Assembly: GCA_028456385.1 (NCBI GenBank)
Contig: JALNQF010000184.1
Coordinates: forward strand, 1-64,000
Direction: 5' to 3'
Origin: Ophiosphaerella korrae
Taxonomy: Eukaryota > Ascomycota > Dothideomycetes > Pleosporales > Phaeosphaeriaceae
DNA: 64,000 nt
The position numbers and the translations under genes are program-made. Of the stretch, positions 1-64,000 are shown in pieces. Each line of letters starts with the position of its first letter. The first letter of the stretch is position 1. The notes under the pieces are model-generated. The model was not told where the DNA came from and did no database searches. It saw only the letters and a program-made list of their open reading frames with translations.

Positions 1-900
1 AGTACTTTAACGCGCATATAAAGACGCGCTAAGTAGGAGTATACTAGCTACTTATCTTAGATAGCTATAAGAGCTACTTTAACTAGGATTTTAAAAATTA
101 TTACTTTAAAAATAAAATCTTTACTCTTTATATACCTTCTTATTTATTATATATCTTCTAGCTACTTAATATAGTGTACTTCTTACTATTAAAGCGTAAG
201 TACTCTAATTATATATAGGACTTAGTATAGAAATATATATTCTATATTAATAAAGAAAGCTTCCTTCCTACCTTTAGAGACGCGTTTTTAGACGTATTTA
301 TAGAGGAAAACTATAAGAAGGCCTTTAAGGCTTTAGGACTTATCCCCTAGACGTGTAGTAAGTACTAGATTACCTTAACATACGCATTTATACCCTACTA
401 GGACCCTTACTACTAGAGACGCTATAGTAGTCGAAGACTCTAAGTAATACGCTTAAATTTAGGTCTTAGTTAAAGCTTGTAAAAGAATCCTTTATATAAT
501 CCCTTAAAACTATATATACTAGCCTCTCTTAGCTTATTAAAGGTACTAAACTACTACTACACTACAATGTACTCTAAGATACCTATATTAAAGAGCTTAA
601 AGAGTAAGTAGATAGGCTTACCTAGTAGAAATTGCGCAAAAGAAAGTAAATTCAGCACAGTAGTATAATAAAGTATAGAATAGGAGTAATATAGGTAGCT
701 GTAGAAGAGTTAAGAGGTACGTAGAGAGGGAAAAAAGCTCGTAGTAGGGGTAATTAGGAACAAGATTAGCTAGGTTAACAGCGCTGTAGGAACTGTAGGA
801 AGATAGGGCACAACGCGCGAACGTACCAAGAAGGTAAAGAAGAGACTTCTGAATCAGATAGTAGTGTTATAGTAGTAGGGAGTACTAAGTAAAGTTTGTT
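1..900 (+). mobile_element. RIP-degraded pogo/Fot1-type transposase relic (C-terminal part)
   Basis: No open frame survives, but forward-strand translation across stops reads like the C-terminal part of fungal pogo/Fot1 DDE transposases. Around 262-345 it gives FLPTFRDAFLDVFIEEN then KKAFKALGLIP, matching the family segment that ends in 'GF+AAGLVPFDPE'. Around 545-610 comes a helical stretch (KGTKLLLHYNV), and at 778-830 a zinc-knuckle-like CRRCRNCRKIGHNARTY close to the usual C-terminus. Stops are mostly TAG, as expected after C-to-T change in CAG. The N-terminal part lies outside the window. No terminal inverted repeat was recognised with confidence; a doubled GTCGGTTYCGGTGAT sequence at 927-975 could belong to the end. 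The family call is inferred from resemblance. Confidence 0.6.
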
Positions 901-1098
901 GTTGACCCTAAAGAGGTGGTGTTCGTAGTGCCAAGGAAAGTTGTCGGTTCCGGTGATTTGTCGGTTTCGGTGATAGAACACGTTAAGACTAATATATTAC
1001 GTAAAATTCTTCTGTCTTTCGCATTTACCACGTGGTTTTCTCTCTATTATTCTCAATGATAGATTTCAAATTACGCTCTACCGTAATTGACAAGATCA

Positions 1099-2712
1099 CT
1101 AGATGCGTTCAATCTCATCATCAGCGCCCAAAACACCCCTAGATTTCCCAAAGTTTTCGCTTTCAAACCCGCAACCCAGATTGCATGGTACTTGGTTCTC
1201 AAGATCTATGAAATCATTCTTTTCTTGATTATCTTTTCTATAGCGTCGCTGGTTGAGGCTGATATTAAGAACTGGGGGTTTCTCTTTCGGCTGTGACTTT
1301 TCCTTTTTAAATCGTTTTGAGAGATTTCGAATGCTTGCAAGCCTGGCTTCAAGGTAGGTCTTTCCAAAATGAGGTAGAAGGTTGTGATGGGCAAAGAACT
1401 GCCTAACAGTAGGCATACTAGAAGCAGCAACGCCTGCGAACATTTCAACATGCCTAAGGGACATCCATCAGTATCTTAGTGCCGCAAAAACAATAATTTG
1501 GGGGTCTCACGTCCAGAGGTACACATAGCTAGATTTCCAGTTGAAGTCCCTGGTATTCTTTTCGAGGTTAACCCTGTAATAAATATTCACTGTTGACGCA
1601 ACTGTAGCACTAAGTAAAAGAAGAGTAAGCCTTGGTGGTATATGTAGGGAGAATAAGTGAGACGTAATCTTACAGTACTCCTGTGATGAACACGAACATG
1701 ACACCAATTTTCCTTGCCAACGGAAGGTGTAATTGCCAGACAGCCAGCATTGGGAGGATGAGTAAAAAGCAATCTACTATCATTCCAATGACACCTATAG
1801 CGGTGGAAAATTCTGGAGTCTTTCGAAAGCGCCAAGATGTGAGCGCGTCGAGTCTAGATTCACCTGGCCGTGGGCTACTTAGTACAAGGCTAGCGACTAA
1901 AACAACAGTGTAGGAGACCCCAGATACCGTGACTCCGATATATATACCTATTCTGACAAATCGCAGAACTTTGAATAGGTAGTAGTATTGTATGAAGAGG
2001 CTGATTTTGATAAGCCCTAGAGCTAGTGGTAGCATTACGACAAGGATGTAAAAACGCTATCTTGGTATGAGCCTCTTGCCAAATAGATGTATAGACGGAT
2101 AATTATATTTGCGTACGGTGATTTGCGCTTCGCCAAACATATTGTCTAGGCTTACATCCCAATTATGTTTGCCTACTGAACCGTCGATGCACCCTGAAGA
2201 TAATTAGTTGTTAGATATGTATCATGTTGGTTGTACACACCCCAGACTATTGCCACATAGCAGATAATACTGCATAACTTAATCCTAAAGTCAGCTCTCC
2301 TGTTTCCTGTTGAGTTAGGAAAGGTTAAATGTGCTTACAAAGCCTAGAACAATTGATACTAGACAATGTTTTAGTTTGGAAGTTAGAATTAGAACTAGCC
2401 TTGAGTTTAATACTTACAATCATCCCATTTCCATTTCTTCGCAATAATAAGTTTCGTGTACATACGAACCGTAAAACAAATCAAAGCGAGACCAAAAAAG
2501 GTTGTTGTAACACCGAGAATAACTGGAGCTCGAGTTGGGGGATTATCAAAATTTGGATGGATGCCTGGTGGTGGCGGTTGACTGGGTATACTTTTCCACA
2601 ATTCCGGTGGGATATTTCGCAGAAACCTGCTATCATTGTCGGCCATCACTGCTAGACTTAGTATAGATTCAAAATCAAGATTACTTCTTTTCACGTCGGA
2701 TCTGTTCTCCAC
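1099..2712 (-). CDS. Pth11-like rhodopsin-domain integral membrane protein
   Basis: Six exons: 2418-2712, 2241-2294, 2117-2193, 1674-2056, 1511-1609 and 1099-1453, giving about 420 aa in frame. The protein has the fungal-specific seven-helix 'rhodopsin' layout (SAT5/Pth11-like integral membrane family). A Pro-rich N-terminus with PTRAP leads into helix 1 (VILGVTTTFFGLALICFTVRM) and KKWKWDD, then a loop with KHNWDV, then LPLALGLIKISLFIQYYYLF. FVFITGVL and YRVNL follow, and the family-typical VEMFAGVAASSMPTV sits near residue 305. The tail is long, basic and cytoplasmic. Relatives include plasma-membrane sensors of plant or surface cues, but most have no known ligand. Exon 2 is the least certain: its acceptor was chosen because nearer AG sites break frame or create a stop. 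Start taken at MENRSDV; an in-frame Met 22 codons later is possible. Confidence 0.72.
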
Positions 2713-3833
2713 GGCGTTTATGGGCTACCATACAATGCGTGTGCAAAAAGGTGACAAAATAAATATGTTGCCTAGAGACAAATCTCACGGCGGTCAACTA
2801 TTAAATCGGGCCCTTGGTGTGTCTCTTCTCGAAGTAGAATGCCTGCAGATTCAGTGAAGTGAGGTCGGTCTCCGAAGTTATTAAACATATGACTGTGTCA
2901 AGGAATACATGTTGTGTAACCTCTACTTCGGAGCCCCCGTCACCAATGGTGGTAATGTATCAACGAGGTAGTGAGTTAGTGTCCACATAAGATATGACAA
3001 GACATAATAAAATAGTGTAGATGCCAAGGATAAGATGATGCACGTAAGACAGTTCCCTGGATGAAAGAATACTAGAATACTATGTCCCCCCAACCCCCCC
3101 CCCCCCCCCAACAATACCAGTGGGGCCCGAACAAGGAGGCTACGCCACTGGAAATGGGTGTGTGATTTACCAAATAATTTGTCAACAGTCAGTATGTTAG
3201 CAGCTAGGTTTAGAAAAAACGCGCTCATGCTCGTAAGCACACTACAGCTAAGCTGAAATGTAGCACACAAATCTAGAATCTTGAACTTGTGCGGGCTGTG
3301 CGCATATCCCTGTGTGGGAGTCTCACCGGTAAAACTTTATAGGGGGCCATAGTAGTGCCCAATAAACGCATTTGGGGCCGGCCCGTTCGATTATACCTAA
3401 CACTGGAGAAATGATAATGAATCACAGTAGGTTGGGGCGCAAAAATTGTAGTTTAGTTTTTGGTGGATGAAGCGAAGGGAACACCGCGACATTGACGTAA
3501 ATCCCGGCATCTCAGTTACACAACTGACGGACCTGCGTGCGGCCGAGCAATACCAGCATTATATACCTTAAAGTTGCGATTCTTTCGGCTAGAGTTTCCC
3601 AACAATCACCAGCCACGGAATAAAACTAGGGCCAATAGCCACAGTAACATAGTCTATAAACTGTGCACGTTAAAGTCATTGCAACAAGCGAAGTTGTCAC
3701 TGGATCTTCGACCAATTCATCTCGCCATATATATCCCTCGAGAACCCTTCAATATCACCGCAGACAATTACAACAGATCAGAGGAACGCAACATAAGCAT
3801 ACAATCGTACAAAAGCACCGCCTGAATAAGCAA
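2713..3833. other. Intergenic stretch with poly-C tract
   Basis: About 1.1 kb between the 5' end of the rhodopsin-like gene and the 3' end of the transcription-factor gene. A C-rich homopolymer run lies at about 3086-3109. Open frames here (up to 115 codons on the reverse strand, running through the poly-C tract) have no family resemblance and no plausible splice pattern, so no gene is called. Confidence 0.6.
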
Positions 3834-6132
3834 CTAAGCAGCAGGGTCCAAGAACCCATCCAAAGCGTCATACCCCAAAGGCCTGAACAACTCGTTGCTC
3901 AGGTCCGCACCGCTACTCCCCAATAAGCCCTCAAAGTTCTCGAAGGCTGTGTCAAAGTTCAGCCAATCGGGAGATGGCTCTGTGAACTCGAAACCACCCG
4001 GTGGAGCCTGCAGAGGTACTCTATCGGCTCTCTCGCTGCTAGTGGGATGTTGACCAGGAGTCAAGGCCGGGATGGGGTTGAGCAGCCTCGCCATCGGGGT
4101 TGAGGGGTGAGAAGGATGTTGAAGGCGTGGATCTATTTGATTGTCGAGCGAAGCCTGAGACCAATGCTGAGATGCAGGTGATGGTAGGGCGTTCATGTGG
4201 GTGGCTATAGGTGTTGGTGGCTCAGTCTTTGTTTCATTTACACGTAGTTCGGCGGAGACGGTAGCTGGTGTGTTTACGGCGTTTGTAGTGCGTCCAGCTG
4301 CATTGCTTAATACAGCACGACCAAGGTCTGCCATTGTGCCGGCCGACCACCACGCATTCCGTAGGCGGTCAAGAAGGCGAACGCATTGTTTCAGCTCCTC
4401 CGTTGCGCGGTTGACGTGAACCTTGAGGCGGCGAGAGCGGAAATGACGATATACTACACTGAGAGCTACACCTAATGCATAGGGCACAATAGGGAGCGGT
4501 GGAAGCATTTCTGGAGATTCTGCATTGAGAAGATGGATAACTCGTGTTGCAGAGAGACTTTGACGGACGTAGGATGGGCTGGATTTCACCGGTGCATTGA
4601 TGGAAAGGGATTTGTGAGCCGCCATGCACATGGTGTGATGGAAAACCGAGAGAAGACCTAACAACGCTTAGCTATAAATACTTATCTCAGAATCGAACGT
4701 ACTCATAATAGGGCCCTCTAGCTTGTCTTCGCCGTCTCCCACCATCTCTTCGAAGCCTAGGAAGTCATCACCTTCCCATCCTGTTTCTTCCGCTGATCGC
4801 CCAGGCCTGTAGTAATCAATGACTTTATCCAACATCTCCGATATCTGCAGCCAGATACCAAATGGACTTGACCTCTTCTCGGGATCCGATGGTAACTGCC
4901 TTAAGCTGTTGTCTCGGTCGTGCATGAGCAAAGGGCGACCATTCATACAAGCATTAATCTTGTCGAGGCTCCACAAACACCAGAAGACATCTTCGAGATT
5001 GCCTTGTGATTCTGAGCTCTGATTCTTCCACTGATGCCCAAATTGCAGGCCGAAGGTATGCGCGTGATGGATGGCTTGTGCAAGATGCATCGAGGCCTGC
5101 TCAGCTCCGTCTGGTCCTTCGCAATGCAAAGATATCAACGCCAATATTTGGATTAGAACAACACGATTCTTCTCCAATTTAGCTTCAATCCCAATAATGA
5201 CTGCATGATACAGCCTCTGAGAAAAGTCCCTCGGGGTCAGCAGTTGCTGGTCTTCATTGAGGATGAGGGCCTTTTCTGCGTCTGCATGCTTTGAAGCAAC
5301 GATACATATCGCTTGCATCAATATTCTTGGTTCCTTACCATGTTCGTACTGCTCTAGGAACAGCTCTTGGTCGACAAGCGGGAGAAGTGGGTTGACGTAA
5401 GCGAAGTAAATATCCAGGAGAATATCTTGACTTTTGCGTGGAGGCAATATATCTACACCTACAGCGTCTAAGTACTGTTGGAGGGCTTTGGAGACTTTCA
5501 CCTCTTGAGTGGAGGAGTGCGGACCTGTCTCACTGATACGCGAAGAAGCTGAGCCAGCTTGCGTTGATACTGGTCTCGTGGCCCTTTCTTCGATCCACTG
5601 ACCAATTGGTGGGATACTAGGTGATTGAGCTGGCTTGCCACGTTCATTGTGGACTTGTTCTCGTAAAACAGCTTCTGGATTCAGATAGCCGAGGAAATTG
5701 GGAGGCGTTTGTGAAGCATGTGAATCTGCAACTGGGCTCTGGGGTGGCGGTGCCATGGTGGCATGAGGATAGCCATGACTGTGAGTATCAAGGCGAGCCG
5801 CTCTGGGGTCATGAGAATGATGTCCACTAGGAGCATAGGCATGAGGGTCAGATGTGGGATTGGGTACGTGTCCGCTTTGGGTAGAGCTTCCGTCCTGGCT
5901 ATGGCATTAATGGAGACAGCCACGCCCTTCAGCGCGTCCAATACTCACTTCCTCACCATCAAACGTATGACTACATCTCTTGCGACGCTTCTTGCACGAC
6001 TCGCACGCGCGGTGGACTCCTGAGGCATGTGTCAGCACCTGGTCGCTTCGGCGGTCGCCATACTACCTAGTACGGACGTTTGCGCTTGCGGAAGTATTCG
6101 TTATTGGCAGCAAAGGTGATCATAGACGACAT
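3834..6132 (-). CDS. Zinc-cluster fungal transcription factor with atypical half zinc cluster
   Basis: Four exons: 6078-6132, 5949-6019, 4703-5894 and 3834-4657, giving 713 aa. The N-terminus is FRKRKRVHRACESCKKRRKRC, with a basic segment and the first half of a Zn2Cys6 cluster (C24-x2-C27-x6-C34). A low-complexity linker rich in His, Pro and Ser follows, and from about residue 175 the fungal-specific transcription factor domain (ILPPRKSQDILLDIYFAYVNPLLPLVDQ, later CLWSLDKINACMNGRP and the region LLSVFHHTMCMAAHKSL). The 48-nt intron at 4655-4702 region was placed with a GTACGT donor, because an alternative GTATTT donor would leave only 24 nt. The second cysteine triad of the cluster is not visible after the first intron. 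Probably a nuclear DNA-binding regulator; target genes cannot be told from sequence. Confidence 0.82.
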
Positions 6133-7506
6133 AATGGAGTTTAATCGGGGGCTTAGGGGCAATTTGACGCGCGATTGGAAGCTCGCGGGAGGCTTGTTGT
6201 CTTTTTACGAGGCCAGCAAGATTGATTGGAGCCGTGACCATGTTCTCACGTGACCCCGTTTTGTTCCCCGCGTTCTCTGGATGCGCTAGCCCGGAGGTTT
6301 GACCTCAATCGGCAAAACGGCCATGCATCTGCTGCGGGTCCACTTACGTCGCCTTACTGAGGACGGTTCTATTCACTTCTCGTACACGATGCCCAGTTTG
6401 CCTTTTGACATATGGCCTATCAGCTTTGAATAGGTCGACGGCCACAACACTATGTTGTCGATCCTTCGCAATGTCTCGCAGTACCTCTGCATCTGTGTTG
6501 ACATGCTCTTTTATTTTGTTCTTCAAGAATGTACCATTGAGCTGCACTACAGTGCAATTAATTCTCATAGCCGGCCTCGGTATGAATTCATCCATGTTCC
6601 CATGCAGTTCACTCGTTTCTCGATGGACGGCACGTGTGCCATTTTCCGTTGAGTTCAGTTCTCGGATCCTATATCAGCTGATGTGCTCACGTCAGTTCAC
6701 AGCTAAGTGCCACTTATAGAGCAGTATCACAAAGAGTTGAAAGTCCCCTCACTAAAAGTTGCGAACAAAAGGCTGAATGAGAATGGTGGCCGTTATGGAC
6801 GAAGGAGCATTTCCACTCGTGCGAATCTCTTCATGACCCGTCCAAGTTGCTATATCTGAAACAGGTACGTACTTTCTTGGGCATTGGGCAGAATGATCGG
6901 CCACCATATTTCGTCAAATTGCCCCAATTTACACACGACACTGAGCTCGTAGACTTAGCTATTGATTGCTCGGCTCGAGAGATATCGGTCAATTGGCGCA
7001 AAACATTTTCTACGCTCTTTTTAGAACAGAACTCTATTGCCCTCGCCCACGAAAAGAAAAATAAAAAGAATTCGTATGACCTCACGCTAGAGCTTATCAC
7101 TAACACGTATTTGATTGGCGATAAGCAATATACGGGCATCTGAAACCCTGGAATGCAAAGAACAAGAAACGCATGCTTAACGAGCACCCTTTGATGACTG
7201 AGAATGATGTTGTCGATAGCATGAAATCCAAAGATCTTGCGAGTCGACTTCGGAAAGAGAAGATGGTCGAGCTACAAGATGATGATATTAACGAGGAAGA
7301 AGTTGTGCCTGGGAGCTGCGCGGATAATTATAATTATCTATACCTTCTACAATGGCCAAATACCAGCGCAGATCAGCGGATTATTATAAAAGATAGTTCG
7401 CACGTCTTTCGCACATGCACCATCCTTTGACACACATTCTCAATATGATATCGATAGCACCATATAATAAACGCAGAAAAAGCCTAATCTTGTGCCGTTA
7501 ATCCTC
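6133..7506. other. Intergenic region upstream of the zinc-cluster gene
   Basis: About 1.4 kb between divergently unrelated reverse-strand genes. It should contain the promoter of the transcription-factor gene (6.13-6.3 kb, rich in CACGTG/CACGTGAC-like words near 6240-6260) and the terminator region of the NADAR gene. Several short open frames exist on both strands at 6.35-7.43 kb (up to 118 codons). None resembles a family I know and none joins into a longer spliced frame; a decayed gene cannot be excluded. Confidence 0.5.
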
Positions 7507-8196
7507 CTACTTCTTTCCTGCACCCCCATCCTCCTTCTCCTTCTCCTTCTCCTCCCTCAACCGCGTCCTAACCCTCATTAACGCCACCCCCAACAAATTC
7601 AACCCCCATCGCTTCCTATCCGCCAATCTTGCATCCCCCACCGCAAACCCCACCCCCCAAATCCTATCAAACCGACTCGCCTCCACCAACTCCCTCTCCC
7701 CAGTCTCCAACAACAGCCCCCTCAACCGCTCCGCATCCGCACTGACCGTAAACTTGTGGTAATTCCCTTGCTCCACAATATTCACCTTGTGCGCGTTCCA
7801 CACCGCGGGATCAAAGTTCTCCACCATGCGTCCTAGCGCCTTGTGCTCTTTAGGATCGTGCGTTGCGAGCATTTTGGTCGCGGCGCTGGCGTCAGAGAAG
7901 AGTAGGGCTTTTTGTACCATCATCCACATTTCGGCGGTGGCGTAGGTGTTGCCGTCGATGGTGAAGGGACATTCGTACCATTGGCCTAGGAAACCGTTTT
8001 CTTGGTGGGCATGCCAGAAGTAGACAGGTTGGGTGTCTGGGCCTGCCATAGTGCTGGCTGTAGTAGATGGTGTTGCGGGTATTTTTGGTTTGGTTGATTT
8101 GTGGAGTGACTTGCCGAGACTGGATGTAGCGGGTGACTTATTTTGGGATTGCTTTGTTTTTGAAATGCGCTTTGCTTTGGGGAGCTTAGGCGGCAT
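7507..8196 (-). CDS. NADAR (YbiA/DUF1768) domain protein
   Basis: Single exon, 229 aa. A basic, Ser/Thr/Lys-rich N-terminus of about 55 residues precedes a full NADAR domain. Hallmarks in order: YFWHAHQENGFLGQWYECPF, YATAEMWMMVQKALLF, LGRMVENFDPAVWN, IVEQGNYHKF, LLLETGERELVEAS, DRIWGVGFAVGD and WGLNLLGVALMRVR. NADAR proteins bind ADP-ribose-like groups; bacterial YbiA removes the N-glycosidic bond in damaged riboflavin precursors, and other members hydrolyse ADP-ribosyl-guanosine. The activity of fungal versions is inferred. The C-terminus ends in a Glu/Lys repeat (EKEKEKE) encoded by a TTC/CTT microsatellite at about 7530-7560. The first Met gives a lysine-rich, possibly nuclear-directed leader; the internal Met just before PVYFWH would give the bare domain. 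Confidence 0.9.
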   Translation of the reverse strand: MPPKLPKAKRISKTKQSQNKSPATSSLGKSLHKSTKPKIPATPSTTASTMAGPDTQPVYFWHAHQENGFLGQWYECPFTIDGNTYATAEMWMMVQKALLFSDASAATKMLATHDPKEHKALGRMVENFDPAVWNAHKVNIVEQGNYHKFTVSADAERLRGLLLETGERELVEASRFDRIWGVGFAVGDARLADRKRWGLNLLGVALMRVRTRLREEKEKEKEDGGAGKK

Positions 8197-8778
8197 TTTA
8201 TGTTGATGAGTAGATCTTCACGTGGGGAGAAAATTGCGTTCGTTGTTGTGTTTTGGCTGAGTCTTTCTGAAAACTTGGGTGGTCTCGCAAGAGTTGAGTT
8301 GGATGTCGATATCTGTACACTTGTGCGTGACTATAAGCGTAGCTGTAGCCTACCGCGGCCGAGCAATTTGGCGATGAGTCACAAAATAGCGCTCCGCCCT
8401 TTTCAACATAACATGCCGCCTTTCAAAAGCACCAAATAGTGATAGCTTGCTATTGACCATTACCTTTGAATCCCACTCTAATTCACAAACCATACAGCGC
8501 AACAAGCTCGTAGCCAATGATTCAACGTAGCCCAACGTAACCTACCACGTCGCTCATGATATTCAACACGCTTTCAATATGTGCTCATGCTTTGGAGAAT
8601 AATTTGGGTATGCGGCCTCATGTCTTCCCTTCTCAAATGCAACGCTGAACAGGCTGTAAAGTGCTTCAATCGTCATAGACACATGTTACCTCATTTACAG
8701 ATTTTCAAGATCCTCCCCAAGAGTTGCTTACTACATGAACAGCTGTGTAACAAAAAAACCGAGTTGCTTGTTGCGTGT
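8197..8778. other. Intergenic: NADAR promoter side and AP-2 alpha 3' side
   Basis: About 580 bp separate the NADAR start from the AP-2 alpha stop. No conserved coding segment is seen. The word TAGC(A)/GCGGCCGAGCAA near 8355 recurs at about 3540 (GCGGCCGAGCAATACC), but this is short and may be chance. Confidence 0.45.
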
Positions 8779-11700
8779 TTAAGCCATGCCCTCGATACCT
8801 TGTGATAATCGGTCCTCCATGGCCTTGATCAACACCGGTGGGACAGCTTCGTCAGTGGCGCGAATCGTGATGCGAAACATCTGTATATTGTTAGTGATTA
8901 GGCACATTGCAATGGTATATTCTTGACTTACTTGGGTATCAAAGTTTGGTTCTAATCTCAACAGGCATCCAAACTTGCCACCCTCGCTTGTGTGCAACAC
9001 TGTTGCGCCGACAATGTTCTTCGCGTTTGGATCAACACCACTGACTATACCCCACTTAAAGCCTGCAACTACCTTCTTAACGAAGTCGCCGTTCATAGTC
9101 TTATTCTTGCCAGTCAGGCCAAAGATACTTTGCGCTTCGCGTGGTGCCCCGCCAATCTGCTTCCACCGCTTGAAGAAATCTTCTGCGCTTAGTTCCGCCC
9201 CTTCCTGATACTTGTGGAGTAAGACTGGGAGTTGCAAGGTGACAGCTTGCAATGCACCTGCAAGGTACGATATACGGATCGTTGGAGGCTCTACAAAGAC
9301 ATTTTTACATTCAAACATGATGGTCTGTTGCGTCTGTCCCTCGGGTGATATTGTTGTGTCTGGGAGACCTTTGATATCTGACTTCAAGGTATCGGCGGAC
9401 CGATTATCAAGGATTGTGCCAAAGGAACCCATTGGAAATGATGACTTGTTAGTGAAGTAGAATATAAGGGCACCCAACTGCCCTCTGTATTCCGTTCGTA
9501 AACCGACTTGTATCTGCTGGTCCTCGTAGAGCACACCTTCGCCGCGAAGAAGTAGTCGATTGTACCCAACCTCCCAATCTGGACTGAGATGTGCAGCGCT
9601 GGCAAGATTTGGAGCCTTTACCACCTTGCTGGTATCCATATTTAGATCCAGTCCGTCAAGATCACTTGAGATTGAACTGAGACCATTGGCACCATTAGCC
9701 GAGGCAGCATTATTAGCTTTTTGTACGGGTTCCGTAAAACTTCGCTTCACGCCAGCACCAGCGGTCGTGTTCTGTCGTGACAAACCTAACTCTTTCAGAT
9801 CCGAATTCGCGTCTTTCCCACCGACCACCCATGTCCGTTTGTCACTAGTGGTGGCATGCTTTTGGTGCAATCGTGAAAGCAGTGCTGAGGTTCGTTCGGG
9901 GTATGGTGGCATCTCATCGCATACGGTACGTAATAAATCATCTGTTGGCATCGTTGCAAGGGCGAGATACTCGCACGCTCTTTGTTGGAGTTCCGAGTCG
10001 AGGGAATGGCTATAGACGCGGAAGGCCTGGAGTAGTTGAGGTTTGATTTCGGGGAATAAGTTGACATATTTGACGTAACTCGATAATAGTATCGCCCTTG
10101 TGCTCCCGGAGCAGCCTCGCATTTTTGCACTCAGCGCCATAAATTGTTCGATCGGGTTGCATCCTTTACTATCCGCAATTAGATGACCGAATTCTCCGAG
10201 TAGATATCCGCCAATCTTTACAAGCGTCTCGTGGCAATCCGATTTGATGTACTGTAGGATAGTCTGGGCAGCATATATCTGCAGCTCTTCGTTGTTTGTG
10301 ACAATCTGGATAACTCTTTGCCAAACTTCGTCGCTCACGTGGTCACCTGCCATTGCAATCAGCCGCAGTGATATGTCAACGTACCACTGCACGTCAGTCG
10401 CGTATTTTTCTGTCAGAATTGCAATCTTTAGGACCATCTCTTCTCTTATAGCGTAGTCTGCGGACTGTAGATATCGTAATAATTCGTTCACAATCGCTTG
10501 GGCGTTGGTTGGATCACACATGCTGTACAGGAGGTCCAGGCCTTGTCTACGCACACTGATATCTCTGTCTCGTAGTGATCCAATGATGATTGCCTGGTGT
10601 TTCTTGATGGGATCCAGTGTTTCTGATCGCGCAGCCAGATGGGTCATGGCTTCTAAGCCCAGGTATCGTACATTGGTTTCTCTGGAAGCGATGAATTTGC
10701 CCAAGCGTTGTGATATCTGGACCATGAGATCCTGTTCGGTATCAAGATGGATTACAAGGTTGATGGCTTCGAACAAGACGGCATTCTGGGCGTTATTCTG
10801 TTGCACGTTTTTTGGCATGTCCAAGGCGGAGTCCATTATCTTTTGTAGTGCCTCGCGAATAAGATTTCGGATGTGCGAATCCTCTGTTCTTGTCAGTGCA
10901 AATCATATGAGTTGTTCGAGGCATACAGACCAGGTGGTGGATAGTATTGCAGCAGCTTGAGAAGCTTTACCAGGATCCATGGACAAGGGACCTTATAGTA
11001 ATAATAACCATCAGAGCACTCGTTGTCCACTACGATACGCTTCAGCCTGTTGGCGGCCTTCACGTAGCTGCCCTTGTATTGTTCTGTGTTATCCTGAACA
11101 AGGGCCGTAACCAGCGATGTGACAGAGAGAGCCACGCCCATATCTGGGTCCTCCATCAGGGCTATTATGCGTTCTGCCCATTCGTGTTGTATGATATCGG
11201 GGTGCTTTCGGTACAAGCGCAGGAGGGTCAAAGCAGCCTTCTTCTTGACGAATGCTTTGGATGTCCTGGTTTGCGTCAGCTCAGTCTTACATATTCGACA
11301 CTGTCTACACTGACGGTGATATTAATAATCGATGTACTTCTGCGCTCAGCGACTCTCCTAGCTCCTTGCCGCCAACGTTGGCGATCGCATGCAGTGCTAA
11401 GCAGTTGTTGAGCTCATTGTGATCGAGCAAGTCCTTCCGTATGCTGTTGACGACCAGGTGTATTAATTCGTGTTCTTCGTGTAGAAATAGGGTGACAGCG
11501 AGGTATCCGATCTGCTTTTCCGAGTATTTGGTAGCCGAGATAAGGTTCACGGCTTCGAGATGACCGAAATCAACGTTCCAGCCGAGGATGTATATGTACA
11601 GGAGCTTGCAGACGTATTTCTTTCTCGAGTAGCCGTTCATGCCGCCATCTCTGAACTTTTGGCGGATGTTGGCCAGCTCCTTGTTGATGCGCTTCTCCTC

Positions 11701-11835
11701 AAGCTCGCGAGCTCGAGCATTTCTCAGGTCTGCGATGAACGACACCAACCCTCGCATGGTTGGCACATTGCCCGTCTCCTTCCGGCTGAAGAGTCCACCG
11801 CCGGCGCTCGAGGCCATCTTGGAGGGGAGAGACAT
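8779..11835 (-). CDS. APL3: AP-2 complex subunit alpha (alpha-adaptin)
   Basis: Four exons: 11315-11835, 10931-11265, 8932-10883 and 8779-8880, giving 969 aa, the normal length for alpha-adaptin. The N-terminal trunk begins with MRGLVSFIADLRNARARELE and continues through the helical solenoid (EKQIGYLAVTLFLHEEHELI, HAIANVGGKELGE, FVKKKAALTLLRLYRKHPDI, NVQQNNAQNAVLFEAINLVI). A hinge carries a low-complexity NNAASANGANG stretch. The C-terminal appendage follows, with a beta sandwich (YNRLLLRGEGVLYEDQQIQV) and a platform (DFFKRWKQIGG). The protein links PIP2-rich plasma membrane, cargo and clathrin in endocytosis. The last intron (8881-8931) is 51 nt without a stop, so an unspliced reading also stays open; splicing gives NFDTQ-MFRITIRATDE, which matches the family. 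The start was set at MSLPSKMASSAGG; an in-frame Met at 12003 would add 56 unlikely residues. Confidence 0.95.
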
Positions 11836-12429
11836 TGCGGCGGATTTGGGCGGGCGGGTCCCGCCTGTTTGAGAGCTTGACAATGCGGCTTTGAAGAGAT
11901 GGAGAGGGTCTGTGTAGTCGGCGGCAACGGGAAGCACGCAGGGGCAATGCCGACAAGCAAGCTGTGCTGCTGCCGACGGCGACGAGTCACGGTTCGAGGT
12001 CAATTACAGTATCAGGGCAGAGGCGAACGAAAGTTAGAAGAATGACATAAGCACAATGGGCTTTGCATGCTGCAGATGGCCGCAGTGCAGCTGTAGGCTC
12101 GGCGCGTGAGGACAACGGCATGGCCATGGACGTTCTACACGGATATTGCCAAGCAGCGAGGGTTTGCCTTAGCGTGCGTCCGCCTAAACTCCGTCCGGTC
12201 CTCGTCTACAACACCACCTCAATTCCTACCTGCTCGAGTTAATAACAAGAGTCACAGAGGAGTGCGCATGCCAAAGCCATTATTTTCATAGGAAATGCCT
12301 TGATTATGGTGCTACGACCATATCTTACAAATACCTATCTGGACGCCAAAACACCCATCCAAATGCTTAACCTTCTTGGTATCATCCCTTTCGTTGCTAG
12401 CCCGAATCACCTCTCCTACCGAGACCAGT
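11836..12429. other. Intergenic: AP-2 alpha promoter and metallothionein-like gene 3' region
   Basis: About 590 bp. It should hold the AP-2 alpha 5' UTR and promoter (GC-rich near 11.84-12.0 kb) and the 3' UTR of the small Cys-rich gene. Short forward-strand frames at 12106-12291 and 12300-12509 have no family resemblance and run against the spliced gene. Confidence 0.45.
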
Positions 12430-12773
12430 TTATTTCTTGGTCGTATAGTCAGTTTCAAGAGCTGAGGAGCCACTGCTCTCGCTACGGCCACAGGTGCACG
12501 AATCTATAAATTCATCAGCGATGGGTGATGAAATTGTTGTGGTAGAGCCATACCCTGAGCCCGCTTTCCGCATGCACATGTGATGGAGGGGAGCTTGTTC
12601 TCAGTGACAGCCTTGTCACATGCTGTGCTCGTGTTAGTTTGTGCTACGTCATACCAAACAGATGACTTGAGAAAAGACGTACTGCATTGAAGAGCAGGCT
12701 GCTTGCCACAGGAGCAGGTTGCCTCCTTAGCGCAAACGCAGTCGCCGCCGTTGTTGCGTCCACAGCAAGTCAT
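12430..12773 (-). CDS. Small cysteine-rich metallothionein-like protein (DUF7871-type)
   Basis: Three short exons: 12683-12773, 12554-12622 and 12430-12503, giving 77 aa. Splicing removes a 60-nt and a 50-nt intron and joins Cys motifs: MTCCGRNNGGDCVCAKEATCSCGK at the start, then CTCDKA, ITCACGKRA, and SCTCGRSES, ending LETDYTTKK. There are 12 or more cysteines in CxC, CC and CxxC arrangements. This is the layout of a widespread small fungal protein resembling metallothioneins. Relatives that I remember have an additional CSCRARPAGQC-like block, which is absent here, so this copy looks shortened. A role in metal binding or metal stress is inferred from cysteine spacing only. Unspliced, the frame would lose the third Cys block. 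Confidence 0.82.
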
Positions 12774-13290
12774 TGTGTTGGTGTTGGTGATGGTGTTGAG
12801 TGTGAAGGGAGGTGAGTGTGGATAATTGTAGAAGGCGGTTCAAGATTGATGTAGACAGTGTTGCCGACGAGAGTTGAAGGATAAATTCAAGAAAATACGG
12901 CCTTGGTCGCTCTTCTTTATACCCTTTGCTCGTGGAGCTCTGTCTCCAGGCTGCGTCAACCCGGACCCTGTCTGGTAAGAGCAGAATCAGGTGATCTATG
13001 AAATCGACCAATCAGAGCGCACTTGATTACACCCGGCAGGCTGACGAAGTGACTTTTTGAGGCTCAATGCGCCACCTGATAATTCATTAGAAACGGCAAA
13101 GGTACTATTTGTTGGAGATCAAAATGAACCCATTATCTGATGCCCTGATCTCTGCCCTGCCTGAAGTGACTTTCTGCCAAACAGCATTTTTTGGCGGGCT
13201 AAAATGTCCTTCACTTAGACGTCATATCCACAGGCCAGCGAAACGTCAATGGACCCATTAATATTCATGCTGTCACGGCCTTGGGAGCAC
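12774..13290. other. Intergenic, promoter of the Cys-rich gene
   Basis: About 520 bp upstream of the metallothionein-like start and downstream of the armadillo-protein stop. The first 80 bp 5' of the start is rich in CACAACACCAACACCATCACC-type C/A sequence on the coding strand, common just before starts of highly expressed fungal genes. GACGTCA-like (13217) and AGGGGC-like words occur but are not firm sites. Confidence 0.4.
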
Positions 13291-15430
13291 CTAGCTAACC
13301 ATGAGCTTCCCCAGGAAATCTTGAAGACTAACAACTCGATCCCTCAGTGCCTCATCACTCTCATCACCCTGTACCGTATTAGTAACCTCATAACAACATG
13401 ACCGATGAACCACTTACCCAATGATTCTGCAGCGCCTGCAGCAAGACCATTGCATTCTGATAGTCCCTCCCAGCAGCCTGTCCTTGCTGCTCAACGCCTC
13501 CATCCTTCCCCTCCGCAAACTCCTTGATAGCCTCAAGCAGCCCGCCATCTTCCTTGAGTTCTTCGATAACCCTTGCTGCACCTTGAGGCGACTGAGCCAT
13601 GAGTCCAAGACCTAGCAAACCCTCTGATCTTGCATCAGCATAAAATCGCTGACGCACTAGCTTAGCCAATGGTCTTGCAACATTTTCACACTCAAACATG
13701 CGTTTTCTAGTTGCATCAACATCGATCCCTGCATCTGCACCCACGCGCCCGAGACATCGCAGAATCGCAACAATTGTTCGCCCCGCCTCTACCATGATGT
13801 TTTTCATCGTGGTGCTGGGTAGAGGGGCTGTAGGCTGGAAAGACTGCTTGACCAAAGTACTCAAACACGATGGCCCATTCGTAACAGATCGCAAAGGTAA
13901 CTCCCCTGGTTCTCCTCTTCTTTCACCAACCCTGTACATAACAACACGCTCGATATTTTTAGTGTTGTTTGTGACAAGCTTGCACAGTAGTGCAGCAATC
14001 TCACCGCGAACAACGGGATCGCGAAAACGCGGGTCGTCGGGGTACTGGTGGAGAAAATTGTGGCATGCTTCGATGATACGGGCATCTCCTAGTTCAGTCC
14101 GGTTGGCTTCAGGGAATGCGAGGTGGCGCACGAAACCGAGTGCGGCGTAGAGAAGCGCGGATTGTTTGCCAGAGAAGAGAATGTCCCGGAGGGGTAGATG
14201 TAGTTCCATGTTTTTGACCATGTCGATGCAAACTTCATCGGACATTGCTAAATTACCGAGCATGACGCATACGCATACCGTTGATGGGTTTAGATATGTT
14301 GAATAACTGAGTTTTGATTTGATTTTCTCAACAACGGGACTTCGGGTAGTAAAGATCTGAGCGAAGGCATCGGTTGCAGATAATGCAGAGATTGAGTTGA
14401 TGAGTTGGGAGAGGAGAAGAACCGTTGTTTCTTCAGATGGAGGGGTTTCGTTTGTTTTCGTAATGGCTAGTTCCCGGTACACAGCTTCAATCTCAGAAGG
14501 TGTGAGGTGAGATTCGAAGTCAAACATGAGCATCACTAGATCTTCGAGGAAGTCTGGAGTAACAACCTTTTGCTGGAATTCCGGGTCTTGGAGATAGTGG
14601 ACTATTATGGCGATGTACTCATGAAAGTGATCTTCATCGTACCGTAACGCTACTTTTACCAGGTCAGTGAAGACTATAAACGAGTCTGAATCTTTCAGTT
14701 GCTCTGCCGTAAGTTGTCCACTCGTCCAAGAGAGTAGATCGACGGCGTAATCGAGAGCCTCTTCGGGCATTTTCTTGTGAAGAAGCTTGTCGGCGATCGT
14801 AACATCTAATCTTAGAAGTGCTGCTGCAGTCTTTGCAGAGTCTATTCGCGTGAGTGATTGGGGTTTGGCTACAGCGATATAACTTACCATAGTCATTACA
14901 GAGATTGAAAAGTACTATGAGAGTGATAGCGACCAGGCTCTCATCCGATAGTAACAATGCCAGTTTTTGTAGGCCCTTTGTCACGATTTCACGATTTAAG
15001 TCTAATAAGATGTCAACCTAGCACTCTCTGATGTTGAATGGTGATGCAAGTACCATTATCAGCAACGGTGTTACCAATGACGCGAAGATACTGTTTCTGT
15101 AAAGATGTCGTCGCAGAGTCTGAATCCAAATCATCTAGGGCTAAGGCTAGGATACCTGCCTCTCTGAAGGATGTCTGCCATTGCTCTATGCTAGTATTAG
15201 CCGGCACAATTGTACCTGTAGTTATAACCTCTCTCCTTACTTTGCTTGCCAACAGCTGTGCCGAGAGCCTGGAATGCCTTTTCTAAATCATCAGTATCTC
15301 GATCTGCCTGCAATGCCTGCAGAGTATTCTTGACATCGTAGAGAGCGGCCTCTTGAGTTTCGGACGCCTGATCGAGCAAGAAATCCAATTGTCTGAGAAA
15401 TTCAGTAGAATCTTTTTGAGTTATAGCCAT
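13291..15430 (-). CDS. Armadillo-repeat protein, SmgGDS (RAP1GDS1)-like GTPase regulator
   Basis: Five exons: 15241-15430, 15054-15215, 14888-15001, 13418-14841 and 13291-13368, giving about 655 aa. Spliced frame restores YLRVIGNTVADNDLNREIV and LFNLCNDYDSAKTAAALLRL, the Gly-Asn...Asp-Asn pattern and 'NLCNDY' pattern of SmgGDS-type armadillo repeats. Further repeats follow (MLGNLAMSDEVCIDMVK, YAALGFVRHLAFPEANRTEL, VRGEIAALLCKLVTNN). SmgGDS proteins bind prenylated small GTPases in the cytosol and promote nucleotide exchange or trafficking; the fungal role is inferred. The junction between exons 1 and 2 is odd: the only in-frame GT-AG solution removes 25 nt (15216-15240), so a frameshift in this copy or in the sequence is an alternative. 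The last intron (13369-13417) has a CTAATAC branch site. Confidence 0.75.
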
Positions 15431-15834
15431 CTTTTGAAAGATGTAAAAAGTAGTGCGTGCAGTGCTTGCTTAAGTATTCATCGTTCGGAGAGGTGCTAAC
15501 TATAATAGGACAGTGATAACGAGATTCAATATGCTAAATCTCGAGTGACAAATCCCAACTTGTACCCTCAAAACGCTCTTAACATGAAGTTGATTACAAG
15601 CTTGAGGTATTAATTCTAGGCAACAAGTGGTGACGCTGCAAACCTGTCGAGTTGCTCAGCGCCATCGGCTAGCCTGGCAGGGATCCGGCTAGACTTCCCC
15701 CACAAGTCAACCAGATCCTTGGCGCGACTTTTGAGATCTGGCACCGCTCCTGTGCACCACGACATCGACCCGTGTATAATCCTGCAGCCCATTGACTCCA
15801 TCCTCTCATTAATCTCGAGATAAAATCCACCAAT
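15431..15834. other. Divergent promoter between armadillo gene and DPM3
   Basis: About 400 bp shared by two genes that point away from each other. A 78-codon reverse frame at 15616-15852 overlaps the DPM3 start codon and begins with TTG rather than ATG; it has no recognisable domain and is not called. Confidence 0.5.
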
Positions 15835-16220
15835 ATGACGCGCGCACAGCAAACGATTAGCATTGCGATGCTACTGACTTCCGTACACATCTTCGCCCCT
15901 TGAACCGCAACACAGCGGCTAACATATCCTCAGTTATACCTCGCGGTATTTACGGAGGTCGTTCCATTCCCCGAGAAGATCCAAAAAGAGATTGTCCCTG
16001 TTGTACGTTTAGCCTCGAATGCAACAAGTTACGTAACCTGACTATGCAACAGCTTCCATTCTGGGCTCTCGTCTCCTTTGGTGCCTATCTCCTCTTCAAG
16101 CTTGGCTTGGGAGTCTTCACGTTCAACGATGTCCCCGAGGCATATAAAGAGTTGCAGGCGCAGATACAAGAGGCAAGAAAGGATCTGAAGTCCAAGGGGG
16201 TGGACGTCGGCGAGGACTAG
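15835..16220 (+). CDS. DPM3: Dolichol-phosphate mannosyltransferase subunit 3
   Basis: Three exons: 15835-15882, 15934-16002 and 16053-16220, giving 94 aa, normal for the family. Spliced product starts MTRAQQTISIAMLLTS, continues LYLAVFTEVVPFPEKI, then LPFWALVSFGAYLLFKLGLG, and ends with the conserved VFTFNDVPEAYKELQAQI helix. Two N-terminal membrane helices anchor the protein in the ER. The C-terminal cytosolic part tethers the catalytic subunit DPM1, which makes dolichol-phosphate-mannose for N-glycans, O-mannosylation and GPI anchors. Both introns have clear donors (GTACAC, GTACGT) and acceptors (TCAG, ACAG). The longer unspliced frame starting at 15900 lacks the first helix and is not the product. 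Confidence 0.95.
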
Positions 16221-16374
16221 GAGGGTTGGGCAAGGATATGAATATTGGGGAGTATGGCCGCCGCCGCAAGGTGGGAGATCATGGCACTGATATACCATCG
16301 CGCTGTTCAACAAGATTTTTGGTTAATTGATCAGTGTGCACCTTCAGTGTGCATGCTAGGTAATCCAACAGGTT

Positions 16375-17153
16375 TCACTGCTCCTTCTTATGCATCATCT
16401 TAAGCTTTTTCTCCGTCCTCATAAATTCTCTGATGCCCACGGGTATATCGTCAAATAAGCTCTCTGAGCCTTGGCTTTCCTGCATCCCCCAGTTTGATTC
16501 ACTCCCACCACCATCATCGTCCATGCTAACGGCAACATGGCTCGGCATACTACTCCCTGCTACCATCTGTCCAGTTCCCACCCCCTCCTTCCTTTGTGCT
16601 TGCATGGATGCTCTAGCTAGTTTACTCTGCTCTGCCCATTCCTCCATTTCGTCTCTATACATGTCCCATACGCAGTTGACGCAGCCGGACATGCAGCAAT
16701 TATCTGGCTCTTCTGGCTTGGGCGGTACGCTTACACCAGCAATGACTCGAGAGGCTGCTTCTGATTTCCTTCGGCGTTCATCCGCGCCGTCGATCTTAGA
16801 GCCGAAGACCATGCGCGCCTTTTTGAGAGTGCGCTCTTTTTCGGATTTAGGAAGGGGTTCTAGTGGTGCTGATTCGGGCGGAGTCCTTGTTAATGGTTGA
16901 ATTTGAGACATTCGCTTTTTGAGCATTTCTAGAAATAGTTAGTTTGATTTGTTCAATTTCACATTCTTGTTTGGTATGCCGGACCTGCGTAGAAGCCAGT
17001 GATAGGTCTGGCTTGTTCACCCGCTGGTGCTATATAACCCTTATGGCGGTGTTGTATCCGATCGCTATTCTGCAACCCCAGCCTCTTGTTTAAAGTTGTA
17101 GTATAAGTTCTACGTAGTGCTCTAATGCAACATATGCAGAGATTGTCAGACAT
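16375..17153 (-). CDS. Oxidoreductase-like domain protein (OXLD1-type), mitochondrial
   Basis: Two exons: 16985-17153 and 16375-16928, giving 240 aa. Exon 1 codes a basic leader with Arg, Thr and Leu (ALRRTYTTTLNKRLGLQ), a likely mitochondrial targeting peptide. The core motif is PPKPEEPDNCCMSGCVNCVW followed by DMYRDEMEEW, the signature of the oxidoreductase-like N-terminal domain with four conserved cysteines (CC-x3-C-x2-C). The C-terminus is Ser/Gly-rich with DIPVGIREFMRTEKKL. Human OXLD1 and relatives are mitochondrial, and their chemistry is not established. The intron 16929-16984 has a CTAAC branch site and TTCTAG acceptor and joins FYA to EMLKKR. Confidence 0.85.
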
Positions 17154-17471
17154 GGTTGGGTGGTAGGATGTAGCGCAAGAGTTGTAGACACTCAGATATA
17201 ACAATGAACTAGGAACGAGGCCTAAGAAAACTTTTACGCTTTAACATGCTTTCTCTTCAAGATCGAACCTCGTGAATATGAGCTTAGTGACCTTTATGAA
17301 TGAACATGGAATGGAGCCCGAAAGACGTCATTTTGCGGCCTCGGCAAAAACCGCTCTCGAACGCCGACAGGGTCTCCAACCAAACAACAACTCGCCGTCG
17401 CGTCGCCCAATCCGCCACAACACGCGATCTCCCTGAACCGTATTACTACAAAACCTACAATATTCGCAATC
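17154..17471. promoter_or_regulatory. Bidirectional promoter region
   Basis: Roughly 320 bp lie between the OXLD1-type start (reverse) and the coiled-coil protein start (forward), so both promoters must lie here. No TATA or well-defined operator was recognised. Confidence 0.4.
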
Positions 17472-19043
17472 ATGGATGAGCCTGCGCGTAAAAGAAGAAA
17501 AACTACTTCGCCGCCCTCAAGTCCGCTGCGGAAGCCCCCAAGACGACCTTCTTTCGCCTCGCCTACCAAAGCAAGTTTGGCGCGCAACTACCCAAACCTC
17601 GTTCTATCCCGGCCTATTTCAGCCGGAGCAACTTCTCGGCCTAGTAGTCCTGGCAATACATTACCTCAAGGGGGAAAATCTGGTGCTTTCACATTTGGGG
17701 AGAGCAAAGTACAAGAAGAATTGAGTCAAGAAGTAGCGCAAGACGATACGTTGCAAAACACCCTCCCGGCCACGCAGAATTTGACACCTCGCTCCAAGAG
17801 CGCTCCATCTCAATCAGGCGCAGCAGAACTTTCAAGAACACCACCCCAACAAAGTCCATCTCGTGGCATTTTATTCTCCTCACCGAGCAAACGGCCACCA
17901 CGAATAAGGAGTCCCTCCAAACGACTGCCAGTCCAGCAATCTTCAAGTCTCTCTCTTGAAGAACACGATTCGCATGATGCACATGGTGAGGAGCGAGTGG
18001 AACAGAAGCAACCTCCAGACCCGGAGGTGGAGAAACGAAAGCAAGAAAAAGCACGACTTGAACGCGAATTATCAGAATTAGAGTCTCAGTCGTCAAGATA
18101 CATTGAAGAGATTACGAAAGAGCAGCGGAGGAGTGCAGCGGAGGTATTGCGGCCCTCTGACCGATCAGCCTTGGAAGACTTCATTGCCAAAATTAGCGGT
18201 GCGAGTAGTCAGGCCGAGGATGTAGTGCCTGTGTCGACGCTGCTCTGTTCGTTTTTGCCATTCTCCGTCGTTACAACGCCCCAACCGCAATCAAAAGAAA
18301 AAGAAAATCTGGTCCCGTCACATCGACCAATCGAACTTGTAGATCCTTTGCGATATCTTGAGATGTTCACTTCCTTCAAAATATCTACACAATTAAGTCT
18401 TCCTCAGAGTAGGAGCTCGTTACAAAATCACGCCCATCAGAAGCACACAATTAACATTGTCGGCCCTCAAAAGCTTCTGGCTGCCCAAATCACTGTCATT
18501 ATCAATACGCAGGCAAATGAAATCATTGACATGAACATCATCGACCTATCACCATGGGCAGAACTGGAGCTTGGCACTTTTTTACGCAAACGTGCCGAGG
18601 AAAAAGATCTTGGTAATGGTTGCTGGGGCCTTGACTCATACTGGATAATCGCACAAAAACGAGCGCAATATTGGAACCGTTGCGAGACGGCCTTCGCGCA
18701 TCTTCTCACTAGCCAAACGGACGAAGATATGGAGAATAGGCGTCCCCTAGCAACAAATGATACCAAGATGACACGTAAAGAGCTCAACCGACACCTGGGG
18801 CGCGATGGTCTAGTGCTACAAGACAAGCATGTTCTGCTGAAGGTTAATTGGCGAATATTCTTCGATTGGACGGGCGAGGCGGAATCAGATGTCACGGTCG
18901 AGACGGCGTTTCCGAGTGCGTGGACAGAGGCTGATGCCAGCCGTGCATTGAGAAAAGTGCCCAAGACATTTGCATCATTGGTGCAGAGCAGAGGGGCGTT
19001 TGAAGCAACCAAAGTGGTTGCTGCGCTGTTATTTTCGCAGTAG
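17472..19043 (+). CDS. Conserved coiled-coil protein, possible inner-kinetochore component
   Basis: Single exon, 523 aa. The N-terminal 170 residues are basic and Ser/Pro-rich (RKRRKTTSPPSSPLRKPPRR, repeated SPSKR/SPSRG phospho-site-like motifs), typical of nuclear proteins. A coiled coil follows (EKRKQEKARLERELSELESQ). After that comes a folded C-terminal region with conserved-looking blocks LRYLEMFTSFKIST, DLSPWAELELGTFLRKR, SYWIIAQKRAQYWNRCETAF, HVLLKVNWRIFFDWTGEAES and KVPKTFASLVQSRGAFEATK. This coiled coil plus mixed alpha/beta end is reminiscent of fungal COMA/CENP-O/P kinetochore proteins, but I cannot assign a family from motifs alone. Gene reality is strong (long frame, sensible architecture); function is a guess. 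Confidence 0.85.
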   Translation: MDEPARKRRKTTSPPSSPLRKPPRRPSFASPTKASLARNYPNLVLSRPISAGATSRPSSPGNTLPQGGKSGAFTFGESKVQEELSQEVAQDDTLQNTLPATQNLTPRSKSAPSQSGAAELSRTPPQQSPSRGILFSSPSKRPPRIRSPSKRLPVQQSSSLSLEEHDSHDAHGEERVEQKQPPDPEVEKRKQEKARLERELSELESQSSRYIEEITKEQRRSAAEVLRPSDRSALEDFIAKISGASSQAEDVVPVSTLLCSFLPFSVVTTPQPQSKEKENLVPSHRPIELVDPLRYLEMFTSFKISTQLSLPQSRSSLQNHAHQKHTINIVGPQKLLAAQITVIINTQANEIIDMNIIDLSPWAELELGTFLRKRAEEKDLGNGCWGLDSYWIIAQKRAQYWNRCETAFAHLLTSQTDEDMENRRPLATNDTKMTRKELNRHLGRDGLVLQDKHVLLKVNWRIFFDWTGEAESDVTVETAFPSAWTEADASRALRKVPKTFASLVQSRGAFEATKVVAALLFSQ

Positions 19044-21276
19044 ACTTACGCAGGCGCACAGTCCCCTGTCCTGATACATACGACAACCGATGTACTCTCC
19101 CAAGATCCGACGTTGTCACTGCTCAAAGCAGATTCGGAATACTCATGACCTTACGACGTCATTGATTGCGAAAGAATAAACGTCATTCAATCCTATCACC
19201 TCGCTTTAATCTGTAAATATGATCAAATAGAACATTTCCGAGTAGAAAAACAGCTGAAACAAGCCGCGCCATCCGTACTCCTCTGCTACAGGTAATTGCT
19301 TGGATCGGAATTGCTCATCAAACTGTCCCCGGCTGACGCGGTCCGTACCGCAGCGAAAAAGAAAGTATTTGAATCACGTCACGATCTTCGGATAGTCGGG
19401 CTTCTTCCCCACACCGATGTCTATGTCTGGGCATCTCAGAATTAATTGTGCGAAAGTTTATATCCATAGCACGTGTGATTCCGAATGCAATAGGATATAT
19501 ATATGCATATTACACGACTCGTGTTTAGTTGTGCGGTGACGTGGTTTCTATTTTAGCTGTGATTGAAACCTAGACATTGCATAAACATCAACGATCTAAT
19601 CTTCTCAGTGTTAGGTCCATCCCATTGAAGCAAATAATATTACTTTTGTTTTGAGCGATACATGCACTTTGCACATGAGCTTCGGCAACGTTTGTTGATG
19701 GTCGGGCCGGTTTCAACTATGTGATTGCTTTTGGCCGTTGCCAATCATACGATGGAGCGGGATCAAAACCGCAGAACGATTGTACCTGCGCCCCGCAAAC
19801 TGGATCAGATAGCCATTCTGATATCAGCGCCAAATTCGAAATTCAAGTTGTGGAGTGTAACCATGGCGTTCGAGATATCAGGAAGACCATTGTACTACAG
19901 ACCTCCTCCTCCTCCTCCCCTACTTGAAACCCAAGTTTTCGTCTTGTTGCTCTCAACACGAATTTGATTTGATTGTTTTTTTTTCTTTGGGTTTCTGCCC
20001 TTGTGTGATTGTGACCAAGCTACTTTCTTTGCGTGTTCCAACACGCGTCCCGGGGTTTGCGCATGTTGTGCCAAAAGCCACAGCAATGCGAGGCATGGGG
20101 CGTTGGTGTGTCGGTTAGACCAGCGTGCTTGGCAAGTCTAAGTTCTCACCAACGTCAATCCATGCCTCTAATCTTGCCACCCTGGAGTACACCTTCTGTG
20201 CAACTCCATCTGTCATTGCTGGTATCGTATCTACCCAAGGCTTGAACATGGCGAATTGCGCCACCCCGTGCCGCATGAACCCAATCACCCATGCCGGAAA
20301 CTGATTCAATTATTAGCCTAGGTTTAGCCTAGAACGTAATCATCCCGAGATCACTCCGTACCGCGCTTGAAACGAACCGTAACATGGCCTCCCGCACCCT
20401 GTTGCGGGGCGGGATATCTTCCTTCTGACTTGTGCCCAGCTATTATGAAGTCGTCAAGCTAGTCATCACTCCGCCTGGAAGCCAGGAGGTGAACCCCAGA
20501 AGATCTTCACCTGAGGGTTCTTTCGCGCTGGTCTCTCTCGGACCGCGCGTGCCTACCGTTCCACCGATTTGGGTCGTGCTCACATGCGATCCGTTCCATC
20601 TCGCAAAGGATCCGATTCGTTACATGGCTAAGACTTGTAAATAAGCCTGCTCAACTTGCAGCCAAATGTGGTTTTTTGCCTATATCACACACTGCTTGGG
20701 TAAGGCGAAATGGAATGGGGACCTCAGCCCAACAAGGAGACATCATGTAGCGGTAAGCGAATAGACATCGGGGCTGTCCCTTTTCTTGCCCCGTTACCGT
20801 CTCTCCTGCAGACCTGGGATCCACCTCAAACTTTAAAAACGCAAGGCACATACGGGGGACTAGGTGATGGCTAGTGAGGTTGACGCTCCCGGTGGCTTCC
20901 ACGCTCCGGGTTTCATACTGAACTGCGGCTATACTCCCCAACCGCACACGAAAAGTCGGAATCGCAGCCGTGATATACGGCAGGCATTGCAGCAACGAGC
21001 TGGCCAAGCCATTATAGCAAGTTTTCGAGACTAGAATACCGAGTAGCTCGACTATATCACAAAGCCTAACATTATAGCCTCGTCATGTAATAGCCTTGTA
21101 GATATATGTGTACAAGCCATATTACGTTGCCGTACAGCTCCGAGCCGCTTCCGTGTTTTGTCTGTGATTTGATTCGGCAAGATTATGCGCCGTGAGCATA
21201 TATGCCAGCCGGCCTTCGAAGCACGCGACCCCTACTTTCAGGTATTGCTCTTTACCGCATTGCCCTGACCTTCAAC
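19044..21276. other. Long intergenic region without recognised genes
   Basis: About 2.2 kb. Both strands were read; the open frames present (up to 118 codons at 20651-21007, reverse) show no domain, no signal peptide plus conserved Cys, and no joining exons. A CTCCTCCTCCTCC tract lies at about 19904-19920 and a T-run at 19977-19985. The 21.0-21.27 kb part should hold the promoter of the second rhodopsin-like gene. Confidence 0.5.
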
Positions 21277-22551
21277 ATGCCTTTAGAAGGGTTGGTTCGA
21301 CAGAACCTGCTGGTGGGCGTGTCAACCGCCCTGACAGCGATCTCAGGTAAGGCGTTTGGACGCATGTAACTCCTTGCCTTGCCAGCCAGCTAATCACTCA
21401 GCCATGTCCAGTGATCATCATCAGTCTCCGCATATACACACGCACCGTCATCCTCAAAAACATAGGAAAAGACGACTATACAATGCTAGCGGCGGTATTC
21501 TTCAACCTTGGGTACCTCGCCTGCATATTCGTCCTTCGGGCCAATGGCTCCGGATTCAGTAGAAACGTCCTATCACTCGACCAAATGACAACCATAACCA
21601 AAATCACATATGCGATTGAGATGATCTACTACGTTGCCGTCAACGCCATCAAAATCTCAATCGTATTCTTCTATCTCCGCATAGGTAAAACATTCCTCAC
21701 CACTTCCCCCCCCCAACCACATCCCCCATACTAACTCAAACCCTCCCGCCCCAAAAAGCCGTCGAAAGAACCTTCGAGCTCCTCTGCCTCGCCACACTCT
21801 ACTTCCTCTGCACCTTCTGCGCAATCTGCGTCATCGTAATTGCAATGCAGTGCATCCCCATCCACAAATTTTGGGACTTCACCGGCCTCGTGCAAGGCAC
21901 CTGCATCAACACTAATGTCTTCATCTTCAGTACGTCCCCTCCCCCCCCCCTCGCTCTCCCGCACACCAAAAACTAACCTCCTCGGCCAATAGCCACTAGC
22001 TTCGCTAACATAGCCCTCGACATCTGGATCCTCGTCCTCCCTGCCAAACTTCTCCTCAGCATCCAACGCCCCACAGGCGAAAGAACAGCGCTACTAGCTG
22101 TCTTCGCGCTGGGCGCGTTTTCGTGCATCGCATCGCTGTTACGCATCTACTCGGTGTACATCTTTGCTTCTGTACGTCCCCCCCTCATCCCACGTACCGC
22201 CAGTTCCTCAAAGCTAATCTGCACCCTTTCTCGCCCCCTTCCCAACAGTCCAAAGACCCATTCTCAGCCAGCGTCGCAATAAACACGTGGTCGATGATCG
22301 AGATCAACGTCGGCATATGGTGCGCGAGCATACCGTCGCTCAAGGCGCTTTTTTCGCGGGCACAAAGGGAGCGCAGGGTAATGGCGGCGGGGTATCAGTA
22401 TCATGGGAGTGGGATGAGCGGGGTGAAGAGGGGGTTGGGGATGGGGGAGCGGGGCACGGTTATCGAGGAGTACGGGATGAGGGGGATGGGGGGGATTCGG
22501 GCGAGGGGGGAGAGTAGGGAGCGGATTGTGGAGCTGGGGAGGGTGGTGTGA
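21277..22551 (+). CDS. Pth11-like rhodopsin-domain integral membrane protein (second copy type)
   Basis: Five exons: 21277-21346, 21412-21684, 21759-21929, 21993-22171 and 22249-22551, giving 331 aa. Phase is kept at every junction (GTAAGG, GTAAAA, GTACGT and GTACGT donors). Spliced product shows the family pattern: VIIISLRIYTRTVILKNIGK, DDYTMLAAVFF, YAIEMIYYVAVNAIKISIVF FYLRI (helix), VIAMQCIPIHKFWD, CINTNVFIF, IALDIWILVLPAKLLL and WSMIEINVGIWCASIPSLKA. Seven transmembrane helices are expected. The last 65 residues are Gly/Arg/Met-rich and cytoplasmic. It is only distantly like the gene at 1.1-2.7 kb and carries no CFEM domain. A role in sensing at the plasma membrane is inferred from the family. 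Confidence 0.88.
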
Positions 22552-23204
22552 TGGACTTCATCCTGGGCATGGATAGGAATAATGAGATGTTTGCGAATGT
22601 GTGTGTGTTGTGGTGTTACGCTGCTTGATGGCCCCTGAATATGCCGGTTCGCATTCCGGGATTTTGATGAGTTTGTATGATTTGGGACGGCGGTATGCTT
22701 CGCTTGACTTGTTAGGGGTCCACTCGTATGTCACGCTCCTGCTAGACGGATGGATGATATGATGTTTGGTATTCTATAAGTTAAGTTAAGTTGATGTTGC
22801 ATGTGCTTTCGGGTCTGCACATGCATACTATTGCTTATCGCCATCCTAGCTTAGTGCTTCACTTCGTTTCAACAATTTCGAGTTGCCCCCAACCATAAAG
22901 TCAAGCTAGACCTAGACCTAGTCCCAAGGCCCTGCCCCGGTGACCTTTGTGAGTTCCTAAACACCGTGGAAATAGAGAAAGGCCCACCCAGTGCAAGGAA
23001 AAGGAAAAGGAAAACGAATGAATGCAGCATAATGATCAAGGCGTCCCAACCTTGGTTGGAATCAAAAGGAAATAGGGACAGTTCGCCTGGTTGAGGCCTC
23101 CGAGGTATGCCGGTGTTAACGCCCACACAATGCAAATAAATGGTTAGTATAGAATGATGGAAAAAAAAAAAAAAAAAAAAAAAGGCGGGAGAGTTTGCCG
23201 GAGT
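22552..23204. other. Intergenic between convergent genes; poly-A run
   Basis: About 650 bp between two gene 3' ends, so terminators of both are expected here. A run of about 23 A at 23160-23182 sits close to the Sip5 stop; on the Sip5 strand this is a poly-T tract, typical of fungal 3' regions. No gene seen. Confidence 0.5.
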
Positions 23205-25808
23205 TTATTGGGTAGCTTGGTGGCGTAGACCATCTAAGCTAACTTCTCCAATATGTTTTTGATCGAGACGGGGCCCATGGTCCGAAACGACTTCGATTCT
23301 TGGGGCTGGCTCAATCTCGTCTTCTTTGGGCTTGTCGCCGGTTGGGCTTGGCGTGGGTTGAGCTTCTGTTGGTTTGAGGGTCAAGGAACTGTCTTCTAGC
23401 GCAGAATTATGCGATTGTGAATTTCCTGGAACGAGATCTTGTGATGGCGAGGCGTGAGATTCCGCAGATTGTAGTAGCGCAGACTTTTCTTTATCGCCGC
23501 CCTCAATATCTTCAATATGTTGCGGTTTACCGTTTTCTTTGCTCTCCTCTTCTGGAGTAATCGCTTCAGCGAGGCTCTGAAAGTTGAACATGGGCTCTGT
23601 TCCGGGTGTGCCCTGAGGGGAAGTTTCATCTTGGCTCAAGTTTACGCCTGACGCATTGGGGCTTGGCTCCAAGGACGATCCAGAGGCGAGGTTGTTCTGG
23701 TCACCCTGACGAAGCGAGTTCTCATAGGATTCTGCAAACGAGGATGCACTAGACGATGGATTCGATAAATTGCGTAATATAGAGCGGTGTGATGGTTGCT
23801 CGTCATTTTGGTCGGAGGGTGCTAGATTGCCCGAGGCTGAGGTTTCTCGTTGTATTTGGGCACGACTGTCTTCAAGATGCTTTTGTGGGTCGTCTTTTGA
23901 GGAAGAGCTATCGATAGCTGAGGTTAGTTCGGCCATGGCATTTGAGTCTGTGCTGCTGTCGCCAGTCCGATCGACTTCCTTGCCTTTGCCTGCTGCGGAG
24001 GAACTGCTGGCGCTTGGCTCGTCGAGGCCGTCAATCTCGATGGGATGGAAGCCGCTTCCTATGCGGCTCTGAGCCTTTGCGACCTTCTTAAGCTCCTTGG
24101 CCTTCTTTTTGGTATCTTTCTTGGCTTCTTTGGCAGCGTCTTTCTCGTCTTTCCTTTTGCGTTCCTCCTCAGACGCGAGACTGAGTCTGATTGCTTCCAT
24201 CATCATAAGCTCCTCCAGATCATCGAGTCGATTGCCACGACGGGAGCTCCCGCGGCCGGGGAACAGATCGTTTGATGCCTCGGCATTCTGGGCCATGGAG
24301 CCCTCACGATCTCGCCGAGGCGTACCCACGCCGCTGCTACCAGCACTGTCGTTGCCAAACATGGTTCGTCGTCGCCGGCCTAGGGCAAATCGGCTTTCGT
24401 TCTGCTGAATAGTACCCATCATATAAGCAGCATTGTGCAACGCCGTTGCTGCAGCAGCTCTTCTTAGGGCATGCGCCTTTGCATCTGCTAGCTTCTTGGC
24501 CCAATCGGGTCGCACCATGTCAGTGGTGATGACCGTCTTATCTGTCACAGCGAGCGAAGTGGCTCTCCTTCGGCCTGGTGGCGAGTTTGGCGAGTTTGGC
24601 GAGTTGAGCGATGAAGTCGAGGACTTGGCTGAGGTGACGTTGCCCAGAGGATTCTGGCCTTGTTGGCTGTAGACTAGGCCTCGCCGGAATGGCGGCGGTT
24701 CGTAGGTAACTCCAAATTCTGGCTGGACACAGAAGGGGCAGGCGGCTGGCTCGGAGACCAGCTGGATTTCTTCCTGCGGCTCTGGCGGCGGATTCTCGGC
24801 GTCGCCATGGTGCTCGGGCGGATGCGGGTCGGGTCTCTTGATCTGCACGAAGCACTCGGAGCATATGGGCTGGTCGCAGCAGCGCGTGCGGTTGAGATGC
24901 GGGGGGTAGAACATGAAGCAGATGGGGCACTCGGAGGCGTTCCTGTACAGAAAGGCCTCGATGGGCTGGCCGTTGACGTGGGAGTCGTTGGGCAGGGCGA
25001 GCTCCTGGGGCGCCATGTCGGTCTGGGAGGCGTTGCGGGAGCCGGTGGCAAGCGAAGCAAGCGTCTTTGCGCGCCCGCGGAAGAACGGCGACGGCGGCGA
25101 GGTGGGCGAGGGCCGCGAGGGCAGCGAAAAGGCCGGGTGCTGGGGAGAGAGGGCGCCGGAGCGGTCCGAGTTCTGCGACATGCTGCGAGAGCCCATGGGC
25201 ACGGTGAGGCTGTTGAGCGATGGCTCGGAGCTGCGGGGGTTCCAGGCCAGGCTGAGGTGGTTGGCGCTGGCCTGGCGCTGGCGCTCTGCGGGGGGGATCT
25301 CGTCGGCGGGCGGGAGGGGGCGGCCGTTGGCGACGGCGACCAGCTGGTGGTCGGCCCAGGCGTCGTCGTGGTCGTCGAGGCCCCGCCAGAAGGGCGCGAG
25401 GCGGCGCTCGATCTGGAGCTGGCGCACGGCCGGCTTGCTGAAGTCCTCGGGGCCGGTGTACACGCCGAGCGTGACGAGGAACCCGCCGTCGACGCCCTCC
25501 TCGCGCAGGCTGCGCTCGCGCTCCTGGGCCCGCAGCACGCGCTCCCTCTCCAGCCTGCGGGCCTCGCGCTCTGCCTTGGTCTCGCGCCGCGGCTCCAGCG
25601 CGGGGTCGCGGGCGTCTGGCGGGCCGCCGAGGCCCAGGAACGACGCGCTGCCTCTGCCTGTCCGCAGGCTGTACACGCCGCTGCCCGACCGCTCGTGCGA
25701 CGCCGCCCCGCTGCTGGTGGGCGATGCCGCCGCCGCGTGCTGGGCGCTGGCCCGCCGCGCGTGGCCTCTGGACGGCGGCTGCGACTCCTTTCCTTGGCTG
25801 TTACCCAT
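23205..25808 (-). CDS. sip5: Sip5-like RING-type zinc-finger protein
   Basis: Single exon, 867 aa. It starts MGNSQGKESQPPSRGHARRA, with Gly2 in an N-myristoylation-like context, then a basic Ala/Ser-rich region and a conserved block LVTLGVYTGPEDFSKPAVRQ...ERRLAPFWRGLDDHDDAWADHQ. The zinc-binding module follows near residue 300: ASECPICFMFYPPHLNRTRC, CDQPICSECFVQIKR, later ACPFCVQPEFGVTY. The region PDWAKKLADAKAHALRRAAAA and the acidic helix LDDLEELMMMEAIRLSLASE (a UIM-like element) come next. The last 280 residues are Ser/Glu/Gln-rich and disordered. Yeast Sip5 interacts with Snf1 kinase and the Reg1/Glc7 phosphatase. The start was chosen at MGNSQ because the upstream extension to 26015 is low-complexity DNA. 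The gene is very GC-rich at its 5' end. Confidence 0.93.
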   Translation of the reverse strand: MGNSQGKESQPPSRGHARRASAQHAAAASPTSSGAASHERSGSGVYSLRTGRGSASFLGLGGPPDARDPALEPRRETKAEREARRLERERVLRAQERERSLREEGVDGGFLVTLGVYTGPEDFSKPAVRQLQIERRLAPFWRGLDDHDDAWADHQLVAVANGRPLPPADEIPPAERQRQASANHLSLAWNPRSSEPSLNSLTVPMGSRSMSQNSDRSGALSPQHPAFSLPSRPSPTSPPSPFFRGRAKTLASLATGSRNASQTDMAPQELALPNDSHVNGQPIEAFLYRNASECPICFMFYPPHLNRTRCCDQPICSECFVQIKRPDPHPPEHHGDAENPPPEPQEEIQLVSEPAACPFCVQPEFGVTYEPPPFRRGLVYSQQGQNPLGNVTSAKSSTSSLNSPNSPNSPPGRRRATSLAVTDKTVITTDMVRPDWAKKLADAKAHALRRAAAATALHNAAYMMGTIQQNESRFALGRRRRTMFGNDSAGSSGVGTPRRDREGSMAQNAEASNDLFPGRGSSRRGNRLDDLEELMMMEAIRLSLASEEERKRKDEKDAAKEAKKDTKKKAKELKKVAKAQSRIGSGFHPIEIDGLDEPSASSSSAAGKGKEVDRTGDSSTDSNAMAELTSAIDSSSSKDDPQKHLEDSRAQIQRETSASGNLAPSDQNDEQPSHRSILRNLSNPSSSASSFAESYENSLRQGDQNNLASGSSLEPSPNASGVNLSQDETSPQGTPGTEPMFNFQSLAEAITPEEESKENGKPQHIEDIEGGDKEKSALLQSAESHASPSQDLVPGNSQSHNSALEDSSLTLKPTEAQPTPSPTGDKPKEDEIEPAPRIEVVSDHGPRLDQKHIGEVSLDGLRHQATQ

Positions 25809-26215
25809 GGTGCAGGAGGCGGAGAAATAGCGAGTGGAGGTGGTGGTGAGACAGGGCGGGTGTGCTGGGCTGGAGGACGGGAGGATTGGCGGGCTGGACG
25901 GTATGATGTAGTCGCCTTGGCGCGCCGGGCCGGAGGGGACTGGCCTGTGTGCCTGTGTGCCCTCACATGACCAGCCCTCGTCACCACTCACGCGCGCTCG
26001 CACGCACGCACGCACGCACGCCCGGCATCACATCGCATCACAGCTTCCGGCCTAGTGCGGCGCGAGCATTGCGCAAATGCCCTGTTGGGCAGCGCACACG
26101 TCTTTTTCATTGTGCGCCAAGCCTGCCTCGGTCCGCCTGCGCCTCCAACAACCCCCACCAACCCTCATTCGTCTCGTTCGTCTCGTTCGTCTCATCCGCC
26201 TCCCGTGCAATCCTG
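25809..26215. other. Intergenic: Sip5 promoter, simple repeats
   Basis: About 400 bp. Contains a CGCACGCACGCACG microsatellite at about 25996-26022 and a (CGTTCGTCT)n minisatellite at 26168-26195. It carries the Sip5 promoter and the 3' UTR of the aldose epimerase gene. Confidence 0.5.
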
Positions 26216-27506
26216 CTACACCGTCCCAAACGTCCACGACGACTCCCAGCTGTACCTCTGTCCCTTGCCAAACAGCTGCTTCTCCAGGCGCCCCCACTCA
26301 GGACTGTTGGCCTCGGTTAGCATGCCCTTGATCCTGCGCTGCTGCCGCACTCACTGGTTGATGCCGTCCACGTAGTCCTGTGCCTCGATGGCGATGCACC
26401 CGTCACGGGGAATCAGCTTGTCCTTGCCCTCGACCCCCTGCGTGCTCTTGAACTCCGTCTTTCCGTCGTTCCAGTTGCACGTGTACAGCACAACCGCATC
26501 CTGGTCTGTCACCAGGTCTGCCTTGATGCCGCTCCACTGGCTGCTCAGCGTAAGAGCGCTTGCCTGTTTATCCCTCTTGTCGTTGAACGCCCAGTTGCCG
26601 TTGTATCCGTGGCACCCAGTTCCACAGTTGTTCTCAAACCCAGCGCTTCCCGCCTTGAATCCAAGCTGGCGTGGTGCAGACCAAAAGTCGGACATGTCGC
26701 CCTTTGGGACGTTGGCAATCTCGCCCGTGGGGAGCGCATTGGCGTCAATCTTCATTACCCGCTTGGCCTCGGGCATGTATAGCGTGTGGTTCCACACGGT
26801 GCGATTCTCTGGCCGGGCGAAAGCATCGAGCTGGAAGTACGTGTGCTGCGTCAACATGATGGGCGTCTTCTGGTCGTTAGAAACTGCATTCATGCTGATG
26901 CTCCATTTGTTCTTCGAGACGCCGTACGTAACGCTCGCCGTTACGCCGCCAAGCATGCCCTTTGACGAATTCGAAGCATCGTAGATGGAGAAGGTAATAG
27001 ATTTATCCGTCACATTGGTCACATTCCAGTTCCGGAAGGACCAGTTGTTGGTTCCGCTGTGGAGTGTGTTTGGACCGTCGTTCTTCTCGGTATTGTACTG
27101 TACCTTGTCAATCGTATACTGAGCTTTGCCGATGCGGTTGACATATCGCCCGGGAATTGCATTGTAGACGGGATGGCCAGGGTCGACCGCTGAGCTTTGT
27201 CAGTCAAACTCAGTCAGCAGACGTGGCTGACATCTTACGGTAGAATGACGTATTGTCATATCCCAACACGATATCACGTTGTACACCATTCCTGTCTGGA
27301 ATAAGTCAGCACCGCCAATTCTACCCGGACGCTTTTCAATTGCCTTTGACCCAGAGATTGGTGAGTGTTGCTGCGTAGGGAATGAATTGGGCTTTGATGC
27401 CTTCTGCTTCAAGCGTGTACCGTCCCTGCGCATCCGGGTGTGGGCCTGGATGCGCAAGCACACCACCGACCATCGAAGCCGCAAAAGTAACCGGTAGGAA
27501 CCTCAT
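26216..27506 (-). CDS. Secreted aldose 1-epimerase (galactose mutarotase-like)
   Basis: Four exons: 27344-27506, 27239-27295, 26355-27189 and 26216-26303, giving 380 aa. A signal peptide opens the protein (MRFLPVTFAASMVGGVLA). Then come GIKAQFIPYAATLTNLWVKD, RDIVLGYDNTSFYPVDPGHP, YNAIPGRYVNRIGKA, NTLHSGTNNWSFRNW, the His-bearing LTQHTYFQLDAF, and IAIEAQDYVDGINHPEWGRL with the candidate catalytic Glu. These follow the mutarotase beta-sandwich family, which interconverts alpha and beta anomers of hexoses; secretion suggests action on sugars released outside the cell. Intron 1 (27296-27343) only fits as GC-AG (AAAG|GCAATT): it restores WVKDRNG, whereas GT donors break the frame. Intron 3 is 51 nt with a GCTAAC branch site. 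Four extra cysteines (NNCGTGCHGYNG) suggest extracellular disulfides. Confidence 0.92.
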
Positions 27507-28302
27507 TTTGAGACAAACGCAATTCTAGAGACCAAGAAATAAGGACTAGACAGCCAGCGACTGGCCATGACCACGGTAGCTGCGACTTTATACAACCGCA
27601 CAGTCGGCAACCATATTCCGTGCGGCAGGAACATTTCCAATTTCAAAATGCATGTTTATATTCAATCTCACGGCATTATGGGCACCTCCCAGGGATAAAC
27701 GAGGTCTTGGTCATCTATTGTAATATCTGCGAGATTTACCCCACAAAAAGTAGATGGCTTACGGATATCGTGCCAGGTGCTAGACTGAAAAGAATACTAT
27801 GAGCGCATATCGTCTGCTAGCGAGAGCCACTAGACAAGGAGTATTATCACGAAGGAAGAGATGCATAACAGCAAGGGGCTTTGGTGGGGAGGGACCTCTT
27901 CTCCAACAGCCTTGCGGGGCTAACTCAATCTATCATTAGTATTCCCCGCTTCCTCTCGTACCTGCAGAATTCTCGCCAATAACCCTTTACTACATCTGAC
28001 ATGCTATGCTGAGGCGACATTTTTCAAATTCCTTGAGCTGGCTAATGTGCAGAGCTTATAGTATCTCATTAGTACTACACACTATGCCTGCGCCTGCCAC
28101 CGCCAACATAGGTCTGATCTTTCCTATCACTCAGTCGCGATTTCCTTCTCCGTAAAACTACAATGTGCCAAGTACCCGCAATCTAATCCAATCCTTTCCT
28201 CACTTGCAAGAGTAAACCACGTCTATTCCCCTATCCTTGTATCATCACTTGCCTTCATTTCCTTCTATACCCTACACTCAACGCCAGCTTGCCAAGCCAG
28301 TA
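27507..28302. promoter_or_regulatory. Divergent promoter region, epimerase / hydrolase
   Basis: About 800 bp between two genes that point away from each other. The stretch contains CCGCAC and TGCGGCAGG words and an AACAAGGGGCTTTGGTGGGGAGG G-rich patch near 27870-27895, compatible with zinc-finger repressor or stress-response sites, but no site is certain. No gene seen. Confidence 0.35.
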
Positions 28303-29779
28303 ATGGGAGTGCTGGAGTTTCTTTCAGACCTGCGCTTCCACCAATCTTATATCCTCCCACCCAACCCGGAGACTGGTAGGTGCAACTCTCATCGTTTCTC
28401 CTATGCCGACTTTGGAGACCCAAGGAGCAATGCCGTCGTGTTCTTCTGCGGTGCCCTGATGGGGACACGGTTCTGCTACTCACCTCTGGACCATCTAGCC
28501 AACGCATATAACGTCAGAATCATCCATGTAGATAGGCCAGGTATTGGCGGCACCGAACCCATCGAACTCGAAAAGAGGATGCAAATATGGCTAGGTCAGT
28601 CTCGAATGACGAAATTTACCAAGCAATTGTATACTAATTCGTGCAGAAATGGTTCCTCAGCTTCTAACGCATCTTGGTATCCGCTATATCTCACTTGCAA
28701 GCCACAGTGGAGGCGATATCTACCTGCTCAACACATTGCTAATGTACCCATATCTCCTCCATCCACACCATCCCTACGTCTGCTTCTTCGCACCGTGGGT
28801 CCATCCTTCTCATTCCAAGGTCACGCAAATGCGAGTAACCTCATTTCTACCTGCCCCAATCATCGGCAAGTTTGCGTCTATCGTCAAATTTGTCGGCGAG
28901 AACGTCGTTCCTCTTGTAGGCCTGAGCAGCAACCTTATGCATGCGCGATTTCGGTCAAGTCCTCCACCTGCGCCTGTTCCACTCACGCCTAGCATGACAC
29001 GTTCACGAGCTCCATCAGTCAATTCGCGCAAGGGATACCAGGCACTCGTGTTGGATGACCCCAAGGTTGTAGAAGAACTACTACGGTATATCACAATGTT
29101 CCTATTTGCGGAATCGATGGATGGCATCTCTGCCGACGCTCAGCTGTTTCTGAAGAAGCCGCGGTCAATCCCTTGGTGCTCACCAAGTATTTTCTGGTCA
29201 GATATCGACTACATCGTTCCGATGCTTTCGAAAATAATCGAAGGGGATATCAGGCTGGATTCCCACAACAGGACCTGGACGATTGATACCTTTCACGCCG
29301 AGGATGATGACATGATCGGTGAGAAGGGCAGGAAATGGTTCGATAACTGCTGGCTGCCTAAACCATCATCTACTTTGAGTTCTGGAAGCAAATCACGCGA
29401 CTCATTACACCAATACTCCCACAGATGTTATGAGTATAGAAGCGAGATCGTTTGGGGAGCAGAACACAATTACCTCATGGATCCAGCTTTTAGTGCAAGC
29501 GAACTATGGCTTGCAAGAGTCAGGGATTCAGTCCCACTTCCGATTGAGGTCCGAGAATTTAAATCAAAGCGCAATCTTGCTATCCATGCTAATCATGTGT
29601 TTCGACCACTTAGATGCGGCCTTCAGATGAGACTGGCTCAACATCTTCACAGCGAATCGGCGATGGGAAGAGGAAAACCTTCCATAGCTTTTTGGATCGA
29701 GTCAGGCATATTACACGTGGCGCAACTTCACAGCGTGCAATCCAGCAATCTGGGTTTCCACAACCTATGCTTGTGGTAA
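28303..29779 (+). CDS. Alpha/beta-hydrolase fold protein
   Basis: Two exons: 28303-28594 and 28647-29779, giving 474 aa. Exon 1 codes the start of the fold: HRFSYADFGDPRSNAVVFFC, GALMGTRFCYSPLDHLA, and RIIHVDRPGIGGTEP (the conserved D-R-P-G). Exon 2 gives the nucleophile elbow YISLASHSGGDIYLLNTLL, where Ser sits in S-x-S-x-G instead of G-x-S-x-G. Later come WGAEHNYLM with the candidate catalytic His, and an Asp in TFHAEDDDMIGEKG. A long insertion with SSPPPAPVPLTPSMTRSRAP separates cap and core. The substrate cannot be told; relatives are annotated only as hydrolases. Intron 28595-28646 has an ACTAATT branch site. The C-terminal 60 residues look less family-like and end at TGG-TAAGC, so a further 3' splice at about 29776 is possible. 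Confidence 0.8.
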
Positions 29780-30058
29780 GCCCGCGGTTAGGAAGGAATT
29801 GTTCCTCTATGGAAGACGAGGTTCCCTTCTTTCCAACACTTATAGAGAATCGTAGGACCGAGAAGTAATACATACTAAAATGATTTGAGAGTGAGAATCC
29901 AGTGATATCCTTCCTCATCCACCCTGTCTGAGATGATGTTGTCCCACTTGAGCCAAGCACTACTTAGTTACACATAGGGCTGACGGAGTTACCACACAAC
30001 TCCGAACTGACGTCGTGCAACTTTCCCTCCCCCACGCGACCTCGAATCCCCACCAACA

Positions 30059-30930
30059 ATGGCCGAAGACATGCAAATAAGGCCCGCAAGAGCAAAAGAG
30101 CTCACCGAGAACCTCACCAGAATAACCACACGTATCAAAGCCGCTAGCAAAGACTCTAAAAATGTAAATACCCCACCACACTCAATTCTTTTCCTCTAAC
30201 AAAAAAAAAAAAGGTCCGCCTCATCGCCGTGTCCAAACTCAAGCCCGCAAACGACATCCTCGCCCTCCACCGCCCGCCCTCCAATCCCCTCCACGTCCAC
30301 TTTGGCGAAAACTACGTCCAGGAACTTCTCGCCAAGGCGCAGCTCCTCCCGCGCTCCATCCGCTGGCACATGATCGGCGGCCTGCAGTCCAACAAGTGCA
30401 AGCAGCTCGCCGAGCAAGTGCCCAACCTATGGTGCGTAAGCAGCGTCGACTCGGCGCGCAAAGCCAACGAGCTGGAAAAGGGGCGCAAGGCACTTTTAGC
30501 CAGGGATCCCGATGCGTCGACGAAGTTGGGCGTCATGGTGCAAGTGAACACGAGCGGGGAGGCGGCGAAAGCGGGTGTGGAGCCCTCGGAAGCGCTGGCG
30601 CTGTGCCAGCATATTGTCGACACGTGCCCGAGCCTGGAGTTGCGCGGCTTGATGACGATTGGGGCGATTGCGCGCAGTCGGGCGATGACTGCGGAGAATG
30701 AGAATGAGGATTTTGAGCGCTTGGTTGAGACGAGAGATCGTGTTGGTGAGGGGTTGGGGTGGGAGAAGGGGAGGCTGGAACTTTCCATGGGGATGAGTGC
30801 GGATTTTGAGGGCGCTATTAGGATGGGGAGTGATGAGGTTAGGGTTGGGAGTGAGATTTTTGGGGAGAGGGGGGCAAAGAAGGATGCGGTTATTAAGGAG
30901 GAGGAAGAGGAGGGAGGGGAGGGGAGTTAG
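30059..30930 (+). CDS. YggS/PROSC-type pyridoxal-phosphate homeostasis protein
   Basis: Two exons: 30059-30163 and 30214-30930, giving 273 aa. The fold is an alanine-racemase-like TIM barrel. Exon 2 starts RLIAVSKLKPANDI, with the PLP-binding Lys in AVSK. It continues VHFGENYVQELLAKA, IRWHMIGGLQSNKCKQLA, VMVQVNTSGEAAKAGVEPSE, LELRGLMTIG, and the phosphate-binding end ELSMGMSADFEGAIRMGSDEVRVGSEIFG, split here only for length. Members bind PLP without known enzyme activity and buffer the cofactor in the cytosol or mitochondria. The intron ends in an unusual A13-G acceptor (CTCTAAC then poly-A then AAG). The C-terminus adds a Glu-rich tail (EEEEEGGEGS) absent from bacterial relatives. Confidence 0.94.
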
Positions 30931-31194
30931 GTGGTGTTGAACGGATATGCAGTGAAGGTGGAGAGTATGCATGTTAGCTGGTGTCAAAACATCGGTGTTA
31001 GTGCACTTCATCGAATTTTTATATTTTCACTAGCACGCGGTGCCATTTTATCTGGTCGACGCGTCATTCCGTTGAAATTCTCACCTCACAGGTTTAACAA
31101 CTCCAGACACCTTCGACCTAACAGGCTGATTATGAGGGTTGTAAATAACGACGGTTGAATCACTATCACTGACCTCACAGCAGCGAGCCAAATA

Positions 31195-32231
31195 GTGGCG
31201 GACCCCAATGTGGAGGCAACACAAGCACCACAGCTAGGCGAACTTGGTCCACATAGTTCGAGCGCTCCAGCGGCACAAGAGTTCCTTCTCCCTCTCCCGC
31301 CAGCACTTGGAATGCTCCACCAGTTAAGAGCAACTTATTCGGCGCCCTTGCCACTTATCCTGATGTACCGTACGTATTCTCTCCACTCGTAACATCTCAC
31401 TGTTTCAACAAAACGCATCATCATTAATGATAAAGTGTCGTCTCTTCGCACCACGAGACAGCTTTATGTAGCTAAACCACCTTCTATATAACGCTTCAAT
31501 ATCAAAAAACTGCATACTGACATTGATTCTAGGAGGTATCAAGTGATCAAGGCCACCCTCAAAGGACCCGGCATTGAGGTTGTGGTTGCAACCTTGGACG
31601 ATCAAGACCTCTCCAACTGCTGGTGTCTCCCCAAAGCCCTAATTTCACTCCATTCTCCATTCTTGAAAGTCGCATGCGAGCGACACTTTCGCGAGCGCCT
31701 AGAAAGCCGTATTCACCTACCCTACGACGATTCCAACGTGTTCGATCTCTTCGTCGAATGGATGTACTTCGGCACCCACAAATCGATCCCAGCCCAGGAG
31801 ACAGACGACGAGGAGGAGCCAGGCATACACGTGAAGGCGTGGGTCCTCTCAGACAAGCTCATGTGCGCCGCATTCAAAAAAACCACGCTATGAAGCACAT
31901 CCTAGAGAAATAGGACACCAAGAACGGCAAAACCGGGTCCTGCATCCGTCCGATTGACATCGACTTTGTCGATTCGAATAGCCTCGTTGATTCGAAATTA
32001 AGAGAATTCTTCCTGCACCGCACATCGAGGTGGTTCTACAAGCCCAATTTTGTTACTGGCACTGTGGATGGATGGGATGGCGTCTTCCAGAAGCATGCGG
32101 ATGCGAGAAGGGCGTTCTACTGCTTCAGACAGTTTCAGGATCCGTCCCAACGTTTTGAGGCACTGGCCGAAGGGCACTACATGGAGACCATGGAAAACAG
32201 CCCAGAGACCGGCATTTTTTTCTTCGCGTAG
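31195..32231 (+). pseudogene. Decayed BTB/POZ-domain gene
   Basis: A BTB segment starts at an intron acceptor at 31533: RYQVIKATLKGPGIEVVVAT, then LPKALISLHSPFLKVACERH, FRERLESRIHLPYDDSNVFD, LFVEWMYFGTHKS and HVKAWVLSDKLMCAAFK. At the A7 run 31876-31882 the frame breaks by one base; the next frame continues NHAMKHILEK, meets a TAG at 31911-31913, and goes on SLVDSKLREFFLHRTSRWFY...FQKHADARRAFYCF to a TAG at 32229-32231. So there is at least one frameshift and one nonsense change. An upstream frame (31195-31380, AQAPQLGELGPHSSS-like) with a GT donor near 31374-31380 mirrors the exon structure of the intact BTB paralogue at 35.5-36.5 kb. Confidence 0.78.
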
Positions 32232-32464
32232 TGTGGAGGCGGTTGTTCCTGCGAAAAGGAATACCAGTGGCCAGAATTGTGTAGACGTAATTGTCCGGTA
32301 ACAACCAAGTTCCGGGGGTGACTAACGCCGATCTGAGCACTACAGAGGGTGAAGGCAATGTTGTATATATATAGTAATTTGTGACAAGCTCACCAGGAGT
32401 GTACGAAGAAAGGCACGAGGCTCGATAATCGGTTCGGAATCTCAGCATAGTCACTAGATAATTA
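32232..32464 (+). repeat. Direct repeat, copy A (BTB flank repeat)
   Basis: Begins right after the pseudogene stop with TGTGGAGGCGGTTGTTCCTG and ends CACTAGATAATTA. It matches copy B at 35102-35303 over its whole length, about 85 percent identical by eye, apart from an insertion of about 30 bp (TATATATATAGTAA...) in copy A. Many differences are G/A or C/T transitions, as RIP would leave. Confidence 0.8.
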
Positions 32465-34480
32465 ACGTGCACAATCGCGTAATGATTAATTGATGAATTG
32501 ATCCATATAAACGTTCTTATACACTCTATATAGAGGCTACAGTAATTGCGCGACTTTTACTCCCCTTGGGCGAACAATCCGCTATATACATGCCTAACCC
32601 TACCAACGCAACCAAAAGTTTTCTTTAATATGATAGGAAGCACAATAAATAGTAAATACTCCAACTTGTTTTGAAGGGAAAAAAAAACCCCCCCCCCCCC
32701 CCCCCTAGTATCAAAGGAGGACCTGATTGTTGCCTCTACGGTCTTTACCAAAAGGCATCATGCCCCCTTCTGCAATGATTGTGTACTTGCAGAGTTGCCG
32801 CTGCGACTGCCTAGCCAACCATCGTCAACCGGCAATGTTTGCAGCGTCTAGTGACAACAAGTTCTCTGAGCCGAACAACATCACCACTCACTCAAATAAT
32901 TCTTAGATAGCTAGCTAGCTATGCCGCCTAGTCAGCCTTTGGCAGACCAAGCATAGCGGGGCGCTCTGTGTTCAGTTTCTTGTTCCTACAAATTAACCTC
33001 CTACTACATTCTAATCGTACCCCAAGAGGCTCTGAGCTTCGCGGTGCGTTCCATATCTTCACGGCTGTGGTTGGTAACATCAACTGAGTCTCTCAATTGC
33101 AATACAATCTTAGGATGGAAAACAGCCAAAAAGTCATCGCAAAAATCACTCACCCTAATGCTAGCCTACGAGTACTTACCACATCATCATCAGAAGTGGC
33201 GACCATAGAGTTTGCCCAGACCATTCTAAATATACCTATTCCAAAAGTTTATACTTAGAGTGCTACCAATTAAAACCCTGTCTAAGTAGAATATATTATT
33301 ATAGAAGAAGCAAGAAGCTCCTAACTTTACAAAGTCTAGCAGGACTTGTTACTATAGACGAAATACGACGTTATTTGTAAGTTTGTAAACGTTAAAAGGA
33401 AGTTACTTTTAATCTCTTTTAGTAATTACAATCTATCCTACTTATATACCTAATTTGCGGTCGATTTAATTTATAAATTTTAGTAGGTTAGGATTATTAT
33501 ATTTAAGGATAGCGAGATTGTAGGATACAAGCCTGCTATTGTTACAACTAGTTTATAAGCAAATTACGTTATTGTATTAGGCCTATTACTCAAAGAGAGT
33601 TTTAGGAGAAACAGCGAAGTAATATACAATACTATAGTCCCTATAAGCGTTAAAACGCTAATAAGATTTGAAAGCTAGACTCTAAATAATTGTAGGGACA
33701 TCTTCTGTAGGATACCTAGAGTCTATCGCTTGTTATAAGATTAATTAGATTAACTCTTACGCGAAGCTACATAAACTAAAGGAAATACTATAGTAGTATA
33801 TATACCTAGAGTAGAATTCTCCTAAGGTTTACACGACTTTGTTGTAGAAATACCTATCTATAATTCTACACATTAGTCCCAAAGACCTAGAGCTCGCTTC
33901 TCCTAGACTTTAGTGCTCTGATTTTCATGCTAGTAACATCTACATTAACGAAAAAGCCTAGATTTTATATATTATTGACTAGTAGGGAGCGTAGGCTACC
34001 CTAGTATTTATTAGGGCCAACCCCCTACTACTTCTAGACTATGGATGTTAGACCGCAGCTCTACTCCACTGCGCCAAAAGGTAGATGAGTATTCAACAAC
34101 GTTGAATACCAGAGTAGAACAGTATATATTGTTACAAGGCCCACTAGCCCTTGGCTCTCGGCTCAGTATGCGCCAATCGCAATACCACTACAGCCCTGCA
34201 GGCCTTGTAGGCGCCGAAGCCTAACAATGGAATCGAGATGTTGATAAAGCTCCCTGATGATTTTAAAACACTCGATGACGCTACAAAAGATCGACTTAGA
34301 TACTAAGTATCTTAGTCTATCTTAATTTACACGTACGAAACATTAACAGTAGAGAAAAATCCTCTAATGTATAAGGCGATGCGGCATTCTTATAGCTAGA
34401 CTCTTAGGCAGCTAGAAGCTTTTGCTAGTTCTACGTAGGACAATTGCCTCTTTCCTTTTGAAGAATGTTTGATTCGCGTT
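32465..34480. mobile_element. AT-rich RIP-degraded transposon remnant and flank
   Basis: From about 33190 to 34450 the sequence becomes AT-rich with TAG/TAA in all frames, like the large island at 43.5-56 kb; from 32465 to 33190 base use is closer to normal. A poly-A/poly-C run (A8C19) sits at 32679-32705. No domain could be read in any frame at 33.2-34.4 kb, so the element class is unknown. At about 34058-34090 the reverse strand holds CTACCTTTTGGCGCAGTGGA, with a tRNA A-box-like TGGCGCAGTGG. Confidence 0.55.
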
Positions 34481-34654
34481 AAGAGGTATGTTGATTTACT
34501 TTGTAGTTAGCTTTCCTAGCTTACAATTTAAACTAGGGAATGGAATCACTTCAGTACCAACGATCCGTGTCCGTACAATTTCCCAGCAGAAAAAATACGG
34601 CAACACGATGTGGAGGCGGGGTCGTTCAATAAGAGCCAGGAGATTTAGAAAGGG

Positions 34655-35101
34655 TTACAAGGTGTTCTGACCGATGATGGCTATGCGTCGAACGAGACTT
34701 TCAGTAAGGCCGTGGAGATACTCAAGGACCTGCGAGAAACAGAGGAACGGGTCGGATAGTAGATCTTGGTGGACGGCGTAGCTAGTTAACCCACCATTTT
34801 CTGGATATGGATAGTAACGATGCCGTAAGTGGCTATGAGGATTGTTAGCCACTTATGCGGCTTGCCATCCTGAGAGAAGAACTTGACGCTGGCTGGCGCC
34901 AACACTTCTTGCAGCGTTTAGCCTCGCCTAAATCACCGGCTGCACCGAACAGCTTTTCCCCACGAAAGAAGCCGCGCCAGCCCTTAGTATGATGAATGGA
35001 ATTGGTGATCTGGACAGTCTCGTGAAGGTGACGTAACGAGGCACCAAGGATATGAGTAGCTCCAGGCTTGAACGAAGCGCGTCGACCACGCAGTCTCAAA
35101 T
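34655..35101 (-). pseudogene. Unidentified gene fragment
   Basis: Reverse-strand reading from about 35095 down gives a protein-like stretch: LRGRRASFKPGATHILGASL, RHLHETVQITNSIHH, GWRGFFRGEKLFGAAGDLGE, AKRCKKCWRQPASVKFFSQ. In another frame come HRYYPYPENGGLTSYAVHQD and LLSDPFLCFSQVLEYLHGLT. The two pieces need a frameshift or an intron to join, and no start is seen. Base composition is normal, unlike the RIPed DNA beside it. I do not recognise the family. Confidence 0.35.
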
Positions 35102-35303
35102 TGTGGAAGCGGTTATTTCTGCGAAAAGAAATGCCAATGGCCAGACTGTGTAGACGTATTTGTCGGGTAAAAACCAAGTTCTGGGGTGACTAGCGCCAGT
35201 CTGAGCATTGTGGAGGGTGAAGGCAGCCTCACCGGGAATATACAAAGAAAGGCACGAGGCTCGATAATCGGTTCGGAATCTCAGCATATTCACTAGATAA
35301 TTA
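35102..35303 (+). repeat. Direct repeat, copy B (BTB flank repeat)
   Basis: Begins TGTGGAAGCGGTTATTTCTG and ends CACTAGATAATTA. Same orientation as copy A at 32232-32464 and shorter by the internal insertion. The block AAAGGCACGAGGCTCGATAA is identical in both, as is the next GGTTCGGAATCTCAGCATA. It lies upstream of the intact BTB gene, whereas copy A lies downstream of the decayed one. Confidence 0.8.
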
Positions 35304-35528
35304 CATAGTAAGTTGCAAACCGAGTGGTTGTTTGCTGACGCGATGCTCACGTGACCGTCCGCGCCGCCCCCCTTCTCAAACAAGGGCTCTGAGCGTCATG
35401 GTCTCCTCCCTCCTTCTACCATCCACCACATTCACAACCTTCGACTTACGAGCTGATATCGACTCATATTTTCAGCATGAGGTTCGCTACCAACAGCTTG
35501 TGAAATGTAATCACTGACTTTGATGCAG

Positions 35529-36542
35529 CGAGTTTGGAGGGTTTCCCAGGGTTACACAACAATCAAGGCCATTGTTCGGTGGGCCTGCACCTGCAACCAC
35601 CGGAGGTCAATCATCTTTAGGCAATCCTTTTGGGGGTTTTGGGGGTTTTGGGGCTTCGCCATCACCTGTCATCTCTGGAAATAATTCACCAGCACCCAGC
35701 CTGTTTTCTGGGGGTTCGCCACGACCTGCAAACTCCGCTCCCAAGAGTCTATTGTCGAATTGTTCTAGCAAATCGTACGTGTTCTTCTCACCTATGCTGT
35801 TCCAGCTTCTTATCCAAACGTATAAGCCTTGGTAGCCGTTTGTATCGCAAGACATCCGCATAGCAAGATGGTGGTTCCCAGGAGCCTCTAAAGCCGAGCA
35901 GTAAACTGACTTCGTTTCAGGAGATTTGAAGCAATCAAAGAACATCTCACAGGACCCGGTATCGAGATCCGAGTAGGTCCCACAGACGAACAAGATGGTA
36001 TCGCAAAAACCTGGTCCCTCCCCAAAGCGCTCATTTCACACCACTCTCCCTTTCTAAAAGCGGCCTGCGAGCGAGACTTTCGCGAGCGCCAGGAAAATCT
36101 AATCCGACTGCCTGAGGACAACCCCGACGTGTTTGCCCTCTTCGTGGAATGGATGTACTTTGACCAATACAAGCTGAACGAAGCACAACTTGCCGCAGCC
36201 GCAATGGAAAAGGAGCCCAGTTTTCACGTCCACGCCTGGGTCCTCGCAGACAAGTTCTTATGCACCGCGTTCAAAGATTACGCAATGAAGCAGGTCAAAC
36301 ACCAGCATCAGCAGGCTACATTTGGTCTAGCTCCAGTTGGCCCAAAGCACCTCGACTACGCCATCTTAAATGGTTCGGCCGAGTCGGAACTCAGCAATTT
36401 TTTTCTCCAGCGCGTCGCCCATCTCTGGTTTCAGGCACCTGGCCAACTCTGCGGTACGGGAGAGGAATGGGATCAAGTGTTTGGAAAGCATGCCGATGCA
36501 CGCAAATCCTTTTTTTGCCTGAGTAGAGGCTCGCACAAGTGA
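35529..36542 (+). CDS. BTB/POZ-domain protein with FG-rich N-terminus (5' end uncertain)
   Basis: Two exons are clear: about 35529-35776 and 35921-36542. The first codes a Gly/Phe/Pro/Ser-rich segment (LFGGPAPATTGGQSSLGNPF, then GGFGGFGASPSPVISG) like FG stretches. The second codes the BTB fold: RFEAIKEHLTGPGIEIRV, WSLPKALISHHSPFLKAACE, LPEDNPDVFALFVEWMYFDQ, HVHAWVLADKFLCTAFKDYA, then helices to FGKHADARKSFFCL and a stop. The donor AAATC|GTACGT and acceptor TTTCAG|GAGATTTG keep frame across a 144-nt intron. BTB domains mediate dimerisation or cullin-3 binding. The initiating exon was not found: the frame is open back to an acceptor at 35528 and an upstream exon is implied. The C-terminus is shorter than in the decayed copy at 31.2-32.2 kb. 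Confidence 0.72.
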
Positions 36543-36946
36543 GACTGGAAGCTTCTTTGTTGCTTTTGATTATGGAGCGTGGATGGGGGCGAGTGAGGGC
36601 GATGCTGGGTTGACGAACATGGGTATGGCGAGTGATGGATTGCATATCAACATGTCCCCTAAGCATATGTGACTGCTTTGTTAGAAGATAGAAGACGATG
36701 GATATGCAAAACACATTGAACAACCAGACACGACCAAAACTTTTCAAATTCTCGTCTTTCGCCAATCCGTCGCCCTAGGCAACGTGCTACTCAACCAATA
36801 TAAAATATATCTAACCATCGCCCCGGCTGAAACTACCCGATTACCCAGCACCCTGCCAAGGCTACCAAATCCGTAATTGTGATAATAAAAAAAAGGAAAG
36901 ACATTACATGACATTGACATTCTTCGACGCCTCCGATTCAGGACTC

Positions 36947-39752
36947 TTACTCGCGCTTGGGAAAGCCTTGAGGAGCCTGATTCCGGTAAGGATTGTTAGC
37001 GCTAACGTCCCATCTGCGCTCGCCGGTGTCTTGCTGTTCCTCTGTTACCGTGGGTGCGCGGGGCCGGCTGCGTGACCGTGGTGGTGGGACCATGGTTTGG
37101 TACTGGACTTCTTCAAAGTGGCCGGTTGATATTGAGGTCGGGGAGCTTGGGCCCGTGCTGCGTGATGGGGGAGGGGGGAATGAGGTGGTGGGTGGTGGGC
37201 CAGGAGGTGGTGCGTAAGGGGATAGCACCGATGGCGAAGTGGGAGCTGGCATACTGGGTGGTGCGCCTGGGAAATTTGAAGCTGCTGGTGAGAGCGCGGA
37301 GCCGCCCTTGCGCTTGCCAGAGCTGCCGGCTTTGGTCAGGAGGCCGCGGACTTCATCGAGATCGGGTCGGGCGTCGGTGCTAGGGCGACCAAGGGTGCTG
37401 ACGTCGTCGCGTGCGTTCCAGGTATCGTCACGGACGTTATCGACACCTGGTTTGCGGCTGGTCAAAGAACTGACGGCTTCACCTTCCACATTGACACTGA
37501 GGTAGTCGGTACCAGTCGACTTGCCCTTTTCATCGCTGTCTTTGGGTTTGTTTAGAGGATTAAGTCGCTTGGCGTCCGCCTTTTCTTTATAGGCTGCATA
37601 GGCTGCAACAGCGTCCGCAGGAGGGATTGCCACAGACCAGCTTGGCTTATCAGCCGATCCAAGAGCAGCGTCTGAGCCACCTGGACCAGCGATGGGAACC
37701 TTGCGAAGGGCCAGAACCAAAGCACACATGAACTTGGAGCGACGTGCTGTGCGGAGAGTCTCATTCGACCAATTGCTTTTGTGCAAGATCTCAACACGTA
37801 GCTCGAGCTTATTCATCTCTGCAATGCTAGTAACCTCAATCTCAATGTCAGGATGGAAGTCGCGGCAGTTGGCTGGTTCCCGAACAAACGCAATCATCTC
37901 TTGCTTCAGAGCATTGATGTCCTCAAATGAGGTATCAAAAGCACAAAAGACGGATACCTGCTCTCTCATAGCCTTGCTTCGCGTGATATTCTCAACCCAC
38001 AAACTGTTTAGCACAATATTGGGAATCTGGACAGTCTTGCCGTTGGTTACGCGCTTGAAAACAGTGTACAAGAGTTGGATGTGCTCGACGGTGAGCTGCT
38101 CGGCGGTGATATCTACGCGGTCGCCAATATCGTAGGGATGCTTGACGAACAAAAAGATGCAGGAACCGAGAATCTCCTGAGCAGTGGTCGCAAAGATGAA
38201 GGACAGTGAGAGAAGGGCGGTAGCAGACGTGGTTAGTGTGGCGCGGAAGCTGGGAGCCAGGAAGGCGATGAAGACGAAGAGACAGACGATGAGGGTAATG
38301 GTGAGTAGGAGACCATCGAGTGCGTTGATAGCTTGATCCACATCGTGCATACTGCTGTTGAGTGACTTGCGCTGCCTAGCATAGTCAGTCACAGTAAGAA
38401 TCATCTCGTCAAGACTAATGTCCCCATTGCCATCGCGATCGATAGACGCAAAACATTCCTCAGCCTCTTCCTGGCGATCCGGGCCCATGACCTCGACCAG
38501 ATCTTCTAAAGCCAGTTCGTTCTTGCCCTCCACAACAAAAGACATCCAGATACGTTTAGCGAGCGCTTCACAAGACTTGTTCCTCTCCAGAGCAGTCAAG
38601 ACAACCGAGTGTGCTGAATTCGGGTCGAACACCTTTTTGCCAGTGATTTCAGACGCGATGGTGCCGAAAATGGACGTGATTTTATCTCCAATTCGTCCAG
38701 CATCCCGTCCAACCTCTTGGATGAGGCGCAGAGGGGTTCGGCTGCCTGAGCGGCCATGTTTGGCGGTTCCGCGCTTGCTACCGAGTCCAAGATCTAGAAT
38801 GGTGTCCTGGATGGCATAGTCCTCCTCAGCGAACTCGTTACAGTATGCTGGGAACAGAGTGCGCGAAGTGTCGTATAACACACCTAATAGGTAGATGTTG
38901 CGTTTCGATTCTTGAATCTTGGCATCGAATTGCTTTCGGTGGTAGCTGATACTAATCAATTGAATCAACACACGTTCGGCGAGCACGATAATTGTGCAAA
39001 CAAGAAGAGCCAGAAGCACAGATTGCATAGTGCTGATCCATGCTGGCTTGTCAGCTCCTTGTCGCGACGGAATAGGTTGGACGAGGACGGGGAAGGTGAC
39101 CTGGTTGACGATCATCCAAAGGACAAAGGACAGGGATTTCTCGACAGCTCGCAGGAGAAGGGCATATTTTCGGACACCAGGGCTGACGACACCGATGAGA
39201 AACTCGAATATGTTGGGTAGAAAGTGCGCGACGATCTTCATGGCCCAGAAACTGAGCCAGACTATGCGTATGTTAGGATGGCAATTGATAGCACAGGATG
39301 TCTTACTCACTAATCTCGATCCATATCCAGAAGGCCTTTTGGTTTGTACCGCCAATTGAACCTTTGCTGACGCCAGTCTGGGAAAGAATGATGGGAATAG
39401 CCAGCAGGAGGGCGATTGGGGCAACATAGATCATGTATCGCGTGACGATGCTGTAGTTGAGAATCTTGGTGTAGATTCTGCCCATTCGGTTGAGAGCCGT
39501 CTTCTCTTCGGTGTGGCGCGGTGGTAACGGTGCGCCAGTCCTCTTGTCCACCTCGGCCGCCCTTCTGCGGCCGCGATGGAACATGCCCGTCTTCTCTGAC
39601 TTCTCATTGTTGGAGGAAGTGGGGGTGTGGCTGACGACAGTCTGAAGGGGGATGTCGGCAGTGCGGTTGTCCATGTTACCGTTGAGTGGCTGGAATCCCT
39701 GGCTGGACAATCGAAAAGACCGGTGGGAGGGGGATCGCTTGCTGGTCGACAT
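36947..39752 (-). CDS. EF-hand mechanosensitive ion channel, MscS family
   Basis: Two exons: 39311-39752 and 36947-39261, giving 918 aa. The N-terminus is cytosolic and basic; membrane helices begin with YMIYVAPIALLLAIPIILSQ and KAFWIWIEI-IWLSFWAMKI, continue SFVLWMIVNQ and VLLALLVCTIIVLAERVLIQ. An EF-hand near residue 420 reads FASIDRDGNGDISLDEMILT with full Ca ligands. The MscS core follows: two helices (LLLTITLIVCLFVFIAFLAP; LLSLSFIFATTAQEILGSCI), then KHPYDIGDRVDI and VQIPNIVLNSLWVENITRS. The C-terminal 250 residues are Pro/Ser-rich and disordered. Yeast relatives Msy1/Msy2 sit in ER membrane and guard calcium during hypo-osmotic shock. The 49-nt intron (39262-39310) has a CTAAC branch site and interrupts the second helix region. 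Confidence 0.93.
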
Positions 39753-41489
39753 AAGGGAAGAAAGTCTAGTCTAAACAAGCAACGTGTGTGCCGTTGCGAA
39801 GTCCACCACTGGGGGGCAGTGTTTGCGTGAATTGGAATCTGGAATGTGCCTCAAGCACAGTTCACTCTGGGGAATACTTGGACAAAGGGAGTGCAGGAGC
39901 GACAGCAGTTGAGCGAAAGCCAGCCGTCGGTCGCATGTGCAAGCTGGGGCAAATAACAACAGCAATAACAATAACAAGGAGCGTCAAGCTCTGGATAGCA
40001 CACGAATGCGCAGGGAAGCAGTGAAGGAGGGTAGGTGAGAGAGTGAAGAAAGAGTCTCAAGGGAGCTTCAAGATTGCTGGTCAGTTATGGCGCAGGAACC
40101 CTGGACCATGGTGTCTGCAGGAACGCAAGCCACAGGCCAGGGGTGGGTGACGTGAAACCAGGCTAACGACCGCTGCGGCAAATCACGGGCCTTCCCTGCC
40201 GGTGCCACCGACACACTACCACCGGGGAGAGAAAACTACATGTCGAACCACTGCCCGCCCGGCGACAGTTGCCCTCAACGCTCCACTTGGTGCTCGTCTT
40301 CTCTTTAGCCTGCCTTCATCTACGGACAGCCAGGCTCGCTGCACACACGCCACCACTCAATACAACCCCTGGTGCTGATCCCATCTCGCCAACTACCCCT
40401 GCGTGTCCTTATCGATAAACAAAGAGGTGATGCTGCAGTATTATCTCTGCTCCAAAAGTAAGTCTAAATGGTTCCATGTGGGACGCCATCCCCTCTGACG
40501 TGCAGCCACTTTGACGTGCCCAAGCAAGCAGTCAACCACACTTCTTTTTCCCGCTATCCAGCCATGCGTGTCTGCTGAAACACAAGGCTCAAGCGACCTG
40601 AGGCAGTCGGCATGCTCGAAGAAGCAGAAGCAACTGAATGAAACATGACTCTTGCTTGTTCTCCAAAGCGCAGCCTGGTTACTGGATCAACATCAAACCG
40701 TATCCTAACTATCCCCATCCATCAGCACAATTAAACCTCGGAAGCCGAGAATAACATTTTGGCACGTTCGCCGACGGTCGACTGATCCCGACGCCAGCAT
40801 ACGTAACCACGCCCCTGTTGAGGCGCCACATACGCTAACCGAACTGGGCACTAACCGCGGTTTCACCACTCCCCAAATTGGGACCTTGCTCATAAGGGAG
40901 ATGGTCCAAAGAACATGGTGGCGCATGAAGAGCAATCGCGCCGACTCACCACCTCTAAGACTACGTCGTCCTGGATATCTCACCATTTTGAGCATTTCCA
41001 TTCTCCAATCAACTTTACTCAGTGCCGCTCAACCCGGCATTTGATAGTGATGATCAACTTCGTGATATAATTAGGCTAACTTCACTACCCCACATCGTTC
41101 ATCAATCGCGAAGACATAACCAGGTGGCGCTCACAACAAAGGTAGCGTGTCAAACAGCCGTACTCTATGTCCATTCAAAAGTCTAGGTATCTTTGCGCCA
41201 TCATCTAATTCATCCAACCTTTGTGTTATGCATCGCGACGGAAGCGCTGGCTCCTCTTTGTGGTACGCCACTTCTGGACGCACACGGACGCGGGTGGCAC
41301 CTTGCGAAGCATGTCCCGATCGCCAGTAGACTACCGGTAAATCCTGAAAATCTCGACAGATGCTTTGCCAGCGCCCGGAGTACGCGTTGATCAAGCGTTT
41401 GTCAATCGCTCGCTTGCGACTGTGATTTGGTGTCCTGGTCTCGTCATGGTCGTAGTTATATCTTCTTACTCTCTCCTCGCCATCTCTTC
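39753..41489. other. Long intergenic region between two reverse-strand genes
   Basis: About 1.7 kb, with the promoter and likely a long 5' leader of the channel gene in the first 700 bp. An AATAACAACAGCAATAACAATAACAAG tract lies at about 39952-39980. Reverse frames at 40705-41001 and 41131-41493 have no family resemblance. Nothing else recognised. Confidence 0.5.
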
Positions 41490-42764
41490 TCAACTATTTC
41501 TACATAACACAAAACCTGCAACAACACACATGCCCCAATTCCACCTGGTCGCGCTGATCAGATCATCAACATTCAACACTCCAACACCCATATCCACCAA
41601 CTTCGACCAAACACTATTGCGCACGCTGATAGGCCAAGCCGGCGTATCCCAATATCTACTTTTCAGTCCTTTCTCTTCCGCTGCCCGGATCTGCTGTTTC
41701 AAAGTCTCCTGTTGTGTTTCCGTGAATCTCCCTAGCCACAAACCGCCCATTGCTGCTTTCAGACTCCCACTCGCATAGTAAGAGTTTGTCGTGTTATACT
41801 GCGATGCTGACACTGAGCGAAGCGGCGCATCATAAAAAATGTAACGGTTCGTAGAATTCTGCTGCACCAGCTCGAACGGCATTTTTCCCGAACCAACAAT
41901 CGTCAACGGGCCTTGATGAAGCGTAGCACCGTCGTAATACGTGAGCCAACTCCTGTCGCGCAGGTTTTGGAGCTGAGAAAGAAGAACTGGCCAGATTTTG
42001 TGGCCGTCTGTTTTGACATCGATGAGCAGAACAGTGGAGGTTTTGGGATCCGTGTCGAACATTCCTGTCTCCTTGATCGATGTCCAAGCGGCACTCACGT
42101 TGCGATGCTCGAAGATGTTGGTTAGGGGGTCTAGATAAAGACTGCGCAGCGTTCGGTGACGTCTGGCAGAGCTCCAGGAGTGGCTGACCAGCAGCTCTTG
42201 ACCGTCTGTTAGCCAGATGTCGGCTTCGATGCTTGTGCAGCCAGCTGCTAGCGCTTGGTACATGGGAACGCGGCGCCAGTAATCATTATGGGAGTGGCAG
42301 CTTTTCGGCACGATATCGCGGCTGAAGTTGTCTCGCCATTCGTACTTATATGCGCCATTTTCATCTGGTTCTTTCCACTGGCTGACGATGTCGTCGAGAC
42401 CGCTATGTCCCGATGGAGGGGCTAGTCGTGCTACCAGTGTGCTGGCGAGGGAGATGTATACTATGGCAGCAATAACACCAAAGACTGCTAGACCAAAGAC
42501 AACAACCAACAACCACCTCCATCCTCGTCGCTTCTTGCTGCCTTTCGATGTGCTAAGCCAATGCTTCAGTGCCCGTGGCCCATTGCGGCGATACCCTATG
42601 CTTTCAATTTTCCCAGCTTCCACCTCTTCAGGATTCGTCGCACTCGAAGTCTGACTTCCTGTCTTGTCTTGTGATGGGTTTGTATTCTGCGAATTACCAC
42701 TCATCATCTTAGGGTACACTGGCCGCGCCGTGACCAAGATGTCGGACTTCTTTTCCTGCTCCAT
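41490..42764 (-). CDS. AIM6: AIM6-like phosphodiesterase-fold membrane protein
   Basis: Single exon, 424 aa from MEQEKKSD; an upstream in-frame ATG at 42794 is possible. A hydrophilic N-terminus of about 75 residues precedes one membrane helix (WLLVVVFGLAVFGVIAAIVY). The rest has a PLC-like phosphodiesterase TIM-barrel pattern: KSCHSHNDYWRRVPMYQALA, GCTSIEADIWLTDGQELLVS HS, STVLLIDVKTDG, IVGSGKMPF and a C-terminal VGVLNVDDLISATRWNW. The HSHNDY and EADIW motifs carry the family's candidate His, Asp and Glu residues. AIM6 was named in yeast for altered mitochondrial inheritance; its substrate is unknown. A GCAGG near the 3' end leaves open a small last intron, so the final 10 residues are uncertain. 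Confidence 0.9.
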   Translation of the reverse strand: MEQEKKSDILVTARPVYPKMMSGNSQNTNPSQDKTGSQTSSATNPEEVEAGKIESIGYRRNGPRALKHWLSTSKGSKKRRGWRWLLVVVFGLAVFGVIAAIVYISLASTLVARLAPPSGHSGLDDIVSQWKEPDENGAYKYEWRDNFSRDIVPKSCHSHNDYWRRVPMYQALAAGCTSIEADIWLTDGQELLVSHSWSSARRHRTLRSLYLDPLTNIFEHRNVSAAWTSIKETGMFDTDPKTSTVLLIDVKTDGHKIWPVLLSQLQNLRDRSWLTYYDGATLHQGPLTIVGSGKMPFELVQQNSTNRYIFYDAPLRSVSASQYNTTNSYYASGSLKAAMGGLWLGRFTETQQETLKQQIRAAEEKGLKSRYWDTPAWPISVRNSVWSKLVDMGVGVLNVDDLISATRWNWGMCVVAGFVLCRNS

Positions 42765-43470
42765 AGTCAACAATATGTGCGTACAATCCAACAACGCAGA
42801 ATTGAAATGTCAAACTGACTGTCGCCAGCTGAAGGATATCGCAATCCTCAAGTACCATATCCGAGGGTCTGGACTGCCACACTATAGAGATGCACTAGCC
42901 GCATGGGGAATCAACCGAGCTACAAGCCTAGAACTACTAGATTGTGGAGGAAAAGTATACACGCAACTTTACCATTTACGCATGCTCCCAAGGTCACAGA
43001 ACTTGACTCACTTTCCTTCTAGACAATCATCCAGACCCCATGGCATCTTTGTATGAGCCCTACTTGCAGCCCCCAACCGCCCTTACTAGGATCGTCAAAC
43101 CTTCCACAAAGCCATTGTCAGCCTGGCCATGGACGCCTCGGTGCCGCAATATTAGCACTTGCTTGCCTAACTAGCACAACAGTAAGCTTTAGGAAGCGTT
43201 TTGGCGGCTCTCGTCATCGTTCATGCGGGGCGGCGTAGATTCGTTTCGATTCTAGGGGTAACGTGGGGCTGAGTGCAAGAAGGTTTTGTGCGCTGGGAAC
43301 GGGGGTTTGCAGAGGCGCCAGATAAACAATTACAATCAGGTGTGGTGGAGCCGAGTGGTGGACGCTGGGTTTCTGGGCGATGGCGCATATCGATATGCGG
43401 CAGCGCCCGGAGTACGGATAGGCTTGTGATACTGTCCGGCTAGCACGACCTAGATACGGCGAGGCAGCAG
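42765..43470. other. AIM6 upstream region up to the mobile island
   Basis: About 700 bp of normal base composition. It holds the AIM6 promoter; AGCGCCCGGAGTACG at 43401 is also present at 41370, probably chance. No gene seen. The composition change to AT-rich begins only about 350 bp inside the inverted repeat at 43471. Confidence 0.45.
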
Positions 43471-43506
43471 GTCAACTGACTATGGATTTGCCTCGGTTGA
43501 GATGGC
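43471..43506 (+). repeat. Left copy of 36-bp inverted repeat
   Basis: Starts GTCAACTGACTATGG and ends GGTTGAGATGGC. Its reverse complement is found without mismatch at 56141-56176, 12.6 kb away. A perfect 36-bp match in a 64-kb window is far beyond chance. Confidence 0.93.
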
Positions 43507-43755
43507 GCCAAACCACAACAGGCATATTAACCGCTTTCAGCTGAAAAATAAAATTCTCATCTCAACTGAACGAAAGTTCATAGTCAGATGAACTTTTCTC
43601 CAACAATAGATCAACTCGATAGCTCATTTATGCTATACAACCCATTCAGCATTCAGCAACCAACTTCCACTGATATTGACCCAAGTTTCGAAATTGGTGA
43701 TGAGTTTGCTTCGCCTATATACCCAACTGGCAGCAATAATAGCAGTGGTGACCAG

Positions 43756-46700
43756 GTACAAACGAATGAAACGTTATCTAAACGTGATTTTAACATGTTC
43801 TAGGATGATAGGATACTTTTTACTGCTGGTAGTAGTCAAGGAGGCCCACTGACTGCAGTAGACGTCCGATATGTCCCTGCAGTTCCTATGTATCCTGAAT
43901 GCTTAGAGAATGGGCTAGCGTACGTTGTTCCAATAATCAGGAAAAGTGATAGGAGCTTGCCGGACCATAAGACAATCCTTAGCCGCGCAATTGAGGTACA
44001 AAGACATAGATCATGTTTAGAACGCGTACTAAACGTGTTCTAGTTCCAATATGCAAAAGTCTCCTGCTACAAGGGAAACTAGACGGTCTCTCCGTTCTTT
44101 AATAACAAACCTGCAATACAATATAAGTATTAGTGCTCTAGGATTAAGCACTGCGAATATCTTAAGGATAGCCTCAAAACGTATTCCCATACTACTGTTG
44201 ATGATACATATTAGGATATACTTAAGAGATTGCGGCATATCCTAAAGGATTCAGATAGTAAGGCAAAAGCTATTAGGTAAGTACAATAACATGTTCTAAT
44301 CGCGATTCTAATATACTTACGTTAATGATGGTAGCACATATATTGGAATTAATCGACGATTCGAGTTAGGGGTTTGCCTCCACCGCAAAGAGACCTGTAG
44401 CCCAATACTCTACTAGCAGCGCTAAAGAGTAAGAATAGAGGATTACTTAAACGTATTATAAACGCGTTACTAACACGATTAGCTACTTGCAGGAGAGAGG
44501 CTATATTTTATCGCGTGTCGGAGCTAGGATTAGCGTACATTAAATACAGAGAAGCACTTTACTACTCCTGTAAGTAATATAGTTAATATTAGTTACTTAA
44601 AACAGTTATTTAAGTTTAGGTTAAGTAGAGAGGATTAACTAGGATAGTTATATGTTATCGTTGAGCCTATGATAACAAGGGCTACAAAATGCAGTAGGTA
44701 AGATAAAATATAATACTAACACGTTAATAACGTGTTTTAGACATCAATTACCCTCAAGGTATTAGGACTCTTGTTAAGAAGTCCTATAAGGTTTATTACT
44801 ACGTAATAATACCTATAGACTTTAACAAAGTGCTATACTTTGTACTAATTGCGTTTAGAATATATATATATGTACCTCTACCTCTAAATATTATTAGGGG
44901 AGAGGTAATTGCAGAGATTAAGGTAATACTTCGACCTATACTTACACTAGGTTTAACAAGATGTAAGTAGGAAGTAAAACGGGTTTGCAACGCGTTTCTA
45001 ACATAATATAGTGTAATTTCTTAATTCTACACAATTAAAAGCGTATCTTACTTAGTATAGCCTTTAATCTGTCGAAGATCTTTATATTGCATTTGTAAAT
45101 AAAGATCGTATATCGTTAATATTAAAATAAGAAAAGCTACTCCGCTTCCTACACTAAAGTAGTATAGAAGGCGTTGTATTTAAGTAGAGAACAAAGTATT
45201 AGATTCTAGAAACTGTAAGAATATAATTGTAACACGATCTAAACGCGTTTTAACAACAATACTAGGCATATATTTAATAGATTATCTCTAGCGTATCTAG
45301 TAATATTGTGCTCTATTTTTATAATAAGTAGGCACGAGTACTACTAGATTAGAAGACATTTTAGATAGATATATTATATAAGAGATTAAATAGGAAATAG
45401 GTAGAGATCTTAATTACGATATTTTACTTAGGGCATAATAAGTATAAGGAGAAAATATAAAATATGTTTTAAACGCGATAGTAACTTGTTTTAGTGCTTA
45501 CCCTAGGTAGAATTATTACTAATAACAACTCCCTAGAAATATATCAACTAAGCTTTATTGCTTACTTCAAGCTTATTAGCGAGCGTGCAAAGAAGCTAGT
45601 ACAATAGTATTATATCTATTAACGTAGATTTTACGGTACTACACTTGATATGTGCAGTAAGTAGATACTTAGTAAGAAGAAAGTATATCGCGTTTAGATC
45701 GCGTTTATAACTTATTTAATAGGACTTAGCTAATATCTCTATATAATAGACCTATAATAGAGAGAGTAGAGATAGTAACTCTAATCTTGTATTTAATTCT
45801 ACTATATTTACTTCTTAAGGAGTATTAATACTATAATTTAGCGTACTCCTTATTATATAGATTCTACCTAGGGTTGTATAAAAGCTCTCCTTAACGTTAA
45901 ATTAAAAGAGGAGTATTTTAATCTTTATAACTTGTTAATAGGTAAGTTTAAACAATTAAATACAATTAGAACGTATTTTAAATATGTTTTAGTATATAAA
46001 GAGACTCCTACAATTTAGAACTAGGCTAAGAACAAGAAGAACAAGGTGTTTACTACTAGGTTAGTTTAATGTTATAGCTAAATAAGTAAAGAAGTCTAGG
46101 ATATATTAGAATTACATACTAATACTACTAAATAGGCTAGGTAAAAGAGATATCGAATAGGTATCTATATATCGCTTATTAAGGCTATACAAAAGTAAGG
46201 TAAATTGTAGAAATAGGTTTATAACGTGTTACTAACGCGTTTTAGTGTAGCTTAAATAGATCTCTAGGATATAAAGGAGTTTAATACCTATAATAAGTAT
46301 AGTATTCGCTATACCTATCGTGCTACTTTAAGTCTAAGCACTTAATACTCTCCTAATAGAGGACGTAAGAGAAGTATAAAATATTATTATTACTAAAGAA
46401 ATATATACACTAAAATAGCTTTAGAACGTAAATATAATAACTTTAAAGACGCTTATATTATCTTAGATAATAAAGATAATCTTATAAGCTCTATAGAGCT
46501 ACTATAGCGTAATAAGTAGATAGCTTTAAAGTTATAAAACGTTTAGTTATAAACTTAACTATAATTGTTACTACTAAGCTTACTAGCGTAGTTACTATTA
46601 AGAGTAACTACTATACTAATATAAGTATTATAATATTATAATATATTTAAAACGCGTTACTAACGCGTTCTAGCCTAATAAGTGCGTAAACTCTCTAAAG

Positions 46701-47600
46701 ACAGGCTATTCTCTTAAGCTAGTTACTCTTAAGCTAATTACTCTTGTTTAAACGAGAATAGTTAGAGATCTAGAAGTTAAAACTTGAGTTAGAAAGAGAG
46801 AAGTTTAACTTAGAAAAGGAGAAGCTTGTATTTAAGTAGGAGAAAATTAGATTATAATATAAAGAGGCTTAGAACGCGACCTAAAGATATTCTAAATATA
46901 TTCTAGTGTAGAAAAATTTTCTTTGCTTAAAAACTCTATTTACTATAACTTGCTTCTCTCTATCTTTCTCTTCTATCTCTACTTATAATATAGAGAACAA
47001 GATTTTACTTCTTATAGTATATAACTAGATTATGTTTTATATACGTTCTAAACTAGTTTAGCTAGTATATTAGAGATATACTAAATTAGCTTCTCTACTA
47101 GTAGGTACACCTAAATTTACTAAGAATGTCGATAGCTTATATACTATATATCCTAGCGAGTTATTCTATAGAGCAAAGTAGACCCTATATAATAAGTAGC
47201 TATATAGAGTACGTACTTAAACATAATCTATATGTGTTTGTAACTCGTTCTAATATTATACTAGAAGAAATTTAGCAATTAAAGTGCTTTAGTTTACTAT
47301 ATCTAGCGAGGCTATCTATTGTATAAGGTTAAGTCTGTTAAGACTAGGCGACGTTTAATTTCTAACGATGCTAATACTCTCTACTTCTACTACGTAGTAG
47401 TTATACCTAGAGATCTATAGTTAAAAGAGTTCTAGAACTTATCCTAATTACGTTCCTTATTAATTCGTCTTATAGCAACTCCTTAACAAACTATTAAGTA
47501 TAACTAAATAACTAAAGAACTTAAAGAGGAACTTAGAAGCTAATTAGAAGATATAGAACGCGTTATAAACGACTCTAAAACACGTTCCTCTACACTAGAT
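43756..47600 (+). repeat. Array of near-identical short introns, left arm
   Basis: Candidate introns on the forward strand: 43756-43803, 43996-44043, 44277-about 44312 (acceptor apparently mutated TAG to TAA), 44429-44482, 44698-44740, 44963-45011, 45215-45265, 45442-45494, 45672-45722, 45942-45992, 46195-46245, 46625-46673, and less clear ones ending near 46910, 47264 and 47597. Lengths cluster at 43-54 nt. Donors are GTAAG or GTAYA. The 3' halves are alike: AAACGCGTT, then ACTAAC or a near form as branch site, then ACGTTCTAG or TTTTAG. Exonic spacing is mostly 175-235 bp. No other gene in the window has introns with ACGCGT. Confidence 0.72.
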
Positions 47601-47737
47601 CTACTTTCCCCTCTCCTACCTCTTTTAAAATAATAGAAGCGGTTATATATATAACCTCGTGTAGAAGAGGAGATTACTCTATTACTACTAGATAAGGCTC
47701 TTCCTAAGAATCTTATTCCTATACTAATATACTAAGC

Positions 47738-47742
47738 TAATA
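47738..47742. repeat. Target-site duplication TAATA (left)
   Basis: Five bases TAATA just outside the left LTR, repeated at 54771-54775 just outside the right LTR. It marks a single integration event of the gypsy element into the host element. Confidence 0.85.
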
Positions 47743-48172
47743 TATTACTAGCTTACTAGGGTCGACTTCCTAATAGCCTAAAGGAGTGTTAGTAGATTGT
47801 AAGGTAATAACAAAAGCTTATATTATAATCTACAATAGGCTATAAATAATAGAAGATATTTTGCAACTATCTTTATATTATTACTTATAGTTAATAATTA
47901 AATTACTAATACTATCCTAATAATGCGCGTCGCTACTAACTATATACTTGTCCTAATCTATTAATCTATTACTACTAAGAATAATAGATCGTAGATTACT
48001 TTAATCTATAATCTATTAATACTAAGAGTCTATAGATTATAGATTATCTTAGGTGTCCTAATTATATATAGTTTCCTAATCAAGTTTATATTCTTTGTGT
48101 TTGTAAGAACTTAATCCTTTAGTTATAGGGCTAATTAGTTCTATCTATATTTCTCTTGTTACTATTATAATA
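47743..48172 (-). repeat. LTR (3' LTR of the reverse-strand gypsy element)
   Basis: 430 bp, same length as the copy at 54341-54770. Left end TATTACTAGC corresponds to TGTTACTAGC in the other copy. Differences between the two are almost only C/T and G/A, consistent with RIP. Confidence 0.9.
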
Positions 48173-51100
48173 CTATCTCTTCCTCTAGGCGGGTCTTCGT
48201 TTATTCGTCCTAGAGCTAAGGTTATTAACTTACTTTCTTTGTTAATTTCTAGTTCCTTATTACTCCCTATAGTTGCCTCTTCTATACGTTGTTAATATCT
48301 TCTTACTAATTGCGTATTGCGCAATAGTGTTAAAATATTTTCTTATTCTTATTATACTTCTTCTAAGTTAAATCCTAAGTGCTCTCTTTATATAGTTTCT
48401 ATAAATAATAGTAGAGCTTATAAGGCGTATATCTATACAAATATTTGTAGTTTCTATAACGTATTTAGTATCTCTCTTGTAGAGTATATATTTATTATAC
48501 TTATTCTTGTATCTAGGCTTAATAATAATAGGGAGAGCTATTAACTAGGCTTAAGAGAAATTACTATCTTAAATTATAGAGGCTAAAGCTAAGCGTAAGT
48601 AGATCTAAGAGCTTGCGTAGAGTAAGCTAGTAAAGAATTAAGCTTATCTCTCTTATTTTTATAAGATAAAGGCGCTAAATAATAAGAAATTAGCTATATA
48701 GTTAGTAGCTCTAGAAGCTAAGCTAGACTTAGATAAGGTATTTAGTATTGCTATAGTAGGTCCTATATTAGGCGCTCCTATTACCTCTCTATCTAGCGAT
48801 AGTAATATTAGTTCTCTTAGTTTACTACTAGGCGTTCTAGAGGGTTTTAACTTTAGAAGTCCTCTAGTTTCTTAGGGTAGTTAAGATTGTCTTTTAGTTT
48901 CTATATTTCTTCCTATAGTTGTCTTTTTCTATCTATACCTATCTATTTTACTAGATAGTAGTTCTTGCTATTATAGAACTAGTATACTAAGATTTCTTTA
49001 ACTTTTTATTCTTCTTATTCTCTATATATATCTACTTTGTACACTAGTAGTTCTGCGTTTTATAGTACTATCTTAAGTAGTGCTATATAGAAAGTTAGGT
49101 GTATCCTTATTTTATTTAGTAGCTTTAGTTTAAATATAACTAGCGTAACTTCTTTCTTAATTTTGTATAGTCCTATCTTAACGTAGTCTAATTTTAAGCT
49201 TAGTCTCTTACTCTTAATGTTTTTCTATACTAACTATACTTTTTCTCCCTTTCTAAATTAGGGTTCCTCTTTATATTTCTTGTTATAGTACTTTGCTATT
49301 TAATTATATAGGAATTCTATATCCTATCTTAATTACTTGTATATATCTTTAAGTCTATTAGCAAAGTTTTCTCTTTTTAGAGACTAAGATATCTCTAGTC
49401 TTAGTATTCTATATATACTAGGGTTAAATCTATAGTTTATAAAGAAAGGTAATACTCTTGTTATCTTATTCTTTGCGCTATTGTATACTAACTATACTAT
49501 AGGTAGTAACTATACCTAGTTATTCTAGTTATAATTAAGGTAGTATCTTAAGTATTATTCTACTATCTAATTTATACATTCTAATTATCTATCTATCTAT
49601 AGGTAGTATGCTATTAATATTGTATATTTAATTCCTAATTATACTATTATTGTTCCCTATAGTTTTAATATAAATCTTACGTCTCTATCTATAATAATTT
49701 TATCTAGTAGTCTATATTAGCTAATTATAGTTCCTAGAACTTAGTATACTATAACTTCTATTCTACTTTTCTCTTTATATAGTCTAAAGTATAAGTACTT
49801 TATAAGTTTATCTACTATTATTAGGATTCTATTGTACTTAACTCCTAATATTAGGTTTTTTAACTTAGGTAGTTTTGTAATAAAATCTATTATAATAACT
49901 CTCTATAGTTATTTTAGTACTTCTACTAGTTATAGCTTCCTGTATAGTACGTGCCTATTATATTTATTCCTTTAGCATTCTATACAATCTTGTAGTACTT
50001 CTATTACTAGTTGTCTTACTCTTAGGATATAGTAATCTCTTAGTAGTCTATCTAGTATTTTGTTAATTCCTTAATATCTATATACTAGTAGTTTATAGAA
50101 CTATTATATAAATTCTCTTTGTATTTTTCCTAGAATGTACGTTCTTCTATAGGCTTTTGCAAGACTTTCTTTAATTTTAAGTTTTTTTATCTCTTTAGAG
50201 GCTTTCTTTATTTCTTCCTAAATTTATTTATTTAGCTCGCTACTCTTTCTTTTAAGTGTTGCAGCTATTTTAAGTATATTTAGGACTAAATATCCTTCTT
50301 TGTTTTTAACTAGAACTATACTAGTAGCGCTTACTTCTTTCTATAAGTTTAGTCTTCTACTAAGGGCGTCTATAAATTAGTTGTCTTTCTCTTTTGTATA
50401 TATAATTTCTATATTAAATATTAATAGGAATTCCTACTATCTTGTATATTATTATATTAGTTCTTTATTTAGTATAAATCCTATAAGATTCCTATAGTCT
50501 ATATAGACCTTTATTTAGTATTTTACTCCTTATAGGTATACTCTCTATTATTTAAATACTTTATAGATTACTAGTATCTCTTTGTTATAAATTAGATAGT
50601 TAAGCTCTACTAGCTTTATTTTCTTAGAGAAGTATTTAACTAAATACTCTTTCTTAGTCTTTAGGTCTTCTTGTATTAGTACTATTCTATAGACTAAATT
50701 AGATGCGTCTGTTTTTACTATTACTAGTAGGTCTAAGTTATATATTCTAATAACTAGGTTTTCTATAAACTTCTTTTTAATCTTCTTAAATACTTTGTTG
50801 TATTCCTTTATCTATTTAAATAGTATATCTTTTTTTATAAGCTTTGTTATTAGTTCTATATCTTTAGACTATCTTACTATTAACTTTCTACAAAAGTTAG
50901 CTAGGCTATAAAATTATTGTACTTCCTTTAGGTTCTTAGGTATTAGCTATTTGTTAATTAATCTAATTTTTTCTAGATTAATCTTGATTTTTCCTAGTTC
51001 GATAATAAATCTAAGGAAGTCTATTTCTTTTATATAGAATTTACATTTTCTTATTTTAAGAAATATCTTATTTTCTACTAGTCTTTCTAGCACTTTGTAT

Positions 51101-54100
51101 ATATGCTATACGTGTTCTTCTTTTGTTTCTAAGAATATAAGGATATTATCTAGGTATATAAATGTAAATATATCTAAGTACTCTCTTAGTACTGTGTTTA
51201 TTCTTTCTTAGAAGGCTACTAGTACGTTTATTAAGCTAAAGGGTATAACTAGGTAGTTATATAGTCTATATTATATTCTAAACGCTATTTTCTATTTATT
51301 ACCTTTCTTAATTCTAATCTAGTAGTAGGCGTTTTAGATATCTAGTTTTATAAAGATTCTTACTTTTTATAGTCTATCTTGTATTACGTCTATTTATAGT
51401 AAGAGATATTAGTTCTTACTTATAATTGCGTTAGTTTTTCTAAAGTTTACGCAAGGTCTTTTATCTTTTATTCTCTTTTTATCTACGAATATAAGTCTAT
51501 ATACTACTAAGGACTTAGATTCTTGTATTTATCTTTTCTTTAGTGCGTTTTTGATAAACGTTTATTTAATCTTAGATTCTTCTTCTATTTTTCTATAAAC
51601 TAGGCTCTATCTTACGTCTTTATCTTCCTTTAGATCTATCGCTAAATCCTATAGTTAATATTCTAGAAGGTAATCTTTAGGTTCTATAAGCTATTTTTCT
51701 TATTTCTTATGTTCTTCTAGGAATTCTCCTTTGTGTGTAGCTATGTTAGCTTTTAATATTTCTTTCTTAGGGTAGCTAATTTTCTCTATTCTCTAATTAA
51801 TTCTTAGGTTAGTTATTTATAACTATAGTATTCCTAGTATTATATCTTATTTATTATTAATTGTTGTTATATCTATAACTATATTCTTAATTGTTATCCC
51901 TTCTAGTTCTAGTGTAGAGGGTATTATCTTAAACCTTATAGGTTCCTAGAATAGTTTTCCTTTAATTATACTTAGTTATTAAGGGTACTTCTTTGTAGTA
52001 TAAGTTATTCCTTAGTTTTCTACAAACTTCTTTAATATAAAGTTCCTTGTAGCTCTACTATTAATTATTAATTATACTTTCTTTCCTTAATAAGTACCTA
52101 TCTTCGTAATATATAGGCCTCTTATACCTTCTAGCCTTTCTTACTTTAGTATTTTTATAAATTGTCTATCTTCTTAAGGCTATAGCTCTATTTTAAGTTT
52201 ATATTCTTCTTTATATTTTAGATATTTGTTGTACTTGTATTTGTACTATAGTCTTCCTTAGACGCATTTCTTAAGTAGTTTTAGTCTAGGCTTTATTACT
52301 ACGTAACCTTCTTCTAGTATTATTTCTTATCCTTAGATATCTTCTACTAGAATTACTTTTATATAGTTGTAGCCTCTTCTTCTTATAAGCTATACTTTGT
52401 TATTTACTTTAGAGTTTCTATATATTATGTAATTCTTCTCTAGGTATAATATCTATAATACTTTAAAATATACTAGGTACTTAGGATCTATTATTTTATT
52501 ATCCCCTTTCTAGTAGCTATCTATTCTAGGTTTTATATTTATTAGAACGTAGTATACTATTAGTATACGTAGTGTGTAAGCTTTATTAATCTATCGCGTT
52601 TTTTTTATAAGGTACTACTATTCCCTTTATATAAGTATCCTTCCTACTATAACTATATATTACTTTATCTATTTTTAAAATAGTGTAAACTTTATTTCTT
52701 TAGGATTACGTTCTTTCTAGTCTTTATACGCTTCCTCTATACTTATAACTAGTAAGTATTTCTAAACAAATTTCTATTCTTTGTTTTATTTCTCTATATC
52801 TATTATCGTATAGCTATTATAGCTATATATATCTAGCTAGGCGTACTCTATACTTCTTATACTAACTTATCTTTTACTTTCTTATAGTCCTTTAGAGAAA
52901 GCTATAGTAGTCTCTTTATCTAGTACTAGTCCTTTAGCCTAGATTAATAGGGTCTAGAGCTCTTCTCTTTCTAAGTCTTCTATTAGTAGGTCTATTACAT
53001 ACGCTATTTCTTCTAGCTATACTTTTGTTCTTTCTTTTATTACTACTACTCTATTTCTTTATAGAAACTATCCTACTCTCTATTTACTAGAAAGATATAT
53101 ATAGTAGTTGTCTTTGTAACAAAAGGTCTAATAGAGTATTACGTATTGTATTTCTTTACTCCTAGCTACCTTTTCTTAAGGTTTAGCTTATACTTGTAGT
53201 GTTTCTTTCTTTTTCTCTATTATCTTTAACTAAGTTTCCTTGTCTTTTTTATAGTCTTTACTTTTATATTCCTTTATATAGTGTCTTAGTTTCCTATATT
53301 TATAATATACTATATCCTTTTTCTTCTTTAATTAGTAGTCTTTCGCGTAGTAGCCTTTCTTACTATAGTTAAAATACGTAAAGTCTTTGTTCTTCTTTTT
53401 CTTTCTATCCTTGTTTACGTTAAGGATTATAGGGTCTCTAGTGTCCTAGTTTCTAGTTTAGCTACTATACTTGTTCTTTTTCTATTCTTAAAGGTTGTTA
53501 TTAATTTAGATTACTTATTATTTTAGGGCTTTTAGTGTCCTAGGTTTCTCTATATATATTATTTTATATTAAATTTTTACGTTTAGTCCTTGTTTAAATT
53601 GTAATATAAGGGCTAATTTATTCTATTCTATGTTTTAACTTAGTTATTTAAATTATAATACGTATTCTAAAACACTTTTGTTTTGTGTAAGCCTTTTAAG
53701 TTTCTCTTTAGCTTATTAAGTAATATCTATATCTCTAAATACTACTCTTATTTGTTTAGTAAAGTATTTATAGCTTCTAAAAATAGCTCTAGTTTTATCC
53801 TTTTAGGTTATTAGAGAATACGTTGTGTAATCTATCTAGTAAGGCTCGTACTATCTTATTACGTCTTCTTTAAGGTGTAGTCTAATATATATTACCTTCT
53901 TTTCTTCTATATTAAAGTATAGTACTTATACATCTATTTAGAGTTGTGCTAACGCTATAAAGGGTCTTAATTTCTCTCTTATTCTATTAAACTTTTTAAG
54001 AACAGGTATCTTAGGTAGTTTCTTTATTGTACTTATTTCTAGTCGTTAGGTAATTAGCTCTATCTAGTTCTAGCCTTTAATAATAGCTTTAATTTGTACT

Positions 54101-54340
54101 TTGTTTTATTTTAAGTAATCTTATAGTTCCTTGTTCTACATTTCTAATACTTTAATTACTATCTTTATATCTTCTTTATTGTTAATTAGCTTATTTATAC
54201 AATCCTTAATTGTTTCCTATATAGTGCTATCTAACTTATAACTACTCCTAGGGGCTTTACTTGTTAAACTTTCTACTATTATATTAGCTAGACTATGCGC
54301 TACTTACGCTTTGCTTCTCGTAATAACTAAATTAGTAAGG

Positions 54341-54770
54341 TGTTACTAGCTTACTAGGGTCGACTTCCTAATAGCCTAAAAGAGTGTTAGTAGATTGTAA
54401 GGTAATAATAAAAGCTCGTATTATAATCTATAATAGGCTATAAACAATAGAAGATGTTTTGCAACTATCTTTGTATTGTCGCTCGTAGTTAATAATTGAA
54501 TTGCTAATGCTATCTTAATAATGCGCGTCGCTACTAACTATATACTTATCTTAATCTGTTAATCTATTACTACTAAGAACAATAGATTGTAGATTACTTT
54601 AATCTATAATCTGTCGACGCTAAGAGTCTATAGATTATAGATTATCCTAGGTGTCCTAATTATATATAGTTTCCTAATCGAGTTTGTATTCTTTATATTT
54701 GTAAGAACTTGATCTTTTAGTTGTAGGGCTAATTGGTTCTATCTATATTTCTCTTGTTACTATTGTAATA
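54341..54770 (-). repeat. LTR (5' LTR of the reverse-strand gypsy element)
   Basis: 430 bp, starting TGTTACTAGC and ending TTGTAATA on the forward strand; inferred original termini TGTTAC...GTAACA. It is less mutated than the copy at 47743-48172 (for example GTCGCTCGTAG here against ATTACTTATAG there). Confidence 0.9.
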
Positions 54771-54775
54771 TAATA
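54771..54775. repeat. Target-site duplication TAATA (right)
   Basis: Matches TAATA at 47738-47742 on the other side of the gypsy element. Confidence 0.85.
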
Positions 54776-56140
54776 ACTTAAAGCGAGGGTAAGTTAAAGG
54801 AGAAGCAAGTATCTATTAAAACGTCTTTATATTACATTTATAACACGTTTTAGGTTAATACAAATAAATACTACTAACTTCTTACTAAAAAAAATCTCCC
54901 TCCTATATATAAGGTTTATAACAAGAATAATAATACAAAGTGTATTTTTATAGGGTCCTATATAAGTAGATAGTACTTTAACTTTATATAGAGTAACTAT
55001 ATAATAATATAGTAGATCTTTTATTAAAGAAAACTACTAAACTAAAACCTCTTATTATCTATTTACTAGAGAACACGTTTTAATCTATATTAAAACTTGT
55101 TCTACTAATCTACTAGAAATTAGCTTAGATCTTCCTCGAGATAGCTAGTATAAAGATACCTAAATCTCCTACTAATTAATATTCTTACAATGTTAACTAC
55201 CCTCTACCCTATTACTATGTTTATTAATGTTAAAATCGAATTCGCATCCTAGAACGTGTTAGAAACGCGCTTTAAGTATATTCTAGTATACTTACTAGTT
55301 GTGTTATTCCTAAAATTTTCTTTGCACGTATCGCAAGGTACAACCTAGCCTAAGCGCCTAGAATAGTTACTTATGCAATTAAGATCAAGCTATAGCTATA
55401 TTAGAACACGTTTGAAACAGCTTCTAAACTTGTTTTACCTTAGTGCTAATCTTAAATAGGCGGATTTTAGGTAGATCTTTAGAGAGCATCTAATGTAGCT
55501 AGCGCTGTTGCTCTATCCTAATAACTCGCTTATCTAATACATGATTATACTCTTCTATAACCCCCTAGTACTAATCTAGAACGTGATTAGAACGCGTTTA
55601 AAACGCGTTCTACACACTTACCTATTAATAGCGCGAGGATGCTGTAGTGAATCTGCCCCTTAGTATTCTTGCATAGCGCAATGTTGCTGTATCTGTGCTG
55701 GTTTTTAATGTGAGTTCTTAGGCTACCTCTTGTACCTAATTTTCGCTATATTAATTAGAATATACTTAAAACGTTTTGTAAACATGTTCTTACTCTATAG
55801 ATGCTATTGCCTACTGGGGCCCTGCAAAACAACTCTCCGATCTCCACCACTAGGTCGCTGCTGTTGTTGAGCTGAAATGGCCCCAAGCCTTGAGGTGCTG
55901 ATATCAGGTTGATATAACGTTAGTAGTTATGCTAGAACGTAATTAGAACAACTTTGTAACATGTTTCATTAACCTACGTTTTGTGCTAGAGTCTTGTAAA
56001 CTATTTTTTGGTAGTGTTGTATTGTGTGCGTGGGAACGTGTTACGAACGTGATGTTAACGTGTTGTAAAAATGTTGTGTTGGGGCTGAGTTGAGTTGAGC
56101 TCGCTTAGAGCTGCGCACGCGCCAAACCTAGCTTGGCATT
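54776..56140 (-). pseudogene. Right arm of host element: reverse-strand gene relic
   Basis: From about 55100 to 56000 the introns fit the reverse strand, so a second gene opposite to the left-arm gene is implied. Exon-like stretches remain near normal composition at 55800-55930 (reverse reading includes ISTSRLGAISAQQQQRPSGG) and 55620-55740. The first 80 bp (54776-54853) instead hold a forward-strand intron and must belong to the interrupted left-arm gene. No domain was recognised. Confidence 0.45.
54809..55977. repeat. Array of near-identical short introns, right arm
   Basis: Forward-strand intron at 54809-54853 (or from 54789). Reverse-strand introns at 55249-55295, 55396-55438, 55576-55621, 55746-55793 and 55932-55977, 43-48 nt each, with GTAAG-type donors in four and TTCTAG or ATATAG acceptors. 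The one at 55576-55621 reads GTAAGTGTGTAGAACGCGTT, then TTAAACGCGTTCTAATCACG and TTCTAG. These share the same ACGCGTT boxes as the left-arm introns although the host gene is on the other strand. A further motif cluster at about 56025-56065 is less clear. Confidence 0.65.
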
Positions 56141-56176
56141 GCCATCTCAACCGAGGCAAATCCATAGTCAGTTGAC
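56141..56176 (-). repeat. Right copy of 36-bp inverted repeat
   Basis: Exact reverse complement of 43471-43506. It reads GCCATCTCAACC...GTCAGTTGAC on the forward strand. Confidence 0.93.
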
Positions 56177-56570
56177 ATGCCGACACAGATACGGCTACGC
56201 ACCATGAGCAACTCTAAGTCCATGCCGGACCTCGCAAATATTTGAGCAATATCCCCAAAGGTCAACGTGATAAACAATTTACTCCCAGCACTTAAAAATA
56301 TTACAGCCCGAACTAGTAGCGCAAGCTGTTTGGGTCGCCGTACTGGTTTAATCTCTTTATCATTGCAATGATTGAACGTTACTTTATATTTGCATTACGG
56401 AATAATTAAGCTACTATATTAGCTACACTTCAACAAGGAGTTTAGCTTTTCACCCTTTGCATTCTGAATAAAGCATGAGATCTGTTGTTCTACTACTAGC
56501 GCCAAAAGGTAGTAGCACTGCGCGATTGTGTCGGTAAGCAAAATCCTCAGAATCGAAGAATTCATGAAGC
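56177..56570. other. Boundary between mobile island and kinase relic
   Basis: About 390 bp of mixed composition. On the reverse strand at about 56493-56512 it has CTACTACCTTTTGGCGC, the same CTACCTTTTGGCGC word found on the reverse strand near 34075. No gene seen. Confidence 0.4.
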
Positions 56571-57410
56571 TTACAACAAGGGCGGAAGAGAGTATATTAG
56601 ATGGCTTGCTCGTTGGTCCAAAGGTGATTGCTTGAGGGCTTCTCTACATATAATAGCCTAGCGATTTATTAATCAGCATTTAGCCAGGCATGTATTTGGC
56701 ATTTTCAAGGTCTGTAAGTTGGGTCTACTCAGTAATTATCTCGCCCTGGCGTTCTTTCCAATTGATCGAAATGATGTCTGGCTTGATTTCAGTCTACGAT
56801 AAGTCACTTCTCGTCGCTCGATAGTGGGACGAACGTCACCCTTATGTAAAATGTCCTGATCATGGAGTTCTGCGATTCCGCACAGCGTGTCTTTCAGGGT
56901 ACGTCTTTTTGCTGCTATAGACAAGTTCTTTTGAGCGAAGAAAAGGAAGTGGTCGTCGAAATACGGGAATATGAACATAGACTTCTCGGAGATGGTGTCG
57001 TTGCTGAGGCGGAGATGTTTAGGGCTGCCGCGAAGCCTGTTGTTTACATCTTCGGGGAAGTAGTGGAATTTGAATTCTAGAATGGGTCTTAGGATGAACT
57101 TCTACTCGTTTGAACTACGGGGATGGTAAGTGCGTAGGTTGTAGTGAGGAAATGATTGGTTCACTTGCGTTGCGGAGTAGACTTGGCACAAGGGATCTTT
57201 TTCCTCTTGGGTCACCCGCTTGACATTACATGGATGACCGGATTTTCCAATCGACCCCTTAGTGCCTGCTGGTACTGTTGATGCTGTGCTTGTATTGCGG
57301 CGGGTTGTGGGCGGCACCCATTTTGTGAGTCGCGGCCCGGTGGAACCTAAGCATGTGCGAGCTCTGCAAGAGCGAGCGGCTAACGCAGAGATGGAACGTA
57401 ATGATAGCAT
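56571..57410 (-). pseudogene. Decayed protein-kinase-like gene
   Basis: Exon 1 (about 57148-57410) reads MLSLRSISALAARSCRARTC and ends QEEKDPLCQVYSATQ. After a 63-nt intron, exon 2 continues KFILRPILEFKFHYFPEDVN, SNDTISEKSMFIFPYFDDHF, RRTLKDTLCGIAELHDQDIL and HK, the position of the catalytic-loop HxD. Here the frame is disrupted: DIISINWKERQGEIITE appears in a shifted frame, followed by a TAG, TQLTDLENAKYMPG, a TAA, and RSPQAITFGPTSKPSNILSS, where intact relatives have the activation-loop and 'WRSPE' region. So one frameshift and several stops break the C-lobe. The family is the fungal kinase-like group with an N-terminal leader; substrate unknown. Confidence 0.72.
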
Positions 57411-58149
57411 TGGATGCGAAAACTTTAGAGAAGATCGTGATTCAGATGCTGTTCATGTCGCACTCTACCATGGCGCCCAAGAGCTAAGAGGACAAGGTAA
57501 TTCATTGACACCGAGCCTTCTAACAAGAATCGCAAGTAGGCTGGTGCCGCTAGTGGTCTCATTCACAGAGGTAGTCAATTGCAGGAAAATCTACTGGAAC
57601 CCGTCGTCTGTTGTGTGTGCCTCTGCTTTGCAGCGGAGTATGTTTGGGCTACGCATGTTTATAATTGAGAAGGAAGCCCGTGGCGAATCACACATGTACC
57701 CATGACTCGCTCATGCATTCGACTAGCTTGGTTCCCCTTAGCCTCACGCATGCACACACGCTCCACCTCGCACTTCGCTTCGACCACGCCTCCAAATCAC
57801 CTCACCATCTTTCCACCCGCACCAGGCAAGCCCTTGAAAGCCATCCGCCGGACTTGCGTCACATTGCTAAATATTCGAGCGTGACACGGGCATTGCGGGG
57901 GTTTCATACAAAGACCAATTTGTGCGATATTACAAGGCTCGCGGTCTAATTTAGGACTAACACGAAGATGCCAACATGGCTTTTCACACCGACATTGATG
58001 TATACCGCATGTTTGCGCCCCACCTCTCATGGACGTGCAGTGTGCATCTACCAGCCTATTCATTTCCGAGCCGTACAAATATTGACCGCTTGAGCTTTGT
58101 GTGCTGTTGATTTTGCGTTCTGTGCGCTGCTTACCTTCGTTTACCAGCC
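57411..58149. other. Intergenic region
   Basis: About 740 bp of normal composition. A forward frame at 57262-57705 is antisense to the kinase relic and has no resemblance. A CACGCATGCACACACGC patch lies at about 57746-57762. No gene recognised. Confidence 0.4.
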
Positions 58150-58694
58150 ATGGCTAAAGATACCTCGTTCCGATTATGCATTGCTGCTCTGCTTATTATT
58201 CAAATCGCATGCTGGATGTTGGCACTTATTGATCTTTTTGTTCCGGGGAAACCAAGGGTGTTTGTGAGGACGACAATGGATGTTATTTCGCAGGTTTTTG
58301 CGAGGAGATCGACGGCGATGTTGTTTTACGAGGAATTTAGGGGCGCATTTTGAAGTCATGGAGAGTTCGAAAGGAGGGCTGGGAATACTTTCGAGTTGTG
58401 TTTGGAGGGTTCACGTCGACAGAAAGCTGGATGCGACACTACATGAAATGGGAATACGGGAAACGACATATTAACAAGCACATGTGTGCTTGGTCTACGT
58501 TCGCCTGTCAGTTCACGAGAAAAGAAGACCTGTGCCGGCAAGCTGGCGAGGGATGCCCGTGCGTTGAGGAATCAGGATGCGAACAACCGCGACGTACAAT
58601 CACCGGCATTGAACGAATATCGAGAACATCATCAGCGTCATCATCATCACATTACACTGATCTGAGGATGGCTCGGTTGGTGCGAATAGCATGA
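58150..58694 (+). CDS. Hypothetical small membrane-anchored Cys-containing protein
   Basis: Tentative two-exon model: 58150-58293 and 58341-58694, 165 aa. Exon 1 reads MAKDTSFRLCIAALLIIQIA and CWMLALIDLFVPGKP, a signal anchor or membrane helix. The exon 2 frame (KSWRVRKEGWEYFRVVFGGF, SWMRHYMKWEYGKRHINKHM, CAWSTFACQFTRKEDLC, GCPCVEESGC) has eight cysteines and a Ser/His-rich tail. The 47-nt intron has GT and TTTAG ends but no clear branch site; without splicing the product would stop after 67 aa. No family recognised. It could be a lineage-specific secreted or membrane protein, or a chance frame. Confidence 0.32.
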
Positions 58695-59372
58695 ATACGC
58701 GGCAAGCAAGCCGCAACTGGATCATACATACCGACAAGATCGAGGTTGGATACATGTTTCAGGGAAGGACACAACAGTCATAGAAAATCTAGTACTAAAA
58801 CTTCAATTATCACGCCGTTATTACATGTGTGAGAAACTAGTTACTTGTTTGAGGGTAAACTTGCGGTACTCCATAGACAGAATCAGGACAATCCAGGCAC
58901 AACCTTGTTTCCGTTAATCTGGCCTTTGTGCAACAGCCGGCCTATTTTAAGACCTAGATGTTTATATCATTGAATCACATTTCAGAGGAAAGGTATGATG
59001 GTGCGCTCGACTTGTGTGCACAGACAATGGAGAGGCATGAGTCATTCCTGGAACACTACGGCAATACCTTTCTTTGCAACAACGCTATTATTATTTACAT
59101 TATTCGACGAGCTTGTAGACGTACAGGAACTGGGTTGTAGGCAACAAAAACTACTCTAGCGCCAATGAAGATTACACATTTGCTGTAGCAACCCAGGAGA
59201 CTAAATGCTTTTCAGAGTCTGTCAAGTATAAGTCGAACGGCATATGATGATCAATACAGCCTAATTGTGTTCGCAGTCAAGGCCATGGTGAGCCAATCTC
59301 AGTGAACACGCAGTAGAAAATCTCTCCAATATGGCCCATCTAAACAATTACCGAACCTTAGGTGAGCATAAT
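58695..59372. other. Intergenic region
   Basis: About 680 bp, slightly AT-rich. A 60-codon forward frame at 58958-59140 is not supported. It should contain the 3' end region of the DUF1996 gene. Confidence 0.4.
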
Positions 59373-60730
59373 TTACAAACTTGGTAGCTCTTTCATCCAG
59401 CCTTCAGCGTCTTCATGCACTCGATTCTTCACAGCACAACTGTTGCCAGCATCAGGCTGTTGCGTCTTCAAGCCTCCGCAACTCGCACCCATGCAACCCT
59501 TCGCTTCATCCATAGCTTTCTGAAGCGACTGATCTTGCCAACCAAAGACGTAATCACCATGCTGTCCGTATCCAGTAGTGTCTCCAGAGCTAAGAACAAA
59601 TGGTTGACTGCCATCTGCCGGCCAGTCCGCCTTGTTGTTAAATTGACGAGTGTCCCAAACAACCTATAGAGGAGATTAGTGTGACTTTTGTTGAGTAAAA
59701 GGCTGGCATACCTCGAGCATGATCTGCGGGATTTTGACGGGATGGGTCGAGGGGCAGTCCCCGCCTACACTGGTACCAGTGAATGAAGCCGGTCCATTCT
59801 TGGGATAAGCCACGTGGGACTTGTGGTCGGGACTATCGAGGTTCACGCCATCCCAGCAACTTATGGAGCATCAGTATTGCAAACAGTTAAAGGACTTTGG
59901 AATCTTACGTCGGGTACAGGATGTTGGATCGAATACCACCTGGACATGGATTCTTGGGGAATCCTTCTGTATCCAACTTTGCATCAGCGCAAGGGGCAGC
60001 ATTATCTCCACCAAAGTTTGGTCCGCTGTAACAGCGGAAGCATGTTTGCATCTTCAAATTCTTGCTGACGCGATTGGCAGCGTCGCCGACCAACATACGG
60101 AAGCCCTTCACAGCTTGTCAGCGTGGTTCAAAGGAACTCTCCACACTCTACATACTGGCTTGAATGCTGTCACTTTACCCTTGCCAGGTGACACATAGTA
60201 TACAACAAAGCCGCCGTGGGTCTTGCCAGTATACTTGTCGTTGAAAAGATCTCGGTTGGGAATCTGAGGTACACGCTTGTATGTCCCGTTTCGCGCCTTG
60301 AAATAGACATTGGCTGTCCAGTAATTACTCAACTAATGGCCATGTGAGATGTTTTTGTCGTAGATTACAAGACCCTCAGTACAACTTACGTCTTCAGAAT
60401 ATCCACATGTGGTACAAGTTGCAAGTTTTGAGATATCGGTGGACGCCATCGAGACGTTGAAGGCATTACCGCCCACAACTGTAACGTACAAAAAAGAAGT
60501 TAGTATATATGTTTGATAAAAATACAGAGGTGCTTGCCTTGATGCATATGAGGTGAGGGTGCCTGTCCAGGATTGACGAGCGGGTCAATACGGTCAATGA
60601 CCACCTGAGAGCATCCGAATCGTAGCATGGTATATCCACTACCCCCAGACTGACGTGATTCGAGGTAGTGGCCTGTTTCGGCCTTGGGCAAAGCCTGTGC
60701 AAGGCCCGCGAAGAGAAGAGCAAAAAGCAT
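59373..60730 (-). CDS. Secreted DUF1996-domain protein
   Basis: Six exons: 60538-60730, 60390-60478, 60156-60332, 59909-60105, 59712-59859 and 59373-59663, giving 364 aa. A signal peptide opens it (MLFALLFAGLAQALPKA). The DUF1996 domain follows: LRFGCSQVVIDRIDPLVNPG, SPHMHQVVGGNAFNVSMAS, CTTCGYSEDLSNYWTANVYF, VPQIPNRDLF, AFKPGFRMLVGDAANR, CFRCYSGPNFGGDNAAPC, GGIRSNILYPTCWDGVNLDS, PDHKSHVAYP and HGDYVFGWQDQSLQKAMDE. Family members are fungal extracellular proteins of unknown function, often expressed during growth on plant material. Intron 1 (60479-60537) uses GC-AG (AAG|GCAAGC) with an ACTAAC branch site. Six cysteines in the C-terminal half are spaced as in relatives. The gene lies about 3 kb from the mobile island. 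Confidence 0.92.
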
Positions 60731-61811
60731 GGCGGCTATCAGGATTTTGACTACCTAGATAGACCAAGTGACGATGCGCAAATGATCCTGATGTGAGCGA
60801 AATGGTGATACGTTACAAGGAGAAAGACCTCGAAGCGAGAAGTCGTGGCCGCCGCTTTCATACTTCTAGGTTTTGGCCACTTTTAGTCCAGACACACATC
60901 CTGCCAAATCCAAGCTTTCATAGTGCAACTGCCGGATCTGACACAAGTGCTTTCTACCCTGTATAACTGATATTTAACCCACATGGGAAGCGTGGTAACC
61001 GTGTTACCCAAAAATGTTGGTACTTGTGGGGCGTTGATTAGGGTAATATGCGTCCTGGAAGATAACCCTGTCATTGGATCGCTTCAGGCATATTTTAGAT
61101 ATTACTGTAACATAACCCCAGATTCTAAGACATGTGGGGTGGGTTCGGGTCACCGCGATCGACAGAATGTGTAGGATGGGAGTGTGGGGTTGCAGACTTA
61201 AGAAGTGAGTGGCCAAGTGATTCCTGACTAAGATGCTGATGCCCAAAACCACCCATCACTTTGAGGTGAATACTAAGGAGCTCAAAGAACGACATGCACC
61301 TTGATAGATCTTCGAGTTACCGTAGGCATAGTTCTATCTGGTAGTTTGTACTGGAAATGGTCGCTACACTAACTTTGCGCAGTATATCCTGTGCATAGCT
61401 CCAAGACATCTATTTGCACTTCTCGCCATTTTTTTGTATACAGAGAATCGCGGTCCCCCAAAGTAGTCCAGAAAGAAAGGCGAGTGAAACTCTAGGCCGT
61501 GAGGAGCAGGAACACTTCGAAAACTGTTCCGCCACAGCTCCTTGCCACAACATAAAATGCCCAAAATGTTTGAATAAATTTCTAGTATGAATTAACGAGT
61601 GTATAAAAATAGTATGCGTCGTAACGGCTAGTGTTGCGTCTCCATAGCAATGATATGCGATTGTGAGAAGGAATTGCATTGAAACATTGATATTTTTCAC
61701 ATGACCCAGACGGATTATCAAGATAAACTACGGATCGATTTGTAATCTTTCCAGTAGAGTGATACCAAGCAACATCGCTAAAAACTGTCGTTGCCCTAAA
61801 CATCATCGCCA
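60731..61811. other. Intergenic region with one unsupported short frame
   Basis: About 1.1 kb. It includes the promoter of the DUF1996 gene (60.73-61.0 kb). A reverse frame at 61582-61818 (MLMAMMFRATTVFSDVAWYH, YLDNPSGSCEKYQCFNAI) has a weak signal-like start and two nearby Cys and directly follows the phospholipase gene; it might be a decayed small secreted protein but no family fits. Confidence 0.35.
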
Positions 61812-62319
61812 TCAACAAAAGCCGCCCCCTCCAAGCAGCCTAATAGCACCGGCATAGGCAAGAGCGAAAGCTTCACAGGCATCCTTTTTATCATGGGTAG
61901 CACACTCATCCTTCATATCATTGTGGAAGAGTTTGTCAACCTTGAACCGTTCCATACTGCTACAGCGGCCCTGGTGTATGTAGTTGCGATAACCAAAATC
62001 ATGGCGAAGACAAGATTTGTGGACTACGATGAATGAGGATTAGCATCGCAGTCAGTCATCAACGAATGAGGGATAAATTACAGTCGAATCCAAATGGATT
62101 ATCTGGCACATTTGTACAGCCATCGGACTTCCAGTCGAGATCCTTCGTTTCAGTAAGTCTCTTGGACCGAATGTCGACGAAGTTAGCGAGTGTTTCCTTG
62201 TAAAGATAGTAATCCGTTGTTTCTCGTAAATCGACCTGAATCTGCCTTGGGCCTTTTCGTGGTTCAAGCTCGACAGTACAACACACGAGAGCAATGACAG
62301 GGAGCCATGAGAAGTGCAT
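61812..62319 (-). CDS. Secreted fungal phospholipase A2 (group XIV type)
   Basis: Two exons: 62082-62319 and 61812-62023, giving 149 aa. Start MHFSWLPVIALVCCTVELEP is a signal peptide. The prokaryotic/fungal PLA2 pattern follows: TLANFVDIRSKRL, DWKSDGCTNVPDNPFGFDF, then CLRHDFGYRNYIHQGRCSS, with catalytic His-Asp in C-x2-H-D-F-G-Y, and YAGAIRLLGGGGFC at the end. Cysteines that form the two family disulfides are present. These enzymes cut the sn-2 acyl chain of phospholipids, calcium-dependent, outside the cell. The 58-nt intron (62024-62081) kee​ps frame GFD-F-HKSCLRHD. A 17-T run at about 62331-62347 lies just upstream of the start. Confidence 0.9.
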
Positions 62320-63818
62320 GATGATTGCTTTTTTTTTTTTTTTTTTGAATTTTTTAGAATGGTCGTTGAGATAAAAAGCAAAAAGCTTTCGGGATATACT
62401 TACGTACTTTATGTCCATAAAGTCTTATCACACTTCGGCTTTGATAACTCGGCTTTGAAGAGGGGAAATTCGAAGCGCCATGGTTGAGAATGCGTCCAGG
62501 GTGTTTCTATGACCATTTCGATGCTCAACAACACTCAGACCTCGGATATTGCTCAAATGTCAAACTGCCATATTTCAGGTTCAATTCTATACAAAATATG
62601 GAGTAAAAGGCTCTGTGACCGTTCTATATAATAAACACATAATTGTATATAATAGCACTGGGAGAATGCACCTTCAGGAGCTATCTTAACATCTTGAATG
62701 ATCCGTGGTTAAAATTTCAAATTGACGGTGTGACCAAATTGCCTCATCGGTACCGTTGAATTTCGTTATGATAGGAAAACTTATGTGCCGTAAGATTTCG
62801 GATAGCATAGGTGTCAACAGTCAACCGACGGCAAATCTTTTGACTAGACCAAGTCTTCAACGGCCCTTAGAAGAGCTAATGCTTTCTTAGTGCAATATTC
62901 GATCCGTGGTTGAACCGATTGTCAATCTTGTATTTGCTATCTAGACACCTTCTTACATTGCGAACGATCTTGCAGTACTTAGTAGCTATTTAATCCTTCT
63001 GGCCCATGATTATCTTTGTTGCAAATAGCACATCTCATTCGACATAAGTTCCTGATTTTGGACCTATTAAACCGCACAGCAAGCGAATATTGTGCGCAAA
63101 TAAGGCTTCGTAGAGACGGTTATCTCCATGTGCATTCTTCCTTCTGAACGTTCTCAATCTAGAGAAGGAAGCTACCACTGGAAGACTATGACAGGATATC
63201 GTTTACTATTAGCGATAATGTGATTTATTATAAGGGCTGACTACTAAGGAAAGAGGTTCGGTGTGGTCCTCTTGAGCTGTAATTTTGGCAGTATTCTCAC
63301 GCGCTGATTGCGTAGAGAGACGTCTCAAGTGATCACTGCTTTCGATTTATAACAGACACTCAGCTGCCTGATTAGCCGACAGATGGTGCTTAGACTCATA
63401 GGGTTCTTCCTCCCAATCATGTCTATCACACCATTGTATCGCAACCAGCATTTAATAAGGCCCAGCTTATTTTGTAGTTCATTTCGCAAAACGTCTGGTG
63501 CCTGTTTCTTGATTCCCAAACACTCAGCAACAATTATCCATATACCGATTACTTTCTCTCTCGACTCCGAACTTGCTTCCAGCTCAGCCGGGTTTTATCA
63601 TGCGGCTAGAACTTCCTTGCGCACTATTGTGGGGTGTTGTCCAGTTTATATACTGAGGATCTTGCGTAATCGACAGTTTCCTCTAATTCCAGGAAAGTCT
63701 TGACTGTGGGTTCCAGGACCCATTTACGATCACCCTAGTCCCACAGCGCAAACAGCATAATCCAGTCCTTCCCTGTGCCTTTGAGGCCCAATGACTTCAT
63801 TTCCGAGAATCATACTGT
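62320..63818. other. Intergenic region with possible gene decay
   Basis: About 1.5 kb. Just upstream of the phospholipase is the T-run 62331-62347. On the reverse strand at 63325-63560 a protein-like stretch reads IWIIVAECLGIKKQAPDVLR, NELQNKLGLIKCWLRYNGVI and DMIGRKNPMSLSTICRLIRQ, open for more than 75 codons, but with no start or partner exon; it might be the decayed continuation of the gene at the right edge. Nothing else recognised. Confidence 0.4.
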
Positions 63819-64000
63819 GTAAAGGTGCTTTGGCGTCCTGAAATCTGCCTTGAGCGCTGCCATGACTTTTTCGTTCTTTTTAGGCTGCCAACTCGTACAA
63901 TAGTAGGTCCCATAATGGTCTGTGTCGCTACCACAACGATGGAACATTGAGCCTGACCCATACATCCATTCGAACGTTTCTTTTCCTTCGGCCCGCAGAA
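63819..64000 (-). CDS. Partial gene at the window edge, unknown product
   Basis: Reverse frame open from the window end for 60 codons: RAEGKETFEWMYGSGSMFHR, CGSDTDHYGTYYCTSWQPKK, NEKVMAALKADFRTPKHLYT. The frame then stops at a TGA inside a possible GTATGA donor (TACACA|GTATGA). Three Cys and several Tyr/Trp suggest a secreted or surface protein, but no family is recognised and the 5' part is outside the window. Whether it is intact cannot be judged. Confidence 0.38.

Follow-up and report, generated by a model that had tools for sequence, protein, structure and literature searches.

A fungal DNA transposon carries about 24 short arrays, roughly one every 230 bp, each made of three AACRYGTT-like boxes at an exact 11-bp pitch. 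We consider it likely that these arrays are docking sites for a DNA-binding protein, probably one encoded by the element, and that most of them are housed in introns, to which they often contribute the branch site. The arrays are real, and most of the segments that hold them are spliceosomal introns by the evidence of reading frames. That a protein binds the arrays, which protein this is and why it binds are what we infer.

The element, its relatives and its genes

Within the window, a 64,000-nucleotide stretch of DNA, the element runs from position 43461 to 56186, further in both directions than the 43756-55977 given in the initial annotation. Its ends read GAGGCAGCAGGTCAACTGAC and GTCAGTTGACATGCCGACAC, and it is flanked by a 9-bp target duplication, AGATACGGC, at 43452-43460 on the left and 56187-56195 on the right. 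The 40-nt core of the left terminal inverted repeat (43467-43506, forward strand) is 98% complementary to the right repeat at 56141-56180 (reverse strand). An LTR retrotransposon nested at 47743-54770 splits the element. This insert has direct repeats at 47738-48037 and 54336-54635 (90%) and a TAATA target-site duplication recognized by eye, and the uninterrupted site is present in L046, a 5685-bp copy that lacks the insert. The nested retrotransposon is outside the array mechanism.

We refer to the window element and L046 as family A. The same genome holds a related family B, represented by an intact, little-mutated copy (L065) that is flanked on both sides by CGCTGACGA, as judged by eye, and whose terminal inverted repeats are 39 nt long and match at 95%. 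Other family B copies lie in contigs C956 and C66. Homology to L065 was used to place gene 2 and the arrays outside introns in the window. Exact ends were found at both sides in five of the 12 scanned sources, and four of these (the window, L046, L026 and L027) have the 9-bp duplication; L050 has both exact ends and no such duplication. Three other terminal-repeat loci, L071-L073, all run out at contig ends.

Gene 1 (43588-46860, forward strand, end approximate) is transposase-like, and its exons in L046 are 39% identical to P0001 over 533 columns. The window copy contains many stops of the type expected from C-to-T and G-to-A changes, as seen by eye. No significant Pfam or PDB match was obtained for the transposase, the Pfam MULE family included. 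Acidic residues and a CxxH motif, assigned by eye, are invariant in five relatives and may mark a MULE-type DDE transposase; relatives P0002-P0005 are from Pleosporales. The 9-bp target duplication falls within the 8-11 bp of MULEs, and the terminal inverted repeats are also as in that group. Gene 2 is C2H2-finger-like; homology to L065 places its 5' part at about 46989-47742 on the forward strand, and it resumes beyond the retrotransposon with a 3' end at about 54776-54880 that includes the third intron. Its product matches zf-C2H2 at E=0.0004, short of Pfam's own cut-off. Gene 3 occupies approximately 54950-56030 on the reverse strand; its product matched no Pfam family, and a search with it as the query found no relatives. 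By eye, the gene 2 and gene 3 products each contain one finger-like motif.

Mutyl of Yarrowia, a fungal MULE (PMC6446971), resembles this element in its 9-10 bp target duplication, short terminal repeats, C2H2 finger and second gene with a DNA-binding role, a role that is putative here. Our element differs in having two extra genes, and the accessible portions of the Mutyl report do not mention intronic box arrays.

Box arrays and the introns that hold them

Scanning the element at a pitch of 11 with a score of at least 16 of 24 yielded 24 arrays, 16 before the nested retrotransposon and eight after it. Each array presents six AAC half-sites in alternating direction. At a strict score of at least 19, we counted 18 arrays in L046, 22 in L065 and four in a 680-bp derivative, compared to means of 0.01, 0.00 and 0.00 in dinucleotide shuffles (100 each, largest value 1). 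Strict arrays were absent from window positions 1-43400 and 56250-64000 and from the nested retrotransposon, and none occurred in families A and B at pitches of 8-10 or 12-15. A looser scan (at least 17, pitches 10-12) gave four matches per strand in window positions 1-43400 and one in the reversed element. The array scan thus bears out the original description of GT...AG segments on both coding strands with ACGCGTT-type boxes 11 bp apart. ACGCGTT boxes do occur, but they are not the typical form: the box in the low-mutation family is AACRYGTT, and just 10 of 72 boxes have a CGCG core.

Introns 1 and 2 of gene 1 (43756-43803 and 43996-44043, forward strand) have GT-AG ends and occupy the places of introns 1 and 2 in L065. 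As first reported, the window sequence reads open and in phase through the neighbouring exons (43588-43755 and 43804-43995), and the matching exons of L046 have zero and one stop, respectively. Reading family A gene 1 from end to end left phases ambiguous at several introns, and little-mutated family B settled them. L065 gene 1 has 82 in-frame stops when unspliced, and removing 13 introns (all GT-AG) turns it into one 878-codon frame, the outcome that the initial annotation had proposed to look for in a less mutated copy. By comparison, 25 shifted and 20 random sets of removals each left at least 15 stops. These introns were identified by a search over GT/AG pairs, with introns 9 and 12 repositioned by homology and by eye; intron 8 has two frame-compatible forms, 2634-2677, which we used, and 2641-2684, seen by eye. 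Another three introns are predicted in gene 2 and five in gene 3.

The gene 1 arrays in the window all lie on the forward strand, in introns 1 (43770-43799, score 19.0), 2 (44010-44039, 20.5), 3 (44288-44317, 18.0, with the acceptor a little further downstream), 4 (44450-44479, 21.5), 5 (44707-44736, 20.0), 6 (44978-45007, 20.5), 7 (45220-45249, 19.5), 8 (45461-45490, 20.0), 9 (45687-45716, 20.0), 10 (45959-45988, 19.0), 11 (46212-46241, 21.5) and, by L065 numbering, 13 (46640-46669, 22.0). Gene 2 has forward-strand arrays in introns 1 (47029-47058, 17.5; L065 4231-4276), 2 (47220-47249, 18.5; L065 4424-4479) and 3 (54820-54849, 19.5; L065 4966-5014). In the gene 3 region, the arrays are on the reverse strand and probably intronic, at 55253-55282 (19.5), 55405-55434 (19.5), 55580-55609 (22.5), 55759-55788 (18.5) and 55936-55965 (18.5). 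With the 2634-2677 form of intron 8, arrays exceed the cut-off in 19 of the 21 L065 introns, whereas shuffled introns averaged 0.06 and never gave more than 1; intron 12 of gene 1 has no good array, its best score being 14. By position, introns account for 21 of the 24 arrays in L065, so the arrays may be connected with splicing in a way that goes further than being tolerated there. The claim of some twenty near-identical introns in one mobile element holds insofar as the frames identify introns, but not as to near-identity, because it is mainly the boxes that are shared.

Arrays outside introns and their putative role in protein docking

Most array segments are intronic, as originally supposed, but three are not. 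One (47557-47586, score 20.5) lies within a gene 2 exon, at L065 4751-4780 inside the open frame ...EDLERVVNASETRSP...; a second (46873-46902, 17.5) falls between genes 1 and 2, corresponds to L065 4077, past the gene 1 stop, and may belong to a 3'-UTR intron; and a third (56035-56064, 21.5) is in right terminal DNA. L005 and L026, two short derivatives, retain a similar array. The weakest array (55072-55101, 17.0), which separates gene 2 from gene 3, is palindromic and could be spurious. Boxes also occur at predicted gene starts: a run of five, with 6-8 of 8 matches per box, leads into the start codon of gene 3, and two, with 7 and 6 of 8 matches, are found at the start of gene 1. The 680-bp derivatives match the full element at their ends only, have 9-bp duplications and contain no frame longer than 50 aa, and they carry arrays both mid-element and close to the right end. 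Two other loci, L074 and L075, match families A and B at the boxes only; both have four-box arrays, and the longest frame in the L075 stretch is 62 aa.

Across the genome, the three-box pattern AACGCGTT, with up to three mismatches, occurs at 28 distinct sites. BLAST of fetched DNA assigned 18 of them to this element group, and the other 10 were placed solely by their closeness to gene-1 matches (nine within about 2.2 kb, C379 at about 9 kb) and their near-identity to the L065 exon array. A search for the AACRYGTT pattern that allowed up to two mismatches gave 125 sites, traced in part, compared to none in a reversed control. Among the sites traced, the arrays are shown to be restricted to this element group.

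A binding function is supported by the strict 11-bp pitch, by half-sites that are kept while the sequence upstream is at background (see below) and by the arrays outside introns. Under this interpretation, each array would be a putative docking site on DNA, with its three boxes about one helical turn apart. The protein that binds along the element would most likely be element-encoded, either a finger-like product of gene 2 or gene 3 or the transposase. Coding DNA would be poorly suited to hold such arrays, and nearly all would for that reason be placed in minimal introns, where a spacer and box would often supply the branch site (CTAA) with the acceptor close behind. As its alternative, the initial annotation had offered repeats bound by the transposase, with splice signals as an incidental feature, and a protein-binding array of this kind fits the data better than the spread of introners that it preferred.

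Work on the VANDAL21 and VANDAL6 elements of Arabidopsis, MULEs that act with VANC proteins, provides the nearest parallel in the literature consulted (PMC5735166, PMC10398659). In VANDAL21, the short motifs that VANC21 is described as binding are found in introns, in intergenic regions and in the non-coding termini (PMC5735166). As far as those accounts extend, VANDAL and this multi-gene DNA transposon share short, element-family-specific tandem-repeat motifs in all three locations, with one array here also exonic. Our element differs in its fungal host, in the three 8-bp near-palindromic boxes, set at a constant pitch of 11 bp, that almost all of its minimal introns contain, in boxes that often supply the branch site and in the even spacing of arrays through all genes. 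In the accessible open-licence literature on introners, fungal Mutator-like elements, anti-silencing and transposase sites, no transposon other than VANDAL was found with such arrays in its introns.

By analogy, our tentative preference is that docking guards the element against silencing by its host, in the manner of VANC at VANDAL elements, and the finger-like genes 2 and 3 are candidates for the VANC-like role. A bolder version, which we regard as rather doubtful, is an anti-silencing system specific to a fungal transposon and independent of VANC, in which the element's own finger protein reads three-box arrays spaced at about 230 bp, splicing is what allowed these arrays to be accommodated in genes, the docking site doubles as branch site and as acceptor in about twenty introns, and intron creation is a by-product of the silencing arms race. 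The next role to consider, possible but on balance unlikely, is that the arrays play no part in silencing and serve instead as sites for assembly of the transposition complex by the transposase or by an accessory protein. Short derivatives do keep arrays mid-element and near the right end, and the terminal inverted repeats of plant MULEs are reported, in the text available, to contain transposase binding sites (PMC3310237), but the arrays are spread through the element body rather than clustered at its ends. If the arrays are docking sites, then these introns are neither junk nor parasites, but store a mobile element's regulatory DNA inside its own genes. Sequence-specific anti-silencing by transposons would, if true, extend from plants to fungi, and new introns could have one origin in binding arrays that are already readable as a branch site and acceptor.

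Intron places in families A and B and less probable readings

The initial annotation proposed a family of introns that spread within the mobile element, that is, introners that copied themselves to many places inside a transposon. We now consider this very unlikely. The array introns are introns by frame and lie on both coding strands, and introners and introner-like elements (ILEs) are reported from fungi (PMC4457414, PMC9860276). As portrayed in those sources, they share with this element the presence of many short introns of one kind per fungal genome. However, 11 introns sit between corresponding exons in both families, A and B, and a twelfth array precedes matching exon 14; no counterpart of L065 exon 13 was found in family A. 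Matched exons 1-12 of the two families are 36-56% identical, and since the exon context agrees for all 12 gene 1 arrays compared, no array is recent by that measure. Nothing is shared over the 12 nt upstream of the arrays, with an identity of 0.326 for orthologous introns and 0.292 for unrelated ones, which is background. AAC/GTT half-sites are kept, and orthologous arrays are no closer in these half-sites than unrelated arrays. Spacers are 0.486 identical in orthologous arrays compared to 0.333 in unrelated ones, and thus drift outside the half-sites has not been total.

Stable RNA secondary structure is a trait of fungal ILEs. The L065 introns had a mean folding z of -0.35, with one of 21 below -2. 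Near-identity over the whole intron, as expected of introners, was not seen in the A/B comparison, and all 28 sites of the three-box genome pattern were placed in the element group or its derivatives, with no traced site in an ordinary host gene. This element therefore departs from introners as the cited papers present them in sharing mainly boxes rather than whole introns, in intron places common to two families, in arrays outside introns and in the lack of host-gene sites among those traced and of RNA structure. The initial annotation had itself named segments that are coding or lie outside exons as evidence against spread, and the arrays of the gene-less derivatives, the exonic array, the one that follows gene 1 and those at predicted gene starts argue against it on those terms. 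We set introner spread aside on the shared places and the background-level upstream sequence.

Equally improbable is that a transcription factor of the host, MBF for example, binds the arrays, which would then drive element expression. The MBF box (MluI box) is ACGCGT, which the CGCG form contains, and the predicted start of gene 1 and that of gene 3 both have boxes. This idea was set aside on the low count of CGCG cores given above, and a promoter needs neither even spacing through all genes nor arrays in gene-less derivatives. The least credible reading is an RNA-level function, with boxes that pair to join splice sites or act as splicing enhancers: pairing within arrays is no higher than in shuffled sequences (139 vs 142.3, 142 vs 148.9 and 149 vs 153.4), the folding values above do not favour hairpins, which we set aside, sense CGTG and CACG are found 11 and nine times, and arrays persist in gene-less derivatives, against which stand the near-palindromic boxes and the position of the best array, which in L065 stops 3-5 nt short of the intron end in 14 introns out of 21.

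Structure and copies of the array-bearing transposon

The whole finding lies within one DNA transposon of family A (window 43461-56186), which has inverted ends and is flanked by an exact 9-bp target duplication, AGATACGGC. Both exact ends were present in five of the 12 sources scanned. Four of these five carry a matching 9-bp duplication, namely the window copy, a 5685-bp copy elsewhere in the genome (L046) and two 680-bp derivatives (L026 and L027), but L050 does not. The putative superfamily assignment of the predicted transposase is based on this 9-bp duplication together with conserved residues identified by eye. The left 621 bases produced at least 43 matches in the 63-Mb assembly. Several contigs (L071-L073, L028-L030) begin or stop inside the element's first 77-85 bp. 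The assembly is thus broken at this repeat, which makes copy counts lower bounds. In the window copy, an LTR retrotransposon that L046 lacks is nested within gene 2 (47743-54770) and divides the element. The two direct repeats of this insert are ~90% alike, and a TAATA duplication was seen by eye.

The array unit consists of three 8-bp boxes, one beginning every 11 bp. The 72 boxes of L065, a copy of the related family B, give the consensus AACRYGTT, in which the A at the start and the T at the end hardly vary, the remaining half-site letters are strong, and the two centre letters vary within R and Y. The 24 arrays of L065 are spaced at a mean of 230 bp (coefficient of variation 0.37). Requiring a score of at least 19 of 24, we counted 18 arrays in L046, 22 in L065 and 4 in L026, and dinucleotide shuffles gave means of 0.01 or less. 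No array of this strict class was found at other pitches in families A and B, in the remainder of the window or in the nested retrotransposon; a looser scan of window positions 1-43400 gave four matches on each strand. Genome-wide, the AACGCGTT pattern (up to 3 mismatches) has 28 distinct sites, and all 28 were placed in this element group, 18 via BLAST of fetched DNA and 10 solely by proximity to gene-1 matches (one of them, C379, at ~9 kb). The AACRYGTT pattern has 125 sites compared to 0 in the control, and part of these were traced to their source.

Predicted introns at the arrays

The initial annotation proposed that the array segments are introns in a mobile element, and the little-mutated L065 (contig C335) bears this out at the level of reading frames. 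Removal of 13 GT-AG introns from its transposase-like gene 1 leaves a single 878-codon frame, compared to 82 in-frame stops when unspliced. When GT/AG pairs were sought at positions offset by 60-180 bp (25 shifts) or at 20 random sets, 15-25 and 15-33 stops remained, respectively. Intron removal also opens the frames of gene 2 (231 aa, 3 introns) and the reverse-strand gene 3 (201 aa, 5 introns). A direct search with gene 1 found one relative, P0001, which as a query retrieved four named relatives, from Melanomma, Lindgomyces, Lentithecium and Bimuria, all Pleosporales. P0001 is a continuous 656-aa frame, from either a cDNA or an intron-free gene, and is 39% identical to the family A exons over 533 columns. 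The L065 junction across gene 1 intron 6, LTRSQFLNS, is identical in P0001. This alignment across exons provides independent support for the intron calls. Thus, by reading frame, the arrays are mostly predicted introns. Of 21 introns, 15 have a CTRA word 9-12 nt upstream of their end; this word is often built from a spacer plus the next box, suggesting that the array often serves also as the branch site.

Arrays shared between families and outside introns

The same annotation suggested that near-identical introns had spread as introner-like elements. Exons 1-12 of L065 gene 1 all find collinear matches in the family A copy (identities of 36-56%, E no worse than 2e-6), with one family A array in every one of the 11 intervals between matches. 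A twelfth array lies ahead of the exon 14 match; exon 13 did not match that copy. Arrays between the same exons argue that the introns predate the A/B split. Among the 12 A/B array pairs, identity was 0.745 at half-site columns, 0.486 in spacers and 0.326 in the 12 nt upstream, compared to 0.766, 0.333 and 0.292 for unrelated pairs, with the A/B values depressed by mutations in family A. Half-sites kept equally everywhere beside drifted upstream sequence are expected from selection on a binding site rather than from recent copying, and we set the introner reading aside. The spacers apparently retain some ancestry or splice-signal constraint.

The arrays are not confined to introns. By position, 21 of the 24 L065 arrays fall in introns. 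Of the other three, one lies in a gene 2 exon (4751-4780, ...EDLERVVNASETRSP...), a second past the gene 1 stop, where a 3'-UTR intron is possible, and the third at the right end, where a run of five boxes extends into the predicted start codon of gene 3. Two further boxes occur at the start of gene 1. In the 680-bp derivatives, similarity to the full element is limited to its ends; they carry arrays, and L026 contains no frame over 50 aa. By eye, the centre of an internal array-bearing inverted repeat is in opposite orientation in L026 and L027, as if flipped.

Two further loci, L074 and L075, match families A and B at the boxes only and carry four-box arrays. Frames in the L075 stretch are 62 aa at most. 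By eye, L075 also has inverted ends of its own, with a 9-bp duplication. The two copies found belong to another kind of short element, whose ends differ and whose arrays repeat the same word.

Possible role of the arrays and exchange between families

At the RNA level, boxes paired within an array no better than boxes dealt between arrays, and the intron RNA showed no unusual stability. On the sense strand, the two asymmetric forms of the box occur about equally often (11 vs 9). In our reading, a DNA-binding protein would read the AAC/GTT half-sites on one helix face. Genes 2 and 3 each encode one C2H2-like finger, its second part separated by an array intron (by eye); gene 2 has a zf-C2H2 match (E=0.0004) that falls short of the Pfam cut-off, and gene 3 matches no Pfam family. 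Arabidopsis VANC21 binds short motifs located in VANDAL21 introns and in the intergenic and terminal non-coding DNA of this element, which loses DNA methylation as a result (PMC5735166, PMC10398659). The layout of the arrays is of the same kind. Based on this likeness, our first guess is that the arrays may protect the element from silencing; a part in transposition is our second.

Families A and B differ in similarity along their length. Gene 2 and its flanks (L046 element coordinates 3387-4619) share 80% DNA identity with L065 over 1250 bp, compared to 65-71% for alignable gene 1 stretches, which suggests that the families exchanged sequence. A short stretch, L069, has a family B left end fused to a family A right part.
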